Assembly (NCBI GenBank): GCA_944389025.1
Contig: CALXKU010000012.1
Span: 1-64,000, forward strand
Origin: an uncultured Spirochaetaceae bacterium
GTDB taxonomy: Bacteria; Spirochaetota; Spirochaetia; Sphaerochaetales; Sphaerochaetaceae
Direction of reading: 5' to 3'
DNA length: 64,000 nt
In this document: one piece after another, positions 1-64,000 of the stretch
How the letters are laid out: each line of letters starts with the position of its first letter
Numbering within the stretch: the stretch's first letter is position 1
The notes under the pieces: generated by a model
What the model saw: the letters and a program-made list of their open reading frames with translations, nothing else
What the model was told of the DNA's origin: nothing
Database searches by the model: none
Translations under genes and position numbers: made by a program

Positions 1-2
1 TT

Positions 3-53
3 AGGGAAGCATATGAGGAGAAGGGATTTACGACAATTCATCCATCACCTTAA
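3..53 (+). CDS. C-terminal end of an unidentified protein (partial)
   Basis: An open frame enters from the left edge and ends at a TAA at 51-53, giving a 16-residue tail that reads REAYEEKGFTTIHPSP. The stop lies inside a hairpin that looks like a terminator, which is what one expects at the end of a plus-strand gene. The tail is far too short to identify. It could also be chance. Confidence 0.35.
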   Translation, partial: REAYEEKGFTTIHPSP

Positions 54-70
54 AAGGTGATAGCTTTCTT
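44..70 (+). terminator. Hairpin terminator at the left edge
   Basis: Arms ATCACCT and AGGTGAT (44-61) close a TAAA loop and are followed by a short T-rich run. It would end the plus-strand gene entering from the left. Confidence 0.5.
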
Positions 71-79
71 GCCGATGTT

Positions 80-111
80 TTGTAAAGAACTCCCCGCCAA
101 AAATGACGGGG
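80..111 (-). terminator. Probable terminator of the RND efflux operon
   Basis: A CCCCG/CGGGG hairpin (92-111) lies just past the stop of the RND permease. On the minus strand it is followed by AGTTCTTT, a weak T-run. Confidence 0.45.
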
Positions 112-118
112 ATAGCAA

Positions 119-3100
119 TCAAAGTTCTGAATCAAGATGCCTTAGACGCCTCATATCATATTCAAGAAGCTGGTTGTTAAGGCTCTCAGGATCATCGTAC
201 CTCTTCTCTCTTCTCGTATTGAAGAGCGAGTACAGTACCGGTGAAAGGAGAAGAGTCAGGAACGCACCGGTCGTGATACCACCCACGAACGTGAGTGCGA
301 TCGGCTGCATCATCTCAGAACCCTCTCCTGGGAAGAACGCCATCGGGATAAGGCCAAGAATCGTAGTAAGGGTCGTCATCAGAATCGGGCGCAGTCTTCC
401 GCGTGCTGCCTGGAGACAGGCTTCCCTTACTGGCACCTTCTGCCTGACAAGGCGGTTGATACAGTCGATAAGAACGATACCGTTGTTAACGACAACTCCG
501 ATAAGGGCGACGATACCTACAATCGAGAAGAGCGTGAAATCGGCACCATAGAAGATATGAACCCAGATAACTCCGATTAAAAGAAGAGGAATCGTTACGA
601 ATATGATCAGAGGATCGATGAGGGATTCGAACTGCGCCGCCATAACCGCGTAAACGAGGAAGAGTGCAAGGGCGACAATCATTATGAGAGTCGGCCCGAA
701 TTCACTGAAATCGCTCATCTCACCTGTCTGCTCGATTGTAACACCTTCAGGAAGGACGAGATAATCGGCAAGAGCCTGATCAACTAAGGCTTGGACATCA
801 CTTGTAGAGTATCCTTCAGCAAGCCCTGCGGTTACGTGGTTAACCCTCACCTTGTTCTCCCTCTGTATGCTTCTCGGGCTCACCCCTTCCGTGAATTCCG
901 TGAACGTCTCAAGGCGTATATTGCCATGGCTCGTGCTCGGAACCGTGATGGATGAGAGGTTGTTTATCTGGCTAATCTCAGAGTCATCAAGCTTTACAAC
1001 AACATCGTATGAGGTATCAGTGCTGAATGTCGAAAGCTGTGTTGCAGTCAGTCCTGTGAGAGCCGCAGTAAGCGTTGATGAAAGGTCTGATACTGAGACA
1101 CCCATCTCACGTGCAAGATCGTAATCAACAGTCACCTCGACCTTCGGGGAACCGTTCTCAAGGTCTGTATCGATGTCAACAACCTCAGGAACATGCTCAG
1201 TAAGTATGCTTACGATATCGTTTGCTGTCTGGAGAGCGGCATCCTCGTTCTCGCTATGAATCGTTACCTGGATAGGATTTGAGAAGCCACGCCCTGAGCT
1301 CAACGTCCATGTAGCCTCCGGTCGCTCGGTTGTAAGAGGACGGATCATATTCTGAACATCGACTGCGGAATAAGCCTGAGCCTCGATGTCTGGAAGCCCT
1401 ATCGTGATGCTTCCAGTATTTGAAGAACCGACCTGCATCGTTATTGTCTCATAGCTGTCCTCAGGAAGGGTCTCAAGAATCCTGTCCTGCATATCGAAAA
1501 CATATTCTCTGGTAACGTTCTGTGTCGTTCCCGGCTCCAGAGAAAGGCTCAGGCTCACCTCGTCATCGGTGGTCATAGCCGGCATCAGGCTGATACCAAC
1601 ATCTGAGAACTGTGCAAAGCTGAAAGCAAGTAGCAGGATAAGGAAGACAACTAGCAGCAGGCGGTGAGAGAGGAAGTAATCAAGGGTGTGCGCATAGGCG
1701 TTCCTCATCTTCTCCTCCGCTTTCGCAAGAGCATCATCCACAACCTTGAGAGGCTTGAACTTAAGAGGTTTCTGAGTTCTCGTGTTGATTCTCAGTATGC
1801 TTCCACATAGAGCAGGAACGAGTGTGACCGACACGAAGAGAGAACAGGCAAGAGAGATACAGACCGTTATTACGAGGTCCTGGAACATTATACCCATCAT
1901 ACCGAGATCATACTTGTAGATGATGAACGGCACGAATACGCAAAGCGTCGTAAGGGTTGATGCGACGATTGCAAGGAACATGTTCTTAGAGCCGAGAATA
2001 GCGGCTATAGCACTCTTTTCTCCCTGCTGGCGGAATGAATATGTGTTTTCAAGAATGATGATTGATGCGTCAACGATCATTCCGATACCAAGAATAAGAC
2101 CGCTCATACTCATGCTGTTAACACTCATTCCCGTAATGCTCATTATCATCAGCGTGATGAGAACACAGATAGGCATCGAGAGCGATATAATGATTGTTGT
2201 CTTAATACCGCGAAGAAAGACGAAGATGATAAGAGCCGCAAGGATGACACCTTCGATAAGCGAGCTGTAAACGGCATCCATAGTCTGTGTAATCATCTCG
2301 GTGGAGTCCCTCTGCACTTCAAGGACGACTCCATCTGGGAGTTGAGCCTGAATCTCTGGAAGAGCTGCGATTACAGCGGCGGCCACGGTGGTCTCGTTAC
2401 TGTCAGAATCATTGGATACGCTGAGTGTGACAACACGTTCATTGTTGTAATAGCTTTCCCTGCCACCACGCTCCTCGGTGCGAACCACATCCGCAACATC
2501 GCGCACAAGCACCGGATAGCCATCTATGGTTGCAACAAGAGTGTTTTCAATCTCTTCCATGCTCATATAGCGGCCATCAACCGTGATCTGGTAGTCGACG
2601 TTGTTCTGGGTTATCTCACCAGTGGTACTCTGGATATTACGTGCGGCAACAGCTGCACTGATCTGAGAAAGAGTGATCCCGTACGCCTGCATGCGGTTCG
2701 GGGAAACGAGAATATCGTATTCGATGTTGCTACCACCGAAAGAGTCGACCTGGCTTACACCCTCGATCCTCTCGATAAGCGGACTTACGGTATCATCAGC
2801 AATGACCTGAAGCTCATCGACAGTCATATCGCCTCTGAGCATGAGGCGAAGTATAGTTGTGCTTCCTGAAGCGTTGAAGGTCATGACAGTCGGACTTTCA
2901 GCCCAGTCTGGAAGTCTTCTCGTTATACGCGTGACCGCGCTCTGCACCTCGTCCTGAGCCTCATCGAGATCGGTGCCGTACTCAAACTGTAGGATGACAT
3001 AACAAGAGCCCTCTCTGCTGACGGAAGTCATGGTATCAAGATTCTCGATATTTCCAACCGCATCCTCTATGACCTCGGCAACCTGTAGCTCTACCTCTTC

Positions 3101-3268
3101 TGGCCCCGCATCATTGCAACTTACCATGACTGAGACGACAGGCATCTCAACCGACGGATAGAGAGCAATGTCGAGACGTGGAAGGAAAACGACGGCTATC
3201 ACGGCGATGAGAAGGTAGACCATCGTCATGAGTACCGGACGTCTTACCGATAATTCAGCAATTGTCAT
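119..3268 (-). CDS. RND efflux permease, HAE1/SwrC-like (AcrB family)
   Basis: Inner-membrane proton-driven pump subunit of a tripartite efflux system. The 1049-residue length is normal for the family. It starts MTIAELSVRRPV, the usual N-terminal helix entry, behind AAGGAGGAAGG. The TM4 motif reads GMIVDASIIILEN, so only one of the two adjacent AcrB aspartates is kept. The TM10 motif reads VVNNGIVLID, with Asn where AcrB has the relay Lys. Both variants resemble the SwrC-like clade rather than enteric AcrB. It is third in an operon after a TolC-like channel and an adaptor, with 12 bases between it and the adaptor. The substrate cannot be read from sequence. Confidence 0.93.
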   Translation of the reverse strand: MTIAELSVRRPVLMTMVYLLIAVIAVVFLPRLDIALYPSVEMPVVSVMVSCNDAGPEEVELQVAEVIEDAVGNIENLDTMTSVSREGSCYVILQFEYGTDLDEAQDEVQSAVTRITRRLPDWAESPTVMTFNASGSTTILRLMLRGDMTVDELQVIADDTVSPLIERIEGVSQVDSFGGSNIEYDILVSPNRMQAYGITLSQISAAVAARNIQSTTGEITQNNVDYQITVDGRYMSMEEIENTLVATIDGYPVLVRDVADVVRTEERGGRESYYNNERVVTLSVSNDSDSNETTVAAAVIAALPEIQAQLPDGVVLEVQRDSTEMITQTMDAVYSSLIEGVILAALIIFVFLRGIKTTIIISLSMPICVLITLMIMSITGMSVNSMSMSGLILGIGMIVDASIIILENTYSFRQQGEKSAIAAILGSKNMFLAIVASTLTTLCVFVPFIIYKYDLGMMGIMFQDLVITVCISLACSLFVSVTLVPALCGSILRINTRTQKPLKFKPLKVVDDALAKAEEKMRNAYAHTLDYFLSHRLLLVVFLILLLAFSFAQFSDVGISLMPAMTTDDEVSLSLSLEPGTTQNVTREYVFDMQDRILETLPEDSYETITMQVGSSNTGSITIGLPDIEAQAYSAVDVQNMIRPLTTERPEATWTLSSGRGFSNPIQVTIHSENEDAALQTANDIVSILTEHVPEVVDIDTDLENGSPKVEVTVDYDLAREMGVSVSDLSSTLTAALTGLTATQLSTFSTDTSYDVVVKLDDSEISQINNLSSITVPSTSHGNIRLETFTEFTEGVSPRSIQRENKVRVNHVTAGLAEGYSTSDVQALVDQALADYLVLPEGVTIEQTGEMSDFSEFGPTLIMIVALALFLVYAVMAAQFESLIDPLIIFVTIPLLLIGVIWVHIFYGADFTLFSIVGIVALIGVVVNNGIVLIDCINRLVRQKVPVREACLQAARGRLRPILMTTLTTILGLIPMAFFPGEGSEMMQPIALTFVGGITTGAFLTLLLSPVLYSLFNTRREKRYDDPESLNNQLLEYDMRRLRHLDSEL

Positions 3269-3280
3269 TATCCTTCCTCC

Positions 3281-4204
3281 TTACACGATGGAGACGGATG
3301 TGCCGTCCGAGACGTTTCCTGCCGTTACTACCATATCTCCCGCCTCAAGACCTGAAAGGATCACGACCTCTGTAGAGTTGCTGCTTCCTGTAACAACCGG
3401 TGTCCTTACGGCAACTCCGTCCTTAACAACATAGACAACGGACTCTCCCGCATATGTGTTGATTGCGGAAGCAGGAACAATTAATGCATCGTCTATTTTC
3501 TCTGTTACAAGATCGATTGATACGTACATGCCTTCAAGGATTCCATCAGTATCACCGGTGAAAGAAAGTTCAACAGGAAGAGTCCTGTTGGTTGTGTTGA
3601 GAATCGGAGCCATATAGCTTACCTCTACAGGGTAGCTTCTATCAGGATATGCGATTGAGGTGACACTTCCTTCAAGTCCGAGAGAGAGTGTTGAGATATA
3701 GCGCTCAGGAATGAGCGTTGACACGTAAAGCGTCTTATCAGGCATGATCGTGATTATAGGTGTGGACGCGGAAACGGTTGAGCCGGCTGTAGCATCAACA
3801 GAGAGCACAGTACCGCTTACTTTCGCTTTAACAGGGCTCATCTCATACTGGCTTCCCGGGCGTGAAGGATCGACGTAGGCAATCACATCACCTTCGCTTA
3901 CAGCATCTCCCCTATTCACCTGAACGCTCTTAAGGGTTCCACTCGTCTCAGGAAGAACACTTATGTTGTTGTCATTCGTAGTGACCTCCCCCTGGAACCT
4001 TGTAGTCTCTATGAACTGGGAAACGGAAGCGGCCGCTGCAGATACGTTGATGACAACATCATCACTCGTTTCCACAGTAGCTCTGACGACCTCCTCCTTT
4101 GCACCGAACATCTTATATAGTGTCGCTCCTGCCATTACCAGACAGATAAGCAAGAGAATCACAGTAACTGTCTTATCAAAACCACTAGATTTCTTCTTTT
4201 CCAT
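3281..4204 (-). CDS. RND efflux periplasmic adaptor (membrane fusion protein)
   Basis: Links the inner-membrane RND pump to the outer-membrane channel. An N-terminal membrane anchor (about residues 12-32 of the 307) is followed by a barrel-sandwich pattern split around VNRGDAVSEGDVIAYVDPS and the later AKVSGTVLSVDATAGSTV, then beta-barrel and membrane-proximal domains ending SDGTSVSIV. I chose the ATG at 4204 because GGAG sits 7 bases upstream; a TTG 12 bases earlier would sit inside that ribosome site. The alpha-hairpin is very short, as in many spirochaete adaptors. It lies 14 bases after the TolC-like gene and 12 before the permease. Confidence 0.9.
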   Translation of the reverse strand: MEKKKSSGFDKTVTVILLLICLVMAGATLYKMFGAKEEVVRATVETSDDVVINVSAAAASVSQFIETTRFQGEVTTNDNNISVLPETSGTLKSVQVNRGDAVSEGDVIAYVDPSRPGSQYEMSPVKAKVSGTVLSVDATAGSTVSASTPIITIMPDKTLYVSTLIPERYISTLSLGLEGSVTSIAYPDRSYPVEVSYMAPILNTTNRTLPVELSFTGDTDGILEGMYVSIDLVTEKIDDALIVPASAINTYAGESVVYVVKDGVAVRTPVVTGSSNSTEVVILSGLEAGDMVVTAGNVSDGTSVSIV

Positions 4205-4218
4205 TTTATTCTCCAAAA

Positions 4219-5565
4219 TTACTTTTCAGCATAGAGAGTTACCAGACTCTCATAATCAAGGTTAAGGGTGAAAGCGAGGGTGTATACATTCTGAATGTAT
4301 TCGCTCTCCGCATTTATAAGATCCATCTGAGCACTGCTCAGGCTGTCCATCTTCTTCTGAAGATCGGAAAGGGATGAGAGTCCCGCATTATAGGATTCTT
4401 CGGCAAGATCGTATGTTCTCTGAGCAAGGTCCACCATCTTACCATATATCTCAATATTGCTTCTGCTCTGCTCTATCTTAATAAGAGTGCTTCTTATTGT
4501 GCTTAAAAGGTTTTCCCTACCGGCAACGAGGTTTATCTTGCTGATTGCAACATCATCCTCAGCATTGCGCACTGCCGTGTTTCCCTTGCTCCCCGGGATA
4601 TATGAGCCAACAGGAATTGAGAAAGAGACTGTTGCGGATGCCGTATCATTCATACCGAAATCATTGTAAATCGTTTCATGCGTAATCGGATTATTCTGAC
4701 GATGCGTATAGTCTCCACCCACATTGTAATTCAAAGAGAGAGAAACACTCGGATACAGGTTACTTACCTTTTGCACGGTAAGGGCCGCCTCGGAGGATGC
4801 GACTGTCGCATTAAGCATCCTTACTGTATTCGTATTATCCCCGTATGCAGCATAAAGCTCTTCAGCTGTAGGCAGATCAAGATAAGCTATCTGTGGGAAA
4901 TCGGTGACATCGAAATCTCCCTCGATTCCCGTGAGAATCCTGAAAGCTTCCTGGCTTAGGGTATACGCATCCTCAAGCTGCTTTAAAGCGGACTCGTAAT
5001 TCAGCACTTCAAGCTCTGAGTTAGAGAGATCAAGACTCGTAGCGAGACCGGCTGAATATGCATCCTGAACGCTCTCGTACGTTCTCCTTGCCGCCTCAAG
5101 AGAGGTCTTTGCGCTCTCCATACCCCTCTTAGCGCTAACTAGATTCCAGTAAGAGGTGGTCACACTCTGCTCAACAGAGGATAAGCTCATTGCGTAATTA
5201 AGATTTGCAAGAATCTTCGCAGCATTATTTGCCGCCGTTGTACCTATCATGCTGGTTCCCATCCCCATGGAAATGCCGACATCAAAACCGGCTGTGGCAT
5301 TCCAGGAATTCGGATCAAGCGTACTATTTCCAAGAATACTTCCAACGAGGGTAGCAGATCCTGTCAAAGTCAGATCCGGAATATACTGGGAAGCGTTATT
5401 TGCACTCCTGATGCTCTGCTGTAGCTCAAGACGTGCTATCTCCATATCCGTGTTATTCTCCATGGCACTTGATATAGCCTCATCGAGGGTTATCACATTT
5501 CCATCTGCAAAAGATGGGAAACAGAGGGCCATCAGGAGAACGGGGAGAATAAGGATTTTCCTCAT
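4219..5565 (-). CDS. TolC-like outer-membrane efflux channel
   Basis: 448 residues with a Sec signal peptide (MRKILILPVLLMALCFPSFA) and two related halves typical of the outer membrane efflux protein family: ALDEAI-like start (ITLDEAISSAMENN), long alpha-helical stretches rich in Ala, Ser and Glu, and the YNAGLSSLSDLQKKMDSL motif shortly before the C-terminus. The first gene of the efflux operon, with TAGGAG 6 bases before the ATG. It would form the trimeric exit duct for the adaptor and permease that follow. Confidence 0.92.
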   Translation of the reverse strand: MRKILILPVLLMALCFPSFADGNVITLDEAISSAMENNTDMEIARLELQQSIRSANNASQYIPDLTLTGSATLVGSILGNSTLDPNSWNATAGFDVGISMGMGTSMIGTTAANNAAKILANLNYAMSLSSVEQSVTTSYWNLVSAKRGMESAKTSLEAARRTYESVQDAYSAGLATSLDLSNSELEVLNYESALKQLEDAYTLSQEAFRILTGIEGDFDVTDFPQIAYLDLPTAEELYAAYGDNTNTVRMLNATVASSEAALTVQKVSNLYPSVSLSLNYNVGGDYTHRQNNPITHETIYNDFGMNDTASATVSFSIPVGSYIPGSKGNTAVRNAEDDVAISKINLVAGRENLLSTIRSTLIKIEQSRSNIEIYGKMVDLAQRTYDLAEESYNAGLSSLSDLQKKMDSLSSAQMDLINAESEYIQNVYTLAFTLNLDYESLVTLYAEK

Positions 5566-5901
5566 ATATCACTCCTAATAAAATAACAATGTATAAACAA
5601 ACAACTTTTCACTTATGGTCGAAAAACTATACAACCATGATAATTATGTAACAAAACAAGAATTTTGTATAAGTGCTAATGCTTGTCATTTAGATGATTT
5701 GGATATGGATTTTCTGTGAACTAACATGATTCTAACATTTCGCCAATAAAAACCTTTCAAACATTTCCCGAACTATGGAATATTGCTGATCATGCACCAG
5801 AAGAATATCGATAATCAAGTATTTATTTTCTCCCCTATTTTGATTTCGTAACTAAAACAATCTAAATTAAAAATTCTGTAACATGAAAGTATTATCCTCC
5901 T
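5566..5901. other. Gene-free stretch upstream of the efflux operon
   Basis: AT-rich, with stops in all frames. It must hold the efflux-operon promoter on the minus strand, but I see no convincing -35/-10 pair and no clear operator. Confidence 0.5.
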
Positions 5902-5975
5902 GCACCCTTTTCTTCAACTGTATAGAGTTTTTCACGTCTAAACACCCACATTCGATTAATTTTCACGGCGAGGAA
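5902..5975 (+). repeat. Diverged fifth copy of the porin leader
   Basis: Begins GCACCCTTTTCTTCA and ends TTTTCACGGCGAGGAA, matching both ends and the roughly 75-bp length of the leader found before the four island porins. The middle has drifted. No porin follows: an ATPase tail is joined directly after GAGGAA. Confidence 0.7.
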
Positions 5976-5976
5976 A

Positions 5977-6234
5977 CAAGATTCTACGCTTGAAGAAGAT
6001 TTCTTCATCAGAAGTAGGTCTCACCTAATCCCCATAGAAGTCAAAGCTACAAACGGACGCTCAAAATCCTTGAGTACACTGATAAAAAGCGAACGATATA
6101 AAGATATCGAAGCGGGAATAAAACTTGCAGGTGGAAACATTGGAGTTGAAAACAATATTTATACATTCCCTCTTTTCTGTGCTTCACTGCTAAGAGATTT
6201 TATCAAGAACACAACAGAAGCAGTGTTCTCATGA
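5977..6234 (+). pseudogene. 3' fragment of a DUF4143-type ATPase
   Basis: An open frame without a start encodes about 85 residues that match the C-terminal end of the island ATPases: DSTLEEDFFIRSRSHLIPIE then VKA, the acidic-then-E-x-K pattern of their PD-(D/E)XK-like tail, followed by a SKSLSTLIKSERY segment like the SKSLNTILNTQKY of the 15733 ATPase, and an NIYTFPLF end like the IPLYL ends of the others. It terminates at TGA 6232-6234. The whole AAA domain is missing, and a porin leader has been joined in its place. Confidence 0.8.
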
Positions 6235-6319
6235 ATTCTTGAGAATGCTGTTCATATTGTTTTCACTTGTTGTTTTTGAATTATCAAGTAGGAAACTAAT
6301 TATATTTAAACTCGAATTA

Positions 6320-6463
6320 TCCAGAAAAACGTGTAAATTTTTATAATTTTTCACAGAAAAATGTGAAGCTATCAAAAAAGGTAAATTACTTTGGATAAAA
6401 AACGGAGCTATCACAAACATTCCACTCTATCTGGCTCGTAAAACAAAAGAACTAATTAAATAA
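6320..6463 (+). pseudogene. Deletion scar of a DUF4143 ATPase gene
   Basis: The first 75 bases match the promoter-proximal region of the intact ATPase gene at 11794, including two AGAAAAA(C/T)GTG boxes 32 bp apart (6322 and 6354) and the ATTACTTTG start region. They run straight into the last 23 codons of the same gene (IKNGAITNIPLYLARKTKEL, stop TAA 6461-6463). About 1.2 kb of coding sequence is missing. The downstream 100 bases and the Fic gene also match the second copy, so this was once a complete ATPase-Fic module. Confidence 0.85.
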
Positions 6464-6513
6464 CGATAGCTGCAAGCAAATATTTAGCTCATAATATAAT
6501 CTTAATTAATTTA

Positions 6514-6560
6514 TTCAAGCCAAAATTTGACTTGAATGTCGCACTCTATCCCTTTATACT
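6514..6560 (+). promoter_or_regulatory. Operator/promoter of the first fic gene
   Basis: An inverted repeat with 11-bp arms (6514-6536, one mismatch) overlaps a -35 box TTGAAT (6532-6537). The -10 box TATACT (6555-6560) follows at a 17-bp spacing. Six bases separate the -10 from the ATG at 6567, so the predicted mRNA would be leaderless. No Shine-Dalgarno is present. Confidence 0.65.
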
Positions 6561-6566
6561 GAATTT

Positions 6567-7682
6567 ATGGATCAGATTATATATATTTGGCAAAGAAAAG
6601 ATTGGCCTAATTTTCATTGGGATATCGATAAACTATTGCCCCTTCTATATGAGACAACGCAGAAAAGATCTTTCTTTCTTGGTCAGATATCATCCCTTGA
6701 TGATACAATACAGAAGAACGCATATGCAGATGTTCTGGAAAATGAAATCATATCATCAAATTCAATTGAGAATATACTTCTAGACAGGGATTCGGTAAGA
6801 TCCTCCCTGTTATCACGTTTAGGAGTAGAAAATGCAGGTATGAAATATTCTGACAGATATACGGCAGGAGCTGTCAACATAGTTTTTGATGCCGTCACAA
6901 ACTATTCAGTCCCTTTAACAAAAGAAAGACTTTATGGCTGGCATTCCGAACTTTTCCCTTCTGGAATGAGTGAAGGAAGGAGGATAATAACGGGAAACAG
7001 GAGACAAGGCCCGATCTATGTAGTATCTGGGAGTATGGGTAAAGAAATCATCCACTATGAAGCCCCTCCTGCAGATCGGATTGACGCAGAGATAGATAGA
7101 TTTCTCAAATTCGTAAACGAAGAGGAATCTGTGAACATCTTGATTAAGGCGGCAGTGGCACATGTCTGGTTCGTATCAATCCATCCGTTTGCTGATGGAA
7201 ACGGGAGGATAGCAAGAACGATAACTGAAATGCTGCTGGCTAAGGCGGATGGGCTGCCTCATAGGTATTACAGCTTATCATTGGAGATAATGAAAAACAG
7301 AAAAGAGTATTATGATATTCTGGAATACACACAGAAGAATACGATGGATGTAACAAAGTTCATCGAGTATTTTCTAAAAACAATCCAGAAATCTGTAGCC
7401 ACATCCCAGGCAAAGATTGAGAAAACAATAGCGAAAACAAAATTCTGGGATTCAATCAGAAAGTACCCTTTGAATGAAAGACAGATAAAAATACTGAACA
7501 TGATGCAGGAAGATTTTGAAGGGAAGTTGACCACGGCAAAATGGGAGAAACTGAATAAATGCTCCCACTCCACTGCATTGAGAGATATCAAAGATTTAAT
7601 CGATAAAGGTATCTTGATCGATGATGGAAAGCATTCTAAAAACACAAGCTATTTGCTGCAACATACAGAGAAAAACGACTAG
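6567..7682 (+). CDS. Fic-domain AMP-transferase with winged-helix tail, copy 1
   Basis: 371 residues. An N-terminal helical domain like DUF4172 (WPNFHWDIDKLLPLLYE) is followed by a Fic core with the full catalytic motif HPFADGNGRIAR (residues 206-217): catalytic His and the Gly-rich, Arg-containing anion hole are intact. SNSIEN at 64-69 fits the class II inhibitory motif [S/T]xxxE[G/N], so the enzyme should be self-inhibited. The last 65 residues (NERQIKILNM, STALRDIKDLIDKGIL) look like a winged helix. The family transfers AMP or other nucleotide groups to protein hydroxyls; the target is unknown. From about 6933 on it is essentially identical in DNA to the copy at 13192. Confidence 0.93.
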   Translation: MDQIIYIWQRKDWPNFHWDIDKLLPLLYETTQKRSFFLGQISSLDDTIQKNAYADVLENEIISSNSIENILLDRDSVRSSLLSRLGVENAGMKYSDRYTAGAVNIVFDAVTNYSVPLTKERLYGWHSELFPSGMSEGRRIITGNRRQGPIYVVSGSMGKEIIHYEAPPADRIDAEIDRFLKFVNEEESVNILIKAAVAHVWFVSIHPFADGNGRIARTITEMLLAKADGLPHRYYSLSLEIMKNRKEYYDILEYTQKNTMDVTKFIEYFLKTIQKSVATSQAKIEKTIAKTKFWDSIRKYPLNERQIKILNMMQEDFEGKLTTAKWEKLNKCSHSTALRDIKDLIDKGILIDDGKHSKNTSYLLQHTEKND

Positions 7683-7700
7683 AAAAGATCTTTCGTAACT

Positions 7701-7775
7701 GCACTCTTTACTTCATTAGCAAGTTAAAACGTTGCAAAAACATTCATATTTCCTCTATTTTCACGGCGAGGAAGT
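7701..7775 (+). repeat. 75-bp porin leader, copy before porin 7776
   Basis: Runs from GCACTCTTTACTTCATTAGC to GGCGAGGAAGT and abuts the ATG. The same 75-bp element precedes the porins at 10489, 14401 and 17197. It ends in the ribosome site GAGGAAG. A possible promoter inside it is TTGCAA (7732-7737), 18 bp, TATTTT (7756-7761), which would leave a very short untranslated leader. The promoter reading is inference. Confidence 0.8.
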
Positions 7776-8834
7776 ATGAAAAAGATACTTACAATTCTCG
7801 CAGTTGCACTTCTCGCATGTACAACTGTATTCGCAGGAGTAACCTTCTCCGGTAGCTCCACATTTGGTTACCTTGTAAACGTCAATGACGGAAACTGGAG
7901 CCAGTATTTCTACGGAGATGACGGAGACGATACAAACCCGAACACTCTCAAGGTTTCAATCGCAGATGATAACGGGCTCTGGACTGTTGGATTAAGAACA
8001 GGATATCCAGATAAGGCTGCTACATTCGGTGATACAGGAAGCATGGGTGGAGATGTCACAATCGACTTTGCAAAGCTCTTCGGTCTTGATGGCTGGAAGC
8101 TTAATGCTGGAATGATTGGAAACGACAGATATACGACTCTCAGAGCATATTCCAACCAGTCTGGAAACAGCTACGACAGAATCAGAACTGTAGGCGGTAG
8201 CTATGTAGCATGGGTAGGAGTTGGCTATGGTGATCTCGTAGAGGCTCAGCTCGCTGTTGATCCAGGCCTCAATGCAGGTGCTGATGACAAGATTTCTTCA
8301 AAGTCCGATATCCTCGCATCTGTTCTCGTAACACCGCTTGATGGACTTAAGGTATCTGTTGACTATGCATGGAAGGGTGAATATGCATGGAAAGACGGAG
8401 TTGCTACCAACGACAAGGGTCTCGTAGGCGGAGCAGTTGATGTAAACATCAGCGACATGCTCGGACTCGACTTCTCAGTTGGTGTTTCTGTTGCTGACAG
8501 GTATCACATCGGAGCTAAGACAAACGATCTCGCTGTAACAGTTTATGGTGGAGTTGACGTAGTAGACGTAGCAGTCGAGTATGCTTATACAGCAAAGGTT
8601 CACTACCTCTATGCAAAGGTTAACCTCAACCTCATCGAGAACATGCTTCTCAACGTATACTTCGGTGCAAACGATGTCACTAAGTTTGCTGATGAGGTAT
8701 TCGTTGGTGGAGAGGTTGGATACACACTCTCTGGAGTTACCTTTAAGCTTGCCGCAGAGTATGCTGCAGGAGCTGCAAAGGAGCTCGAGTACACAGGATT
8801 CAACATCGCTCCAAGCATTTCTTTCGCTTGGTAA
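7776..8834 (+). CDS. Type-1 outer-membrane beta-barrel porin-like protein
   Basis: 352 residues with a Sec signal peptide (MKKILTILAVALLACTTVFA, cleavage before Gly). The mature part alternates amphipathic strands with acidic loops such as YGDDGDDTNPNTLKVS and ends SISFAW, a C-terminal aromatic suited to BAM-mediated insertion. It shares blocks such as YTTLRAYSNQSGN and VAWVGVGYGDLVEAQLAVDP with the porin at 10489, while putative surface loops differ. Leader upstream, hairpin terminator downstream. The substrate is unknown. Confidence is high for barrel protein, moderate for pore function. Confidence 0.82.
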   Translation: MKKILTILAVALLACTTVFAGVTFSGSSTFGYLVNVNDGNWSQYFYGDDGDDTNPNTLKVSIADDNGLWTVGLRTGYPDKAATFGDTGSMGGDVTIDFAKLFGLDGWKLNAGMIGNDRYTTLRAYSNQSGNSYDRIRTVGGSYVAWVGVGYGDLVEAQLAVDPGLNAGADDKISSKSDILASVLVTPLDGLKVSVDYAWKGEYAWKDGVATNDKGLVGGAVDVNISDMLGLDFSVGVSVADRYHIGAKTNDLAVTVYGGVDVVDVAVEYAYTAKVHYLYAKVNLNLIENMLLNVYFGANDVTKFADEVFVGGEVGYTLSGVTFKLAAEYAAGAAKELEYTGFNIAPSISFAW

Positions 8835-8860
8835 TAGGATCAGGTGCACTGAACCATACA

Positions 8861-8892
8861 CCCCTTGCCCATTCGGTGAGGGGTTTATTATT
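8861..8892 (+). terminator. Terminator after porin 7776
   Basis: CCCCTTGCCC-ATTC-GGTGAGGGG hairpin followed by TTTATTATTT. Similar hairpins follow the porins at 10489 and 19459. Confidence 0.85.
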
Positions 8893-8917
8893 TGCTCCAT
8901 GCGATATACTATTTCAT

Positions 8918-8996
8918 TATAAAATTGTGAAATTTGCTCTAATATTCCCCTAGAAAAATGTAAAAATAATATTGTTTTTCCCATAGAAAAGTGTAG
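8918..8996 (+). repeat. Three direct repeats, 33-bp period, before ATPase 9006
   Basis: TATAAAATTGTGA (8918), TAGAAAAATGTAA (8951) and TAGAAAAGTGTAG (8984) start exactly 33 bp apart, and the last ends 9 bases before the GTG start. Spacing near three helical turns puts the boxes on one DNA face, which suits co-operative protein binding. A -10-like TAGAAT (8994-8999) overlaps the last box. Confidence 0.65.
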
Positions 8997-9005
8997 AATA
9001 ACTAT

Positions 9006-10307
9006 GTGGAAAGATTTATATATAAAGAACTTAATGAATGGAAAAACAGTAAAGAAAGAAAACCCCTTATTCTTGAAGGAGCTCGACAAGTTGGTAAAAC
9101 GTGGATCCTAAAAGAATTCGGGCGAAATGAATATGAGAAACTAGCTTATATTAATTGTGATAATAACACTCAAATAAAAAAACTTTTCTCAGATTTTGAT
9201 ACCTCAAGACTGCTCAGAGGGTTCTCTGCCATAACGGGAATAAACATTACAAAAGAGAATACCCTGATTGTTCTTGATGAGGTACAGGAAGTCCCTCTTG
9301 CTCTTACTGCACTCAAATACTTTCTTGAGGAAGCTCCTGAATATCATATTGCTGTAGCAGGATCCTTTCTCGGCATTCTTCTTCATGAAGGTTCAGGCTT
9401 TCCCGTAGGGAAAACAGACACATTGACTCTTTATCCCCTCTCTTTCTCTGAATTCCTCATCGCAATCGGAAAGAAACACCTTCTTGATGCTCTCAAGGAA
9501 CACAGATTTGAAGAACTGAATGCAATCCTTCCTCAATACATTGAAGCTCTTCGGCAGTACTATTATACGGGCGGAATGCCTGAGGTTGTTGCCTCCTATA
9601 TCGAATCGCATGATTTAAAAAAAGTAAGGCGACTGCAGAAAGAGATAATTCGCGGATATGAGAAAGACTTCTCCAAACATGCTCCGGAGAAAGACAGTAT
9701 CAAAATGTACACTGTATGGAACAATATTCCCAGTCAGCTTGCAAAAGAGAATAAGAAGTTCATCTATGGCGCAATAAGGAAAGGTGCCAGGGCAAAGGAG
9801 TATGAATCAGCTATCGAATGGTTGAGAAAAACGGGACTGACACACAAGGTTTCAAGAATAAAAAAGGTAGAGAAACCGGCTAAATTCTATGAGGATATCG
9901 ATTGCTTTAAACTTTTCCTTGTTGATCTTGGAATATTGGGAGCTATGGTGGATGCTCCCGCAGAAGAGATATTAATAGGTGATGACATCTTTTCTAATTA
10001 TAAGGGTAGCTTTACAGAACAGTATGTAGCTCAGCAGTTCTATTCCTCGGGCGGAGAAACGCTATATTACTATGCGAATGAGAATTCAACCTCAGAAATA
10101 GATTTCGTTGTAGATTTCAAGACGATATACCCTGTTGAAGTGAAAGCAGGAATCAATTTAAAGGCAAAGAGTCTATCAACAGTATTGAAACAGAATGAGG
10201 CATTAATCGGTATTCGTTTTTCAATGGCCCCATACAAAGAACAGGACAATCTCATAAATGTTCCACTTCCATTTGCTGAGGAATATCTGAGGCTTATTTC
10301 TTCTTGA
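9006..10307 (+). CDS. AAA_14/DUF4143-type ATPase with PD-(D/E)XK-like tail (1)
   Basis: 433 residues from a GTG start; no good Shine-Dalgarno precedes it. Walker A is GARQVGKTW (25-33) and Walker B is TLIVLDEVQE (86-95), followed by the sensor-like VAGSFLGILL. The C-terminal third is DUF4143-like and carries E-I-D (364-366) and E-V-K (378-380), the spacing of a PD-(D/E)XK nuclease-type core. This family is widespread and has no established biochemical function. It sits between two porin cassettes. Past its stop lies an orphan tail belonging to a different ATPase. Confidence 0.9.
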   Translation: MERFIYKELNEWKNSKERKPLILEGARQVGKTWILKEFGRNEYEKLAYINCDNNTQIKKLFSDFDTSRLLRGFSAITGINITKENTLIVLDEVQEVPLALTALKYFLEEAPEYHIAVAGSFLGILLHEGSGFPVGKTDTLTLYPLSFSEFLIAIGKKHLLDALKEHRFEELNAILPQYIEALRQYYYTGGMPEVVASYIESHDLKKVRRLQKEIIRGYEKDFSKHAPEKDSIKMYTVWNNIPSQLAKENKKFIYGAIRKGARAKEYESAIEWLRKTGLTHKVSRIKKVEKPAKFYEDIDCFKLFLVDLGILGAMVDAPAEEILIGDDIFSNYKGSFTEQYVAQQFYSSGGETLYYYANENSTSEIDFVVDFKTIYPVEVKAGINLKAKSLSTVLKQNEALIGIRFSMAPYKEQDNLINVPLPFAEEYLRLISS

Positions 10308-10310
10308 CAT

Positions 10311-10395
10311 GATCATGTTCTTGAAAAATGAAGTAGACAACAGTTGGATAGAATCATTACCCGACATCGGTGAAATCAATGCACGGTTACATTGA
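10311..10395 (+). pseudogene. Orphan C-terminal tail of a type-3 ATPase
   Basis: The frame MIMFLKNEVDNSWIESLPDI then GEINARLH-stop is nearly the same, in DNA and protein, as the last 28 codons of the ATPase at 15733 (MVMFLKNEVDNSWIESLPDI, DEINARLH). It begins just past the stop of the unrelated ATPase at 9006 and is followed by the same spacer and leader found at 17104-17196. It marks a recombination event in which one ATPase replaced another upstream of a fixed 3' flank. Confidence 0.85.
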
Positions 10396-10413
10396 AATCA
10401 TCATCCAATTCCT

Positions 10414-10488
10414 GCACTCTTTACTTCATTAGCAAGTTAAAACGTTGCAAAAACATTCATATTTCCCCTATTCTCACGGCGAGGAAGT
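10414..10488 (+). repeat. 75-bp porin leader, copy before porin 10489
   Basis: Same 75-bp element as at 7701, with one-base differences, ending directly at the ATG of the next porin. Confidence 0.8.
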
Positions 10489-11538
10489 ATGAAAAAGATA
10501 CTTACAATTCTCGCAGTTGCACTTCTCGCATGTACAACTGTATTCGCAGGAGTTAACTTCTCCGGTAGCTCCACAATCGGTTATCAGATCAACTATGGCA
10601 ACGATCAGTGGAAGCAGCTCTTCTATGGAGATGACGGAGACGATACAGATCCGAACACTCTCAATCTTTCAATCGCTGATGACAATGGCATCTGGTCAAT
10701 TGGATTCAGAACAGGTTTTAACGCCACAGGAGATGACGGCCAGGGAGTAACTTTTGGTGACTCTGGAAGCATGGGCGGCAATGTTACAATCGACTTCGCA
10801 AAGCTTTTCGGTCTTGATGGCTGGAAGGTCAACGCTGGTATGATTGGAAATGACAGATACACGACACTCAGAGCATATTCCAACCAGTCTGGAAACAACT
10901 ACGACAGAATCAGAACAAACGGCAACAGCTATGTAGCATGGGTTGGCGTTGGCTATGGCGATCTCGTAGAAGCACAGCTTGCTGTTGATCCTGGTCTCAA
11001 CGGAGGAAACGATGACAACATCACGACAACATCAGACATCCTTGCTTCTGTTCTCGTAACACCGCTTGATGGCCTCAAGGTATCTGTAGACTACGCTTGG
11101 AAGGGCGACGGTGCAGATGGACTTGTAGGTGGAGCAGTTGATGTAAACATTAGCGACATGCTCGGACTCGACTTCTCAGTTGGTGTTTCTGTTGCTGACA
11201 GATACAACATTGGTGACAAGGCTAACGATCTTGCTGTAACAGTTTATGGTGGCGTTGACGTAGTAGACGTAGCAGTCGAGTATGCTTACACAGCAGCAAA
11301 GGCTCACTACCTCTATGCAAAGGTTAACCTCAACCTCATCGAGAACATGCTTCTTGATGTATACTTTGGTGCAAACGATGTCACAGACTTCGCTAACCAG
11401 GTATTCGTTGGTGGAGAGGTTGGATACACAATTTCTGGAATGGCATTCAAGCTTGGTGTTGAGTACTCCGTTGGAGCATCCAAGGAATTCGATCTTCCTG
11501 GACTCAACATCGTTCCAAGTGTTTCTTTCTCTTGGTAA
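10489..11538 (+). CDS. Type-1 outer-membrane beta-barrel porin-like protein
   Basis: 349 residues with the same signal peptide as the 7776 protein, then a barrel ending SVSFSW. Conserved strand blocks (YTTLRAYSNQSGN, GGAVDVNISDMLGLDF) alternate with changed loops: NATGDDGQGVTFGD is extended, and the YAWKDGVATNDK loop of the 7776 protein is shortened. This mosaic pattern suggests exchange or selection acting on exposed loops. A single-gene transcript is likely, from the leader to the hairpin at 11566. Confidence 0.82.
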   Translation: MKKILTILAVALLACTTVFAGVNFSGSSTIGYQINYGNDQWKQLFYGDDGDDTDPNTLNLSIADDNGIWSIGFRTGFNATGDDGQGVTFGDSGSMGGNVTIDFAKLFGLDGWKVNAGMIGNDRYTTLRAYSNQSGNNYDRIRTNGNSYVAWVGVGYGDLVEAQLAVDPGLNGGNDDNITTTSDILASVLVTPLDGLKVSVDYAWKGDGADGLVGGAVDVNISDMLGLDFSVGVSVADRYNIGDKANDLAVTVYGGVDVVDVAVEYAYTAAKAHYLYAKVNLNLIENMLLDVYFGANDVTDFANQVFVGGEVGYTISGMAFKLGVEYSVGASKEFDLPGLNIVPSVSFSW

Positions 11539-11565
11539 TAAAAGCAAAAGCACTGAACCATATAT

Positions 11566-11593
11566 CCCTTGCCTCTGCGGTGAGGGGTTTTTA
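11566..11593 (+). terminator. Terminator after porin 10489
   Basis: CCCTTGCCTC-TGCG-GTGAGGGG hairpin followed by TTTTT. Confidence 0.85.
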
Positions 11594-11601
11594 CAATCAG
11601 T

Positions 11602-11685
11602 AATTCACTAATTTTTTAGGATACAATCCTTAGAATTCGCTCATCTTTTAGGAGAATTCTCTATTAATTCGCTCATCTTTTAGGA
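11602..11685 (+). repeat. Three direct repeats, 32-bp period, far upstream of ATPase 11794
   Basis: AATTCACTAATTTTTTAGGA (11602), AATTCGCTCATCTTTTAGGA (11634) and an identical copy of the latter (11666) start exactly 32 bp apart. They lie between the porin terminator and the promoter-proximal boxes of the ATPase gene. Confidence 0.75.
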
Positions 11686-11723
11686 TTTTGCTTGAATATC
11701 ATTGAGATTCATTTTCAATTTTC

Positions 11724-11768
11724 CAGAAAAACGTGTAAATTTTTATAATTTTTCACAGAAAAATGTGA
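11724..11768 (+). repeat. Two promoter-proximal boxes, 32-bp period, before ATPase 11794
   Basis: CAGAAAAACGTGT (11724) and CAGAAAAATGTGA (11756) are 32 bp apart and resemble the boxes before ATPase 9006. A -10-like TATTAT follows at 11769-11774. The same pair survives in the deletion scar at 6322 and 6354. Confidence 0.7.
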
Positions 11769-11793
11769 TATTATCAAAAAAAGGGATATTACT

Positions 11794-13089
11794 TTGAAAA
11801 GAAGAGTTATAGATGAGCTTATTGATTGGAAAAACAGTGAGGATAGAAAGCCTCTTATCCTCAAAGGTGCCAGACAGGTAGGAAAAACCTGGGCTCTGAA
11901 GCATTTTGCTGAAGAAAACTATGAGAATTACATCTATATCAATTTTGAAGAAGAAAAAGAAATCTCATCCATTTTTGAAACAAGTAAGAATCCTCAAAGG
12001 ATTGTAGAACGTCTTTCCCTTTTAAAGGGGCAACCGATCAAAGAAGGAAACACACTTTTAATCTTCGATGAGATTCAATATTGCCCAGATGCTCTTAATA
12101 GTCTGAAATATTTCAAAGAGAATGCAAATAGTTTCCACATTGCCGCGGCAGGAAGCCTCTTGGGAACACTTCTGGCATCGCCCGGATCCTATCCTGTCGG
12201 GAGTGTGAATGTTATCAACGTATATCCACTTACCTTTGATGAGTTTCTGGAGGCAGCCGATGAGCCATTATTCAATTATTACAACATGATTGAAAGAAAC
12301 CAGAAGATAGAAGACATATTCCATACAAGATTGATTGATGCTTACAACAGCTATTTAATCATAGGCGGTATGCCTGAGTGCGTATCTTCATGGTGCAAAT
12401 ACAAGGATTCAGAAAAAGTTGACACAATACAGGAAGAGCTAATTACCCTTTATGAAAACGATATTACAAAACATAATAAAAAGATTAATAGTGCAAGAAT
12501 ACTGATGGTTCTCAGAAGCATACCATCACAGCTTGGAAAGGGAAATGAGAAATTCATGTACGGAGCGGTGAAGCAAGGAGGAAGGGCCAGAGAGTTCGAA
12601 GAAGCGATTGAATGGCTTGTGTCTGCCGGACTTGTTAACAGAGTGCATAACGTATCAAAACCTGAGCACCCTCTGCCCGCTTTTGACATACTCGACTCAT
12701 TTAAGCTTTTCTTCTTCGATACCGGGTTGCTGAAGCATATGGCTGGCATTGATAACAAAGCAATTCTTCTACGCTCCGCATTTCAGTATAAAGGACCACT
12801 TACAGAGAATTATGTTTTACAGCAGCTCATAGGCCAATTCAAAGTCAACCCAAGATATTACACAGAAAAAAACATGGAGATTGATTTTCTTATCCAGAGA
12901 GGAACGGATATCATCCCGATAGAGGTCAAAGCAGGAGAAGACAAGTCCGCACCATCATTCAAGCGTTTTATTGCCGAAAATAACCCTGAAGTAGCCATCA
13001 GATATTCAAAACTCGGGTATCTGAAAAACGGAGCTATTACAAACATTCCACTATATCTGGCACGGAAAACCAAAGAACTAATTGAATGA
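11794..13089 (+). CDS. AAA_14/DUF4143-type ATPase with PD-(D/E)XK-like tail (2)
   Basis: 431 residues from a TTG start preceded by AAAGGGA. Walker A is GARQVGKTW and Walker B is TLLIFDEIQY, followed by AAAGSLLGTLL. The tail has E-I-D-F near 362-365 and I-E-V-K ending at residue 379. The gene is followed after 102 bases by a Fic gene. An internally deleted copy of this same gene lies before the first Fic gene, so ATPase-Fic is an ancestral unit. Possible roles are DNA or protein remodelling; I do not know which. Confidence 0.9.
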   Translation: MKRRVIDELIDWKNSEDRKPLILKGARQVGKTWALKHFAEENYENYIYINFEEEKEISSIFETSKNPQRIVERLSLLKGQPIKEGNTLLIFDEIQYCPDALNSLKYFKENANSFHIAAAGSLLGTLLASPGSYPVGSVNVINVYPLTFDEFLEAADEPLFNYYNMIERNQKIEDIFHTRLIDAYNSYLIIGGMPECVSSWCKYKDSEKVDTIQEELITLYENDITKHNKKINSARILMVLRSIPSQLGKGNEKFMYGAVKQGGRAREFEEAIEWLVSAGLVNRVHNVSKPEHPLPAFDILDSFKLFFFDTGLLKHMAGIDNKAILLRSAFQYKGPLTENYVLQQLIGQFKVNPRYYTEKNMEIDFLIQRGTDIIPIEVKAGEDKSAPSFKRFIAENNPEVAIRYSKLGYLKNGAITNIPLYLARKTKELIE

Positions 13090-13135
13090 CGATAGAGTAA
13101 GTAAATATTCAGTTCATAATATAATCTTAATTAAT

Positions 13136-13164
13136 ATATTCAAGTCAAAATTTGACTTGAATAT
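13136..13164 (+). promoter_or_regulatory. 29-bp perfect palindrome before fic copy 2
   Basis: Two 14-bp arms (ATATTCAAGTCAAA and its complement) flank one central A at 13150. The right arm contains the -35 box TTGAAT of the fic promoter, so a bound protein would block RNA polymerase. The Fic protein itself has a winged-helix tail and is a natural candidate for the repressor (inference). Confidence 0.8.
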
Positions 13165-13185
13165 CGCACTCTATCCCTTTATACT
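13157..13185 (+). promoter_or_regulatory. Promoter of fic copy 2, predicted leaderless
   Basis: TTGAAT (13157-13162), 17 bp, TATACT (13180-13185). The ATG begins 7 bases after the -10, where transcription should start. No Shine-Dalgarno lies between them. Confidence 0.65.
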
Positions 13186-13191
13186 GAATTT

Positions 13192-14307
13192 ATGGATCAG
13201 ATAATATATATTTGGCAAAGAAAAGATTGGCCTAATTTTCATTGGGATATCGATAAACTATTACCCCTTCTATATGAGACAACGCAGAAAAGAGCTTTCT
13301 TTCTTGGTCAGATATCATCCCTTGATGATACAATACAGAAGAACGCATACGCAGATGTTCTTGAAAATGAAATCATATCATCAAATTCAATTGAGAATAT
13401 ACTTCTGGACAGGGATTCGGTAAGATCCTCCCTGCTATCACGTTTAGGAGTAGAAAATGCAGGCTTGAAACATTCTGACAGATATACGGAGGGAGCTGTC
13501 AACATAGTTTTTGATGCAGTCACAAACTATTCAGTCCTTTTAACAAAAGAAAGACTTTATGGCTGGCATTCCGAACTTTTCCCTTCTGGAATGAGTGAAG
13601 GAAGGAGGATAATAACGGGAAACAGGAGACAAGGCCCGATCTATGTAGTATCTGGGAGTATGGGTAAAGAAATCATCCACTATGAAGCCCCTCCTGCAGA
13701 TCGGATTGACGCAGAGATAGATAGATTTCTCAAATTCGTAAACGAAGAGGAATCTGTGAACATCTTGATTAAGGCGGCAGTGGCACATGTCTGGTTCGTA
13801 TCAATCCATCCGTTTGCTGATGGAAACGGGAGGATAGCAAGAACGATAACTGAAATGCTGCTGGCTAAGGCGGATGGGCTGCCTCATAGGTATTACAGCT
13901 TATCATTGGAGATAATGAAAAACAGAAAAGAGTATTATGATATTCTGGAATACACACAGAAGAATACGATGGATGTAACAAAGTTCATCGAGTATTTTCT
14001 AAAAACAATCCAGAAATCTGTAGCCACATCCCAGGCAAAGATTGAGAAAACAATAGCGAAAACAAAATTCTGGGATTCAATCAGAAAGTACCCTTTGAAT
14101 GAAAGACAGATAAAAATACTGAACATGATGCAGGAAGATTTTGAAGGGAAGTTGACCACGGCAAAATGGGAGAAACTGAATAAATGCTCCCACTCCACTG
14201 CATTGAGAGATATCAAAGATTTAATCGATAAAGGTATCTTGATCGATGATGGAAAGCATTCTAAAAACACAAGCTATTTGCTGCAACATACAGAGAAAAA
14301 CGGCTAG
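13192..14307 (+). CDS. Fic-domain AMP-transferase with winged-helix tail, copy 2
   Basis: 371 residues, differing from copy 1 at only a few positions: S35A, M92L, Y94H, A100E, P116L and the last residue. Catalytic HPFADGNGRIAR at 206-217 and inhibitory SNSIEN at 64-69 are both intact. All internal differences fall in the first third of the gene; the remaining 740 bases are identical, which points to recent duplication or gene conversion. It follows the intact ATPase at 11794 and precedes a type-2 porin. Its own promoter means it need not depend on ATPase transcription. Confidence 0.93.
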   Translation: MDQIIYIWQRKDWPNFHWDIDKLLPLLYETTQKRAFFLGQISSLDDTIQKNAYADVLENEIISSNSIENILLDRDSVRSSLLSRLGVENAGLKHSDRYTEGAVNIVFDAVTNYSVLLTKERLYGWHSELFPSGMSEGRRIITGNRRQGPIYVVSGSMGKEIIHYEAPPADRIDAEIDRFLKFVNEEESVNILIKAAVAHVWFVSIHPFADGNGRIARTITEMLLAKADGLPHRYYSLSLEIMKNRKEYYDILEYTQKNTMDVTKFIEYFLKTIQKSVATSQAKIEKTIAKTKFWDSIRKYPLNERQIKILNMMQEDFEGKLTTAKWEKLNKCSHSTALRDIKDLIDKGILIDDGKHSKNTSYLLQHTEKNG

Positions 14308-14325
14308 AAAAGATCTTTTGTAACT

Positions 14326-14400
14326 GCACTCTTTACTTCATTAGCAAGTTAAAACGTTGTAAAAACATTCATATTTCCCCTATTTTCACGGCGAGGAAGT
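14326..14400 (+). repeat. 75-bp porin leader, copy before porin 14401
   Basis: Same element as at 7701. It is shared by type-1 and type-2 porins although their signal peptides and coding regions differ. Confidence 0.8.
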
Positions 14401-15438
14401 ATGAAAAAAGTACTTACTGTTCTTTTAGTAGTTCTTCTCGCTACAACAACTGTATTCGCAGCAATGAACGTTAGCGGAAGATTTAGAACGGGTTACAAAT
14501 TCAGTTTCAACGACGGTTTCGCAGCTGAGGGCTGGAAAGAAAACACGGAAGCAAAGTTCTCACTTAAGGTTTCTGACGATGCAGGTATCTGGACTGTAAG
14601 CCTGAAGGATTGGGGTGAAGGAGCTCTCGATTCTGATGACAAGATCAAGGCAAACCTTTCTCTTAACTTCACGAATCTTCTCGCTGCTAACGGTGTTGAT
14701 CTCGGAGATTTCGACATCTCTGCAAGCATCGGTGCAAACGGAGCAATGACAGCTCTCTCAGCATACAACGACGTAACAGGCGATGAGATTTACAAGGTTA
14801 AGAACAACGGTGCATATTCATCAGAGCTTGCTGTTGGATACGGCGACCTCATCCAGGCAAAGATCAACATTGATCCTACATATGAGCCTACAAAGAAGAT
14901 GCCAGTTGCTCTCAGCGTAATGTCAACACCTGTTAGCGGAGTAAGCGTATCTGCAGTATATGCATACAACGGACTTATCTACCAGGTTGACAAGGACACA
15001 AAGGTTGTTGTTGATCATGCAATCGGTTTTGCAGCAAATGCAGACTTCGCAGCACTCTTCGGACTTGACTTCCAGCTTGGCTTAGCAGCATATGACAACG
15101 TTGGTCTTAAGGACGGTGGCAATGTTAACACATTCGCAGCAGCAGTATATGGTGGCGTAGACCTTGTTGACGCTTTCTTCGAACTCAGAATGAACAATGA
15201 GCTCGTTGAGAATGGAACATCAACATTCGGTATGAAGTCACAGGTCAACCTCAACCTTGTTGAGAACCTTGGCCTCGACGTATACTTCAATATTGCTAAC
15301 TTCGCAGAGACAGCTGACACATACGCAGTTGGTGGTGATGTATCCTACACAATCTCTGGTGTAGAGTTTGCTGGAAACCTCGAGTATGCAGCTGGAGATG
15401 GCTTCTCCATCACACCGAAGGTAATCATCGCATTCTAA
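14401..15438 (+). CDS. Type-2 outer-membrane beta-barrel porin-like protein
   Basis: 345 residues. The signal peptide MKKVLTVLLVVLLATTTVFA differs from that of type 1. The barrel ends KVIIAF, with the C-terminal Phe expected of a BAM substrate. Shared strand motifs with type 1 (YGDLIQAKINIDP, GGVDLVDAFFE, SQVNLNLVENL) show common ancestry. The first 577 bases are identical to those of the porin at 17197, after which the two diverge sharply. Leader upstream and CCGGATCC hairpin downstream make it a single-gene unit. Confidence 0.82.
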   Translation: MKKVLTVLLVVLLATTTVFAAMNVSGRFRTGYKFSFNDGFAAEGWKENTEAKFSLKVSDDAGIWTVSLKDWGEGALDSDDKIKANLSLNFTNLLAANGVDLGDFDISASIGANGAMTALSAYNDVTGDEIYKVKNNGAYSSELAVGYGDLIQAKINIDPTYEPTKKMPVALSVMSTPVSGVSVSAVYAYNGLIYQVDKDTKVVVDHAIGFAANADFAALFGLDFQLGLAAYDNVGLKDGGNVNTFAAAVYGGVDLVDAFFELRMNNELVENGTSTFGMKSQVNLNLVENLGLDVYFNIANFAETADTYAVGGDVSYTISGVEFAGNLEYAAGDGFSITPKVIIAF

Positions 15439-15461
15439 TTGAATGACAATGCTTATCTTGG

Positions 15462-15486
15462 CCGGATCCTTAGGGGTCCGGTTTTT
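15462..15486 (+). terminator. Terminator after porin 14401
   Basis: CCGGATCC-TTAG-GGGTCCGG hairpin followed by TTTTT. Confidence 0.88.
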
Positions 15487-15492
15487 ACTTAT

Positions 15493-15533
15493 ATTGCAGT
15501 TTATAATTATAAAAATCTGATTCTATTGCAGTT
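15493..15533 (+). repeat. Pair of ATTGCAGTT repeats 32 bp apart
   Basis: ATTGCAGTT at 15493 and 15525, exactly 32 bp apart, in the gap between a porin terminator and the repeat array of ATPase 15733. Confidence 0.55.
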
Positions 15534-15563
15534 AAGATTAAAATAAAGGTACTGAGGAAACTG

Positions 15564-15699
15564 TTCATCGTTAAAACAACAACAAGTACAAGTGTGGTTA
15601 ATTATTCATCGTTAAAATTTTGATTAACAATGAGTTATTCGTCGTTAAGATTTCGATTAATAATGAGTTATTCGTCGTTAAAATTTATTTTTAATGTTG
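15564..15699 (+). repeat. 33-bp tandem repeats before ATPase 15733
   Basis: Three units beginning TTATTC(A/G)TCGTTAA start at 15602, 15635 and 15668, a period of exactly 33 bp; the first two are 33 bp long and end AATGAG. A partial copy (TTCATCGTTAAAAC) lies at 15564. The sequence differs from the repeats before the other two ATPases, but the spacing is the same. The array ends 33 bp before the ATG. Confidence 0.85.
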
Positions 15700-15732
15700 T
15701 AATTCTTTATTTTAGATAATATTATATATTTA

Positions 15733-17103
15733 ATGCTTAAAAGAAAAACATCTGACTTATTGTATGAATGGAAAAACAGACCAGAAAGACTTCCTCTTAT
15801 CGTTGAAGGAGCTAGACAGGTTGGAAAGACAACGTCGATTAGGGATTTTGCTGAATCGAATTATAAAACCGTATACGAACTTAACTTCTATATCCATCCT
15901 GAGCTCTCATCAATATTTGATGGCCCTTTAAGCAGTGACGAGATACTTTTCCGCCTGACACTGTCATTCCCTGAGAAGAAAGCTGTTCATGGAAGCACCC
16001 TTCTTTTCCTTGATGAGATACAGCATTGCCCGAATGCACGTACTGCATTGAAGTTCCTAGCCCATGACAAAAGGTTTGATGTGATTGCCTCCGGCTCATT
16101 GCTTGGAATCAATTATTCAAAAGTTTCATCCCTTCCTGTCGGCTATACGGAAACGGTTAAGATGTATCCCTTGGATTTTGAGGAGTTTCTATGGGCGATG
16201 GATATCAGCCCTGAAACGATTGAGGTCCTGCATTCTTGTTTCATCGATAGAAGAGCGGTAGATTCGTTTGTACATGAATCAATGCTCAGATATTTCTCCC
16301 TGTATATGGTTATTGGAGGCATGCCAGCTGTAGTCAGCAACTTCACTAAGGATAGAGATTATTCAAATGCACTCAGAATACAGCGTGGGATAATGAGCGA
16401 CTACAAGAAAGATGTTGTGAAGTATGCTCTGGATTCGGAAAAGACCAAGATCGTAAGATGCCTTGAATCACTTCCTTCTCAGCTTGCAAAAGATTACAAG
16501 AAGTTCCAGTACTCAATTGTTGAAAAGGGTTCGGGGGTCTCTAAGTACGGCGGTTCCCTTCTCTGGTTGAAAGATGCAGACATAACAACGTTCTGTCATA
16601 ACCTTTCAAAGCTCGAAGCCCCACTCAATGCATATATGATAGAGAATGCTTTCAAGGTCTACATGAATGATAACGGTCTCTTGGTATCCATGTATGCTCC
16701 AGATACCGCAAAAAGAATCATGGAAGGGGAATTGGGGCTCTTCAAAGGAGCATTCTACGAAAACATCATAGCAACTAGCCTTACCGCACTAAATCATGAG
16801 CTTTTCTATTTCTCTCCATCAGACACGTTAGAAATAGATTTCATAATCAATTTCGAAGGACAGCCCTGTCCTGTTGAAGTTAAAAGTGGTGAAAATACGA
16901 AATCGAAATCATTGAATACGATTCTGAATACGCAGAAATATAAGATTAATCAAGCAATCCGCTTATCCAGAAAGAATGTCGGACAGGAAGGAAAGATACT
17001 GAGTCTTCCGCTTTACATGGTCATGTTCTTGAAAAATGAAGTAGACAACAGTTGGATAGAATCATTACCCGACATCGATGAAATCAACGCACGGTTACAT
17101 TGA
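15733..17103 (+). CDS. AAA_14/DUF4143-type ATPase with PD-(D/E)XK-like tail (3)
   Basis: 456 residues, the longest of the three. Walker A is GARQVGKTT and Walker B is TLLFLDEIQH, followed by ASGSLLGI. The C-terminal LEIDFIINFEGQPCPVEVKS keeps the D...E-x-K spacing of a PD-(D/E)XK-like core. It has an extra tail of about 25 residues that is also found as an orphan at 10311. No Shine-Dalgarno is visible; a TATATT -10-like box lies directly before the ATG, so leaderless expression is possible. Confidence 0.9.
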   Translation: MLKRKTSDLLYEWKNRPERLPLIVEGARQVGKTTSIRDFAESNYKTVYELNFYIHPELSSIFDGPLSSDEILFRLTLSFPEKKAVHGSTLLFLDEIQHCPNARTALKFLAHDKRFDVIASGSLLGINYSKVSSLPVGYTETVKMYPLDFEEFLWAMDISPETIEVLHSCFIDRRAVDSFVHESMLRYFSLYMVIGGMPAVVSNFTKDRDYSNALRIQRGIMSDYKKDVVKYALDSEKTKIVRCLESLPSQLAKDYKKFQYSIVEKGSGVSKYGGSLLWLKDADITTFCHNLSKLEAPLNAYMIENAFKVYMNDNGLLVSMYAPDTAKRIMEGELGLFKGAFYENIIATSLTALNHELFYFSPSDTLEIDFIINFEGQPCPVEVKSGENTKSKSLNTILNTQKYKINQAIRLSRKNVGQEGKILSLPLYMVMFLKNEVDNSWIESLPDIDEINARLH

Positions 17104-17121
17104 AATCAGCACCCAATTCCT

Positions 17122-17196
17122 GCACTCTTTACTTCATTAGCAAGTTAAAACGTTGTAAAAACATTCATATTTTCTCTTTTTTCACGGCGAGGAAGT
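17122..17196 (+). repeat. 75-bp porin leader, copy before porin 17197
   Basis: Same element as at 7701, with a few changes in the T-rich segment before TTCACGGCGAGGAAGT. Confidence 0.8.
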
Positions 17197-18303
17197 ATGA
17201 AAAAAGTACTTACTGTTCTTTTAGTAGTTCTTCTCGCTACAACAACTGTATTCGCAGCAATGAACGTTAGCGGAAGATTTAGAACGGGTTACAAATTCAG
17301 TTTCAACGACGGTTTCGCAGCTGAGGGCTGGAAAGAAAACACGGAAGCAAAGTTCTCACTTAAGGTTTCTGACGATGCAGGTATCTGGACTGTAAGCCTG
17401 AAGGATTGGGGTGAAGGAGCTCTCGATTCTGATGACAAGATCAAGGCAAACCTTTCTCTTAACTTCACGAATCTTCTCGCTGCTAACGGTGTTGATCTCG
17501 GAGATTTCGACATCTCTGCAAGCATCGGTGCAAACGGAGCAATGACAGCTCTCTCAGCATACAACGACGTAACAGGCGATGAGATTTACAAGGTTAAGAA
17601 CAACGGTGCATATTCATCAGAGCTTGCTGTTGGATACGGCGACCTCATCCAGGCAAAGATCAACATTGATCCTACATATGAGCCTACAAAGAAGATGCCA
17701 GTTGCTCTCAGCGTAATGTCAACACCTGTTAGCGGAGTAAGCGTATCTGCAGTATATGCATACAACGGACTTATCTATCAGGTCGACAAGGATACGAAGG
17801 TTCCAGCAGACCATGTTCTTGGTTTCGCTGTTAATGCAGACTTCGCAGCTCTCTTCGGACTTGACTTCCAGCTTGGCTTAGCAGCTTATGATAACGTTGG
17901 ATTTGGTTACTACAAAGAAGAAGTAGTAGGAAAAGATGACGCTGGAAAAGATAAATATGACTTTGTTGCACAGGACAAGAACGTCAACACATTCGCAGCA
18001 GCAGTATATGGTGGCGTAGATCTCGTTGATGCATACTTCGAACTCAGAATGAACAATGAGCTCGTTAAGAATGGAACATCAACATTCGGTATGAAGTCAC
18101 AGGTCAATCTCAACCTTGTTGAGAACCTCAAGCTTGATGTTTACTTCAACATTGGTAACTTCGCAAAGACAGCTGATACATACGCAGTTGGTGGTGATGT
18201 TTCCTACACGATCTCTGGCGTAGAGTTCGCAGGAAATGTTGATTACACAGCTGGTGCAGAGGGTGGCTTCTCCATCACACCGAAGGTAATCATCGCATTC
18301 TAA
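17197..18303 (+). CDS. Type-2 outer-membrane beta-barrel porin-like protein, extended loop
   Basis: 368 residues, identical to the 14401 protein for about 197 residues from the signal peptide on, then diverging. It carries an inserted loop of roughly 20 residues rich in Lys, Asp and Glu (GYYKEEVVGKDDAGKDKYDF) where the other copy has only LKDGG. The barrel ends KVIIAF. The pattern of a shared 5' part and a variable 3' part with a loop insertion suggests partial gene conversion. Confidence 0.82.
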   Translation: MKKVLTVLLVVLLATTTVFAAMNVSGRFRTGYKFSFNDGFAAEGWKENTEAKFSLKVSDDAGIWTVSLKDWGEGALDSDDKIKANLSLNFTNLLAANGVDLGDFDISASIGANGAMTALSAYNDVTGDEIYKVKNNGAYSSELAVGYGDLIQAKINIDPTYEPTKKMPVALSVMSTPVSGVSVSAVYAYNGLIYQVDKDTKVPADHVLGFAVNADFAALFGLDFQLGLAAYDNVGFGYYKEEVVGKDDAGKDKYDFVAQDKNVNTFAAAVYGGVDLVDAYFELRMNNELVKNGTSTFGMKSQVNLNLVENLKLDVYFNIGNFAKTADTYAVGGDVSYTISGVEFAGNVDYTAGAEGGFSITPKVIIAF

Positions 18304-18326
18304 TTGAATAACAATGCTTATCTTGA

Positions 18327-18351
18327 CCGGATCCTTAGGGGTCCGGTTTTT
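18327..18351 (+). terminator. Terminator after porin 17197
   Basis: CCGGATCC-TTAG-GGGTCCGG hairpin followed by TTTTTG, the same as at 15462. Confidence 0.88.
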
Positions 18352-18476
18352 GTGTTTTATACAATCTTGCTTTGATTATGATATTAATAATTTATTACAC
18401 GGCATAATATGTAACATAATGAGAGCGATCGACGCCTCCTTATTTCGTATAGGTGATTAAATGACTGTGTACGCTG

Positions 18477-19340
18477 TTACTCTTTAGCAGTTTTATTGTT
18501 ATAGAGGAACATCAATATCGCCATCAGAATGATGATTGTATAACCAATCAGGCTCAGATAATCTGGAATCTGATCAAACATTATAAAGCCATATATTGCG
18601 GCAAATATTATCTGGGAATAGTCATAGACTGATATCTCTTTTGCTGGAGCGAAAGTATAGGCTGCCGTTACTGCAAACTGTCCTCCTGCAGCGGCTGCTC
18701 CTGCAAGCAATAGATATATCAACTGAGTGAGACTCATCGAGTGAAAATCGAATATCATATAGGGAACAGTTACAAGACACGAAAAAGCAGAAAAGAAAAA
18801 TACGATTCGGCTTCCTTTTTCTCCTCTTGTTCCAAGTTTTCTCACGCATGTATATGCTAAACCAGCGCCAAGCCCACCAAGGAATCCGATTCCTGCAGCA
18901 AACATGTTTACGTTACTGAACGATGGCTTCATTACGAACATTGAGCCGATAAAAGCGCCTAATACAATTAGAGCCTGCTGCAATGAGACTTTTTCCTTCA
19001 TCATGAAAATACTGAATATTATGACAAAGAATGGGCTCATTTTATTCAGCATAGTGGCATCTGAGAGCATCAAGTGATCTATGGCAAAGAAATTTCCAAG
19101 GATTCCAACCGTTCCAGCAATGGCTCTTATAAGCATTAATGGCAAATTACCTTTTTCCCATTTGAAGCCATCCTTTGCCCTAACAATCATGATGAAGGCA
19201 ATCAACATTGCTACAAAGTTTCTGAAAAAGCTCTTTTCAATTGAAGGCAAATCGCCTGCAAGTCGTACGAACATGTTCATAGTAGCAAAGCAGAACGCTG
19301 AAGTCAGAATGCAAAGAATTCCCTTATATTTTCTATCCAT
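18477..19340 (-). CDS. DMT-superfamily transporter (EamA domains)
   Basis: 287 residues with ten hydrophobic segments in two EamA repeats; the first contains SFFRNFVAMLIAF and the second YTFAPAKEISVYDYSQIIFA. It exports or imports small metabolites across the inner membrane; the substrate is unknown. I chose the ATG at 19340. The longer frame would start with the TTG of a perfect -35 box (19371-19376), and the -10 TATGAA (19348-19353) lies 17 bp on, so transcription should start at about the ATG. Confidence 0.85.
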   Translation of the reverse strand: MDRKYKGILCILTSAFCFATMNMFVRLAGDLPSIEKSFFRNFVAMLIAFIMIVRAKDGFKWEKGNLPLMLIRAIAGTVGILGNFFAIDHLMLSDATMLNKMSPFFVIIFSIFMMKEKVSLQQALIVLGAFIGSMFVMKPSFSNVNMFAAGIGFLGGLGAGLAYTCVRKLGTRGEKGSRIVFFFSAFSCLVTVPYMIFDFHSMSLTQLIYLLLAGAAAAGGQFAVTAAYTFAPAKEISVYDYSQIIFAAIYGFIMFDQIPDYLSLIGYTIIILMAILMFLYNNKTAKE

Positions 19341-19347
19341 ATGATAT

Positions 19348-19376
19348 TTCATAGAAAAAGCATGAATTATTGTCAA
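19348..19376 (-). promoter_or_regulatory. Consensus promoter of the DMT transporter gene
   Basis: TTGACA (19376-19371), 17 bp, TATGAA (19353-19348). Seven bases separate the -10 from the ATG at 19340, which predicts a leaderless or nearly leaderless mRNA. Confidence 0.65.
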
Positions 19377-19401
19377 TGATGTTCAGACCGTATAAGAAAA
19401 G

Positions 19402-19430
19402 AGAAACCCCTCACCACAGAGGCAAGGGGA
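19402..19430 (-). terminator. Terminator of porin 19459
   Basis: On the minus strand: CCCCTTGCCTC-TGT-GGTGAGGGG followed by TTTCTC, like the hairpins after the type-1 island porins. Confidence 0.75.
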
Positions 19431-19458
19431 GGCAAAAAGATTTCTAGTCGTTCTGCTA

Positions 19459-20556
19459 TTAGAATGAGACAGATACGTTTGGTGTGATTGTGAATCCAGC
19501 CTTACCAAACTGGTTGTAAGCGCCAGAAACCTCATCTCCTGCATACTCAACGATAACTGAGTAGTCAAGTCCACCAAATGATGTTCCTACAGAAGCTCCA
19601 ACATAATATGTCTTGCTGAAGTTCTTGAGGTTATCAGCACCGAACCATGCCTTTACGTCTACGACATCAAGGTCTACTGTAACACCTGCTTCGAGGTAAT
19701 GCTGAGCATCTTCCTTGTCGAGCTTCTGGAATGCATACTCTACGTATCCTGAAACAAGATCAACGCCACCATAGATTGTTGCAGCTGTTGTGTTGAGCTT
19801 GTCATCGAGCTGGTATCTCTCAGATGCAGATACACCAACGTTGAAATCGAGGCCGAGAAGAGAGCCAAGATTTACGTCAATTGCAGCACCAACAACATCC
19901 TTTGATGTGATTGTTTCTTTTTCTTCAGTCTCAGGGTCAATTACTTTGAGTTCATAAAGATTCCAGTCAGCCTTCTTATTCTCAGCACCATGTGCATAGT
20001 CTACAGATACTTTGAGGCCTTCAATCGGTGCTGATAATGCAGATACTGCCATTGAATTTACAGGTCCGATGTTTGCATTCCAAGCACCAGCAACAGTTAC
20101 ATAGTTTTCATAAGCAACCTGAGCAACAAAGTGTGTTGTACCGCCAACTGTTCTAACTCTGTCAACATTGTTGCCAGAAGCATTGTTGTAAGCTCTGAGT
20201 GTAGTATATCTGTCGTTATATACTGTTGAAAGGTCGATATCTACAGGAAGGGTTGTTCCGAATGCTGCATTAAGAGCTTCCGAGAAACCGATTGTCAGGT
20301 CAGCACCCCATGCTCCTGAAGCATCGAAATTACCAATCGTATTGAAATTGATTGACCAGAGACCATTTTCATCAGCAACGCCAAGCTTAAGAGATGCAGC
20401 GTCTGTGCTGTTGCCATCATCTCCATAGTACTCAACACTCCAATGGTCATTGTAGTTAAGCTCAGCACCAGCAGTTAATGAACCACTGAAGGAAACAGCG
20501 AATACAGTTGTACATGCGAGAAGTGCAACTGCGAGAATTGTAAGTATCTTTTTCAT
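19459..20556 (-). CDS. Type-1 outer-membrane beta-barrel porin-like protein outside the island
   Basis: 365 residues. The signal peptide MKKILTILAVALLACTTVFA is the same as that of the island type-1 porins, and so is the strand motif YTTLRAYNNASGN. The barrel ends NVSVSF. It reads in the opposite direction and lacks the 75-bp leader; it has its own consensus promoter and a structured untranslated region. This is probably the stable chromosomal relative of the recombining island copies. Confidence 0.82.
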   Translation of the reverse strand: MKKILTILAVALLACTTVFAVSFSGSLTAGAELNYNDHWSVEYYGDDGNSTDAASLKLGVADENGLWSINFNTIGNFDASGAWGADLTIGFSEALNAAFGTTLPVDIDLSTVYNDRYTTLRAYNNASGNNVDRVRTVGGTTHFVAQVAYENYVTVAGAWNANIGPVNSMAVSALSAPIEGLKVSVDYAHGAENKKADWNLYELKVIDPETEEKETITSKDVVGAAIDVNLGSLLGLDFNVGVSASERYQLDDKLNTTAATIYGGVDLVSGYVEYAFQKLDKEDAQHYLEAGVTVDLDVVDVKAWFGADNLKNFSKTYYVGASVGTSFGGLDYSVIVEYAGDEVSGAYNQFGKAGFTITPNVSVSF

Positions 20557-20581
20557 ACTTCCTCCAAATAATACGGGGTGC

Positions 20582-20611
20582 GCACCTCAGGGCACGTATT
20601 TCCCCTTTTTT
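20582..20611 (-). promoter_or_regulatory. Structured 5' untranslated hairpin of porin 19459
   Basis: On the minus strand ATACG...CGTAT arms enclose a GGTGCGCACC self-complementary core. It lies between the predicted transcription start and GGAGGAAG. It could affect mRNA stability or bind a protein. No known riboswitch class is recognisable. Confidence 0.4.
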
Positions 20612-20628
20612 CCGTTATACAATGGTTA

Positions 20629-20658
20629 TTATAACCATCGCTACAAACCGCCGTCAAG
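20629..20658 (-). promoter_or_regulatory. Promoter of porin 19459
   Basis: TTGACG (20658-20653), 18 bp, TATAAT (20634-20629) on the minus strand. The leader to the ATG is about 65 bases. The -10 sits in a GGTTATAATAACC dyad. Confidence 0.75.
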
Positions 20659-20854
20659 TTAAAAACACATATCCTACACAATTCATTTTCTTTTTTTGTC
20701 CTAACTTGTATGGGGGTAAAAATGCATATTTTTTAACTTTAGGTATATAAAGTACTCTGTTGGTTATATTTAGTTTATTTTGAGAGTATTCTGATAGCGT
20801 TTTTATGTAAATTTGTATCTTAATTCGATAATAAATTATTTTTTATTTTTTTTG

Positions 20855-20889
20855 ACAAAAAACGGCCACCTTGTAAGAAAGATGGCCGA
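20855..20889 (-). terminator. Terminator of eno
   Basis: On the minus strand CGGCCATC and GGTGGCCG form a stem with one bulge, followed by TTTTTTG. The 20660-20854 stretch beyond it is AT-rich with no gene. Confidence 0.85.
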
Positions 20890-20908
20890 TAATTGTTGAA
20901 AGTAAAGC

Positions 20909-22237
<1,329 letters not shown>

Positions 22238-22300
22238 CTACATAAATGTAATTAGTCAAACTCGATAATATCCATATCGATATTTTCCCATCTATTCATT

Positions 22301-23434
22301 TTAGAAATCAAGGAGACTTAAGTCCACCTCTTTTTTGAGCATTTTCTGCGCTTTTAACATGTTTGCCCTGCTTCCAACCGCAACAGAGCCAACGAGCCTT
22401 TTCTCTCCATCGAGGTAAAGCGCCTCATAGCGGTTCCCGTTCTCATGGATCTTGACATCGCTGTGCGTCCTGATATCACCGATGCTGTAAGCGGGAATGC
22501 CGGAGACTTCGATAACCGCGGAAGGAGCCATGAGCTTAAGCTCCTCAGCACCGCCATCGGCATTGATGGCTGCCACCCTCGCCGTCTCAAGTGCGAAATA
22601 GACAAGACCAGGACAGAGCCCTGAGTATGATGCGGCATCTCCCACGGCATAGACATCTTTCACACTCGTCATCGCATGGCTGTCTATAATAATGGCACGC
22701 TCTGTAGCAATGCCTGTGTTTTTTGCAATCTCGATATCAGGGATGACACCGACGGACTCAAAGAGGGCATCGCAGCTTATATCTCTTCCATCCTCAAGAA
22801 GCACGGAATCTTTTCCATAGGCTTTTGGAGCACTTCCTTTTATGATATCTATCCCCTTCTCTTTCAATAGCTTTTCAAAAAAGAGGGAGGATTTCTCATC
22901 AAGCTGACGCGGAAGAAGATGCTCCGCGCTTTCTATGACGGATACCCGGGAGCCGCACTTTTCCTTTATTGCCGAGGCAAGCTCGAGGCCGAGAAGACCA
23001 GCACCGACAACAACAGGATTCTTCTTGTTCTCACAAGTTGCGATTATCTCATCCGCATCAGAGAGTGTTCTGAGCGTATGAGGAACAAGACCATCTGTTG
23101 GAAGGGAAAGATTCCTTGCTCTGCTACCTGTTGCTATGATAAGCGCGTCATAGCTAATCTCTTTTTTATCAGAGAGTGTTACGCTCTTGTTCCTGACATC
23201 GATCGACGTAGCATTTGATGCAATTACGTTAAGCCCTTTTTCCGCGTATTTTGTTAACTTATCTTCCGTAAAGAGGGACCGTGAGACGCTGCCTTTCACA
23301 TACTCAGGAAGGCGCGGCCTCGGATATGGACCGTACGGCTCACCTTTTATCAAGGTCACATCTCCCCTTTCCTTCTTAAAGAGCTCGGAGAGAGCTCTCT
23401 CCGATGCGATACCGTTACCTATTATGACTATCAT
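22301..23434 (-). CDS. FAD/NAD(P)-dependent pyridine nucleotide-disulphide oxidoreductase
   Basis: 377 residues with an N-terminal FAD-binding IIGNGIASERALSEL, the ATGSRARNL motif, a second Rossmann fold VVGAGLLGLELASAI for NAD(P)H, and the FAD-ribityl motif VYAVGDAAS near residue 265. No CxxxxC redox pair is visible, so it resembles NADH-rubredoxin or nitrite-reductase-type reductases rather than thioredoxin reductase. Its start overlaps the CoA-binding protein gene by 20 bases, suggesting a shared redox or acyl-CoA role (inference). Confidence 0.85.
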   Translation of the reverse strand: MIVIIGNGIASERALSELFKKERGDVTLIKGEPYGPYPRPRLPEYVKGSVSRSLFTEDKLTKYAEKGLNVIASNATSIDVRNKSVTLSDKKEISYDALIIATGSRARNLSLPTDGLVPHTLRTLSDADEIIATCENKKNPVVVGAGLLGLELASAIKEKCGSRVSVIESAEHLLPRQLDEKSSLFFEKLLKEKGIDIIKGSAPKAYGKDSVLLEDGRDISCDALFESVGVIPDIEIAKNTGIATERAIIIDSHAMTSVKDVYAVGDAASYSGLCPGLVYFALETARVAAINADGGAEELKLMAPSAVIEVSGIPAYSIGDIRTHSDVKIHENGNRYEALYLDGEKRLVGSVAVGSRANMLKAQKMLKKEVDLSLLDF

Positions 23435-23807
23435 CGAAAGTGTACCTCCCGTCTTTTTCCAGCTCCCTTAGAACACAGCCGTTCACATAGGGAATACCCA
23501 TTTCATCAAGCTTTCTCTCTAGCTCATCAGATCCCGCTCCCGGCTGAATGATAGCATAAGCTATGCTTTTTCTCGTCTCAGAAAGGAGTTTCAGCCCTTT
23601 TACGGGATTTATGCAGAAATCGAGAAGATCAATATCCATGTCGACATCATTAATCGACTCTGCATCCGCGGGAATGGAGACGACGCCGTAACCGTTCTTT
23701 AAAAGCGCCTCTTTTATCTTATAAGCGTACTTGCTCTCATCGGTAGTGTTGCCAAGCACCACGAAATTCCTTCTTCCCCTGAGTATCTCACTTTCCATTT
23801 TTATCAA
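23415..23807 (-). CDS. CoA-binding (YccU-type) Rossmann protein
   Basis: 130 residues. RRNFVVLGNTTDESKYAYKI and the later ETRKSIAYAIIQPGAGSDEL fit the small stand-alone CoA-binding domain family, a succinyl-CoA-synthetase-like Rossmann fold. The biochemical role of the family is poorly defined. It overlaps the oxidoreductase gene downstream and the small membrane protein gene upstream (4 bases), so the three form an operon. Confidence 0.75.
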   Translation of the reverse strand: MIKMESEILRGRRNFVVLGNTTDESKYAYKIKEALLKNGYGVVSIPADAESINDVDMDIDLLDFCINPVKGLKLLSETRKSIAYAIIQPGAGSDELERKLDEMGIPYVNGCVLRELEKDGRYTFDDSHNR

Positions 23808-24028
23808 TCCCCCAGCCTTTCAAGGCTACTTTCTATGCTGTCGACAAACTTCTCAAATTCATCTTCCCTCGCTTCAAACCCATCCAGAGTACTCTCAAGC
23901 CTGTCTTCAACCGCATCCAGATCAAAGCTGGAAGAGATGAAAAGATAGCCTATGTAAATCACAAAAAGAAAGACTATGATGGAAATGACAGTCAGAAGGA
24001 ATTTAAGAACAATTTTCATACCTTTCAT
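23804..24028 (-). CDS. Small single-pass membrane protein
   Basis: 74 residues: one hydrophobic helix (about 8-32) followed by an acidic amphipathic helix rich in Glu, Asp and Leu that could form a coiled coil. No known family recognised. The stop overlaps the next start by 4 bases (translational coupling), and GT8 ends 9 bases upstream of its start. Its codon use resembles that of its neighbours. Confidence 0.7.
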   Translation of the reverse strand: MKGMKIVLKFLLTVISIIVFLFVIYIGYLFISSSFDLDAVEDRLESTLDGFEAREDEFEKFVDSIESSLERLGD

Positions 24029-24037
24029 GATGATATG

Positions 24038-24853
24038 TTAACAGCAGGAGAAAGTGCCGTCAAAAAAACTTTTAGCTTCCCTCTCATATTCATTGAAAAA
24101 CTGTCCGAGCTCCCCATGGTAGCCCTCTCTCCAAGGCTTGTTTCTTCCGCAGTAGTGTATTATCGCAGTGTTTTTCTTAACACTTTCAATGTTGATATTC
24201 CTGTCCTCCAGACGGCAAAGCGAATATATCCTGTCTGAAAGGTTATAACGGAAACTGTCAATAGTCATTATGCGATCGCGAAAGAGTATGACAAGGACAT
24301 CCTGGTCCGGAAGAAGAAGGCGTGGGCGGTTTTCCATTATCGTGTGTACTATCTCTTCTTTTGTAAAATCCTTCCTTAAAAGGGCTAGGTTCATAAGGAG
24401 CACACCGGTATTCAGGTAAGCTTTCGACTCCTCTGTCTTCAGCCTCAGGGAGTTTATCTTAGTGAGCAGTTCCCTGACATGGGTGCAACCTGCAACATAG
24501 GCTGTACCGGTATCAAGGTCATAAAGCTCCTTCAGGCTTTTTCTCACTATGATATCAGGATCAAGATAGAGCACCTTATCCACGCTCTCGGGAAGGATTG
24601 AGAAGGCAAATAGGCGGTAGTACATCTCCTCCGGATAGCGCTTAGTGGTAATGGCGCTCTCAAGGTTCATGCTAGGCCTTATCAGGGAAAATTCCATACC
24701 GCTTTCTCTCAACGGGTTGAAATCCGACATCTCAAGGTCGCGGGAAATAACGAAAACCCTTATTTTCCCATCACTGTTGTTCTTCCAGAGGGAGAAAAGC
24801 ATTATGAGCGCTATTCTCAGATAATTCCTGTTGAGGGTCAGCAATATGTCCAT
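24038..24853 (-). CDS. Glycosyltransferase family 8 protein
   Basis: 271 residues. MDILLTLNRNYLRIALIMLF begins a GT-A fold. The metal-binding D-x-D is LYLDPDIIV near residue 100, and the C-terminal HYCGRNKPW is the typical GT8 closing motif. It transfers glucose or galactose from UDP-sugar, probably to lipopolysaccharide-like or other surface glycan. It heads the operon with the small membrane protein, CoA-binding protein and oxidoreductase; the link in function is unclear. Confidence 0.85.
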   Translation of the reverse strand: MDILLTLNRNYLRIALIMLFSLWKNNSDGKIRVFVISRDLEMSDFNPLRESGMEFSLIRPSMNLESAITTKRYPEEMYYRLFAFSILPESVDKVLYLDPDIIVRKSLKELYDLDTGTAYVAGCTHVRELLTKINSLRLKTEESKAYLNTGVLLMNLALLRKDFTKEEIVHTIMENRPRLLLPDQDVLVILFRDRIMTIDSFRYNLSDRIYSLCRLEDRNINIESVKKNTAIIHYCGRNKPWREGYHGELGQFFNEYEREAKSFFDGTFSCC

Positions 24854-24854
24854 C

Positions 24855-24883
24855 TGTTTTAATCCTCCATTTTTTAATATAAT
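24855..24883 (+). promoter_or_regulatory. Candidate promoter of the ACT-DUF711 operon
   Basis: TATAAT at 24878-24883 with a weak TGTTTT 17 bp upstream. It lies in the divergent gap with the GT8 gene. AAGGA provides the ribosome site. Confidence 0.45.
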
Positions 24884-24915
24884 TGATTTTCAGATTTTAG
24901 AATAAGGATACGGCA

Positions 24916-25188
24916 ATGAAAAAAAGCATTATTACGGTCGTAGGCAAGGACCAGGTCGGGATAATCGCGAAGGTGTGCACATACCTGGCGGAGAACAATA
25001 TCAACATTCTTGACATCAGTCAGACTATCGTCGACGGATTCTTTACCATGATGATGATCACCGATACCAACGAGGCGGCAAAGAGCTTTGCACTCCTTTC
25101 CGATGAGCTCGAGAATCTTGGAAAGAGCATCGGAGTACAGATAAAGCTCCAGAGGGAAGAGATTTTCGAGAAGATGCAGAGGATCTGA
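24916..25188 (+). CDS. ACT-domain protein (UPF0237 family)
   Basis: 90 residues forming one ACT domain: [20 protein letters not shown] then [23 protein letters not shown] domains bind small ligands, often amino acids. This stand-alone family nearly always sits next to a DUF711 gene, as here, one base before the next ATG. The ligand is unknown. Confidence 0.9.
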
Positions 25189-25189
25189 G

Positions 25190-26554
25190 ATGATAAACAT
25201 CAATGAAGTAATAGAGACTAACCGCATGATTGAGAAAGAGAATCTCGATGTTAGAACAATCACTCTCGGCCTTTCTCTGATTGGGTGCGAGACGGACGAT
25301 GTCGAGAAGACCTGTGACAACATATATAAGAGAATCACAAGCAAGGCACGAGATCTTATAAAAACAGGTGCTGAGATTGAGAAGGAATATGCGATTCCAA
25401 TCATCAACAAGAGGATATCGGTCACCCCCATTTCGATTATCGGATCCTCATGTGCAAAAAGCACAGACGACTATGTTAAGATTGCAAAGACGCTCGACAG
25501 GGCGGCAAAAGATGTCGGAGTCAACTTTCTCGGAGGCTTCTCAGCACTCCCGGCAAAGGGAATGAGCGAGAGCGAGAGGCTCCTTATCGAGAGCATTCCA
25601 GAGGCCCTTGCTGTTACGGACAATGTCTGTGCATCGGTGAACCTCGGTTCAACAAAAACAGGAATAAACATGGATGCCGTGGCCCTGATGGGTAGGATAA
25701 TCAAGGAAACGGCATATCTTACAAGGGATAGAGACAGCATAGGGTGTGCAAAACTCGTCGTATTCACTAACGCACCTGATGACAACCCGTTCATGGCAGG
25801 AGCCTTCCACGGTGTAACGGAGACGGATGCTGTGATCAATGTCGGTGTAAGCGGCCCGGGGGTTATAAAGACCGCTCTCTCAGGAGCGGAGAATCTCGAC
25901 TTCTGTGCACTCTGTGAGCTTATAAAGAAAACTGCATTCAAAATCACACGCCTTGGAGTCCTGGTTGCGGAAGAGGCATCGAAACGCCTTGGAATACCCT
26001 TCGGCATAGTCGATCTCTCGCTTGCACCAACCCCTGCAATCGGAGACAGCATCGCAGAAATCATAGAGGCCATGGGAATTGAGAAGGTTGGAGCGCCGGG
26101 AACAACTGCAGCACTCGCACTTTTAAATGACAGCGTGAAGAAAGGTGGCATAATGGCATCCTCATCAGTCGGTGGCCTTAGCGGAGCTTTCATTCCCGTG
26201 AGTGAGGATCATGGCATGATCGATGCGGTAAACAAGGGCTCTCTTACGATAGAGAAGCTTGAAGCGATGACCAGCGTATGCTCTGTCGGCCTTGATATGA
26301 TCGCAATCCCCGGAGACACGAGTGCGGAGACCATCAGCGGAATAATCGCGGATGAGATGGCTATCGGCATGATAAACCAGAAGACTACAGCAGTCCGTGT
26401 CATTCCCGCTTACGGGAAGAAAGAGGGTGAGAAGGCTGAGTTCGGAGGACTTCTGGGCGAGGCCCCGATAATGAAGGTCAACAGCTTCTCATGCGCATCC
26501 TTCATAAAGCGTGGAGGAAGAATCCCCGCCCCCATTCACAGCTTCAAGAACTGA
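25190..26554 (+). CDS. DUF711 / UPF0210 family protein
   Basis: 454 residues, the usual length. Conserved segments include [44 protein letters not shown] and [21 protein letters not shown]. The family is related in fold to pyruvate formate-lyase-like enzymes, but there is no proven reaction. Its start is one base after the ACT gene, implying tight coupling. The stop is two bases before a GNAT gene. Confidence 0.92.
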
Positions 26555-26555
26555 T

Positions 26556-27035
26556 ATGATAAGAAAAGCGGAAAGAGGCGACATAAATGCTCTCAGGGCC
26601 GTCTATGACGAGGCAAGGGAGAGGATGTGGGAGGATGGGAACACGAGACAGTGGAAAATCGGACATCCTCCCCTCTCCGTCATCGAAAGTGATATCTCAG
26701 GCGGATTTCTATATGTCATAGTCGAGTCGAATGAGATAGTCGGTGCCTTCTCCATCATAGGAAAGGAGCCGACTTACGATACGATTTATGACGGCTCATG
26801 GCCAGAAGGGGATTACGATTATGTGACCATTCACCGTGTCGCTGGGAAGAGAAAAGCAAGTCATGTTCTGAGGCAGGCTGTTGTTACCGCATCCCTCCTT
26901 AGTCCTGTAATACGAATTGACACCCATGTCGATAACAGGAAGATGCAAGCCCTCATACTTAAATACGGATTCACCTACTGCGGTAAGATCACACTCTTAG
27001 ACGGAAGCATGAGAATTGCGTTTCAAAAAGGATGA
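26556..27035 (+). CDS. GNAT-family N-acetyltransferase
   Basis: 159 residues. The ATG at 26556, one base after the preceding stop, starts the typical MIRKAERGDINALRAVYDEA. The acetyl-CoA site is degenerate (HRVAGKRKASHVLRQAV instead of Q/RxxGxG/A), and IDTHVDNRKMQALILKYGF is the closing GNAT motif. The acceptor is unknown. Third gene of the ACT-DUF711 operon, with a hairpin terminator 10 bases after its stop. Confidence 0.85.
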   Translation: MIRKAERGDINALRAVYDEARERMWEDGNTRQWKIGHPPLSVIESDISGGFLYVIVESNEIVGAFSIIGKEPTYDTIYDGSWPEGDYDYVTIHRVAGKRKASHVLRQAVVTASLLSPVIRIDTHVDNRKMQALILKYGFTYCGKITLLDGSMRIAFQKG

Positions 27036-27045
27036 TATTCCGCTC

Positions 27046-27074
27046 CTGATACCCTCATGGTATCAGAATCTTTT
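27046..27074 (+). terminator. Terminator of the ACT-DUF711-GNAT operon
   Basis: CTGATACC-CTCA-TGGTATCAG hairpin followed by AATCTTTT. Confidence 0.8.
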
Positions 27075-27097
27075 ACCTGAGAACAGAAACCTAGAAA

Positions 27098-27187
27098 CTA
27101 ATTTTACGGAATATTTCCTTGACTACCTAATTTTACCAAATTATAATTTTGTAAATAAATTTTAAGTAAAAATTTTTTAGGTAAAAT
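27098..27187 (+). promoter_or_regulatory. Promoter with ATTTTAC boxes before the DUF234-type ATPase
   Basis: TTGACT (27119-27124), 17 bp, TATAAT (27142-27147): a near-consensus promoter. ATTTTAC boxes lie at 27101 and 27130, and an inverted copy (GGTAAAAT) at 27180 abuts the ATG. The -10 is thus flanked by inverted ATTTTACC/GGTAAAAT sites, consistent with autoregulation. Confidence 0.65.
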
Positions 27188-28549
27188 ATGTTTGTTGGAA
27201 GAAAGAAAGAGCTCGATTTACTACACGCTGATCTTAAAAGCAAAAAGAACACGGCCATAATGATTTACGGAAGACGCAGGATTGGAAAAACAAGCCTTAT
27301 CCTTGAAGCGCTGAAAGAACATGATGAAAAGAAGATAGTTTTCACGGCCATACCGGATGAAATAAAAGGCAACATGGCTGCCCTTTCCAGGCTCTCAGGA
27401 GAAATACTTGACGAACCATGGATGAACTTTCAAACTCCTGCGGACTATTTCAGATATCTGGGAAAACGAGATGATAACATAATCCTTGTGATAGATGAAT
27501 ACCAGGATTTCAGAGGATACAGCAAGGATGCCGCACTAATTGTGGATGCCGCACTCAGAGATTTCATCGATTACAAAAAGAGCAACATCAAACTCATAAT
27601 CTCGGGTAGTGCGATAAGAGTTCTTGAAAATATTCTTGAAGATAATACCAATCCCCTGTTCATGCGTTTCACAACAATAATAAGCCTCAAAGAACTGGAT
27701 TACCTTGAAGCGGCGAATTTCTATAAGAGTGCCACGATCATGGAGAGAATCGCCTACTATGCCGTCTTTGGTGGATTGCCGAACATTCTTTCTCAAATTG
27801 ACCCTGATAAAGGAATAGAGGGAAACATAGAAGACCTGATTATTTCTCAAGAAGGTATTGCAAGATATTATGCTGAGAATGTTATTGAAAAGGAAATCTC
27901 TCCTATCAACAATGGGGAAATCATAATAAGAAGGATTGGAAACGGCAAAAAACATTATAGCGAAATCGAAGCTAGCATCAGTGAGGAGAAAACGAGGAAG
28001 CAGCTTTCAAAAGTCCTCAGGGAGCTGATAGCAGCACACCTTATCGAAAAAAAACATCCAATAAACAGAGCTGATGACAGAAAGAAAACATTTTACGAGA
28101 TAAGCAGCAATTTGATACGGTTTTATGTCGCATACGGCTACGGCTCTGAGATGACAGGATCAGAAAAAGCATATTACGAGAAATATGTACGTCCAAGCCT
28201 GAAAACTTTCATAAGCTATCGTTTTGAAGAGGTTGCGAGGCAGTATTTCAGAAATCTCAAAAGAAATGATGTCATTGCGATAGGAACATACTGGTATGAT
28301 AAAAGGGAAGAAAAAACAAACGGGGAATTCGATGTCGCATTGGAAACATTGGATGGATATGAGATATATGAAGCAAAGTATTATGAGAGCAGGCTAAGAA
28401 AATCCATCATCATGGAAGAGATTGAGAAGGCGACGAGGATTGAAGGACTTACCATCTCAAATTTCGGGCTGATTTCAGCATCGGGTTTCGAAGAAAACAA
28501 TATTCCTATAAAGCAGATTTCAGGAGAAGAGATGTACCGGCAAAAATAA
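27188..28549 (+). CDS. Archaeal-type ATPase with DUF234-like nuclease-fold tail
   Basis: 453 residues. It begins MFVGRKKELDLLHADL; Walker A is YGRRRIGKTSL and Walker B is IILVIDEYQDF, with SGSAIRVLENIL as sensor segment. A winged-helix region follows (SEIEASISEEKTRKQLSKVL), then a DUF234-like tail with GEFDVALETLDGYEIYEAKY, where D...E-x-K again fits a PD-(D/E)XK core. It is a distant relative of the island ATPases but lacks porin or Fic neighbours. Function unknown. Confidence 0.88.
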   Translation: MFVGRKKELDLLHADLKSKKNTAIMIYGRRRIGKTSLILEALKEHDEKKIVFTAIPDEIKGNMAALSRLSGEILDEPWMNFQTPADYFRYLGKRDDNIILVIDEYQDFRGYSKDAALIVDAALRDFIDYKKSNIKLIISGSAIRVLENILEDNTNPLFMRFTTIISLKELDYLEAANFYKSATIMERIAYYAVFGGLPNILSQIDPDKGIEGNIEDLIISQEGIARYYAENVIEKEISPINNGEIIIRRIGNGKKHYSEIEASISEEKTRKQLSKVLRELIAAHLIEKKHPINRADDRKKTFYEISSNLIRFYVAYGYGSEMTGSEKAYYEKYVRPSLKTFISYRFEEVARQYFRNLKRNDVIAIGTYWYDKREEKTNGEFDVALETLDGYEIYEAKYYESRLRKSIIMEEIEKATRIEGLTISNFGLISASGFEENNIPIKQISGEEMYRQK

Positions 28550-28595
28550 AGGCACTCCGCCAAAGAGCCATTGCTCTGAGGCTAAGAGTGCCCAT
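28543..28595 (-). terminator. Terminator of the initiator tRNA transcript
   Basis: On the minus strand GGCACTC (28592-28586) pairs with GAGTGCC (28557-28551), with an inner AGAGC/GCTCT stem, followed by TTTATTTTTG. The T-run overlaps the end of the convergent ATPase gene. Confidence 0.75.
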
Positions 28596-28658
28596 TCAGA
28601 TGGTCTGGAGGACCCCTCTTCAGTCGCCTTACTCGATCCTGAAGTCCAAACATCTCTT
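28596..28658 (-). ncRNA. Candidate structured small RNA or tRNA trailer
   Basis: Between the tRNA 3' end and the terminator the minus strand can fold GGACTTCAG with CTGAAG/GGTCC (28647-28610). As an alternative it can fold GGTC-CTCCA-GACC (28614-28602), which exposes an anti-Shine-Dalgarno-like CTCC in its loop. The two folds exclude each other. It could be only the trimmed tRNA trailer. Confidence 0.35.
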
Positions 28659-28731
28659 TAGCAGGGGTAGGACTCGAACCTACGGCCTCCGGGTTATGAG
28701 CCCGACGAGCTGCCAACTGCTCTACCCTGCG
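28659..28731 (-). tRNA. Initiator tRNA-fMet (CAU)
   Basis: Cloverleaf of 73 bases with anticodon CAT in loop CTCATAA. Three G-C pairs in the anticodon stem (GGG/CCC) and the unpaired C1-U72 end are initiator hallmarks, as is the D-arm GAGCAGTTGGCAGCTC. T-arm GTAGG-TTCGAGT-CCTAC. CCA is not encoded. Confidence 0.96.
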
Positions 28732-28805
28732 TCGTTCAACTTGAATAAGTTAATACAAAAACAAAATCTTAGTCAATAGGGTAAAAGCAGTTTTCTGGAT
28801 TTTTC

Positions 28806-31800
28806 CTAAACCATCTTTATCAGTTCTCTAGGCTTGCTTCCGTTCGGAGGTCCTACGATGCCATCCTCTTCCATCCTCTCAACATAACGTGCGGCCTTGT
28901 TGTAGCCGATCTTCATGCGGCGCTGGAGATATGAGGCTGAGGCGCTCTTCTTCTCATAGACGATCTGCTTTGCCCTCTCGTACTCCTCCTCTTCTGTGTC
29001 GATGTACTCGAAATCATCATCACCGAAGTCATCAGCCTTGTCATCATGATCCTCGAAGATAGCCTCGTCGAGGTAATCCGGCTCACCGTTCATCTTAACC
29101 TGCTCGACGATTTTCTCGACTTCCCCATCGGAGAGGAACGCACCCTGTATTCTGAGCGTCTCTATGCTGGACGGTGTTTTATAGAGCATGTCTCCCTTTC
29201 CCAGAAGCGATTCTGCTCCCATCTCGTCAAGGATAATCTTACTGTTTACACCGGATGCGACGGCAAAAGCGATACGGGAAGGGATGTTGTTCTTGATAGT
29301 ACCGGTAACGACCTCCGCACTAGGACGCTGGGTTGCAAGCACCAGATGGATACCGACAGCACGCGCCATTGCGGTAAGACGTCCGACATAGTACTCTATA
29401 TCCTTTCCGATCGTACTCATAAGGTCCGCATACTCATCCATTATAAGGACGATGTATGGAAGCTTTTCGGCGGCAAGCTTCTCTCTCTTGAGCTTGTCAT
29501 TGAAAGCCTCTATGTTCCTTACATTGTAGCGACTTATCATCTCATAGCGCCTGTCCATCTCCTCTGTGAGCCATGCAAGAACCTTCTGAACTTTCTTACT
29601 GTCTGTAATGACAGGGGTGAGAAGATGAGGAATCCCATTGTATATCTTGAGCTCGACAACCTTAGGATCGACCATTATCAGGCGCACATCCCTGGGGCTC
29701 TTGTTATAAAGAATCGTTGCGATGAGGCTGTTAATACCGACACTCTTTCCGCTACCGGTGCTTCCTGCGATGAGAAGGTGCGGGGCCTTGGCAACGTTGA
29801 TGCTTATCGGCTCACCGGTTATCGTGCGGCCAAGAATCATCGGGACCGCCATCTTGGCGTTCTCCTTATCGGCATTGAACGTATAGAGCATGTCCTTAAA
29901 TCCTATGGTTGCCCTCTTCGTGTTCGGAACCTCAACTCCGACAGCCTGCTTTCCAGGAACAGGAGCGAGTATTCTTATGCTCCTTACCCCGAGCGCGTAC
30001 TGCAGATCATCGTAGCGTGCCTTGACCTTTGAAACAGGAACGCCATCTGCGAGCTTGAGCTCATACATCGTAACTGTCGGTCCCTTTACGATATTGTCTA
30101 GGGTGACATCAACCCTGAACTCATGGAGCGTGTTCAGTATCTGCTCACCACGCGATATCGTGAACTTGTCGATCTCCCTGTCGGCCGCAGGATAATCCAC
30201 CAGGATATCCATCGTCGGAGGGGTGTAGTGCATCCTCGCCCTCTGCTTTATTCCTGTCATACCGGCATCATTTGATGCAAGACCTCCGATTCCGACGGAA
30301 TAGAAAATCTCGTTCTCCTGTTTCGGATCAACATAGTCCGAGCCGTCATCGTACTTTCCCTTGTTCTTCTGATCAAGAGATTCTATATTCTCAGCCTTCT
30401 GAGGCGCTTCCGGCTTTTTCAAAGGCTGTGGAACAAACGGAATCTCCTCCTCTTCCATCTGAGGCTGAGCAACAGGCTTTGCAGGCTTCAGAGTGCTCTC
30501 TTTTGCTGAGAGAAGGGGATTTGACGAGCTCACGCTCTCCCTTCTCATATCATCAAGACGCTCTGAGAGCTTCTTCTTCCTCTCCCCCTCTTTTACGAAT
30601 GTCGAGGAGTAGGAATCATCGGCCTCCGCCGTCTCTTCTCCGGAGAAAGGCATGCTCGGCATATGTGAGACATTCACACTCTGCGTGCCTGGGCTCCTTC
30701 TAAGCGACTCGAACAGCTTATAGCGGGGATGATCTTTTGAGAGTCCGCTTGGAGCAAAGCTTTCCTCCCTTTTTCTGAAGTCCTGGCTATCATCCCTCTT
30801 CTCATCAAGGCCAAGGATGGGGCTCGTAGGACGTTTCACCCTGCTATTATCATAATCGTTGAGACTCTCGATCGTCGCCTCAAGAATACCGCCTTTCTTA
30901 AAATGGCTACCAGCCTGGGAAGGATCGTACTTCGGCATTGATTGAACTCTGAAGTTATCCTCATCATCCTCTCTCTCCTCACCCTCTCCCATGTCGGGGG
31001 TAAAACGGCTCTCACGCATCTCACTCTGCTTTCCAAGTCCGAATGAGGCTCTGAAACTCTCCTGTGGATCAGGGGATACGGTATCAAGATCCTCCGAGTG
31101 CTCTATAGTATTGAGACGTGGAATTTCCGCGAACTCGGGGAAGGAGAGCGGCTCATCCATGCTTACAGCAGGGGCAGGGATATCCATTTTCACATCAAGA
31201 TCCGAACTTTTGAAACTCTCCTCATCCTCATCTGGAACATCAGAGCCATGCTTTTTAAGCTTCTTCTCTTCCTTGAGGCGTCTCTTCTCCTCTTTCTTCT
31301 GAGCTCTCCTCTCCTCCTTCTCAAGCTCAGCCTTGGCCTGACGCTCTGCCTTTTCAGCCTCAGCCTCGAGCTTCTCATCAAGCCTCTTCTGCTTCTTCTC
31401 TTCCTTCTTCTGGGCTTTGAGTTCCGCCTTCTCCTCCTTCTTTCTCGCCTTTTCTTCCCTCCTCTTTATCTTTCTTCTGCTGACAAAGCGTCCGTCATCA
31501 GCCTTCTGCGGAATCTCCACCTCTCCCGCCTCGGTGGTAACGAGCCCCTTATTATTCTGATTTCTGCCGTTAAGTGCGGATGTTATGAAAAGTATTACGA
31601 TGCCAAGTACGGCCTCAAGAAATATGAGAAGGCCAACAAGAGGAAGACGATCAGGGGATACATGACGCATGATCATGTAAGGTGTCGTCATTCTCATTGA
31701 AAGATGGGTGAAGACTATGAGCGTGAAATATACGAAGAAGAGGTAGAATGCGAATATGAGGGAATACGGCTTTTTTCTCCTTGAGATGAGGATCATAAAA

Positions 31801-31997
31801 GCCTCAGCTACCAGGAAAATGCCAGGGACCATCAGTGCCTTCTCTCCCCCTGATAGCGCAATGTTCGCCGTCGCCAGCTCCTTTATCCCATCAAGGAATG
31901 ATGGCAGGACCACATAGTTTGATGCGATAAGAAACACTCCTGCGAGCAGCAGGATGAGAGAAAACAGAGTTGTAAGAATTCCACTTTTAGTCTTCAT
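28806..31997 (-). CDS. ftsK: DNA translocase FtsK/SpoIIIE
   Basis: 1063 residues. Four N-terminal membrane helices (about 5-165) are followed by a very long charged linker, with roughly 75 residues of almost pure Lys, Glu, Arg and Ala around 175-265, then the motor with Walker A AGSTGSGKSVGIN near residue 750 and Walker B VLIMDEYADL. The C-terminal winged-helix gamma domain (QRRMKIGYNKAARYVERME) reads polar DNA motifs. It pumps chromosome dimers through the septum. ATG 31997 is preferred over an upstream TTG because GAGGTGG sits just before it. It overlaps no coding sequence there; rsmG ends 8 bases upstream. Confidence 0.97.
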   Translation of the reverse strand: MKTKSGILTTLFSLILLLAGVFLIASNYVVLPSFLDGIKELATANIALSGGEKALMVPGIFLVAEAFMILISRRKKPYSLIFAFYLFFVYFTLIVFTHLSMRMTTPYMIMRHVSPDRLPLVGLLIFLEAVLGIVILFITSALNGRNQNNKGLVTTEAGEVEIPQKADDGRFVSRRKIKRREEKARKKEEKAELKAQKKEEKKQKRLDEKLEAEAEKAERQAKAELEKEERRAQKKEEKRRLKEEKKLKKHGSDVPDEDEESFKSSDLDVKMDIPAPAVSMDEPLSFPEFAEIPRLNTIEHSEDLDTVSPDPQESFRASFGLGKQSEMRESRFTPDMGEGEEREDDEDNFRVQSMPKYDPSQAGSHFKKGGILEATIESLNDYDNSRVKRPTSPILGLDEKRDDSQDFRKREESFAPSGLSKDHPRYKLFESLRRSPGTQSVNVSHMPSMPFSGEETAEADDSYSSTFVKEGERKKKLSERLDDMRRESVSSSNPLLSAKESTLKPAKPVAQPQMEEEEIPFVPQPLKKPEAPQKAENIESLDQKNKGKYDDGSDYVDPKQENEIFYSVGIGGLASNDAGMTGIKQRARMHYTPPTMDILVDYPAADREIDKFTISRGEQILNTLHEFRVDVTLDNIVKGPTVTMYELKLADGVPVSKVKARYDDLQYALGVRSIRILAPVPGKQAVGVEVPNTKRATIGFKDMLYTFNADKENAKMAVPMILGRTITGEPISINVAKAPHLLIAGSTGSGKSVGINSLIATILYNKSPRDVRLIMVDPKVVELKIYNGIPHLLTPVITDSKKVQKVLAWLTEEMDRRYEMISRYNVRNIEAFNDKLKREKLAAEKLPYIVLIMDEYADLMSTIGKDIEYYVGRLTAMARAVGIHLVLATQRPSAEVVTGTIKNNIPSRIAFAVASGVNSKIILDEMGAESLLGKGDMLYKTPSSIETLRIQGAFLSDGEVEKIVEQVKMNGEPDYLDEAIFEDHDDKADDFGDDDFEYIDTEEEEYERAKQIVYEKKSASASYLQRRMKIGYNKAARYVERMEEDGIVGPPNGSKPRELIKMV

Positions 31998-32005
31998 AAT
32001 CCACC

Positions 32006-32632
32006 TCAAGACAGGATCAGAAGGTTTCTGCTCTCATTTAAGAAAGGAACTTCCAATCCGACTATTGAAGAAGTGGGAGAATATCCTTTTCCACTAAGCT
32101 CTGCCAGCTCCTCCTCGATGCTCTTTCTACCTGCCTTATAGAGAACGATCTTTCCATTCTCCCTCCTTATCCTCTCCATCACAGGATAGCAGTCGGAGAG
32201 TACATGGAAAGCGCGGGATGTCACGATATCGAATTTTCCGTCGAGTTCCTCGGCACTTTTTGCCTCGATAGTGACATTATCAAGTCCCATTCTTACGATG
32301 AGACCTTTAAGAAAATTAACCCGCCGCATCATGCGTTCACAAAGGCACAGCCTGGCATCAAGAAATGGGGCTAGAACAAGACCCGGGAAGCCCGCTCCGG
32401 TTCCTAAATCGACGATATCGGTTTTTCCTAAACTGATGAAATAAGGGATTGCGGCTGCTGAATCAAGAATATGCCGGATGATTATCTCGTCCCTATCAGT
32501 GTTGGAGACAAGCCTGTAAGCCGGATTGAATAGCATTATCTCATCCACCATGGTCAGAAGCTGTCCCAATTGCTTCTGGCTGTAAGATATGCCAAGTCTA
32601 TCAAGACCTTTTGAGAGAAGTTCATCTGACAT
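32006..32632 (-). CDS. rsmG: 16S rRNA (guanine-527-N7)-methyltransferase
   Basis: 208 residues. SAM-binding motif VDLGTGAGFPGLVLAPF near residue 75 and the downstream TIEAKSAEELDGKFDIVTSRAF. It methylates G527 of 16S rRNA. I chose ATG 32632 because GAGAGG lies 8 bases upstream; a GTG three codons earlier touches that site. Its 5' end overlaps mnmG by 11 bases, the classical gidA-gidB arrangement. Confidence 0.96.
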   Translation of the reverse strand: MSDELLSKGLDRLGISYSQKQLGQLLTMVDEIMLFNPAYRLVSNTDRDEIIIRHILDSAAAIPYFISLGKTDIVDLGTGAGFPGLVLAPFLDARLCLCERMMRRVNFLKGLIVRMGLDNVTIEAKSAEELDGKFDIVTSRAFHVLSDCYPVMERIRRENGKIVLYKAGRKSIEEELAELSGKGYSPTSSIVGLEVPFLNESRNLLILS

Positions 32633-34427
32633 TTCTGACACCTCTCAGGGCTACCTGCAACACCGCTATGTCCGAAACGCGCACCCCAGATATCCTTCCA
32701 GCCTGTCCGACACTGCGTGGACGGACGGACTTGAATTTTTCACGCGATTCCTGACTTAATCCATCTACCTTATCATAATCGAAATCCTGAGGAATTTCTA
32801 CACTTTCGTTCTTTTCGAATCTGGCAATCTCCCTCTCCTGCCTTTTAAGGTATCCATCGTACTTCAGATCGAGCTCGACCTCCTCCTTCTCCTCAGCGGA
32901 AAACGCCTCCATGCCAGCTATACAAAGGCTTGAAATCGTGACTTCAGGCTCCCTGAGAAGCTCAAGACCGTTCTTACCCCGCTCCTTTCTTGCTTTCAGA
33001 AGCTCCTTTATCTCCTCCATGTGCTCACACTTCCTCTCAAGAGCCTCTCTCCTCTCTTTGGAGGCAAGAGGACTTAAAGGGGTAAGGCGCGAGTCCGCAT
33101 TATCATTTCTCAGAACGAGACGGTACTCGGCCCGACTTGTGAACATCCTGTAAGGCTCCTTTGTTCCCTTCGTGGTAAGATCGTCTATCAGAACTCCGAT
33201 ATAGGCATCACTGCGCCTTAATACGAAAGGCTCCTTACCCTGAAGGCGGAGGGCTGCGTTTATCCCTGCCATTATCCCCTGCGCCGCCGCCTCCTCATAG
33301 CCGCTGGTGCCGTTCGTCTGCCCTGCGATGAAGAGATTTTCAAGAATCTTGCTCTCTAGGCTCTGCTTTAAATCAAGCGGATCGAGATAGTCATACTCCA
33401 CAGCGTATGCGGGCCTCATTATCTCAGCCCTCTCAAGGCCGGGAAGGGTGCGTATGAACTCGTGCTGCACACGCTCGGGAAGGGATGATGAGAGCCCGTT
33501 AAGATACATCTCCTCCGTTCCAACCCCCTCTGGCTCAACAAATATCTGATGGCGTTCACGGTCCGGAAATCGCACGACCTTGTCCTCTATGGACGGACAG
33601 TAACGAGGCCCCTTTCCGACAATCTTACCACCATATAGAGGTGAATACTTTATATTGTCCCTTATTATCTGGTGCGTCTTTTCATTGGTGTATGTGACAT
33701 AGCAGCGAAGGCTCGGCCTCTCTATTTTTTCACTTAGAAACGAAAATGGCCTCATCTCCTCATCACCATCCTGGATCTCGAGGCGTGAGAAATCGAGGCT
33801 GCTCTTCTTAACACGCGCCGGGGTTCCTGTCTTCATGCGTCCTACGTTGAAACCCTTATCTCGCAGAGCATCTCCAAGACCGATAGCCGCCTCCTCTCCA
33901 AGTCTGCCCGATTGATGCTCATACTCTCCAATGAAGATCTTGCCAGACATGAATGTGCCTGTGGTAAGGACGATGACACGGGAGAATATCTTCCAGCCAC
34001 GCTCCGTTACAACCCCGATGGCACGGCCGTTTTCACATATGATGTCGACAGCAGTATCCATGAAGAGCTCAAGATTTGCCTCCCTCTCGAGAGTCTCCTT
34101 TGCAAGACGGGAATAGGAGAACTTATCAGCCTGGGCCCTGTAGGCCTGGACTGCGGGACCACGCCTTCGGTTAAGTATGCGAAACTGGATCATAGTGCTG
34201 TCTATGAGCCTTGCCATCTCACCGCCAAGGGCATCTATTTCACGCACAAGATTTCCCTTTGCAAGTCCGCCGATTGCAGGATTGCAGGAAAGACGCCCGA
34301 TTGCATCGAGGCTCTGCGTAATCATAAGGGTACTAAAACCCATCCTTGAGATTGCAAGGGAGGCCTCTATTCCGGCATGTCCCCCGCCAATTACTATAGC
34401 ATCATAATCGTACATACTGCTTTCCAT
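32622..34427 (-). CDS. mnmG: tRNA uridine-34 5-carboxymethylaminomethyl modification enzyme
   Basis: 601 residues. FAD-binding AIVIGGGHAGIEASLAISRM at the N-terminus, followed by LSCNPAIGGLAKGNLVREID and the GYEEAAAQGIMAGINAAL segment. Works with MnmE to install the cmnm5/nm5 group on wobble U34. The ATG at 34427 overlaps the mnmE stop; a second ATG at 34412 has a comparable site (GGAAAG) and could be the true start. Confidence 0.97.
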   Translation of the reverse strand: MESSMYDYDAIVIGGGHAGIEASLAISRMGFSTLMITQSLDAIGRLSCNPAIGGLAKGNLVREIDALGGEMARLIDSTMIQFRILNRRRGPAVQAYRAQADKFSYSRLAKETLEREANLELFMDTAVDIICENGRAIGVVTERGWKIFSRVIVLTTGTFMSGKIFIGEYEHQSGRLGEEAAIGLGDALRDKGFNVGRMKTGTPARVKKSSLDFSRLEIQDGDEEMRPFSFLSEKIERPSLRCYVTYTNEKTHQIIRDNIKYSPLYGGKIVGKGPRYCPSIEDKVVRFPDRERHQIFVEPEGVGTEEMYLNGLSSSLPERVQHEFIRTLPGLERAEIMRPAYAVEYDYLDPLDLKQSLESKILENLFIAGQTNGTSGYEEAAAQGIMAGINAALRLQGKEPFVLRRSDAYIGVLIDDLTTKGTKEPYRMFTSRAEYRLVLRNDNADSRLTPLSPLASKERREALERKCEHMEEIKELLKARKERGKNGLELLREPEVTISSLCIAGMEAFSAEEKEEVELDLKYDGYLKRQEREIARFEKNESVEIPQDFDYDKVDGLSQESREKFKSVRPRSVGQAGRISGVRVSDIAVLQVALRGVRNVR

Positions 34428-35740
34428 CACTTTCCAAGACAGAATTTTGAGAAGAGGTTATCAAGAATCTCATCAGAGCTCACTTCACCTATGAGGGAGG
34501 AGAGGCTTCTTATCGCACTCTGAAATGATAGCGCCATGATATCCACACTCGAATCCCGCACCTTAAGGCTCTCAAGGAGTATCTCACGGCATTCGGAGAG
34601 TCCCTCTTTCTGTCTCTGGCTCTCTATTGAGACATCGCTCTCACTTGCACTGGATCCAAGGAGACGACGTTCAACCTCATCAAGTATCTCCCCTATCCCC
34701 TCTCCTGTTACTGATGAGAACTCAAGGGGGTGGCCTTTTCTGCCCTCATCAAGCTTGGAGTAGACGATCATCGTCCTCTCATCCTCTACGGGAAGATTCT
34801 CATCGCTTCCATCACTTATATATATTACGAGATCAGCCTCCCTCATGAGGCTTTTAGAGCGCTCGATCCCCTCAGCCTCGATCTCCTCGCCTGCATTTCT
34901 TAGCCCAGCGGTATCGAAAAGACGGATAGGAAGACCTCTTATAACGCATCCTGCTTCGATATAATCCCTTGTTGTTCCCTCTTTTGCCGAAACAATCGCC
35001 CTGTTCTCTTTTAAAAGGGCGTTGAAGAAACTGCTTTTTCCTGCATTTGTGGCTCCTGCAAGGACGACCATGGCACCTTGGCTGTACATCCTGGCTGAGT
35101 CGTAAGTGCTTAGAAGCCTGTCGATTGAGGAAATTATCCCCATCACCTCCTCTTCCGGATATACCCAGTCCTCGAGTATCTCATCCTCGGCATAATCGAG
35201 TTGCACCTCAAGAGATGATAGGATATCAACAAGCTTTTCCTTCATGCTGAGGATAACGGAGCTAAGGCTTCCTGATAGCCTTGAGAGTGCGCTTCTAGCA
35301 GCCATCTCGCTCTTGGCGCTCACAATCTCCTCAACCGCCTCAGCCTCTGTCAGGTCCATGCGGCCATGCATGAACGCACGGTATGTGAACTCCCCTGGAA
35401 GTGCTTTTCTGAACCCGATCTCCTCAAGGGTCAGTGAGAGCTTCTGTATAAGTGGAAGGGAGCCATGCATCGTTATCTCAACAGCTTCCTCCGAAGTATA
35501 TCCATGACCTTTCCTGTAGACGGCGAGGACAACCTCGTCTATCTTTTTTCCAGATGTATCGCTTAAATAGCCGTGCAACAGTGTGTTGCTACCGCTCTCC
35601 AAGAGCTTCTTCTTTCCTGAGAATATCTGGCTAAGGCTCTCCACGCATCCATCTCCGCTGACTCTTATTATAGCCAGTGCCGAGGGATAGTACGCTGTTG
35701 AGAGCGCGTAAATCCTTTCATCCGTCTCATATGTCGCCAT
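34427..35740 (-). CDS. mnmE: tRNA modification GTPase
   Basis: 437 residues from ATG 35740. The N-terminal tetrahydrofolate-binding domain starts ERIYALSTAYYPSALAIIRV. The G domain has P-loop GATNAGKSSFFNALL, DTAGLR and a degenerate NKxD (YSKLDEG). It ends FCLGK, the C-x-GK motif required for modification. The longer frame from 35767 lacks homology in its first nine residues. Partner MnmG follows immediately. Confidence 0.96.
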   Translation of the reverse strand: MATYETDERIYALSTAYYPSALAIIRVSGDGCVESLSQIFSGKKKLLESGSNTLLHGYLSDTSGKKIDEVVLAVYRKGHGYTSEEAVEITMHGSLPLIQKLSLTLEEIGFRKALPGEFTYRAFMHGRMDLTEAEAVEEIVSAKSEMAARSALSRLSGSLSSVILSMKEKLVDILSSLEVQLDYAEDEILEDWVYPEEEVMGIISSIDRLLSTYDSARMYSQGAMVVLAGATNAGKSSFFNALLKENRAIVSAKEGTTRDYIEAGCVIRGLPIRLFDTAGLRNAGEEIEAEGIERSKSLMREADLVIYISDGSDENLPVEDERTMIVYSKLDEGRKGHPLEFSSVTGEGIGEILDEVERRLLGSSASESDVSIESQRQKEGLSECREILLESLKVRDSSVDIMALSFQSAIRSLSSLIGEVSSDEILDNLFSKFCLGK

Positions 35741-35817
35741 ATCATGCAATATTAAGGAATTAGGCATTCTTTAGCAACGGACTGGAAGTATTTTCCCTTT
35801 TTCAATATTCTTAAGCC

Positions 35818-36792
35818 ATGTTTGATTTCCAAGTAGAGAGAAAAAGATCAGAGCTTTACATGAGAATAAGGCGGTTCTTCCTTGGCCGGGATTATCTTGA
35901 GGTGTTCACACCGACCCTTTCGACATCGCTCATTCCAGAGCCCACGATAAGAAATTTCGAGACCGAGTTCATAAACGAGTTCATGCCGCGAAGAAAGATG
36001 TATCTCATTCCGTCCCCTGAGATTTTCATGAAAAGGATGATCGCCGAAGGCTCCCCTTCGATATTCCAGATCAGTCAGTGTTTCAGGAACGCCGAGCAGC
36101 TGGGAACGATACACAACCCTGAGTTCAGCATGCTTGAATACTACAGCCTAGATTTCGATGAGGAGGACTCCATAGCCCTGACCCATGAGTTTCTCAAAGA
36201 GACGGCACTGGAAGAAGCTGATGGGAAAATCAGGAAAAAACCTCTCGTAATGAGTGTCAAAGAAGCCGTATGGCAGTACTCGCATTTCGATCTTGATGAG
36301 GCACAAAGCGTTGAGAAGATACGCATCGAGGCGGAGAAAAGAGGACATGTGATACCCTCTGACGAGGCATGGGATGACACGTTCAACCGCATATTCATAA
36401 CCGATGTCGAGCCCTCCCTCCCAAAAGATTCCCCCGTGATATTAAAGGATTATCCGGTACAGATTGACTGTCTGGCTGAGAAGAAGAATGATTTCTACCG
36501 TGCACGCTGGGAGATGTACATAGATGGTATAGAGATTGCCAACTGCTACAGGGAGGAGACCGATAAGAGAAGGACAAGGGAGTATTACGAGAAGGAATAC
36601 GCCATCCTCAAGTGTGAGAGAGAGAAAAGCGGTGAGGTGATTCCCGCAGTCGATTACAGCTTCTGCGATATCGAGATGAGAAAGAGCAGCGGGGTTGCGA
36701 TAGGACTTGATCGACTGCTGATGGTCGAGCTTGGAAAGAATGACATAGAGGATGTGCTACCGTTCTCTTTCAGGAAGATGATGAATGTTTGA
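35818..36792 (+). CDS. epmA: EF-P lysine ligase (truncated class II lysyl-tRNA synthetase-like)
   Basis: 324 residues: a class II synthetase core without the anticodon-binding domain, the hallmark of EpmA/PoxA/GenX. Motif 2 is QISQCFRNAEQLGTIHNPEF and motif 3 is GVAIGLDRLLMVELG. It attaches (R)-beta-lysine to the EF-P lysine. No Shine-Dalgarno; a TATTCT box ends 6 bases before the ATG, so leaderless expression is possible. The efp gene follows 335 bases downstream and an epmB homologue lies 9 kb away. Confidence 0.94.
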   Translation: MFDFQVERKRSELYMRIRRFFLGRDYLEVFTPTLSTSLIPEPTIRNFETEFINEFMPRRKMYLIPSPEIFMKRMIAEGSPSIFQISQCFRNAEQLGTIHNPEFSMLEYYSLDFDEEDSIALTHEFLKETALEEADGKIRKKPLVMSVKEAVWQYSHFDLDEAQSVEKIRIEAEKRGHVIPSDEAWDDTFNRIFITDVEPSLPKDSPVILKDYPVQIDCLAEKKNDFYRARWEMYIDGIEIANCYREETDKRRTREYYEKEYAILKCEREKSGEVIPAVDYSFCDIEMRKSSGVAIGLDRLLMVELGKNDIEDVLPFSFRKMMNV

Positions 36793-37042
36793 ACTGACTG
36801 TGGGAACCGACGGGGAGATACTCATCCCAGAAAAAGCACTTAGTGCATTATCTCTCAAAGAGGGGGACCGCGTAAGCCTATCAGTCGAGGGAGAGAGAAT
36901 CATCCTTGAAAAGGTCAGGGGGATATCGAGAGAGGATTATGAGCGTCTCATAGAGGATGCATCAGATTATGCGAGGAGAATGGGACTCGATGAGGATGAC
37001 TGCTATCGCATCGTCGAGGAATACATCAAGACACTCATTTGA
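36785..37042 (+). CDS. AbrB/MazE-like small protein
   Basis: 85 residues. The N-terminal half (VGTDGEILIPEKALSALSLKEGDRVSLSVEG) has the swapped-hairpin AbrB pattern of DNA-binding antitoxins and transition-state regulators. The C-terminal half is acidic and helical. It overlaps epmA by 8 bases and precedes efp. No toxin gene adjoins it, so a transcription regulator of this locus is one possibility. Confidence 0.72.
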   Translation: MFELTVGTDGEILIPEKALSALSLKEGDRVSLSVEGERIILEKVRGISREDYERLIEDASDYARRMGLDEDDCYRIVEEYIKTLI

Positions 37043-37080
37043 CACGTCTTTACTTTCATCCCCTCTTTCTGATATGTTAC

Positions 37081-37110
37081 TTGATGTTCGGAATTTATTT
37101 TTGATTTATA
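37081..37110 (+). promoter_or_regulatory. Candidate promoter of efp
   Basis: TTGATG (37081-37086), 18 bp, TTTATA (37105-37110), followed by AAGAGG as ribosome site 7 bases before the ATG. Confidence 0.5.
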
Positions 37111-37126
37111 TTAAGAGGTAAAGATA

Positions 37127-37690
37127 ATGATTAAAGCAGGACAGATTGAGAAAGGCACGGCCTTGCTGATCAAGGGACAGCCGTTTCTCTGCATTGAGCG
37201 CGAATTCGTAAACCCTGGAAAAGGATCTGCATTCGTCCGTCTTAAACTGAAGAGTCCGGCAACAGGACAGACTCTCTCAGAGACGATGAAGAGCCAGGAC
37301 AACGCTGAGGACATCACCATTGAGGACAGGGATTTCCAGTACCTCTACAACGACGGAGAGAACTTCAGCTTCATGAACACGGAGAACTACGAGCAGATTG
37401 AAGTCCCGATGAAGAGCTTTGAAGGCTATGAGTTCCTCATGAAAGAAGGCGAGAGCTACAGGATCACGATGTGGGAGGATCAGGTTCTCGACATCCAGAT
37501 TCCTTCAAAGGTCGTATATGTCGTAACCGAGACCGAGGATGCCGCTAGAGGCGATACGGTTCAGGGCGTTACAAAGGACGCCGTTCTCGAGACCGGACTC
37601 AAGATCAGGGTTCCAGGTTTCATCAAGAAGGGTGAGAAGGTCAGGGTTAACACCGAGACCAAGGAATACCTCGAGAGAGTTAACAGCTGA
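37127..37690 (+). CDS. efp: Translation elongation factor P
   Basis: 187 residues in three beta-barrel domains. Relieves ribosome stalling at polyproline. The tip loop reads NPGKGSAFVRLKL, with Lys32 in the position that EpmA lysylates; there is no Arg or PGP-type Pro substitution, so the Lys chemistry is expected. The second and third domains end in the GLKIRVPGFIKKGEKVRVNT motif. A strong terminator follows. Confidence 0.97.
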   Translation: MIKAGQIEKGTALLIKGQPFLCIEREFVNPGKGSAFVRLKLKSPATGQTLSETMKSQDNAEDITIEDRDFQYLYNDGENFSFMNTENYEQIEVPMKSFEGYEFLMKEGESYRITMWEDQVLDIQIPSKVVYVVTETEDAARGDTVQGVTKDAVLETGLKIRVPGFIKKGEKVRVNTETKEYLERVNS

Positions 37691-37696
37691 AGCACG

Positions 37697-37721
37697 GAGG
37701 CGGGATGACCGCCTCTTTTTT
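37697..37721 (+). terminator. Terminator of efp
   Basis: GAGGCGG-GATGA-CCGCCTC hairpin followed by TTTTTT. Confidence 0.92.
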
Positions 37722-38296
37722 CATGCGATGGAGAGCATGATGCCGAATCCGGCGTAATCGGAATATGCGGGATAGATTGGTATCTGGTAGAAGACGCCCA
37801 TCATGATTCCATAATACTTTGCAATCTTTAAATCGGTCATCAGCTTGGGACGCACCATGAGACCATTGAAACCCAGGGTGAAGATATCATTCTGATAAGG
37901 GGTCTTCAGAAACTGCATATAATATCCGATATCGCAGGCTATGTATGTGTCGAATGCCCAGAAGCTAAGTATTCTGAGACCAAGTGTAAGGCCGACCTCC
38001 CCGTCTATTTCAAGAAGGGCCGCCCCACCCTGTCCGCCAAGGGGTTCAAGAAAATAATCCCCCTGACCGTAGAGGTCGAAACGGAAGCGATCCGTCGTTA
38101 TTCCGAAACTCAGTCCACCTCCAGCATTTATTCCTCCACGGAGCATCACGCTTCTTACGTATATGTCGTAATTGAAAGTGGATGATGACCAGAGACTCGT
38201 CCACCACCCCTCAGGATCGCTGGCATATTTTTCCTCTGCAGAAAGAGGTAAGAGGGCCATAGCTGAAATCAGGAGTATCAGAAGAAACCTTCTCAT
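37721..38296 (-). CDS. Outer-membrane beta-barrel-like protein
   Basis: 191 residues with a Sec signal peptide (MRRFLLILLISAMALLPLSA) and alternating strands rich in aromatic residues, ending GFGIMLSIA. No known family recognised. Last of four overlapping genes; its ATG overlaps the stop of the lipoprotein gene by 4 bases. It may anchor or export the FN3 lipoproteins, which is only inference from position. Confidence 0.7.
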   Translation of the reverse strand: MRRFLLILLISAMALLPLSAEEKYASDPEGWWTSLWSSSTFNYDIYVRSVMLRGGINAGGGLSFGITTDRFRFDLYGQGDYFLEPLGGQGGAALLEIDGEVGLTLGLRILSFWAFDTYIACDIGYYMQFLKTPYQNDIFTLGFNGLMVRPKLMTDLKIAKYYGIMMGVFYQIPIYPAYSDYAGFGIMLSIA

Positions 38297-38784
38297 CTTG
38301 AGCCCCCCTTCACGCTTTCATAAATCGATGCAAACCTCTCATCAGATATCTCATAGCATCTCGATAACACCTTGGACGCATCGGTGACGGGATCGAAATC
38401 CATTGTACGAGCACCACTGTTCCTATCGATCTGCCAGTAGAACGTATAATTGTTGTTTCCCTCGCTCATCGCCATTCCCGTTATGTCATCCGGGATATCA
38501 TCAACCATGAAGTTAACGCTGCCGCTACCTTTTATGAAATCGAATGATGTGATGGTAAAACCGTAACTTCCGCTGATGACATAAGCCTCAGAGGATGCGT
38601 TTCCACCGGATCCTATGAGAATGAAAGAACCGTCCTCATCAAGGGATAGGTAGAAGTAAGCGAAGTCATCGCTTTCAAGGCTTTTAACCTCATAGGACGC
38701 GGCAATCGGATTGCCTATCTCTGCGGTGCATGAGACAAGCGACAGCGATGCTAAAATTACGATAATAAAAACTCTCATTCTCAT
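38293..38784 (-). CDS. Lipoprotein of unknown function
   Basis: 163 residues. Signal peptide with a spirochaete-type lipobox ending LVSC, so Cys19 is the likely lipidated residue. The body alternates Ser/Gly-rich strands (YVISGSYGFTITSFDFIKGS). It resembles the C-terminal region of the FN3 lipoprotein upstream in style (a scored total with a VSGMYPAS-like segment), not in clear sequence. Overlaps both neighbours by 4 bases. Confidence 0.72.
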   Translation of the reverse strand: MRMRVFIIVILASLSLVSCTAEIGNPIAASYEVKSLESDDFAYFYLSLDEDGSFILIGSGGNASSEAYVISGSYGFTITSFDFIKGSGSVNFMVDDIPDDITGMAMSEGNNNYTFYWQIDRNSGARTMDFDPVTDASKVLSRCYEISDERFASIYESVKGGSR

Positions 38785-41030
38785 TCGTTCCTCGTAGCCG
38801 TGATTTCAACCGTTCCCGATCCGTTATCCTGTGTAAGGCCATATTTCCCAGAGAAGGCATAAGAGGTTACGGAAAGCTTTCCGAAATCCACACTCGCAGG
38901 ATACATCCCGCTCACGATGACATTTCCACTCACGCTTCCATTGTTACCGCTCATGTTCACCCCGCTCATCGTATAAGATCCGTTTGAGTACATCTCCTCT
39001 ATCTCACCGAAATTGGTGAATGTGAAGACAACCGTTCCTGTCATGCTCATTATGTTCGCAGTTGAAACGTAGTTGATGCTTCCTCCGTGGTACTCTGAGG
39101 AGACGGTATAGTTTCCAAGGCTGTCCATGCCATGGGCATCGATAGCCTTATGCATATCGTTGTTGTTCCACTTCGTCTTGAGATTCTCAGGGAAATCGGG
39201 ATGGGAGACGAACTCCCATGGTTTCATTGCAAAGGACTCGAACAGCTTGATGAACTTCTCCCCGGTCAGAGCTCCGTATGCAACTGTTTTCGGCGATGTG
39301 GATGTTGCACGTCCGAAATAGCTGTTACCTTTCACACTATAGCTGTAGCTTTCAAAAGGCTTTGCCGGAGAGTACTCCCAGGGAATGGCAACGACCGATG
39401 ATGAGACTGGAATGGTAAACGATACATCCTCCCCATTCATCGTAACGGTTAAGTCAATGCTTTCAAACCTTTCCGGGTTCCTTACATCAAGCCATACCGG
39501 ATATACCCCGTTCTCATTCGCACCAAGAGCGCTGTCATACCTGTTAGAGTTTATGCTTATGTCGTCAAGAGTGATCTGGTCTGCAACAAGGACGGGGCTT
39601 AAAGCGATTGCTGTCTCCTCTACTCCATTTGTAAGCGTTACGGAGAACTCGTTATAAGGATAATCAGCATAAGAGACGGTGAAAACATATCCCTCTTCAA
39701 CGACAGATCCTGTATCAACCAGATTCCACTCACCAGTGCTGAGCCCCGTGTTACTTCTTCCATAAAGATTGTACGACCAATTCTTATCCGCAGAGAAACC
39801 CGGAGGTGGTGAGGCTATCTTGATTTCGAAAGAGCCCGCATCATCCCCACTTGGATAATTAACATCAAGTGACACAGCAGAAGGCGCTGCCATGATGAAT
39901 CCACTGGCTACTTCCGCAGGCCCGATCAATGTAGTCGCGTCCTCTCCAGCCCCATCAATGACGGTAGCCCTTACCGTATACGTATACACGGTATTTGGAA
40001 TGAGGTCGGCCGTATCCTTATAAACATAGCGCCCATCCTCAAGGGTAACCGACTGAGCGGTGCTCTCGTCGTTGAAAGCTGTAAAAGATGCTATGAGCGT
40101 GCTGTCGGAAGAAGGGGTGCTTCGGTAAATCTCCCAGACATAAGGGTTATTCCCCTCTGCAGTCGGCACATCGTTTGAAGGTTTTTCCCAGCTAACGTTT
40201 ATATATGAGGGGCTTGCGGCCTGATCTGCAACAAGATCCTGTGGAAGCTGAGGGGCTCCGAATACGAACGTATAGCCGTTCCTTATACCGCTGTACTCGC
40301 TCTCATCCCCTCCAAGAGAGAGTGCTGATACCCTGAAATAGAGATCCGAGCCAAGCTCATCCTCAGAAGGGATGAACCCATATTCTATGACATCTGTGAA
40401 CGATGATGGGATAAGTGTGTTATTCACCCGCTCATATGAGCCGTTTGCGGAATTGAATTTATATATGTTGTAACCGCGGATATTGTCAAGCTGATCCCAG
40501 GAGAGGTTTATCCTGTCGCTGAAAAGGCCCTGGGAGGCACTTACGTTTGCAGGAGGAGAGAGTGTCCATCCCTCCGCGACAGAGCTGGCATCACCTGTGT
40601 TAATATTCCGCCCTCCGTTATAGTAGCTTGCCGCCCTTACGGAGAAGAGGTAATAGTAATCATCCTTCTCTTCCTCCTCGGGATAGAAGCTGAAAAGGAT
40701 CTGAGCCTTCCCAGTGTCCTCTATGTTGCTGTCATTCCTCATCCATTGGAGGCTCGTCACATCATAATCCCTTGTATCCCGTGCCACCTTCGCCGTATAT
40801 ACCTCGTAGTAGTCCGCACCGGTGACGGAATCGAATGAGACCACGATCCTGTCCTGGTAATACGACTTTGAAGCATATATGTTCTTCGGAGCCTCCCCGC
40901 TGAAAAGCACCCTGGTATCCGAAGACGAGGTCTCACCGGTGTAGGTGGGAACGTCTGAGCTGAGAATATCCGCATTGCATGAGCAAAAAAGAATGGCAAT
41001 GCTTAATGCCAACGCTGCTATCCTTACCAT
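38781..41030 (-). CDS. Large FN3-repeat lipoprotein (749 residues)
   Basis: Lipobox LFCSC near residue 17. Several fibronectin type III-like modules follow, each with a W/L-x-W-pattern such as INLSWDQLDNIRGYNIYKFN and INVSWEKPSNDVPTAEGNNP. The C-terminal quarter is a separate beta-rich domain (SGNVIVSGMYPASVDFGKLS). It is probably surface-exposed or periplasmic; ligand unknown. Its 5' end overlaps the next FN3 lipoprotein by 7 bases. Confidence 0.85.
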   Translation of the reverse strand: MVRIAALALSIAILFCSCNADILSSDVPTYTGETSSSDTRVLFSGEAPKNIYASKSYYQDRIVVSFDSVTGADYYEVYTAKVARDTRDYDVTSLQWMRNDSNIEDTGKAQILFSFYPEEEEKDDYYYLFSVRAASYYNGGRNINTGDASSVAEGWTLSPPANVSASQGLFSDRINLSWDQLDNIRGYNIYKFNSANGSYERVNNTLIPSSFTDVIEYGFIPSEDELGSDLYFRVSALSLGGDESEYSGIRNGYTFVFGAPQLPQDLVADQAASPSYINVSWEKPSNDVPTAEGNNPYVWEIYRSTPSSDSTLIASFTAFNDESTAQSVTLEDGRYVYKDTADLIPNTVYTYTVRATVIDGAGEDATTLIGPAEVASGFIMAAPSAVSLDVNYPSGDDAGSFEIKIASPPPGFSADKNWSYNLYGRSNTGLSTGEWNLVDTGSVVEEGYVFTVSYADYPYNEFSVTLTNGVEETAIALSPVLVADQITLDDISINSNRYDSALGANENGVYPVWLDVRNPERFESIDLTVTMNGEDVSFTIPVSSSVVAIPWEYSPAKPFESYSYSVKGNSYFGRATSTSPKTVAYGALTGEKFIKLFESFAMKPWEFVSHPDFPENLKTKWNNNDMHKAIDAHGMDSLGNYTVSSEYHGGSINYVSTANIMSMTGTVVFTFTNFGEIEEMYSNGSYTMSGVNMSGNNGSVSGNVIVSGMYPASVDFGKLSVTSYAFSGKYGLTQDNGSGTVEITATRNE

Positions 41031-44000
41031 CTTATATCATCCATCGTGAGTATCTCTTTATTGAGAATGTTCTTATCCGTGATTGGAATCTCCTTCTCCA
41101 TATTCCCCACCCGCACGAAAATAGTACCCGATGTACCGTGAACGCTGAGAGAGGAGATGGAGATGGAGGCATCGCGATAACGGGCAAGCTGTCCTTTTAT
41201 CGAGTAATCCCTCAGAGGGGATATCAAGGTCGAATTTCCGTCATCCCCGTCAGGGTTCAGCATATCCAAGGGGTCATGCCCGAGGTAGCCGAGCCATCCA
41301 TCCCCCAGATCTTCTCCCCCGTATTCATATTCATTGCCATCCGCATGCTGGATTGAGATCGCAGTCTCCGAGATGAACACCATTGAAGATTCCGAGCTCT
41401 CGAACCTGTTAAAGCTAACAGAGCCCTTATTGCCCTCGTTACCAAAAAATGAGGCGTAACAGTTTTCTATGCGCACAGTCTCGAAAGCGTCAGTATAAAC
41501 CCTTGAGCTGTTATCAGAAGCACCTGTTCCCCCATACCAGTCCTTTTCGAAATATGAGTTCGCGGCCCTTATCGCCTCCCTTAGTCCTGAGAGGAAGAGA
41601 TTGGCATAGTCATATTCGGTCAAAGCTCTTCTGAAAAGACCACTGACGGTCGCGATACCGGTTTCCGGGTTGTCGTTATCGGATACGGTATCATTGAACC
41701 CACGCACTCTTACGTTCTCTATTGCAAGTTCTCTCGCATCCACGATGCCTATTGTCACATCAGCACGGACAATTCCGCTTCTCCTGTCGTATTCGACGTA
41801 TCCGCTCTCCCCCTTCTTCAGAGTTGGGGAGACAAAGAGATTCTCATCGTCCTCGGAGACAACAAGACTTAGGAGGTTTACTTCGGCAAATGGCTGATCG
41901 GCTTCCGAGTAGATCATATAGCGGTTCGCACTTCCATTCACCTTGAAGCTTACAGTGAAATACGGAAGGATGTACGACTCATCATCAACACCCTGGGCAA
42001 CGCTCAGATTCTGAACCTCGGTCTCATCAAACGGATAGCCCATGTTCGCCTTCTCTTCAAGAAGAACACTGTTAAGGACCTTCTCCTCAGGCTCTGAAAA
42101 GAGTGCCCTTATATCACCCTTTCGTGCAATGACCGCATAGTACGGCAAACTATCATCAGGTGAGCTGTCATAGAACGACTTTCCAGCAATGTTCTCACCT
42201 ATGATTTCGTAAGCCCCGGAGCCATCATAGCGGTAGATATCGTATCCTGTAGCTCCTTCTACCTCAGTCCAGGAGAGAAGAACCTTTCCAATGTATGTTC
42301 CCTTGCTTGCAAGTGTATCCTTTACTGCTCTGAAAACATAGCCGACATCGCTTGATGATACCACGCTCTCTGCGTCCCCATTCTCAGCATTGATGCGGAA
42401 ATACCTGTCCTTTTCCCTCTCGCTCTCACCACTTTCTCTGAGGTTCAAGGTATAAAGACCTGCTGAGTAATCAATCGGGCCAAGAGAGGTCCAAGCCTCA
42501 CCGTCAAAACTGACCTCAAGGGAGTATGAGAGATTATCCACGAAATTGGATGGATCCCAGCGGATTACTATCGCCTCTCCGCTCTCTGCATCCGAAGCAT
42601 CCGGGGTGGAAACACTCAAGACATTCCCTTTTACGGGATTGAGAGAGATGAACTCATATTTCCTATCCCCGATAGGGCACTCCGCCTTAAGGTAAATTGT
42701 CTCTTCCCCTTCCGCTTCAATGGCAAAGGAGATACTGTTTCCATCCCTTATGATGCTATCGGCAGAAAGCCAGGCATCACTTCCATCAAGGCGGTAGCTG
42801 TATGCGTATTCTCCCTCGATGAAATCATAGTCTATCTCGCTCCAGCTTATTACTATCCTGTTTTTCTTATCCTTTGATGCCTCAAGGTTTCTGAAGAGCG
42901 TCGGCTTATCCATATCCACAGTCCCGAGATGGAGCACCTCGGCATTGAACATGAAATGGCCGAAATCGTAATAGAGCTCTCCCCCTTCTCTCTCCAGTAT
43001 TAACGAGTAAGTGTACTCATGATATGAGCCCTCCTTACAGGTCTTGCAGGAATTGCTCTCCGAGTATTCGATAGAAGAAGAGGAAGAGACAGTAGTAAGT
43101 CTTTCATTGCTGTAACTGTCCGTCTCCATATGATAGACATTCTTTACGATTACATAAGAAAGATCATTAACAGGCCTTTCAAAATCCTTTATGTAAAAGG
43201 CTACAGAGGCAGCGCTATGATCAGAGCTTTCCGACCAAAGCCCCTCAAGAGTCAGTTCAGGCAGGAAGAGATAGCTAGGCCTGCTCTCTTCAAGGGCCTC
43301 CTCATCATGGGTGTATATCACACCTGCTGAGTCACGCACACCGTTGTAAATTCGGTAGACATACTTCTTGGCAGGGACGACATCGCTATCGAGGAAAATC
43401 ATTCTCGCTGCGGAAGAATCTGCATCCTGAGTTATCCTTTCGCTTATCTCGCCCGAAAGCTCATCAACGAGGACAGTCCATTCATCCTTCCCCTCCTCGC
43501 TCCTCTCGATTCTGAAGCAGGTGTTATCACGGCTGAGGTCGAACACGTATGATGGAAGACTCCAGCTTATGAGGATACCGTCGGACCTCTCTCCCTGACT
43601 TACTAAAATATCCTCGCTTTTTATCGCATCAGGAATCATGTTGCTGCTTATCGTGACTGAAACCTCGTTCGAGTAAATCGGACCAACTGACGAGCCATCC
43701 TCATGCATTATGTCCATCTGGGCACGGAATACATACTCCTCCCCCTGTCTGAGACCATAATCATTCAAACTCATGCTCTCATAAAGGTATTCCGCTTCCG
43801 CCTTGTCATTCACACTCTGCCATGTGCTCTCCCCGCTTTTATGATATGAGAGTGAAAAAAGAGCATCATAGAGTGGATACGACTCATGATTGGCATTATA
43901 GGCGCTATAAAGGTTGGGACTTGCCCAGTAAGCATTCACACTGCTTTCCGTAGCTACAACATGCAGGTTTATCGCACTTGGCGCAAACGATCCTTCAACC

Positions 44001-44401
44001 CTTGAACTGTAATCGGAATATAGTATCGTGTTCTCACTTCCTGAGAACTCGCTCATGGCAACCACGGAGAAAACATAGCTCTGATTGAGGCTCACACTGA
44101 CCCCGGCTGAGGAATAGGTGAAGTTTGGATCGTTGGAATAAACGACCCCGAGGTTTTTAAGCCCTTCCCCTATTTCGGAGATACGGGAGCCGTAGACCAC
44201 ATATCCAGTAGCGTTCTCAACACTGTCCCATGAGAGATTTATCCTGTCAGAATACCCGCTCTCGGCTTTCAGATTCTCAGGCACCGATGGGCGCTGAAAG
44301 AGAATGGAACTCCCATCGCTGAGAGGAGGCACGCTCATCTCGCAGGCTGAAAGGAGAAAGACGAGAAACAGGACTAGATGCAAACATTTCTTCATAATCA
44401 A
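41024..44401 (-). CDS. Large FN3-repeat lipoprotein (1125 residues)
   Basis: Signal peptide with lipobox LLSAC (lipidated Cys near residue 20). At least five fibronectin type III-like modules can be seen from their repeated core, for example RINLSWDSVENATGYVVYGS, ILISWSLPSYVFDLSR and VLLSWTEVEGATGYDIYRYD. The C-terminal region carries a DYANLFLSGLREAIRAANSYF segment and a beta-rich end. Together with the 749-residue protein it forms a paralogous pair. Preceded by a CCGACAGA hairpin in the untranslated region. Confidence 0.85.
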   Translation of the reverse strand: MIMKKCLHLVLFLVFLLSACEMSVPPLSDGSSILFQRPSVPENLKAESGYSDRINLSWDSVENATGYVVYGSRISEIGEGLKNLGVVYSNDPNFTYSSAGVSVSLNQSYVFSVVAMSEFSGSENTILYSDYSSRVEGSFAPSAINLHVVATESSVNAYWASPNLYSAYNANHESYPLYDALFSLSYHKSGESTWQSVNDKAEAEYLYESMSLNDYGLRQGEEYVFRAQMDIMHEDGSSVGPIYSNEVSVTISSNMIPDAIKSEDILVSQGERSDGILISWSLPSYVFDLSRDNTCFRIERSEEGKDEWTVLVDELSGEISERITQDADSSAARMIFLDSDVVPAKKYVYRIYNGVRDSAGVIYTHDEEALEESRPSYLFLPELTLEGLWSESSDHSAASVAFYIKDFERPVNDLSYVIVKNVYHMETDSYSNERLTTVSSSSSIEYSESNSCKTCKEGSYHEYTYSLILEREGGELYYDFGHFMFNAEVLHLGTVDMDKPTLFRNLEASKDKKNRIVISWSEIDYDFIEGEYAYSYRLDGSDAWLSADSIIRDGNSISFAIEAEGEETIYLKAECPIGDRKYEFISLNPVKGNVLSVSTPDASDAESGEAIVIRWDPSNFVDNLSYSLEVSFDGEAWTSLGPIDYSAGLYTLNLRESGESEREKDRYFRINAENGDAESVVSSSDVGYVFRAVKDTLASKGTYIGKVLLSWTEVEGATGYDIYRYDGSGAYEIIGENIAGKSFYDSSPDDSLPYYAVIARKGDIRALFSEPEEKVLNSVLLEEKANMGYPFDETEVQNLSVAQGVDDESYILPYFTVSFKVNGSANRYMIYSEADQPFAEVNLLSLVVSEDDENLFVSPTLKKGESGYVEYDRRSGIVRADVTIGIVDARELAIENVRVRGFNDTVSDNDNPETGIATVSGLFRRALTEYDYANLFLSGLREAIRAANSYFEKDWYGGTGASDNSSRVYTDAFETVRIENCYASFFGNEGNKGSVSFNRFESSESSMVFISETAISIQHADGNEYEYGGEDLGDGWLGYLGHDPLDMLNPDGDDGNSTLISPLRDYSIKGQLARYRDASISISSLSVHGTSGTIFVRVGNMEKEIPITDKNILNKEILTMDDIRW

Positions 44402-44412
44402 AACCTGCTATG

Positions 44413-44438
44413 CCGACAGAAAATGAATAATCTGTCGG
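44413..44438 (-). promoter_or_regulatory. Hairpin in the untranslated region of the FN3 operon
   Basis: Arms CCGACAGA and TCTGTCGG with a 10-base loop, 12 bases upstream of the lipoprotein start. No T-run follows on either strand, so it is more likely a leader structure or an operator than a terminator. Confidence 0.4.
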
Positions 44439-44522
44439 TTTCACAGCAGATTCTGATTAAAATGTATTTTCCCAGTTAAGTCAATCCAAACCTACACAAT
44501 TCTCAGTTAAGCAAGAAAATAC

Positions 44523-45827
44523 TCAGTCATCCTCCGGCTCTCCACGCTCGACTTTCCTCATGAGGAAGAATGCAATCAGCATGAAAAACAGGCCATAGAG
44601 GAAAAGTGCCGGATATCCCCAGAGGTCCGTAGCCCCTCCTGCGAGCGGTGGGCTTATGATCGAAGCAGCCTGTGAGAAGAAATAGTAGAGCCCGGTATAT
44701 ATTCCCATGGTCTTGTAATCTGCCATCTGCCAGAGCATCGGGAATGAGTTGGTGACGACCGTAACCCAGAATATTCCGAAGAGGAAAAGAAGGGCCCAGA
44801 AGCTTATAAGCCTTACCATATACGGGAGCCCAGATAAGAACGCAGAGTGAATGAACACCAGAAAGAGCACTACCATAATCGCAAAGAGTGCTCCTCTTAT
44901 CGTCTTCTTCCTCCCATGCTTATGAGCGAATTTTCCGGAAGGGACCGCGAAAATCGCATACGCCACACCTACCATTCCAGATGAGAGGGCGGCAGTACCG
45001 GCACTCGTTCCAAGGACATCGGTCGTATAAAGTCCGACGAAAGGAAGGATGCCTTGGTAGGCTATGAACCAGCAAAGAAGGGAAAGAAGTATGTAGAGCG
45101 CGCTCTTTTCCTTCTCGCCTATGACCGCCTTAAGGCTCCGCAGTATCGGCTCATCATTCTTTTCAGCCCTCTCCTCACTGCTGCTTACACGGCTCCTGCT
45201 CTCTTTCACGAATATGAAAAGAAGGATGACTGCGACAATCACGAAAAGAGATGCCACAGGGAAAGCGAGGACCTTGTCCACAGTACCGAGGCCAGGAAGT
45301 GTTATCTTCACATCCATCAGGCGTGCCAGTAGGATCGTACCGAGTATTGTCGCAATTCCACCCATCGTGTTTATAACCCCGTTTGCCTCACTTCTGAGAT
45401 CGCCGGGGACCATGTCAGGCATGAGGGCGACCACAGGGCCACGGACAGCCTGCTTTGTTATGTTCAGAAGGAATATCGTGGCAATGAGAAGAATAAGGCT
45501 CTCATATGCTGTAATAGGCACGAGTGCAAAGAATATGGCACTAAGTGGAAGCAGCGTGATTATGTAAGGCATTCTCCGTCCGATTGGAGTATGCGTCCTA
45601 TCCGAAAGGGCACTGAATATAGGGATGAGGAATATCGCAAGGATGTTATCAAGCGTCATCACCAGCCCAATCAGACTGTTCTGCTCAAGGTAATACCCGA
45701 GGAATATCGGGACGTAATTATCATACAGGGGATCCATGAGTCCCATGGTGAAAAAACCGAGCCCGATAAGGAAGGTAGTACCCCAATAACCCTTAAGGCT
45801 CTTTTTCTCTCTCTTTACTTCTTCCAT
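44523..45827 (-). CDS. Major facilitator superfamily transporter
   Basis: 434 residues with 12 hydrophobic segments. MFS motif A-like SALSDRTHTPIGRRMPY lies between helices 2 and 3, and a related KFAHKHGRKKTIRG appears in the second half. It resembles sugar-cation symporters (GPH/SLC45-like). I chose ATG 45827 because GGAGG lies 6 bases upstream, which removes 28 N-terminal residues of the longer open frame. Substrate unknown. Confidence 0.88.
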   Translation of the reverse strand: MEEVKREKKSLKGYWGTTFLIGLGFFTMGLMDPLYDNYVPIFLGYYLEQNSLIGLVMTLDNILAIFLIPIFSALSDRTHTPIGRRMPYIITLLPLSAIFFALVPITAYESLILLIATIFLLNITKQAVRGPVVALMPDMVPGDLRSEANGVINTMGGIATILGTILLARLMDVKITLPGLGTVDKVLAFPVASLFVIVAVILLFIFVKESRSRVSSSEERAEKNDEPILRSLKAVIGEKEKSALYILLSLLCWFIAYQGILPFVGLYTTDVLGTSAGTAALSSGMVGVAYAIFAVPSGKFAHKHGRKKTIRGALFAIMVVLFLVFIHSAFLSGLPYMVRLISFWALLFLFGIFWVTVVTNSFPMLWQMADYKTMGIYTGLYYFFSQAASIISPPLAGGATDLWGYPALFLYGLFFMLIAFFLMRKVERGEPEDD

Positions 45828-45860
45828 AAAGCCTCCAAGATTAAGTCTATCATACAAGCC

Positions 45861-45889
45861 TTGCAAATAAGAAGGCAAAGTGCTATTAA
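45861..45889 (+). promoter_or_regulatory. Promoter of the epmB-like gene
   Basis: TTGCAA (45861-45866), 17 bp, TATTAA (45884-45889). Nine bases separate the -10 from the ATG at 45899, predicting a leader of about 0-3 bases. It lies in the short divergent gap with the MFS gene. Confidence 0.6.
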
Positions 45890-45898
45890 GTTCTAGCA

Positions 45899-46945
45899 AT
45901 GGCGGTATCAAATCTTGAAGAACTAGAGAAAATAATGCCTCTCAGCGAGGATGAGAAAAAGTGGAGGGAGATCGGGCCAAGCCTTTCAATGCTGATTTCC
46001 GACCACATACTTTCGATAATTGATAAAAATGATCCTGCGGATCCCATAAGAAGAGAGTTCGTTCCCACGAGGTTTGAGAACATCGGTAGCGGAGAGAGCA
46101 TAGACCCACTTATGGAGGTCGAGCACTCTAGGACAGAACGTCTGATCCACCGCTATTCAAACCGGGCGGCCCTGCTTGTAACCTCAAGATGCTTCGCATA
46201 CTGCAGACACTGTTTCAGAAGAAGATTCACATCAAACGATGATGGTAAGATTTCAAAAGAGGAAATAAGGGAGGCATCGAATTATCTGAAGGAACACCGT
46301 GAGATAAGGGAGGTCCTTCTCACAGGAGGGGATATGTTCACACTCTCAGATGATGAGATAGACTACCTTCTTAGAGAGCTCAAGAGCGCAAGAGAGGATA
46401 TAATATACCGCCTATGCACAAGAGCCTTCCTCTCAGCTCCCGAGCGTTTCACACCTTCCCTTCTAGCAATAATAAAGAGACACATGCATGGAGCTCCGTT
46501 CCTTCTGATGTGCCAGTTCAACCATCCTAGAGAACTTACTGAAAAAGCGGTAAAAGCGGTCTCCTCCTTCATAGACATGGGAATTCCCGCTTTCAACCAG
46601 GCAGTACTGCTTGAAGGTGTTAATGACAGCGTGGATGTACAGGAAGAGCTCTCATACGCCCTCCTTTATAACAGGATAAAACCCTACTACCTCTTTCAAG
46701 GGGATCTTGTGGATGGGACGGCACACCTCAGGTGCTCACTAAGAAAAGGTCTTGAAATCGAGAAGGATCTCAGAAAGAGGGTCAGCGGTGTTGCGATGCC
46801 ACAGTATACGATAGATCTTCCAGAAGGGGGTGGAAAGGTTGTTCTCACCGAGAACTACGTGCTGGGCCTTAAGGACGGCATGTGGCAAATAAAATCCCCC
46901 TTCCAAGGGAAGAGGGACTATCCAGAGAAGGATGAATCAGTCTGA
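45899..46945 (+). CDS. epmB: KamA-family radical-SAM lysine 2,3-aminomutase, EpmB-like
   Basis: 348 residues. Radical-SAM motif C98-x3-C102-x2-C105 (SRCFAYCRHCFRRR), HPRELTEKAVKAVS and the PLP-lysine region DLPEGGGKVVLTENYVLG. It makes (R)-beta-lysine from lysine, which EpmA then attaches to EF-P. The short length, lacking the C-terminal extension of catabolic KamA, favours EpmB. A catabolic role cannot be excluded. Its last 9 bases overlap the convergent repeat-protein gene. Confidence 0.88.
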   Translation: MAVSNLEELEKIMPLSEDEKKWREIGPSLSMLISDHILSIIDKNDPADPIRREFVPTRFENIGSGESIDPLMEVEHSRTERLIHRYSNRAALLVTSRCFAYCRHCFRRRFTSNDDGKISKEEIREASNYLKEHREIREVLLTGGDMFTLSDDEIDYLLRELKSAREDIIYRLCTRAFLSAPERFTPSLLAIIKRHMHGAPFLLMCQFNHPRELTEKAVKAVSSFIDMGIPAFNQAVLLEGVNDSVDVQEELSYALLYNRIKPYYLFQGDLVDGTAHLRCSLRKGLEIEKDLRKRVSGVAMPQYTIDLPEGGGKVVLTENYVLGLKDGMWQIKSPFQGKRDYPEKDESV

Positions 46946-49420
46946 GAGCGATTCAAGCACGCTTCTTATTGCGGCACGCCTTACATCATCCCTATTCTGG
47001 TTTATGAGGGAATCGGTATTCTCAAAACTGAACGCAGGGCCGGATACCGCTCTCTGAACCTCGTCTGCTGTATAAGAGCTTACACTCACATCGCTACCGG
47101 CTACCACGTAATCAAGGCGGTTAAGCACTTCAAGAACTATGTTCTCAATCGCGGAAAGCACGTTCTCCTCATAGGAAGAGAGATCTCCATAGCTCTTTGC
47201 ATCTGAGCCTGAGAGGGCGCCTGAGATATCGGAAGCGACACTGTAAATCACTTCGTCATAAACCGTATCACCACTCTTTGAAGAGCTCGCATCAAGAAGA
47301 TTCTTTGCAAAATACGCGCTTGCAGCCTCATTTATGACATCAAAGTTAGCTGCATAGTACTCTTCAACCACATCCTCGATTATGGCATCGAGAACAGGGG
47401 CATTCTCTTCAACATAGAGATCTATTCTTGAATCAATAAGCTCGTTCGCATAAGAGAGATTCTCATCAACATACTCGCTGATTCTCTTGTCCAGCTCGGT
47501 GGTATCAGGATCGGTGACATAGATCGCATTATCCTTAAGCTCGATGTAATCAAGAACATACTGATCGATTATCTCATTAACCCTTCTCTCCGCATACGGT
47601 GTGTTCTCTGTGACATAGCTGACTATTTTGTCATCTATCATGCTCTCGATGTAAGGAGTGTTCTCCTCTGCATAGAGACTGATTCTGCTGTCGATGATAT
47701 CCTCTGCCGCAGGAAGATTCTCATTCACGTATGCATTGATCTCACCGTTTATGATCTCCTTAGCAGCCGGAAGGTTAGCATTGACATACTCGTTGATTCC
47801 GTCTGTTACTGCACTGTCGATGTATCCGATGTTCTCGTCAACGTACTTGTTGATCCTTCCATCGATTATGCCATCGGCATATGGGAGATTCTCCTCGACA
47901 TAGAGGTTAATTCTACTATCGATTATATCCTCTGCCGCAGGAAGATTCTCATTCACGTATGCATTGATCTCACCGTTTATGATCTCCTTAGCAGCCGGAA
48001 GGTTAGCATTGACATACTCGTTGATTCCGTCTGTTACTGCACTGTCGATGTATCCGATGTTCTCGTCAACGTACTTGTTGATCCTTCCATCGATTATGCC
48101 ATCGGCATATGGGAGATTCTCCTCGACATAGAGGTTAATTCTACTATCGATTATATCCTCTGCCGCAGGAAGATTCTCATTCACGTATGTATTGATCTCG
48201 CTGTTTACGAAATCCTTAGCAGCCGGGATGCTGGCATCGACATAAGCGTTGATCCTGCTATCGATGAGATCATTAGCATAAACAAGGTTCTCATTTACAT
48301 AATCATTGATTCTCTTATCGATATCGGAAGTGTCCGGATCCGTGATATATACAGAACCATCCTCAGTTGCTACGAAATCAAGGACATACTGGTCGATGAT
48401 ATCCACAACACGCTCTTCTGCGTATGGGAGGTTCTCTTCAACGAATCTGTTAATTCTTCCATCGATTATGCCATCAGCATATGGGAGATTCTCCTCGACA
48501 TAGAGGTTAATTCTGCTGTCGATGATATCCTCTGCCGCAGGAAGGTTCGCATTCACATACTCGTTGATTCCATCTGTTACTGCACTGTCGATGTATCCGA
48601 TATTCTCATCAACATACTTGTTGATCCTTTCATCGATTATGCCATCGGCATATGGGAGATTCTCCTCGACATAGAGGTTAATTCTGCTGTCGATGATATC
48701 CTCTGCCGCAGGAAGGTTCGCATTCACATACTCGTTGATTCCATCTGTTACTGCGCTATCGATGTATCCGATGTTCTCATCAACATACTTGTTGATCCTT
48801 CCATCGATTATGCCATCGGCATATGGGAGATTCTCTTCAACATAGAGGTTAATTCTGCTATCGATGATGTCATCAGCATAAACAAGATTCTCATTCACAT
48901 ACTTTTCAATCTCAGCCCTCATCGCAGCACGGTCAACACCGGAGGTCGCAGAAATCGTAATGTCGGAGATGGAATTATCAATATATGTGGCGTATTCTGC
49001 TTCCTTCTTAGCAATCTCGCTATCCACATATTCAGCAATCCTACCCTGGACCTCACTATCGGAAAGAAGGCGCTCAAGAATCCTGTCCGCAAGAGCCTCC
49101 TCCACCGCAGGATCAGCTACGAGGGAATCGATATAAGCCTTTGCACTCTCCTCTGCGGAAGATGAGAGGGAAGAGACGAATTCATCATCACTTTCAACCC
49201 TTTCAACTACCTCGCTTATAATTGCCTCATTTTCGGCTCTGGCGCTGGTACTCGTCTCAAGAGGCTGGCTGACGTTAACGAGCTGGGCATCCTGCCTATC
49301 TCTTGCCTCGTCCAATACGGAGCTGTCAAAATCAGGACGAACCTGCCATAAGAGTGCGAATACGAAAATCGCAAGTACAACAGAGAAAGACAGAAGAATG
49401 TATCTTAATTTCTTACCCAT
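46937..49420 (-). CDS. Membrane-anchored protein of 19-residue helical repeats
   Basis: 827 residues. One N-terminal membrane helix (5-25), then about 160 residues of acidic helix, then some 22 units of 19 residues with consensus (R/G/E)INxYVxENLPxAxxIIDx. Units follow a fixed order that repeats (RINLYVEE, RINKYVDE, GINEYVNA). Two similar insertions, IIDQYVLDFVATEDGSVYIT and IIDQYVLDYIELKDNAIYVT, both followed by DPDT, interrupt the array. The protein should be an elongated helical rod in the periplasm or envelope. No known family recognised. It starts 2 bases after the coaE stop. Confidence 0.85.
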   Translation of the reverse strand: MGKKLRYILLSFSVVLAIFVFALLWQVRPDFDSSVLDEARDRQDAQLVNVSQPLETSTSARAENEAIISEVVERVESDDEFVSSLSSSAEESAKAYIDSLVADPAVEEALADRILERLLSDSEVQGRIAEYVDSEIAKKEAEYATYIDNSISDITISATSGVDRAAMRAEIEKYVNENLVYADDIIDSRINLYVEENLPYADGIIDGRINKYVDENIGYIDSAVTDGINEYVNANLPAAEDIIDSRINLYVEENLPYADGIIDERINKYVDENIGYIDSAVTDGINEYVNANLPAAEDIIDSRINLYVEENLPYADGIIDGRINRFVEENLPYAEERVVDIIDQYVLDFVATEDGSVYITDPDTSDIDKRINDYVNENLVYANDLIDSRINAYVDASIPAAKDFVNSEINTYVNENLPAAEDIIDSRINLYVEENLPYADGIIDGRINKYVDENIGYIDSAVTDGINEYVNANLPAAKEIINGEINAYVNENLPAAEDIIDSRINLYVEENLPYADGIIDGRINKYVDENIGYIDSAVTDGINEYVNANLPAAKEIINGEINAYVNENLPAAEDIIDSRISLYAEENTPYIESMIDDKIVSYVTENTPYAERRVNEIIDQYVLDYIELKDNAIYVTDPDTTELDKRISEYVDENLSYANELIDSRIDLYVEENAPVLDAIIEDVVEEYYAANFDVINEAASAYFAKNLLDASSSKSGDTVYDEVIYSVASDISGALSGSDAKSYGDLSSYEENVLSAIENIVLEVLNRLDYVVAGSDVSVSSYTADEVQRAVSGPAFSFENTDSLINQNRDDVRRAAIRSVLESLSD
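47694..48890 (-). repeat. 57-bp tandem repeats with 171- and 228-bp higher-order periods
   Basis: Codon-phased 57-bp units encode the 19-residue repeats. Blocks of about 228 bp (four units) at 47700 and 47928 are nearly identical. Blocks of 171 bp (three units) recur between 48490 and 48880. Such recent block copies are prone to copy-number change. Confidence 0.85.
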
Positions 49421-49422
49421 AA

Positions 49423-50013
49423 TTAACCTCTTGCTAAAATAGTATCACAATAATCTTTGACTTGTCGATAAAGAGTTATTTTATCTCCGTCATTTATAAC
49501 TTTAACAATTTTACCGCTAAAAGTTTCAAAAGTGGAAACAATATCTTCCTGATTTTCCTCTCTTTTCCTGAAATCCTCGATTTTAGTACCGTTTCTTAGC
49601 TCAGCCCTCTTTGCCCTCATAGAAAATGGGGCATCGACGAAAATGATGGCATCGGAAATCTTATCCAGAGAGAGACGGGCAAGGATTGCAGCGTTAATTA
49701 CAACAATGAGGCCTTTCTTCTCCGCCTCACGGGCAAGTCTCTTCGTCTCATTTATCATCCATGGATGGCTTATGGCTTCAAGCTTTTTCAGCTTCAGGGG
49801 GTCAGAAAAGACAATTGAGCCAAGCTTCTTCCTGTCCACTTCCCCATCGCTTAAAATCCCCTCTCCAAACTCGCTAATAAGACTATCTCGATTCGCTCTC
49901 AATGCCTCATGTCCAAGTTTATCCTCATCAATTACATAATATCCGAAAGAGGAGAGTATTGATGCGACCTCATCCTTTCCAGCACAGCTTTTACCCGTAA
50001 GACCTATGATCAT
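49423..50013 (-). CDS. coaE: Dephospho-CoA kinase
   Basis: 196 residues from ATG 50013, one base after the polA stop. Phosphorylates dephospho-CoA in the last step of CoA synthesis. The P-loop is GLTGKSCAGKDEV, an unusual variant of GLTGGIGSGKS. VIDEDKLGHEAL and SHPWM(I)NE are the other family motifs. Same operon as polA. Confidence 0.93.
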   Translation of the reverse strand: MIIGLTGKSCAGKDEVASILSSFGYYVIDEDKLGHEALRANRDSLISEFGEGILSDGEVDRKKLGSIVFSDPLKLKKLEAISHPWMINETKRLAREAEKKGLIVVINAAILARLSLDKISDAIIFVDAPFSMRAKRAELRNGTKIEDFRKREENQEDIVSTFETFSGKIVKVINDGDKITLYRQVKDYCDTILARG

Positions 50014-50014
50014 C

Positions 50015-52882
50015 TCAATGCATATCCCCCCAGCATGAGCCACTCTCGACAGATGCCCTGACAGGCACAGAGAGCTTCGTCGTATTCTCCATCACGTATT
50101 TGACGCTCTTTTTGACATCCTCTGCCTCACTGATTGGACATTCGAATATAAGCTCATCGTGAACCTGGAGGACAAGATATGATCTCTCATGCTCGCCAAG
50201 GGCTATCATGGCGCGCTTCATGATCTCGCTCGCACTACCCTGGATTACAGTGTTGACGGCAACCCGCTCAGCAGCATTCTTCTCTGTCTTGTTCCTGCTG
50301 TTTATCCCCGGGATGGAACGACGGTGATGAAAAAGTGTCTCAACATAGCCTTTTTCCTCCGCACTCTTTACCGTCCTCTCCACGAATCCCTTTATCCCGC
50401 TATACCTCTCGAAATAGAGGTTAATGAATTCCTGTGCGTCCCTGCGCGGTATTGAGAGCTCGTTTGAAAGCCTGAAAGCGGACATACCATACATGATTCC
50501 GAAATTTATCGTCTTCGCAATCTGTCTCTCATCATGGCTGACCTCCTCGACAGATTTGCCGAAAATCAAGCTGGCAGTGTAACGGTGTACGTCTATGCCG
50601 TTGATGAAGGCTTTTCTAAGCTCCTCATCCTCCGCCATATGTGCAAGCATCACAAGCTCAATCTGCGAATAATCGGCACTTATGAAGATGAAGCCGTCAC
50701 GGGGAACGAAAGCGCTTCTTATCAGCCTTCCCTCATCGGTACGTACCGGTATGTTCTGCAGGTTCGGATTACGACTTGAAAGCCTTCCTGTCGCAGTTCC
50801 CGTCTGAAGGAAGCTCGTGTGTATCCTCTCATCCCCTGCCTTGAGTGTCGGAAGTACGTCGATGTATGTGCTTTTAAGCTTGGAGAGCATCCTGTAATCG
50901 AGGATTTTCTCTACGATCTCCCCTCCTCCGTTTCTTTTCAGCATCTCAAGAGTCGCACTGTCGGTAGAGTAGCCTCGCTGGGTCTTCTTTCCTGCCTCAA
51001 GTCCCATCTCCTGGAATAGCACCTTGGCAAGCTGCTGGGTGCTGTTAAGATTGAATTCATGTCCGGCAAGCTCATAAATTCTCTTTTCAAGTACGCTCAC
51101 CTTGCCATCGGTTGCCCTTTTAAGCTCCTCCATCCTGGCATCGGAGATAGCTATACCTTTTCTTTCCATACCTGCAAGAACTCTGATAAGAGGCAGCTCT
51201 ATCTCACAAAAGGTTTGAAGCATTCCGTTTTCCATGAGGCGTTTAAGAAGTATGAAATAAAGCCTTAGCGTGATATCCGCATCTTCGGCAGAGTAACGTG
51301 TCGCACTCTCCGTATCGATATCACTGAACGTCTTGCCTTTCTCAACAACGCTTTCAAACTCGACCATCTCATAAGAGAGGAATCTACGTGCCAGGGCTTC
51401 AAGATTGAACTGCGCCTGATTCGACTCAACCATCCAGGCTGCTATCATCGTATCGAATTCGATTTTTGAGATGTCACAACCAAGATTCCAGAGAATCTTC
51501 AGGTCGTATTTGATATTCTGCCCGACAGTGCGTATCTTCCCGCTTCCAAAGTACCTGTCAAACAGATCTTTGACATCCTCTTTTCTCAGATGCTCGCCAT
51601 CTTTCGCTAAAAGCGGACAGTAGTATGCCTTTTTGAGCTCATATGAGAAGGAGAAGCCAACGATGGAGGCATCCTCCTCAAAACCGGTTGTCTCGGTATC
51701 GAACGCCATTATACCATCATGAAATTCAACGCATTCCTTGAATTTGCGCTCGATTACAGAGATATCCGTAAGACACTCATATGCCCCCTCTCCCTGATAG
51801 AATAGTTCATCGGGCCTTATTGATACCTCACTCTCTGCATCAGAGGTTTCAACTTGCACCTTATCATCAGCATCCTCCGCCTTTCCGAGCTTTCTGATGA
51901 GACTCTTCAATTGAAAGGACATGAAATCCGCTCTCGCGTTCTCTTTTTTTACGTTCGCCACACTAAGGCTTTCTATATCGAAATCATTACCGAGCGCATC
52001 AAAAGAGAGTGTTACCAGTTTCTTCGAAAGCTCGGCGCTCTCCCTTCCCTCGATGAGCTTCTTTCTCGTGGCTCCGGAGATCCTGTCAATGTTCCTGTAT
52101 ATCCCATCGAGGCTGACATACTCCTCAAGAAGCTTGATAGCACCTTTTTCACCTATTCCCTTGACTCCGGGAACATTGTCTGATGAATCTCCGAGCAGCG
52201 AAAGGTAATCTATGATCTGTCCCGGGTGGACAGAGAAGTCATCAAAAACCTCCCTCTCTGTATAAAATGAGTAACTACTCTCGCCTTTCTTAGGGGGACG
52301 GAGGGCCGAAACTGACGGGCCTACAAGCTGGAGAAGATCCTTATCCCCTGTGACCATAACGGTCCTTATGCCACGCTCTCCGGCAATACGTGAAAGGCTC
52401 GCTATCACATCATCGGCCTCATAGCCCGGCTTTGAAAGCACTTTGATACCCATCTTTGAAAGGGTATCCCTTATGAGTGGGACCTCCGCATGAAGATCCT
52501 CAGGAGCTTTCATCCTTGTCGCCTTGTACTCCGGATACATGATATGACGGAACGTCGGGGCATTCTCATCCATCGTGACCGTAAGGTAATCCATCCTGTA
52601 CTGCGATAGAAGGGAGAGCAGGGTGTTGAAAAAACCGTAGTAGGCGCTTATGTTGTTGCCGTTACGGTCCGTGAGGGGACGGGAGATGAATGCGAAATAC
52701 GAGCGGTAGATCAGCGAGTATCCGTCTATGACATAGAGCACGCGGTCATAACTTCTTTCATCCTTCTCCGCCTTTCTTCTCCTCTCCTCCTCGATTTTAA
52801 CATCTATCTTCTCTTTCTCAGCCTTTTTCTCCTCTGCCAGCATCTCCTGATCAAGATCATCCGGCGAAAACAGGTCACTCAT
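50015..52882 (-). CDS. polA: DNA polymerase I
   Basis: 955 residues. A charged N-terminal extension (about 45 residues, rich in Glu and Lys) precedes the 5'-nuclease domain (VLYVIDGYSLIYRSYFAF). The 3'-5' exonuclease keeps its metal residues (FDTETTGF, NIKYDLKIL, YSAEDADI), so proofreading should be active. Polymerase motifs A (DYSQIELVMLAHMAED), B (RQIAKTINFGIMYGMSAF) and C (LQVHDELIFE) are intact. Involved in Okazaki fragment processing and repair. Confidence 0.97.
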   Translation of the reverse strand: MSDLFSPDDLDQEMLAEEKKAEKEKIDVKIEEERRRKAEKDERSYDRVLYVIDGYSLIYRSYFAFISRPLTDRNGNNISAYYGFFNTLLSLLSQYRMDYLTVTMDENAPTFRHIMYPEYKATRMKAPEDLHAEVPLIRDTLSKMGIKVLSKPGYEADDVIASLSRIAGERGIRTVMVTGDKDLLQLVGPSVSALRPPKKGESSYSFYTEREVFDDFSVHPGQIIDYLSLLGDSSDNVPGVKGIGEKGAIKLLEEYVSLDGIYRNIDRISGATRKKLIEGRESAELSKKLVTLSFDALGNDFDIESLSVANVKKENARADFMSFQLKSLIRKLGKAEDADDKVQVETSDAESEVSIRPDELFYQGEGAYECLTDISVIERKFKECVEFHDGIMAFDTETTGFEEDASIVGFSFSYELKKAYYCPLLAKDGEHLRKEDVKDLFDRYFGSGKIRTVGQNIKYDLKILWNLGCDISKIEFDTMIAAWMVESNQAQFNLEALARRFLSYEMVEFESVVEKGKTFSDIDTESATRYSAEDADITLRLYFILLKRLMENGMLQTFCEIELPLIRVLAGMERKGIAISDARMEELKRATDGKVSVLEKRIYELAGHEFNLNSTQQLAKVLFQEMGLEAGKKTQRGYSTDSATLEMLKRNGGGEIVEKILDYRMLSKLKSTYIDVLPTLKAGDERIHTSFLQTGTATGRLSSRNPNLQNIPVRTDEGRLIRSAFVPRDGFIFISADYSQIELVMLAHMAEDEELRKAFINGIDVHRYTASLIFGKSVEEVSHDERQIAKTINFGIMYGMSAFRLSNELSIPRRDAQEFINLYFERYSGIKGFVERTVKSAEEKGYVETLFHHRRSIPGINSRNKTEKNAAERVAVNTVIQGSASEIMKRAMIALGEHERSYLVLQVHDELIFECPISEAEDVKKSVKYVMENTTKLSVPVRASVESGSCWGDMH

Positions 52883-53699
52883 CCTCTACCTCCAGAACCA
52901 AGTTGTCATAGCTGCTCTGACAGAGCGGCGCATAACGCCTGTTTATCTCCTCATATGAGGTCTCATGGCTTATATGCGTGAAATAGCATCTTCGGCAACC
53001 GCACCTCACTGCAATCTCTCTTGCTTCTAAGAAAGTGAAATGCGTCGGGTGTCTGCGCTCCCTCAGTGCCCCAATTATGAGGGTATCCACCCCTTTTATA
53101 GCCTCAAGGCTCTCATCGCTCATTGATGAGACATCGGTAAGGTAGGCAAGTTTTCCAATCCTGTAGCCGAATATCTCCATCATGCCGTGCATGAGGGGAA
53201 TCGCCTTGATACTCAGGCTCCCTATTCTGAACTCCTCAAAAGGAGCAACGATGTTCGCCTTTAAAAGCGGAAGGCCGTAATTGTGCTTTCTCAGCTCAAT
53301 AATCGCCTCTTCCTCCTTTCTGTCGGCAGTCTCATGAGGCCAGTCGTGAGAGGTGAAGGCATAATCGAACACCTTTGAAATATGCTCAAGTGTTTTTCCG
53401 CTTCCATAAAGGGGCAGACTGCCATCGTGAGTGAACACCCTCAAATCATCAAGCCCCATTATGTGATCCGAATGGGAGTGCGTATAAAGCACCGCATCAA
53501 GATGGCTAAGTCCGGAGCGAAGCGCGGCAAGACGGAACTCGTAACCGGTGTCGATGACTATCACAGTTCCACGGCTCTCAACCATGATCGAAGAGCGGTA
53601 ACGCTTATCGTGAGAATCAGTACTCCGGCATACAGGACAGGAGCATGCGATTACGGGTATGCCATGGCTCGTACCGGTTCCAAGGAACGTGATTCTCAA
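52875..53699 (-). CDS. MBL-fold metal-dependent hydrolase (PhnP-like)
   Basis: 274 residues. FLGTGTSHGIPVIACSCPVC at the N-terminus, zinc motif HSHSDHIMGLDDL near residue 75, and later YLTDVSS and the FTHISHETSYEE segment. Resembles PhnP-type phosphodiesterases that act on cyclic phosphates or small RNAs. The extra Cys pairs (CSCPVC, CGCRRC) are typical. Overlaps polA by 8 bases, suggesting co-transcription. Confidence 0.88.
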   Translation of the reverse strand: MRITFLGTGTSHGIPVIACSCPVCRSTDSHDKRYRSSIMVESRGTVIVIDTGYEFRLAALRSGLSHLDAVLYTHSHSDHIMGLDDLRVFTHDGSLPLYGSGKTLEHISKVFDYAFTSHDWPHETADRKEEEAIIELRKHNYGLPLLKANIVAPFEEFRIGSLSIKAIPLMHGMMEIFGYRIGKLAYLTDVSSMSDESLEAIKGVDTLIIGALRERRHPTHFTFLEAREIAVRCGCRRCYFTHISHETSYEEINRRYAPLCQSSYDNLVLEVEDE

Positions 53700-54211
53700 T
53701 TCACCCCTCCGACAAGAAACGAGAGAATCGTACGCATCTCCTCAGACTCCCTGCCATTTAAAAATGCTGTGAGATTGCTTCGTGAGAAAACGGATGAGAC
53801 ATCTATTCCGTTCTCACTTATATACTCAGCGGCAAGATTCAGGGATTCGGTGATCCCGTCACTCTCAAGAAGGGATGGGAAGTTATCAATCTTTCTTGAA
53901 ATGACCTCCACAACCCCCGGCTCATGAAGGACCTCATCCAGCTCGCCGGCATCCTCTGAAAGGATAGCCTCCCCATCATTCTCAGCCTCCATGGTTACCG
54001 GCTCTGCATTCTCGGTCAGAGTCTCCTTTTTCTGACCTTCAAGAAAGGAAGAGGAGAATGTCTCAACCGGATTCTCCTTGCTCAGCCGATATGATATCCC
54101 GAAAAGATCCTCGGATACCGAAGGGGCCACGAAATAAAGGGCGAAGAATACGAGTGACGTTATGACTATGACAGCTAATGTCGAAATTATTATCCTCAGT
54201 GTTTCATGCAT
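53696..54211 (-). CDS. Single-pass membrane protein of unknown function
   Basis: 171 residues from ATG 54211, with one hydrophobic helix (about 5-28) followed by an acidic Glu/Ser-rich region and a helical C-terminus (GIDVSSVFSRSNLTAFLNGR). The longer frame from 54262 adds 17 residues without a ribosome site. Overlaps the MBL hydrolase by 4 bases. No family recognised. Confidence 0.72.
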   Translation of the reverse strand: MHETLRIIISTLAVIVITSLVFFALYFVAPSVSEDLFGISYRLSKENPVETFSSSFLEGQKKETLTENAEPVTMEAENDGEAILSEDAGELDEVLHEPGVVEVISRKIDNFPSLLESDGITESLNLAAEYISENGIDVSSVFSRSNLTAFLNGRESEEMRTILSFLVGGVN

Positions 54212-54284
54212 GGCTCTATCATAAGACAAAAAGTATTTAAGAAAAAGCGAAAAGAGGCACATCCGATAAGATATGCCCCTAAGT

Positions 54285-54842
54285 TCAGATAAGCGAGAAC
54301 AGGAACCCCAGACTGAACGTACTGTTGCCTATGTCTGGGAGAAAGGAGCCGGAATCGAAACTACCCTGAGCCGGCATCAGCCAGTTCAGTGTGATTTCAA
54401 AGGCGTTTACAAGTATGCCAAGATTGAGCTTATAAAGCATCCTGGATGAAGAGAGGACGGATGAAAAACCGTCTATATCCTCTCCCCCTATGCTCCAATG
54501 CCCGTCATATGACTCGAACGGCATCGATATTCCAGCCCCCGCTCCAAGTCTCACAACATCGAAGAGCTTTGCTTGCAGGGCAAGGGTGGCCTGGGTATCA
54601 GCTCTTACATAGCCCTCGGAGAATGAGAACTCAGGAACAAGATCCAGCTGAAGAAAGAATATGTTTGCCCTCAGCTCAGGTGAGAAGCGGAAATTGCGTA
54701 AAGCGAAATAATCGGCATCCCCGCTCTTAATCTCATCATAAGGTATTCCATAGCCAACATTGACTCCGAGCTGAAGAGCGTCGGCAAAAATGGAAAACGG
54801 TACTGCAAGGACTAACAGAAGGACAATCAGTTTTCTTCTCAT
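54285..54842 (-). CDS. Outer-membrane beta-barrel-like protein
   Basis: 185 residues with a clear signal peptide (MRRKLIVLLLVLAVPFSIFA) and alternating amphipathic strands (VNVGYGIPYDEIKSGDADYF, LDLVPEFSFSEGYVRADTQA), ending FLFSLI. It starts 3 bases after the nadE stop. Function unknown; the eight-strand size suggests a small barrel. Confidence 0.72.
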   Translation of the reverse strand: MRRKLIVLLLVLAVPFSIFADALQLGVNVGYGIPYDEIKSGDADYFALRNFRFSPELRANIFFLQLDLVPEFSFSEGYVRADTQATLALQAKLFDVVRLGAGAGISMPFESYDGHWSIGGEDIDGFSSVLSSSRMLYKLNLGILVNAFEITLNWLMPAQGSFDSGSFLPDIGNSTFSLGFLFSLI

Positions 54843-54845
54843 AAT

Positions 54846-56747
54846 TCACTCCTTTTTTTCACGAACACTATACAAATCCTCAAGAAATGCCTTTGAGGAG
54901 GCATCGCTCGGCATTCTCCAGTCCCCTCGGGGGCTGAAAGTTACGCTTCCGACCTTCGGACCGTCAGGCAGACAGCTACGTTTGAACTGCTGGCTGAAAA
55001 AGCGCTTTATGAAAGTCTCAAGCCATTTGAAAATCACATCGTCGCTATAAGATCCACGGAAAGCGATAATGGCAAGGCGGTATATCTTGGATGGAGGGAA
55101 GCCGAAACGTACGAAATAATAAAGGAAGAAATCGTGAAGCTCATAAGGTCCCACTATATCCTCTGTGACCTGGCTTATTACCCCATCCTTTGGAGGAATG
55201 AGCTCCGGAGAGACCGGAGTTGAGAGTATATCCTTTAAGACATCCGATTCCGCACCACCAAGATCCGCAACATAGGAGACTATGTGGCGAACAAGGGTTT
55301 TCGGAATTGAGGCGTTAACGGCGTAGTTGCTCATATGGTCCCCGTTATAGGTCGCCCATCCGAGCGCGAGCTCCGATAGATCCCCCGTTCCGACAACGAG
55401 TCCACCTACCTGATTTGCCTTATCCATTAAAACCTGCGTGCGCTCCCGGGCTTGGGCGTTCTCATATGTCACGCTGAGGTCCGTACTTGCCTGCCCTATG
55501 TCCTTGAAATGCTGGAGGACGCTGGAGCGGATGTCTATCTGTTCAAAAGATACACCAAGGGCATCCGCGAGACGCTCGGCATTGCTCTTGGTCCTCTTTG
55601 TCGTACCGAAGCATGGCATCGTTATGGCAAGAACATCACTCCTTGGGCGGCCTAGCATATCCATGGCACGGACTGAGACAAGGAGTGCAAGAGTGCTGTC
55701 AAGGCCACCTGAGAGTCCGATTACGAGCTTTGAGGAATTTGTATGCTCCACCCTCTTTTTAAGCCCAAGGGCCTGAAGGGTCAGGATCTTCTCGCACCGT
55801 GAGGCCTTCTCATCCTCCTTTGAAGGGACGAAAGGATAGGCATCAATATGCCGGGTCAGCACCATCTCCCGCTTTTTAAACGAGATGTCGACAGTCACAT
55901 AGGAGGGATCGTATGAGAGGCGGAAGGTATTTTCTCTTCTTCTCTCCTCATCAAGCCTGTCAACATCTATCTCACTGATCGTAAGACTGCCCGTGGAGAA
56001 ATTGCTCTCGTTCAGAAGACTGCCGTTCTCTGCAATGATGTTCGCCCCGGTAAAGACCATGTCGGTCGTACTCTCCCCCTCCGCGGCATCGGCATAGACA
56101 TAACCGGAGATGAGTTTTGCTGACTGCATCAGCACGAGGTTTCTCCTATACTCCTCTTTTCCTATCACCTCATCGCTGGCGCTGAGATTCACAATTATGT
56201 TTGCGCCGTTCTCAGCGTGTGATAGGGATGGGGAGCGTGCAACCCAGAGATCCTCGCAGATCTCTGCCGCAATTGCTATATTGCCACAGCGGTGTATTAT
56301 CTTGTTACCAAACGGGACCGAAGATGCGACATATGAAACATTCTCAGGAGATGGATAGAACCATCTGTCCTCCTGGAACTCGCTGTATGCAGGAAGATTC
56401 GTCTTTGCTGTGAAACTCAGTATGCGACCCGACTGTATGGCAGCTGCGGTGTTATAGAGCTTGCCATTATGCATCAGTGGAAAACCCACGAAAGAGAGTA
56501 TGTCATGACCGTTTGTGGAATTGGCAAATTCCTCAAGGGCATCGACTGCCTTTTTTATCAGAGTCTCCTGCAAGAAGAGATCCTGACACGTATACCCCGT
56601 TATTGAAAGCTCAGGATACACCAGCACATTAACACCGTATGATGCTGCAAGCCTGAACAGTTCTATCATTTTCCCGACATTGTAGGCGGGATCTCCGACT
56701 CTTAATTTCGGGCTTGCCGCTCCGACCTTAATAAATCCATCACGCAT
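54846..56747 (-). CDS. nadE: Glutamine-dependent NAD+ synthetase
   Basis: 633 residues, a fused amidase-synthetase. The nitrilase-type glutaminase triad is E46 (VYPELSITGY), K115 (TAKTNLP) and C164 (AAEICEDLW). The synthetase domain carries the PP-loop VIGLSGGLDSTLALLV near residue 340 and TGDLSELALGWATYNGD. Makes NAD+ from nicotinic acid adenine dinucleotide using glutamine. First gene of the operon running to the repeat protein. Confidence 0.97.
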   Translation of the reverse strand: MRDGFIKVGAASPKLRVGDPAYNVGKMIELFRLAASYGVNVLVYPELSITGYTCQDLFLQETLIKKAVDALEEFANSTNGHDILSFVGFPLMHNGKLYNTAAAIQSGRILSFTAKTNLPAYSEFQEDRWFYPSPENVSYVASSVPFGNKIIHRCGNIAIAAEICEDLWVARSPSLSHAENGANIIVNLSASDEVIGKEEYRRNLVLMQSAKLISGYVYADAAEGESTTDMVFTGANIIAENGSLLNESNFSTGSLTISEIDVDRLDEERRRENTFRLSYDPSYVTVDISFKKREMVLTRHIDAYPFVPSKEDEKASRCEKILTLQALGLKKRVEHTNSSKLVIGLSGGLDSTLALLVSVRAMDMLGRPRSDVLAITMPCFGTTKRTKSNAERLADALGVSFEQIDIRSSVLQHFKDIGQASTDLSVTYENAQARERTQVLMDKANQVGGLVVGTGDLSELALGWATYNGDHMSNYAVNASIPKTLVRHIVSYVADLGGAESDVLKDILSTPVSPELIPPKDGVISQVTEDIVGPYELHDFFLYYFVRFGFPPSKIYRLAIIAFRGSYSDDVIFKWLETFIKRFFSQQFKRSCLPDGPKVGSVTFSPRGDWRMPSDASSKAFLEDLYSVREKKE

Positions 56748-56823
56748 AGAAACAGTATAATAGCAGAAAAGGTGGAAATGTCATATAAAAAAGAATTCCA
56801 CCTAAGAGTAAAGCTCATGTTAT

Positions 56824-56843
56824 TATAATGTGTATGAGGAGGA
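56824..56843 (+). promoter_or_regulatory. -10 box and ribosome site of the GH2-like gene
   Basis: TATAAT at 56824-56829 and GAGGAGG about 6 bases before the ATG at 56848. The latter places the start 6 codons after the first ATG (56830). No good -35 is visible. Confidence 0.55.
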
Positions 56844-56847
56844 ACGG

Positions 56848-58578
56848 ATGGAAACACTATCCTTATCCGGGGCCTGGAAGCTGAGACCTCTCGAGAGAGA
56901 GGAGTGCTCGGCATGCACGTCCTATTTTGAAGAGAATGAATTTCTTTCTTACAATAACTCAAACAGCATATACACCACCCTTTCGACAGTAGTCTCAAAA
57001 GATGAGCTTGAGAAGCTCAGAAAACTGAAATGGGTAATAGAAAGGGAGTTCGAATTCAAAGAAGACACAGATCAGCGTTCGGTTCTTCTTGCAAAAGGGG
57101 CTCTGAGCGCCGCGATAAACGGCACTGTCATAGACAAAAGTGAGATAACAGAGCTTCTTAAAAACGGGAAGAACACGATAAGGCTCTGTGTCACATCCTC
57201 TTTCTTCAGCGAGATTGAAATTCTCAGAAGCCATGACGGCATCGGTTACTCTGCCCATCTCAGGGCAAAAGAAGAGGGAGATTTCTGGCATGTGAGCGCA
57301 GCCCTCGATTACGAGGCTTTCAGGAAGCACTCAAGAGTGGTGAGAATAAGCCTGCTCGGATGTGAGAGAGAGGAGACGATCACATTCGAGGAGAAGAGGA
57401 ACCGTTACACGATCGATATCGAGATCCCAAAAGAAAAAGTTGAACTATGGTGCCTCAGGGGGGATGGCAAGCAGATAATGTACACGGCCAAGATTACCGT
57501 GGGCAATGCTGTTCTTGAGCGCATGATAGCCTTCCGAAAGGTGGAGATAAAGGATGGTGCGCTCTATTTCAACGGAAGGGAGACATTCGTAATGGGAGCT
57601 CTCTGGCCAAACATGATGGTCAGCGACCAGAAGAGATACGACATCCTTCTCCAGAGTGCCGCAGGGGCGAACATGAATGCCCTATACATCGAGGAAGGGC
57701 ACGAATCCCATGCTTTCTATAACACTTGCGACCGTCTGGGCCTTATAGTCATCCATAAAGAGTGCTATGAGGATTTCACGTTCCACCCATCATACGTCTC
57801 AGGAGAGATAAAGGCAGACATCTTCAAGGCCAACGTAAGAGAAGATGCGGGCTATCTAGGGCTATGTCTTGATGCAATTGAGCTTGAGAGGTGGACGCTC
57901 AGGACAAGAAGCGATAACTCGAATCATGGAGTCATATACTCCGATCTTCTGTCAAGTGTGAGAGAAGACGGTACGTGGAGGCCAAGCCACTATGCGGCAA
58001 GAAGGTTCTTCTCGGACCTTGTCCCAATCCTTTTCAAGGATGACGAGAAACTCATGATATACGTCTCCAATGATGGGGATATGCCTGAGGAAGTGGAGCT
58101 CTCTGTGAAATTCATGACCTACAGCGGACAGAAGAGAACAAAGAGAATATACAATGCCACAATTCCCGCGCATAAGGCGGAGAAGATACAGGAGATAGAT
58201 CTCAGGCCAATCGACAAGAGAAACGAGTTCGTCTACATAAAACTCAGGACTTTCAACATCCACAGGGAACTTACACTGCTTCTTGATGAGATAAAAGAGT
58301 GCGCATATGAGATTCCTGAGATAGAGACCCGAATCCGCAAGATAAACTCCAAGAGCTACTCGATAAGGCTCATTGCGAACAAGCCTGCATTCGCCGTGCA
58401 TCTTGTGATGGAGAACACAAAAGGCAATTTCTCAGACAGCTTCTTCGAGGTCCGCCCCGCAGGTGAAAAGAGTGTCATATTCACATCTGAAGAGGACATG
58501 AGCGAGGAGGATGTGAAAGCCAGACTGAAGATATACGACCTTGCAAGCGCTGTCGAGAAAGAGAGGAAGAAGGGCTGA
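56848..58578 (+). CDS. GH2 beta-mannosidase-like protein lacking the catalytic barrel
   Basis: 576 residues. The N-terminal jelly-roll and immunoglobulin-like domains of GH2 beta-mannosidases are recognisable (SLSGAWKLRPLE; ALYFNGRETFVMGALWPN). After the LGLIVIHKECYEDF strand the sequence jumps to HGVIYSDLLSSVREDGTWRP and ASHYAARRFF-like end of the barrel. About 200-250 residues carrying the acid/base and nucleophile glutamates are missing, while the reading frame is intact. It is probably a sugar-binding pseudoenzyme. Family assignment is from motif order only. Confidence 0.7.
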   Translation: METLSLSGAWKLRPLEREECSACTSYFEENEFLSYNNSNSIYTTLSTVVSKDELEKLRKLKWVIEREFEFKEDTDQRSVLLAKGALSAAINGTVIDKSEITELLKNGKNTIRLCVTSSFFSEIEILRSHDGIGYSAHLRAKEEGDFWHVSAALDYEAFRKHSRVVRISLLGCEREETITFEEKRNRYTIDIEIPKEKVELWCLRGDGKQIMYTAKITVGNAVLERMIAFRKVEIKDGALYFNGRETFVMGALWPNMMVSDQKRYDILLQSAAGANMNALYIEEGHESHAFYNTCDRLGLIVIHKECYEDFTFHPSYVSGEIKADIFKANVREDAGYLGLCLDAIELERWTLRTRSDNSNHGVIYSDLLSSVREDGTWRPSHYAARRFFSDLVPILFKDDEKLMIYVSNDGDMPEEVELSVKFMTYSGQKRTKRIYNATIPAHKAEKIQEIDLRPIDKRNEFVYIKLRTFNIHRELTLLLDEIKECAYEIPEIETRIRKINSKSYSIRLIANKPAFAVHLVMENTKGNFSDSFFEVRPAGEKSVIFTSEEDMSEEDVKARLKIYDLASAVEKERKKG

Positions 58579-58581
58579 GAT

Positions 58582-58599
58582 CGGGGCTACCGAGCCCCG
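58582..58599. terminator. Hairpin between convergent GH2-like and lon genes
   Basis: CGGGGCT-ACCG-AGCCCCG, starting 4 bases past the GH2-like stop and ending 2 bases before the lon stop. Weak T content on both sides, so its termination activity is uncertain. Confidence 0.55.
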
Positions 58600-58600
58600 C

Positions 58601-60868
58601 TCATAGTATTCCGACGTTCTTGAGGACATCCGTGACAAGGTGAACCGGCGTAATTTTAAGATTATTCCTTGTCGCCTCTGCAACATCCTTCAGATCATCG
58701 GTATTCTCCTCGGGAATGAATACTTCCCTGACTCCGGCCCTCTCTGCGGCCATGAGTTTCTCAGCAAGTCCCCCAATCGGCATAAGGGCTCCTCGGAGAG
58801 AGACTTCACCCGTCATTGCATAAGAGGATTTGACAGGGCTTCCGCTGACAAGGGAGGCGAGGGCGACAGTAAGTGTGATTCCCGCACTCGGCCCATCCTT
58901 AGGAACGGCTCCGGATGGAACGTGCACATGGAGGTCGTTTTCCTTGAAGAGATCAGCCTTATCAGGGAAGAGAGATTTCACGAGGCTGACGGCTATCATC
59001 ACGGACTCCTTCATCACATCTCCAAGCTGACCTGTGATTACGAGCTTTCCCTCCCCTTTCGTGAACATCGTCTCAATGAAGAGGATCTCTCCACCAGCGG
59101 CGGTCCAAGCAAGTCCTGTCACTATTCCAGCCCTCTTCTCCTCAAGAATGCGATCGTGACGGATCGGGGACATGTCAAGGAGGTCCCTGAGATCCTCAGG
59201 CCCAACACTCACCCTTTTAGACTCCCCGCGTACTATTTTAACCGCGGCCATACGGCAAATGGTATCCAGACGGTTCTTCAGCGTCCTAACCCCGGCTTCC
59301 ATCGTATAATCCGATATGATGCTCTTTATCGCCTCATCGGAGAGCACAAGATTCCTCTTTCCGATTCCTGCCTTCTCCATGGCCTTCGGAAGAAGATGCC
59401 TCTTTGCTATCTCAAACTTCTCCAGAGCTGAGTAACCGGGGAAACTGATTACCTCCATCCTGTTTAAAAGAGGCTCCGGAATCGTATCGGTGGAATTCGC
59501 GGTACATACGAAAAGCACATCCGAGAGATCATATGGCACATTCATGTAATGATCTGTGAATGTAGCATTCTGCTCCGGATCAAGAACCTCAAGAAGTGCG
59601 CTTGACGGATCTCCCCCGTAGTCTCTGACAAGCTTATCAACCTCATCGAGAACCATGACGGGATTGGAACTGCCACTTCTTCTTATGCCATCCATGATAC
59701 GACCAGGCATTGCGCCTATATAAGTTCTCCTGTGTCCCCGGATTTCAGCCTCATCCCTTATGCCTCCGAGAGAGACACGCACATAGCTGCGCTTAAGGGC
59801 TTTGGCTATGCTCTGTCCTATGCTCGTCTTGCCTGTTCCCGGAGCTCCAACGAAAAGAAGGATGGATCCAGCCTGCTTCTTTCTTAGAGCCATGACAGCT
59901 ATCTGCTCAATGATACGCCTCTTAGTCTTCTCAAGCCCGTAGTGCTCGGAGTCAAGAACCTTTTCCGCAGTCTTAAGATCGATTTTCTTCACCTTCTCCT
60001 TTTTCCAGACAAGAGCTGTTACGAAATCAAGATAATCGTATAGCATGCCGTATTCATGTCCGTCCTTACCTTCCTGCCTCATACGGTTAAGTACCTTTTC
60101 CGCCTCTGCCCTGGCTATTTCATTCATGCCGGAATCCGCAATCTTCTTTTCGAATTTCCTCACATCCGTGATGTTCTCAGGGTGCATCTTATCAAGCTCT
60201 TCCTCAAGAAAGCTTATCTGACGCTTTATCGCCTGCTCCCTATAAAGCTGCTCGTTCGATTTTGCCTCCGCGCTCCTTGCCTCGCTGTTAACCTTGTAGA
60301 GTTCCAGCGACTCGTAGAACGCTTTTTCCATCATTTCCACCCTGCATCTTAGAGAGTCCTCCTCCAAAATCGCATACTTATCCTCATTCGAAATCTGAAG
60401 TAGCGTGGATGAGAACGTCACAAGCTCGTTTATGTTCGTCCAGCGCATTATAGTGTTTCTCGAACCCGGAAGCCACTCGGTGTCTTTGAAAGTCTTTAAA
60501 AGCGCGGAACGCATGCTCTGGAACTTCTCATCGATTAGCGCGGGATCCATATCCTCGATATCAGAGCGGCTTCTGACCTCCGCATTGAAAGTTCCGTTGT
60601 TTACAGAGACAGAGTCGAGCGAGACTCGGCCAAGCGTTCTTATGAGGGCCCAGCCATCCCCGATACTCTCTATGGTACCACGGGTTGCGACAGGATATAT
60701 GTCAGCTGCGGTAACCTCACTCTCTTTCTTCTCGCTTTTAAGCATCATGAATATCACCTTATCCCCAGCGCTGATCTCCTTATCAGAATGCCTTTTCAGA
60801 TAATCAAGCTGGAAATAGCATGACACATCTGGAAGAGAAAGCATGTTATAATATGTAATGTAAATCAT
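58601..60868 (-). CDS. lon: ATP-dependent Lon protease
   Basis: 755 residues. The N-terminal substrate domain is divergent from the usual LPLLPLRD type. The AAA domain has Walker A FVGAPGTGKTSIGQ and VLDEVDKL. The Ser-Lys dyad is Ser661 in PKDGPSAG and Lys704 in GGLAEKLMAA, 43 apart as in E. coli Lon. AGGAGGTGGACA places the start at the first ATG. Degrades damaged and regulatory proteins in the cytoplasm. Confidence 0.96.
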   Translation of the reverse strand: MIYITYYNMLSLPDVSCYFQLDYLKRHSDKEISAGDKVIFMMLKSEKKESEVTAADIYPVATRGTIESIGDGWALIRTLGRVSLDSVSVNNGTFNAEVRSRSDIEDMDPALIDEKFQSMRSALLKTFKDTEWLPGSRNTIMRWTNINELVTFSSTLLQISNEDKYAILEEDSLRCRVEMMEKAFYESLELYKVNSEARSAEAKSNEQLYREQAIKRQISFLEEELDKMHPENITDVRKFEKKIADSGMNEIARAEAEKVLNRMRQEGKDGHEYGMLYDYLDFVTALVWKKEKVKKIDLKTAEKVLDSEHYGLEKTKRRIIEQIAVMALRKKQAGSILLFVGAPGTGKTSIGQSIAKALKRSYVRVSLGGIRDEAEIRGHRRTYIGAMPGRIMDGIRRSGSSNPVMVLDEVDKLVRDYGGDPSSALLEVLDPEQNATFTDHYMNVPYDLSDVLFVCTANSTDTIPEPLLNRMEVISFPGYSALEKFEIAKRHLLPKAMEKAGIGKRNLVLSDEAIKSIISDYTMEAGVRTLKNRLDTICRMAAVKIVRGESKRVSVGPEDLRDLLDMSPIRHDRILEEKRAGIVTGLAWTAAGGEILFIETMFTKGEGKLVITGQLGDVMKESVMIAVSLVKSLFPDKADLFKENDLHVHVPSGAVPKDGPSAGITLTVALASLVSGSPVKSSYAMTGEVSLRGALMPIGGLAEKLMAAERAGVREVFIPEENTDDLKDVAEATRNNLKITPVHLVTDVLKNVGIL

Positions 60869-60924
60869 TGTCCACCTCCTAAAAAAAAGGAAGGCTCCGT
60901 AATCATTTCAGATGTCTTGATGGA

Positions 60925-60951
60925 GAAAATAATCAGGGAAACCTTCCCTGA
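60925..60951 (-). terminator. Terminator of the RNA methyltransferase gene
   Basis: On the minus strand TCAGGGAAGGTTTCCCTGA followed by TTATTTTC. It lies 50 bases past the stop at 61000. Confidence 0.8.
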
Positions 60952-60999
60952 CTAAAAATAAGAACTAATTCAAAAATCGGATAGGGAATGTGAGAAAAA

Positions 61000-62118
61000 T
61001 CACATCCTCTCAAGGACGAAGGCGCACTCCTCATGATAGCTTCCTGGATAGAAATCAAAGAGCATAGCTTTTATAATCTCATAACCGGTAAAGAGCCTTA
61101 AGTCCCTTGATGCTGTCGTACTGTCACACGATACATAGATTATCCTCTCTGCCTTCCATGAAAGGATGAGAGGAATCACACCACCATCCAGTCCAGTTCT
61201 CGGAGGATCTACTATCACCGTGTTTACAGCCTTACATACCTTTCTTGCAAAGAGAAGGGCATCATCAGTAAAAGATTTCGCCTTAGGCGCGTTTCTCCTT
61301 GCAAGTGGAAGGCATGCGGCATTCTTCTCAACGGCGTAGGTCTCACGGTCGTCAAAAAGACGGGAGAACGTTCCTACCCCGCTATAGAGATCCATCATCA
61401 CAGAACCGGTTGCATTCTCCTTTACAAAAGAGAGCAGGGAGGGAAGAAGGTGCAGATTCGACTGGAAAAAGCATGATGTGTTTATCTCATAGCCGAGCGC
61501 AGTTACGCTTTTCTCCCCGATAGCAAGCTCGACATCCCCATCCTGGAGGGGAACCTCAACAAACCCCGTTTTCTTATTCTGCCCGTAAAGGATCCTCCGT
61601 CTCTGCGCCTCTTTGAGTATCGCAGCCTTATCGTGCAAAGCTAAGTTTATCCTCTCACTAAGGGCTGGGCACTCCCTTATCGGGAGCAGCTCGTTCGAGT
61701 TCCTTTTAAGAAATCCGATCTCCTTGAGCCTGAGATCCACATGGAAACGGCAGCGCGAGCGGTATGAAAGGAAAGATGAGTATGCAGGAGGAAGAAATGG
61801 AACGTCTTTAATAGATGCTATCCTCTCAAGGTTCTCTCTGACCATGGTCTCTTTCAAATAGGCGGAATCACTCTCACTTACTATGAGGAAATCACAGCCC
61901 CCGCAGAGACCGTAATATGGACAGGGAGGGCTGATGCGCATCGGACTTTCTTCCAGAATCTCATACTCCTCCACGATAAGCGTGTTAGCCTTCTTCTCCA
62001 CCTTTACCGGCTCAATGATCTCGGAGGGAAGAGCACTCTTTACAAGGACTGCCCTGCCATCCTCATCATGGCTTAAACCATATGCACCGCTTATGATTTT
62101 CTCTATTTTCAAAGCCAA
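61000..62118 (-). CDS. [4Fe-4S] RNA uracil-C5 methyltransferase (RlmD/RlmC-like)
   Basis: 372 residues. A short TRAM-like N-terminus without the full OB domain, then iron-sulphur cysteines C66, C72 and C75 (CPYYGLCGGC). SAM motif MMDLYSGVGTFSRLF, VIVDPPRTGLD, and the catalytic Cys in YVSCDSTTASRDL. It methylates U to m5U in 23S rRNA or tRNA; the exact site cannot be told from sequence. Its start overlaps the stop of pepF by about 10 bases. Confidence 0.9.
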   Translation of the reverse strand: MALKIEKIISGAYGLSHDEDGRAVLVKSALPSEIIEPVKVEKKANTLIVEEYEILEESPMRISPPCPYYGLCGGCDFLIVSESDSAYLKETMVRENLERIASIKDVPFLPPAYSSFLSYRSRCRFHVDLRLKEIGFLKRNSNELLPIRECPALSERINLALHDKAAILKEAQRRRILYGQNKKTGFVEVPLQDGDVELAIGEKSVTALGYEINTSCFFQSNLHLLPSLLSFVKENATGSVMMDLYSGVGTFSRLFDDRETYAVEKNAACLPLARRNAPKAKSFTDDALLFARKVCKAVNTVIVDPPRTGLDGGVIPLILSWKAERIIYVSCDSTTASRDLRLFTGYEIIKAMLFDFYPGSYHEECAFVLERM

Positions 62119-63815
62119 GATTCGAGCTCCTCTGCATATCGTCTGATGAAATCCAGTCCGGAGAGCCAGAAAGACTCATCCTCGATATCCGCACCGGCAA
62201 GAGCTGCGACTTTTTTAGCATCATCAATTCCCGTACGTCTTAGTATATCCCTGTAAGTGGAAGAAAACGATGGGTCCTTCTCCGCTTTTGCAAAAAGGGA
62301 GAGTGAGAAAAGCTCTCCGAACGCGTAAGGGTAGTTATAGAAAGAGAATTCCTCTGAGTAATAGTGGCTCTTCACAGCCCACATGTACTCATGCTTATCC
62401 GAGACAGCATCCCCGTATGTTCTCTCCTGGGCAGAAAGCATCAGAGCTGAGAACTCAGAAGCGCTAAGCTCCCCTTCCCTTCTCCTCTCAAAGACGGCAG
62501 ACTCAAAATAGAAACGGGATAGGATATCGAGACAGGTCTGATTAGCAGATGAGACGAACTGCTCGATGATAGGAAGGCTCTCCTCCCTCTCAAGGCGCTT
62601 TGTAAGATAAGAGAACACAAGGGTCTCAGAGAATATGCTCGCACTCTCAGCAAGCGTCATAGGATAATCTGAAAGAAGTGGCGGCAGGTCCATCACTGTG
62701 TGATCATGGTAGGCATGACCAAGCTCATGGGCAAGTGTTGAAACCCCATCGTATGTGTAATCGTAATTCAGCAGTACCCGTGAACATCCTGACTTTCTGA
62801 ATGCGGTATCGTACGCCCCTCCGACCTTTCCCTTCCTTGGCTCGGCATCTATCCAGCCGTTCTTGAAAGCTGATGCGGCAAACTCTCCCATCTCCTTTGA
62901 AAAAGATGAGAATGCGGAGATTACGATATCCTCGGCCTCTTTGAACGTGTAAGATCGCTTCGCCTTTCCGACCGGAGCCATGATATCATACCAGCTGAGC
63001 TTTTCAAGACCGAGAAGACGTGCCTTCACACCCATGTATGAGCGGAAGGTCGGAATGCTCTTCTCAATAGCATGAATGAGGGCATCAAGGGCTTTCCTCG
63101 TTGTCCTGCTCTGAAAGAGTGAGCGCTCAAGAGGGGAAGACCACCCCCTTCTCTTCTCAAGCATCAGCGTCGTTCCCTTCACCCCGTTGAGGCTGTATGC
63201 CAAAGCGACCTCGTGTTCCTTCAAGATGGTCTTTTCCCTCTCATACGCATCCCGTCTCACACTCCTTTCCTGAGCTGTCGCGAGGGCTCTGAGTTCTATT
63301 AAAGTTTTGCCGTTATTACTGGCTGTACTTGTCACAGCCTCCTGCAGTCGCTCCCATGAGGAGGAGCTCAGACGAAGGAAATCAGAGGTAAGCTTCTCTT
63401 CCGCCTCGCTCATCTGATGCCGGCTGAGAGTCAGAATCTCATCAAGCAGAAGACGGTAGTCCTCAAGAGCCTCATCAGAGAACTCATCGCTCCTTCTGGC
63501 TGCGCTTCTGACAAAAGCCTGCCATGCCTCATCATAAGCGGATGACGCCTCCTCGGCATCCGATACGGCTTTCATGTACAGGCTGTTAGATGTATCGGTT
63601 GAAAGGAGTGCGGCTGAATATGAGTCCAGATTCGAAACAAGGGCAGCCGACTCATTCAGAAGATCTAAAAGCTTTCTAATGCCGAAGCTCTCAAGATTAT
63701 CGATTATGATTCCCTTTAACTCAGAAACCTTCTTCACATCAGCTTTAAAATCAGGAGATGAGGGAGAAGGGTATATCTCACTTAGGTCCCAGCGGGGAAG
63801 AGCATCCTTTTCCAT
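62109..63815 (-). CDS. pepF: Oligoendopeptidase F (M3 metallopeptidase)
   Basis: 568 residues. Zinc motif HELGHAYHDH about two-thirds along, preceded by YDYTYDGVSTLA and followed by the MTLAESASIFSETL helix that supplies the third ligand. Cleaves short peptides in the cytoplasm. Starts behind AGGAGGCG, and its ATG overlaps the stop of the gene upstream (TGATG). Confidence 0.95.
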   Translation of the reverse strand: MEKDALPRWDLSEIYPSPSSPDFKADVKKVSELKGIIIDNLESFGIRKLLDLLNESAALVSNLDSYSAALLSTDTSNSLYMKAVSDAEEASSAYDEAWQAFVRSAARRSDEFSDEALEDYRLLLDEILTLSRHQMSEAEEKLTSDFLRLSSSSWERLQEAVTSTASNNGKTLIELRALATAQERSVRRDAYEREKTILKEHEVALAYSLNGVKGTTLMLEKRRGWSSPLERSLFQSRTTRKALDALIHAIEKSIPTFRSYMGVKARLLGLEKLSWYDIMAPVGKAKRSYTFKEAEDIVISAFSSFSKEMGEFAASAFKNGWIDAEPRKGKVGGAYDTAFRKSGCSRVLLNYDYTYDGVSTLAHELGHAYHDHTVMDLPPLLSDYPMTLAESASIFSETLVFSYLTKRLEREESLPIIEQFVSSANQTCLDILSRFYFESAVFERRREGELSASEFSALMLSAQERTYGDAVSDKHEYMWAVKSHYYSEEFSFYNYPYAFGELFSLSLFAKAEKDPSFSSTYRDILRRTGIDDAKKVAALAGADIEDESFWLSGLDFIRRYAEELESWL

Positions 63816-64000
63816 CAGCGCCTCCTGGATACCATTATCACAGGTTTTTCTAGTCTTATGAGGCTCTTCATGTCCTCCTCTGTGAAATCAAGACCGAGAG
63901 CGTCCAGAGCTTCTCTGATTTCAAGAAGCAGGGCACTTACCTTTTCTTCCATCTCCGGGGATTTCCTTGTCTTTAAAAGGCTCATGAAATCCTCATTCCT
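63815..64000 (-). CDS. C-terminal part of an unidentified protein (partial)
   Basis: The last 61 codons of a minus-strand gene enter from the right edge, encoding helical sequence (SPEMEEKVSALLLEIREALD then GLDFTEEDMKSLIRLEKPV) and ending VSRRR-stop. The TGA shares its A with the pepF ATG, so it is in the same operon. I do not recognise the family. Confidence 0.7.
   Translation of the reverse strand, partial: RNEDFMSLLKTRKSPEMEEKVSALLLEIREALDALGLDFTEEDMKSLIRLEKPVIMVSRRR

What the first reader, a model, noticed from the sequence alone, without database searches (positions are those of the whole stretch)
5902..18351. Recombining porin / DUF4143-ATPase / Fic cassette island
Seen: four porin genes, each with the same 75-bp leader at its 5' end and three of them with an ATPase or Fic gene directly before it; three intact ATPases, two Fic enzymes and three ATPase relics within 12.5 kb. 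Known: DUF4143 ATPases and class II Fic proteins have no established link to porins. Inference: a modular locus in which regulatory or defence-type genes and surface porins are shuffled together, perhaps for phage or host-facing phase variation, with the ATPases and Fic acting on the cassettes or on porin assembly. This is my best candidate for an undescribed system.
Basis: partly seen in the sequence, partly recalled or inferred. Interest (0 to 1): 0.85.

Follow-up and report, generated by a model that had tools for sequence, protein, structure and literature searches.

The report
Invertible porin locus carrying defence genes
This spirochaete-like gut bacterium keeps all five of its related outer-membrane porin genes in one spot that, judging from sister species, keeps flipping and swapping which porin sits behind a strong promoter, and the spot has also filled up with candidate anti-phage genes that look like passengers rather than part of the switch.

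Summary
In detail: porins P1-P4, three intact AAA_14-DUF4143 ATPases, two near-identical Fic genes and three ATPase relics lie in 5.9-18.35 kb. It is incomplete: a fifth porin (P5, 19459-20556, minus strand, next to enolase) belongs to the set, and these are the genome's only five porins of the family. P1-P4 share a 77-bp upstream block; upstream contexts (Fic / ATPase3 end) and porin bodies (class I / II) occur in all four combinations, so recombination has joined them at the porin 5' end. P5 carries the same 67-bp leader in inverted orientation and alone has a consensus sigma-70 promoter. Sister species show the locus with its interior inverted: in the pair G040/G044 flanks and promoters stay, the EamA gene between the porins flips and the two porin bodies change places. 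Likeliest reading: recombinational porin variation from a fixed expression site. The ATPases are PDC-S01 (predicted antiphage), the Fics DUF4172-Fic (SoFic-like); most copies elsewhere are not near porins, so they are probably passengers of a recombination hotspot. Side finding: about 70% of 103 PDC-S01 genes carry subfamily-specific direct repeats, 32-34 bp apart, upstream of the start codon, across phyla.

The parts
119..5565 (-). RND / HlyD / TolC efflux operon, left flank of the locus (same neighbour in G021, G026, G040, G041, G044)
5902..5975 (+). Relic of a porin upstream block; 5960-5975 is an exact copy of TTTTCACGGCGAGGAA found before P1, P3 and P4
5976..6234 (+). Relic tail of an ATPase ('ATPase0') that is intact in the same locus of G021 (76% over 88 aa; tblastn match 5959-6222)
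6322..6370 (+). Relic copy of the ATPase2 upstream repeats (2 units)
6368..6466 (+). Relic tail of ATPase2
6567..7682 (+). Fic1 (DUF4172 + Fic)
7699..7775 (+). Type-A upstream block of porin P1
7776..8834 (+). Porin P1 (class I body); leader 7776-7835; terminator 8860-8884
8945..8998 (+). Upstream repeats of ATPase1 (2 units, period 33)
9006..10307 (+). ATPase1 (AAA_14-DUF4143, PDC-S01)
10303..10395 (+). Relic tail of ATPase3 between ATPase1 and P2
10412..10488 (+). Type-A upstream block of porin P2
10489..11538 (+). Porin P2 (class I body)
11603..11685 (+). Orphan upstream repeats of ATPase0 type (3 units, period 32)
11724..11772 (+). Upstream repeats of ATPase2 (2 units, period 32)
11794..13089 (+). 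ATPase2 (AAA_14-DUF4143, PDC-S01); nearest relatives found, 69% identical, in Lachnospiraceae / Oscillospiraceae
13192..14307 (+). Fic2, 98.4% identical to Fic1; no nucleotide difference from position 348 to 1111 of the gene
14324..14400 (+). Type-A upstream block of porin P3
14401..15438 (+). Porin P3 (class II body); terminator 15460-15483
15602..15686 (+). Upstream repeats of ATPase3 (3 units, period 33)
15733..17103 (+). ATPase3 (AAA_14-DUF4143, PDC-S01); 74% identical gene in the G021 porin locus
17120..17196 (+). Type-A upstream block of porin P4
17197..18303 (+). Porin P4 (class II body); terminator 18325-18348
18477..19376 (-). EamA-family transporter inside the invertible segment; its orientation differs between species
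19459..20556 (-). Porin P5 (class III body) at the enolase-side expression site; leader 100% identical to P1/P2 over 67 nt, inverted
20557..20657 (-). Type-B expression site: TTGACG-18-TATAAT (20657-20628) and conserved 5' UTR ending GGAGGAAGT
20909..22204 (-). Enolase, right flank of the locus

Best explanation
The locus is a recombinational porin-variation locus. One porin gene sits next to enolase behind a fixed sigma-70 promoter with a conserved 5' UTR (expression site); up to four further porins, each with its own RBS and signal peptide and most with a recognisable terminator, lie in the opposite orientation towards the TolC operon. Homologous recombination in the shared upstream/leader DNA (77 bp upstream block plus leader; 67 nt identical and inverted between P5 and P1/P2) does two things: between inverted copies it flips the interior and puts another porin body behind the expression-site promoter; between direct copies it duplicates, deletes and re-pairs upstream genes with porin bodies. 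The ATPases (PDC-S01) and DUF4172-Fic genes are autonomous candidate defence genes that accumulated in this rearranging spot and are duplicated and broken along with it. SHOWN from sequence: the modular junctions, conversion-like tracts, the inverted leader, the opposite orientations and exchanged bodies between species, and the fixed promoter. INFERRED: that it happens within a population, that RecA does it, that expression switches, that phage or host pressure drives it, that the defence genes are passengers.
For: Four-gamete pattern: positions -94..-78 pair P1 with P3 (94%) and P2 with P4 (88%); -77..+8 is 93.5-100% in all pairs; leader/body pairs P1 with P2 (100/76%) and P3 with P4 (100/100%). 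Conversion-like tracts: Fic1/Fic2 have 14 differences in the first 347 nt, none in 348-1111; P3/P4 have no mismatch over about 500 nt, then 6-13 per 100. Inversion: in enolase(+) orientation G040 reads Eno> P> <EamA <P TolC> and G044 reads Eno> P> EamA> <P TolC>; upstream 300 nt same-side 90% and 79%, cross-side 59-63%; the two G044 leaders are 60/60 identical; bodies are exchanged: G040-eno to G044-tolc 56% (vs 46% same-side), G040-tolc to G044-eno 68% (vs 40%). G000 and G021 differ in the same orientation sense (G021 contigs C18 and C19 end or begin on either side of the TolC-side junction). The type-B promoter is conserved in eight genomes while the porin body class behind it differs. The P5 promoter is the only 11/12 sigma-70 match in 15.5 kb; none of the listed sites lies in the 77 bp before P1-P4.
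Against: No reads or strain-level data: inversion is inferred between species, not seen within one. Assemblies are draft (30-300 contigs) and some contigs end in this locus (G021, G026, G038, G041, G046), so local misassembly cannot be excluded for single cases. P1-P4 have their own RBS and a conserved upstream block, so they may be expressed; this is then choice or dosage rather than on/off. Between G000 and G021 the EamA-side porins are of different classes, so more than one clean inversion is needed. The leader is also well conserved between species (58/60), so part of its within-genome identity may be selection rather than exchange. No site-specific recombinase lies inside the locus.
Confidence: 0.66

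Rival explanations
1. Ordinary tandem gene-family expansion: porins duplicated at a permissive site, with old inversions and gene conversion as neutral by-products of repeats, and no switching of expression.
For: All porins are full-length with own RBS and signal peptide; repeats always recombine; differences are seen only between species.
Against: The expression-site promoter is conserved while the porin body class behind it differs among close relatives; the segment is in opposite orientations in two pairs of species; two inverted leaders are 60/60 identical while their bodies are 41% identical.
Confidence: 0.22
2. A functional cassette system: the ATPases and Fic regulate, mobilise or select the porin cassettes, for example receptor switching coupled to abortive defence.
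For: ATPase/Fic genes lie between porins in G000 and G021, and Fic plus a PDC-S27-type ATPase do in G026; ATPase3-porin adjacency with an 88-94 bp gap is kept between G021 and G000; members of both families are candidate or shown antiphage proteins.
Against: G040 and G044 invert without any of these genes in the segment; most family members lie away from porins; the ATPases have their own upstream repeats, which are absent from porin promoters; broken ATPases are tolerated.
Confidence: 0.08
3. Dedicated site-specific inversion by a tyrosine recombinase encoded nearby.
For: A Phage_integrase-family gene lies beside the RND operon on the far side of the locus in G021, G041 and G046, and with a porin and response regulator between in G026 and G044; G000 has the ortholog on contig C35. 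In G031 another integrase-family gene lies directly between oppositely oriented porins.
Against: G040 has no match to it at E<=1e-40 yet differs from G044 by the inversion; the shared DNA is long homology, not a short core site; in the G000 clade the gene also sits in a conserved metabolic neighbourhood.
Confidence: 0.12
4. Assembly artefact: porin repeats misjoined by short-read assembly.
For: Draft genomes; several contigs end in these porins.
Against: The same flanks and gene set recur independently in several genomes, long repeats differ by 3-19% and are resolvable, and the G040/G044 segments are continuous inside single contigs.
Confidence: 0.06

Closest known systems
Mycoplasma pulmonis vsa (and M. 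agalactiae vpma) loci
   Same: DNA inversions join a promoter and the amino-terminal coding part of an expression site to another gene body, as reviewed in PMC4534519
   Different: Those are lipoprotein loci with site-specific inversion and silent genes lacking promoters; here porins, long homology, no recombinase in the locus, and cassettes with their own upstream block and RBS
Relapsing-fever Borrelia vmp expression site
   Same: Sigma-70 expression site and a conserved upstream homology sequence at the gene's 5' end where exchange begins (PMC4534519)
   Different: Unidirectional gene conversion from about 30 archived copies on plasmids and chromosome; here a single chromosomal cluster with inversion and few copies
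Campylobacter fetus sapA and Lactobacillus acidophilus slpA/slpB inversions (from memory; not tested; slpB is called silent in the abstract of PMC6015585)
   Same: Inverted surface-protein genes with a shared 5' part; the inversion changes the expressed gene
   Different: S-layer proteins rather than porins; no defence genes inside
Treponema pallidum TprK
   Same: Spirochaete outer-membrane protein varied by recombination (PMC10063172 abstract)
   Different: Segmental gene conversion of seven variable regions from 53 silent donor cassettes, no inversion; the porins are of another family
PDC-S01 (PADLOC candidate; ATPase fused to a PD-(D/E)XK nuclease domain)
   Same: All three window ATPases match PDC-S01 profiles over nearly full length, E 1e-145 to 1e-169
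   Different: Antiphage activity is not established for the family (PMC12988326); its upstream repeats are not mentioned in the papers I could search
SoFic antiphage Fic
   Same: Near full-length match to PADLOC's SoFic profile, E 4e-47
   Different: Far below the NCBIfam SoFic cut-off (72 vs 550 bits) and DUF4172 in place of Fic_N / SoFic-like_C; a typical SoFic lies in the G021 locus
Defence islands / hotspots
   Same: Different defence-type families found at one conserved chromosomal site in relatives
   Different: The site is a porin locus that itself recombines; shared ancestry among relatives not removed

Membership tests
PDC-S01 | Near full-length match to PADLOC PDC-S01 profiles (AAA_14 + DUF4143) | tested here: met
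PDC-S01 | PD-(D/E)XK-type catalytic residues in the C-terminal part | tested here: met
   E362, D364 and E377-V378-K379 (ATPase2 numbering); E362, E377, V378, K379 invariant and D364 at least 90% in 22 homologs
PDC-S01 | Antiphage activity | not testable with these tools
SoFic | NCBIfam SoFic equivalog cut-off (550 bits) | tested here: not met
   72.1 bits
SoFic | Fic_N and SoFic-like_C domains | tested here: not met
   DUF4172 + Fic only; the G021 SoFic has both
Class II Fic | HxFx(D/E)GNGR active site and an N-terminal (S/T)xxxE(G/N) inhibitory motif | tested here: met
   HPFADGNGR visible in the translation; SNSIEN
Recombinational surface-protein variation (expression site + cassettes) | Conserved promoter/leader with different bodies behind it in close relatives | tested here: met
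Recombinational surface-protein variation (expression site + cassettes) | Rearrangement within one strain or population | not testable with these tools
   one genome per species, no reads
Recombinational surface-protein variation (expression site + cassettes) | Cassettes outside the expression site are silent | tested here: inconclusive
   no sigma-70 consensus listed in the 77 bp before P1-P4, but a conserved block and RBS are present
Shufflon / site-specific invertible element | Recombinase gene in the element and short inverted core sites | tested here: not met
   none inside the locus; the integrase lies outside it and has no match in G040; shared DNA is about 85-137 bp
General porin | Porin-type beta-barrel fold | tested here: met
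   AF2 mean pLDDT 76; best Foldseek hits are porins, E 3.5e-8

The most novel reading that the evidence does not exclude
The AAA_14-DUF4143 (PDC-S01) ATPases of about 430-460 aa are repeat-binding, Orc/Cdc6-like ATPase-nucleases: each subfamily recognises its own repeats placed 32-33 bp (three helical turns) apart before its gene, which makes them self-regulating sensors with private DNA addresses; the porin locus would combine receptor switching with such sensors.
Probability: 0.3. Interest if true: 0.8.

Novelty: new variant of a known kind. Interest (0 to 1): 0.6.

Why it matters
Porins are common phage receptors and host-facing antigens. If the locus switches, it gives a little-studied spirochaete-like lineage a simple inversion route to change its main porin, placed next to a core gene, and it offers a natural case of receptor variation and intracellular defence genes sharing one recombination hotspot. 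The repeats before PDC-S01 genes give a first testable handle on one of the commonest uncharacterised defence candidates in prokaryotes.

Tried and rejected
Genus-wide link of DUF4143 with porins: beyond G000/G021 only single cases were seen (G027, G028), and with several to some 25 DUF4143 genes per genome in most relatives these could be chance, so I do not claim enrichment. The DUF4172-Fic cases near porins (4 of 20 hits; G000 x2, G021, G026) are from close relatives and may be one ancestral event. ATPase repeats acting at porin promoters: searched, none found. Rfam: no family in the locus. Structured 5' UTR of the expression site: conserved, but one of the seven rows I aligned was cut wrongly (G038), so I did not pursue covariation. 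A dedicated invertase: candidate genes found, but the syntenic one has no match in G040 although G040/G044 differ by the inversion. The first genome-contig query failed for lack of conserved stretches; the organism's name was not obtained. PDC-S27, PF09820, Fic and the shorter (about 400 aa) DUF4143 genes tested do not show the 32-33 bp repeats, apart from one 13-bp pair at offset 32 before the G021 SoFic.
Full report
WHAT IS THERE. The region between the RND/HlyD/TolC operon (119-5565) and enolase (20909-22204) holds five porins, three intact AAA_14-DUF4143 ATPases, two DUF4172-Fic genes, three ATPase relics and one EamA transporter. A profile of these porins finds no other copy in the 2.31-Mb genome. 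The porins have no Pfam hit, but AlphaFold2 (mean pLDDT 76) and Foldseek give a general-porin barrel. Bodies fall into three classes: I (P1, P2), II (P3, P4) and III (P5).

MODULARITY IN THE WINDOW. P1 and P3 are preceded by nearly identical Fic genes; P2 and P4 by the end of ATPase3 (only a relic tail before P2, behind ATPase1). P1 and P2 have class I bodies, P3 and P4 class II. All four combinations of upstream context and body therefore exist, and identity switches partner within the shared stretch from -77 to +8. Fic1/Fic2 and P3/P4 show long stretches without differences next to diverged stretches, as gene conversion leaves. The relics fit repeated rearrangement: the tail of an ATPase ('ATPase0') that is intact in the same locus of relative G021 lies near 5976-6234, while repeats of its type lie at 11603-11685 before ATPase2; a copy of ATPase2's repeats and tail flank a deletion at 6322-6466.

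THE MISSING PIECE: P5. P5 (19459-20556) lies in inverted orientation and shares 67 nt with P1 and P2 without a mismatch, from the RBS to the end of the signal peptide. Its promoter differs: TTGACG-18-TATAAT, the only 11/12 sigma-70 match in 15.5 kb, followed by a 5' UTR that is kept in G000, G021, G026, G038, G040, G041, G044 and G046. The porin behind this site is of class III in G000 and class II in G021 and G026, and a different type in G040/G044. In G021 three class II bodies (61-66% aa identical to each other) carry 60/60 identical leaders of the type found on class I bodies.

INVERSION BETWEEN SPECIES. In enolase(+) orientation: G040 = Eno> P> <EamA <P TolC>; G044 = Eno> P> EamA> <P TolC>. 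The 300 nt upstream of each porin match by side (90% and 79%; cross-side 59-63%), but bodies match across sides: G040-eno with G044-tolc 56% aa (46% same-side), G040-tolc with G044-eno 68% (40%). This is what an inversion with both breakpoints between promoter and porin body predicts. G000 has the G044 orientation and G021 the G040 orientation; the G021 case rests on two contigs that abut at the TolC-side junction. Several relatives' contigs end in this locus, as expected for a repeat or a mixture of arrangements, though this is not proof.

THE ATPASE AND FIC GENES. PADLOC assigns the ATPases to PDC-S01, a candidate antiphage family described as an ATPase fused to a PD-(D/E)XK domain and the fourth most common defence across prokaryotes, with experimental validation pending for most such candidates. 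The Fics match PADLOC's SoFic profile, but not the NCBIfam SoFic cut-off, and carry DUF4172; SoFic itself is reported to protect bacteria against phage. Ten of 13 DUF4143 and four of six Fic genes lie elsewhere in this genome. The nearest relatives found for ATPase2 (69%) are in Lachnospiraceae and Oscillospiraceae, so these genes move between phyla. In relatives the enolase-linked porin has other ATPase-nuclease or Fic neighbours: PF09820 AAA-ATPase genes, with PDDEXK_9 in the complete ones scanned, in G006, G007, G011, G013, G014, G018 and G036; PDC-S01 in G027 and G028; PDC-S27 in G026 and G006; Fic in G033. This looks like a hotspot, with the reservation that shared ancestry is not corrected for. 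No data tie these genes to porin function, and G040/G044 invert without them.

SIDE FINDING: REPEATS BEFORE PDC-S01 GENES. Among 103 such genes (this genus and GTDB genomes from several phyla) the strongest self-match in the 170 bp before the start codon is at an offset of 32, 33 or 34 bp in 74; the mean self-match score is 9.5 and 9.3 at 32 and 33 against 4.2 over all offsets. In the genus 85% of 27 genes reach a score of 11 against 6.7% of 195 control genes; in the GTDB set 56% of 68 against 10% of 350. Usually 2-3 copies. The sequence differs by subfamily, and closely related proteins tend to share it. ATPase2 is modelled with confidence (pLDDT 91); the best fold matches are archaeal ATPases and then Orc1/Cdc6 initiators, some solved on DNA. 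Cognate, possibly autoregulatory binding sites are a natural guess; no held paper that I found describes them, but the library is partial.

WHERE IT STANDS. The locus works like expression-site systems of surface-protein variation (Mycoplasma vsa, Borrelia vmp), but it is not filed under either: switching within a strain, silence of the other cassettes and the recombinase are untested.

Noticed in passing
window 8945-8998, 11603-11685, 11724-11772, 15602-15686; also relatives in L046, L101-L129 and L134-L213: Direct repeats 32-34 bp apart, specific to ATPase subfamily, upstream of most 430-460 aa AAA_14-DUF4143 (PDC-S01) genes, across phyla.
   Followed up: yes
L053 (G031) 113-6287: A Phage_integrase-family gene lies directly between oppositely oriented porins in a four-porin cluster of another species: looks like a second kind of porin inversion locus.
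   Followed up: partly
L222 (G000 contig C35) 1584-2783; L223, L224, L082, L048, L050: A tyrosine recombinase syntenic with the RND side of the porin locus in several relatives; in G001 (L226) it lies directly beside porin-like genes.
   Followed up: partly
L086, L090-L093, L098 and G018:C5 (near L089): AAA-ATPase_like (PF09820) genes, with PDDEXK_9 in the complete ones scanned, next to the enolase-linked porin in seven relatives: another ATPase-nuclease family at the same site.
   Followed up: partly
window 20557-20640 (minus strand): Conserved 5' UTR of the enolase-side porin (GGGG...ACGTGCCCTGAGGTGCGCACCCC...) that may fold; no Rfam match.
   Followed up: partly
window 27188-28549: ATPase_2-DUF234 ATPase, the family that PADLOC calls PDC-S27 in relatives; this one and its G021 counterpart show 15-bp-spaced repeats upstream.
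   Followed up: partly
L046 9214-10347: A typical SoFic (Fic_N, Fic, SoFic-like_C) on the opposite strand between two porins of G021.
   Followed up: no
window 7699-7775 and the matching blocks before P2-P4: The type-A upstream block has conserved motifs (TGCACTCTTTACTTCATT and ACATTCATA...TTTTCACGGCGAGGAAGT) without a sigma-70 consensus; its regulator is unknown.
   Followed up: no
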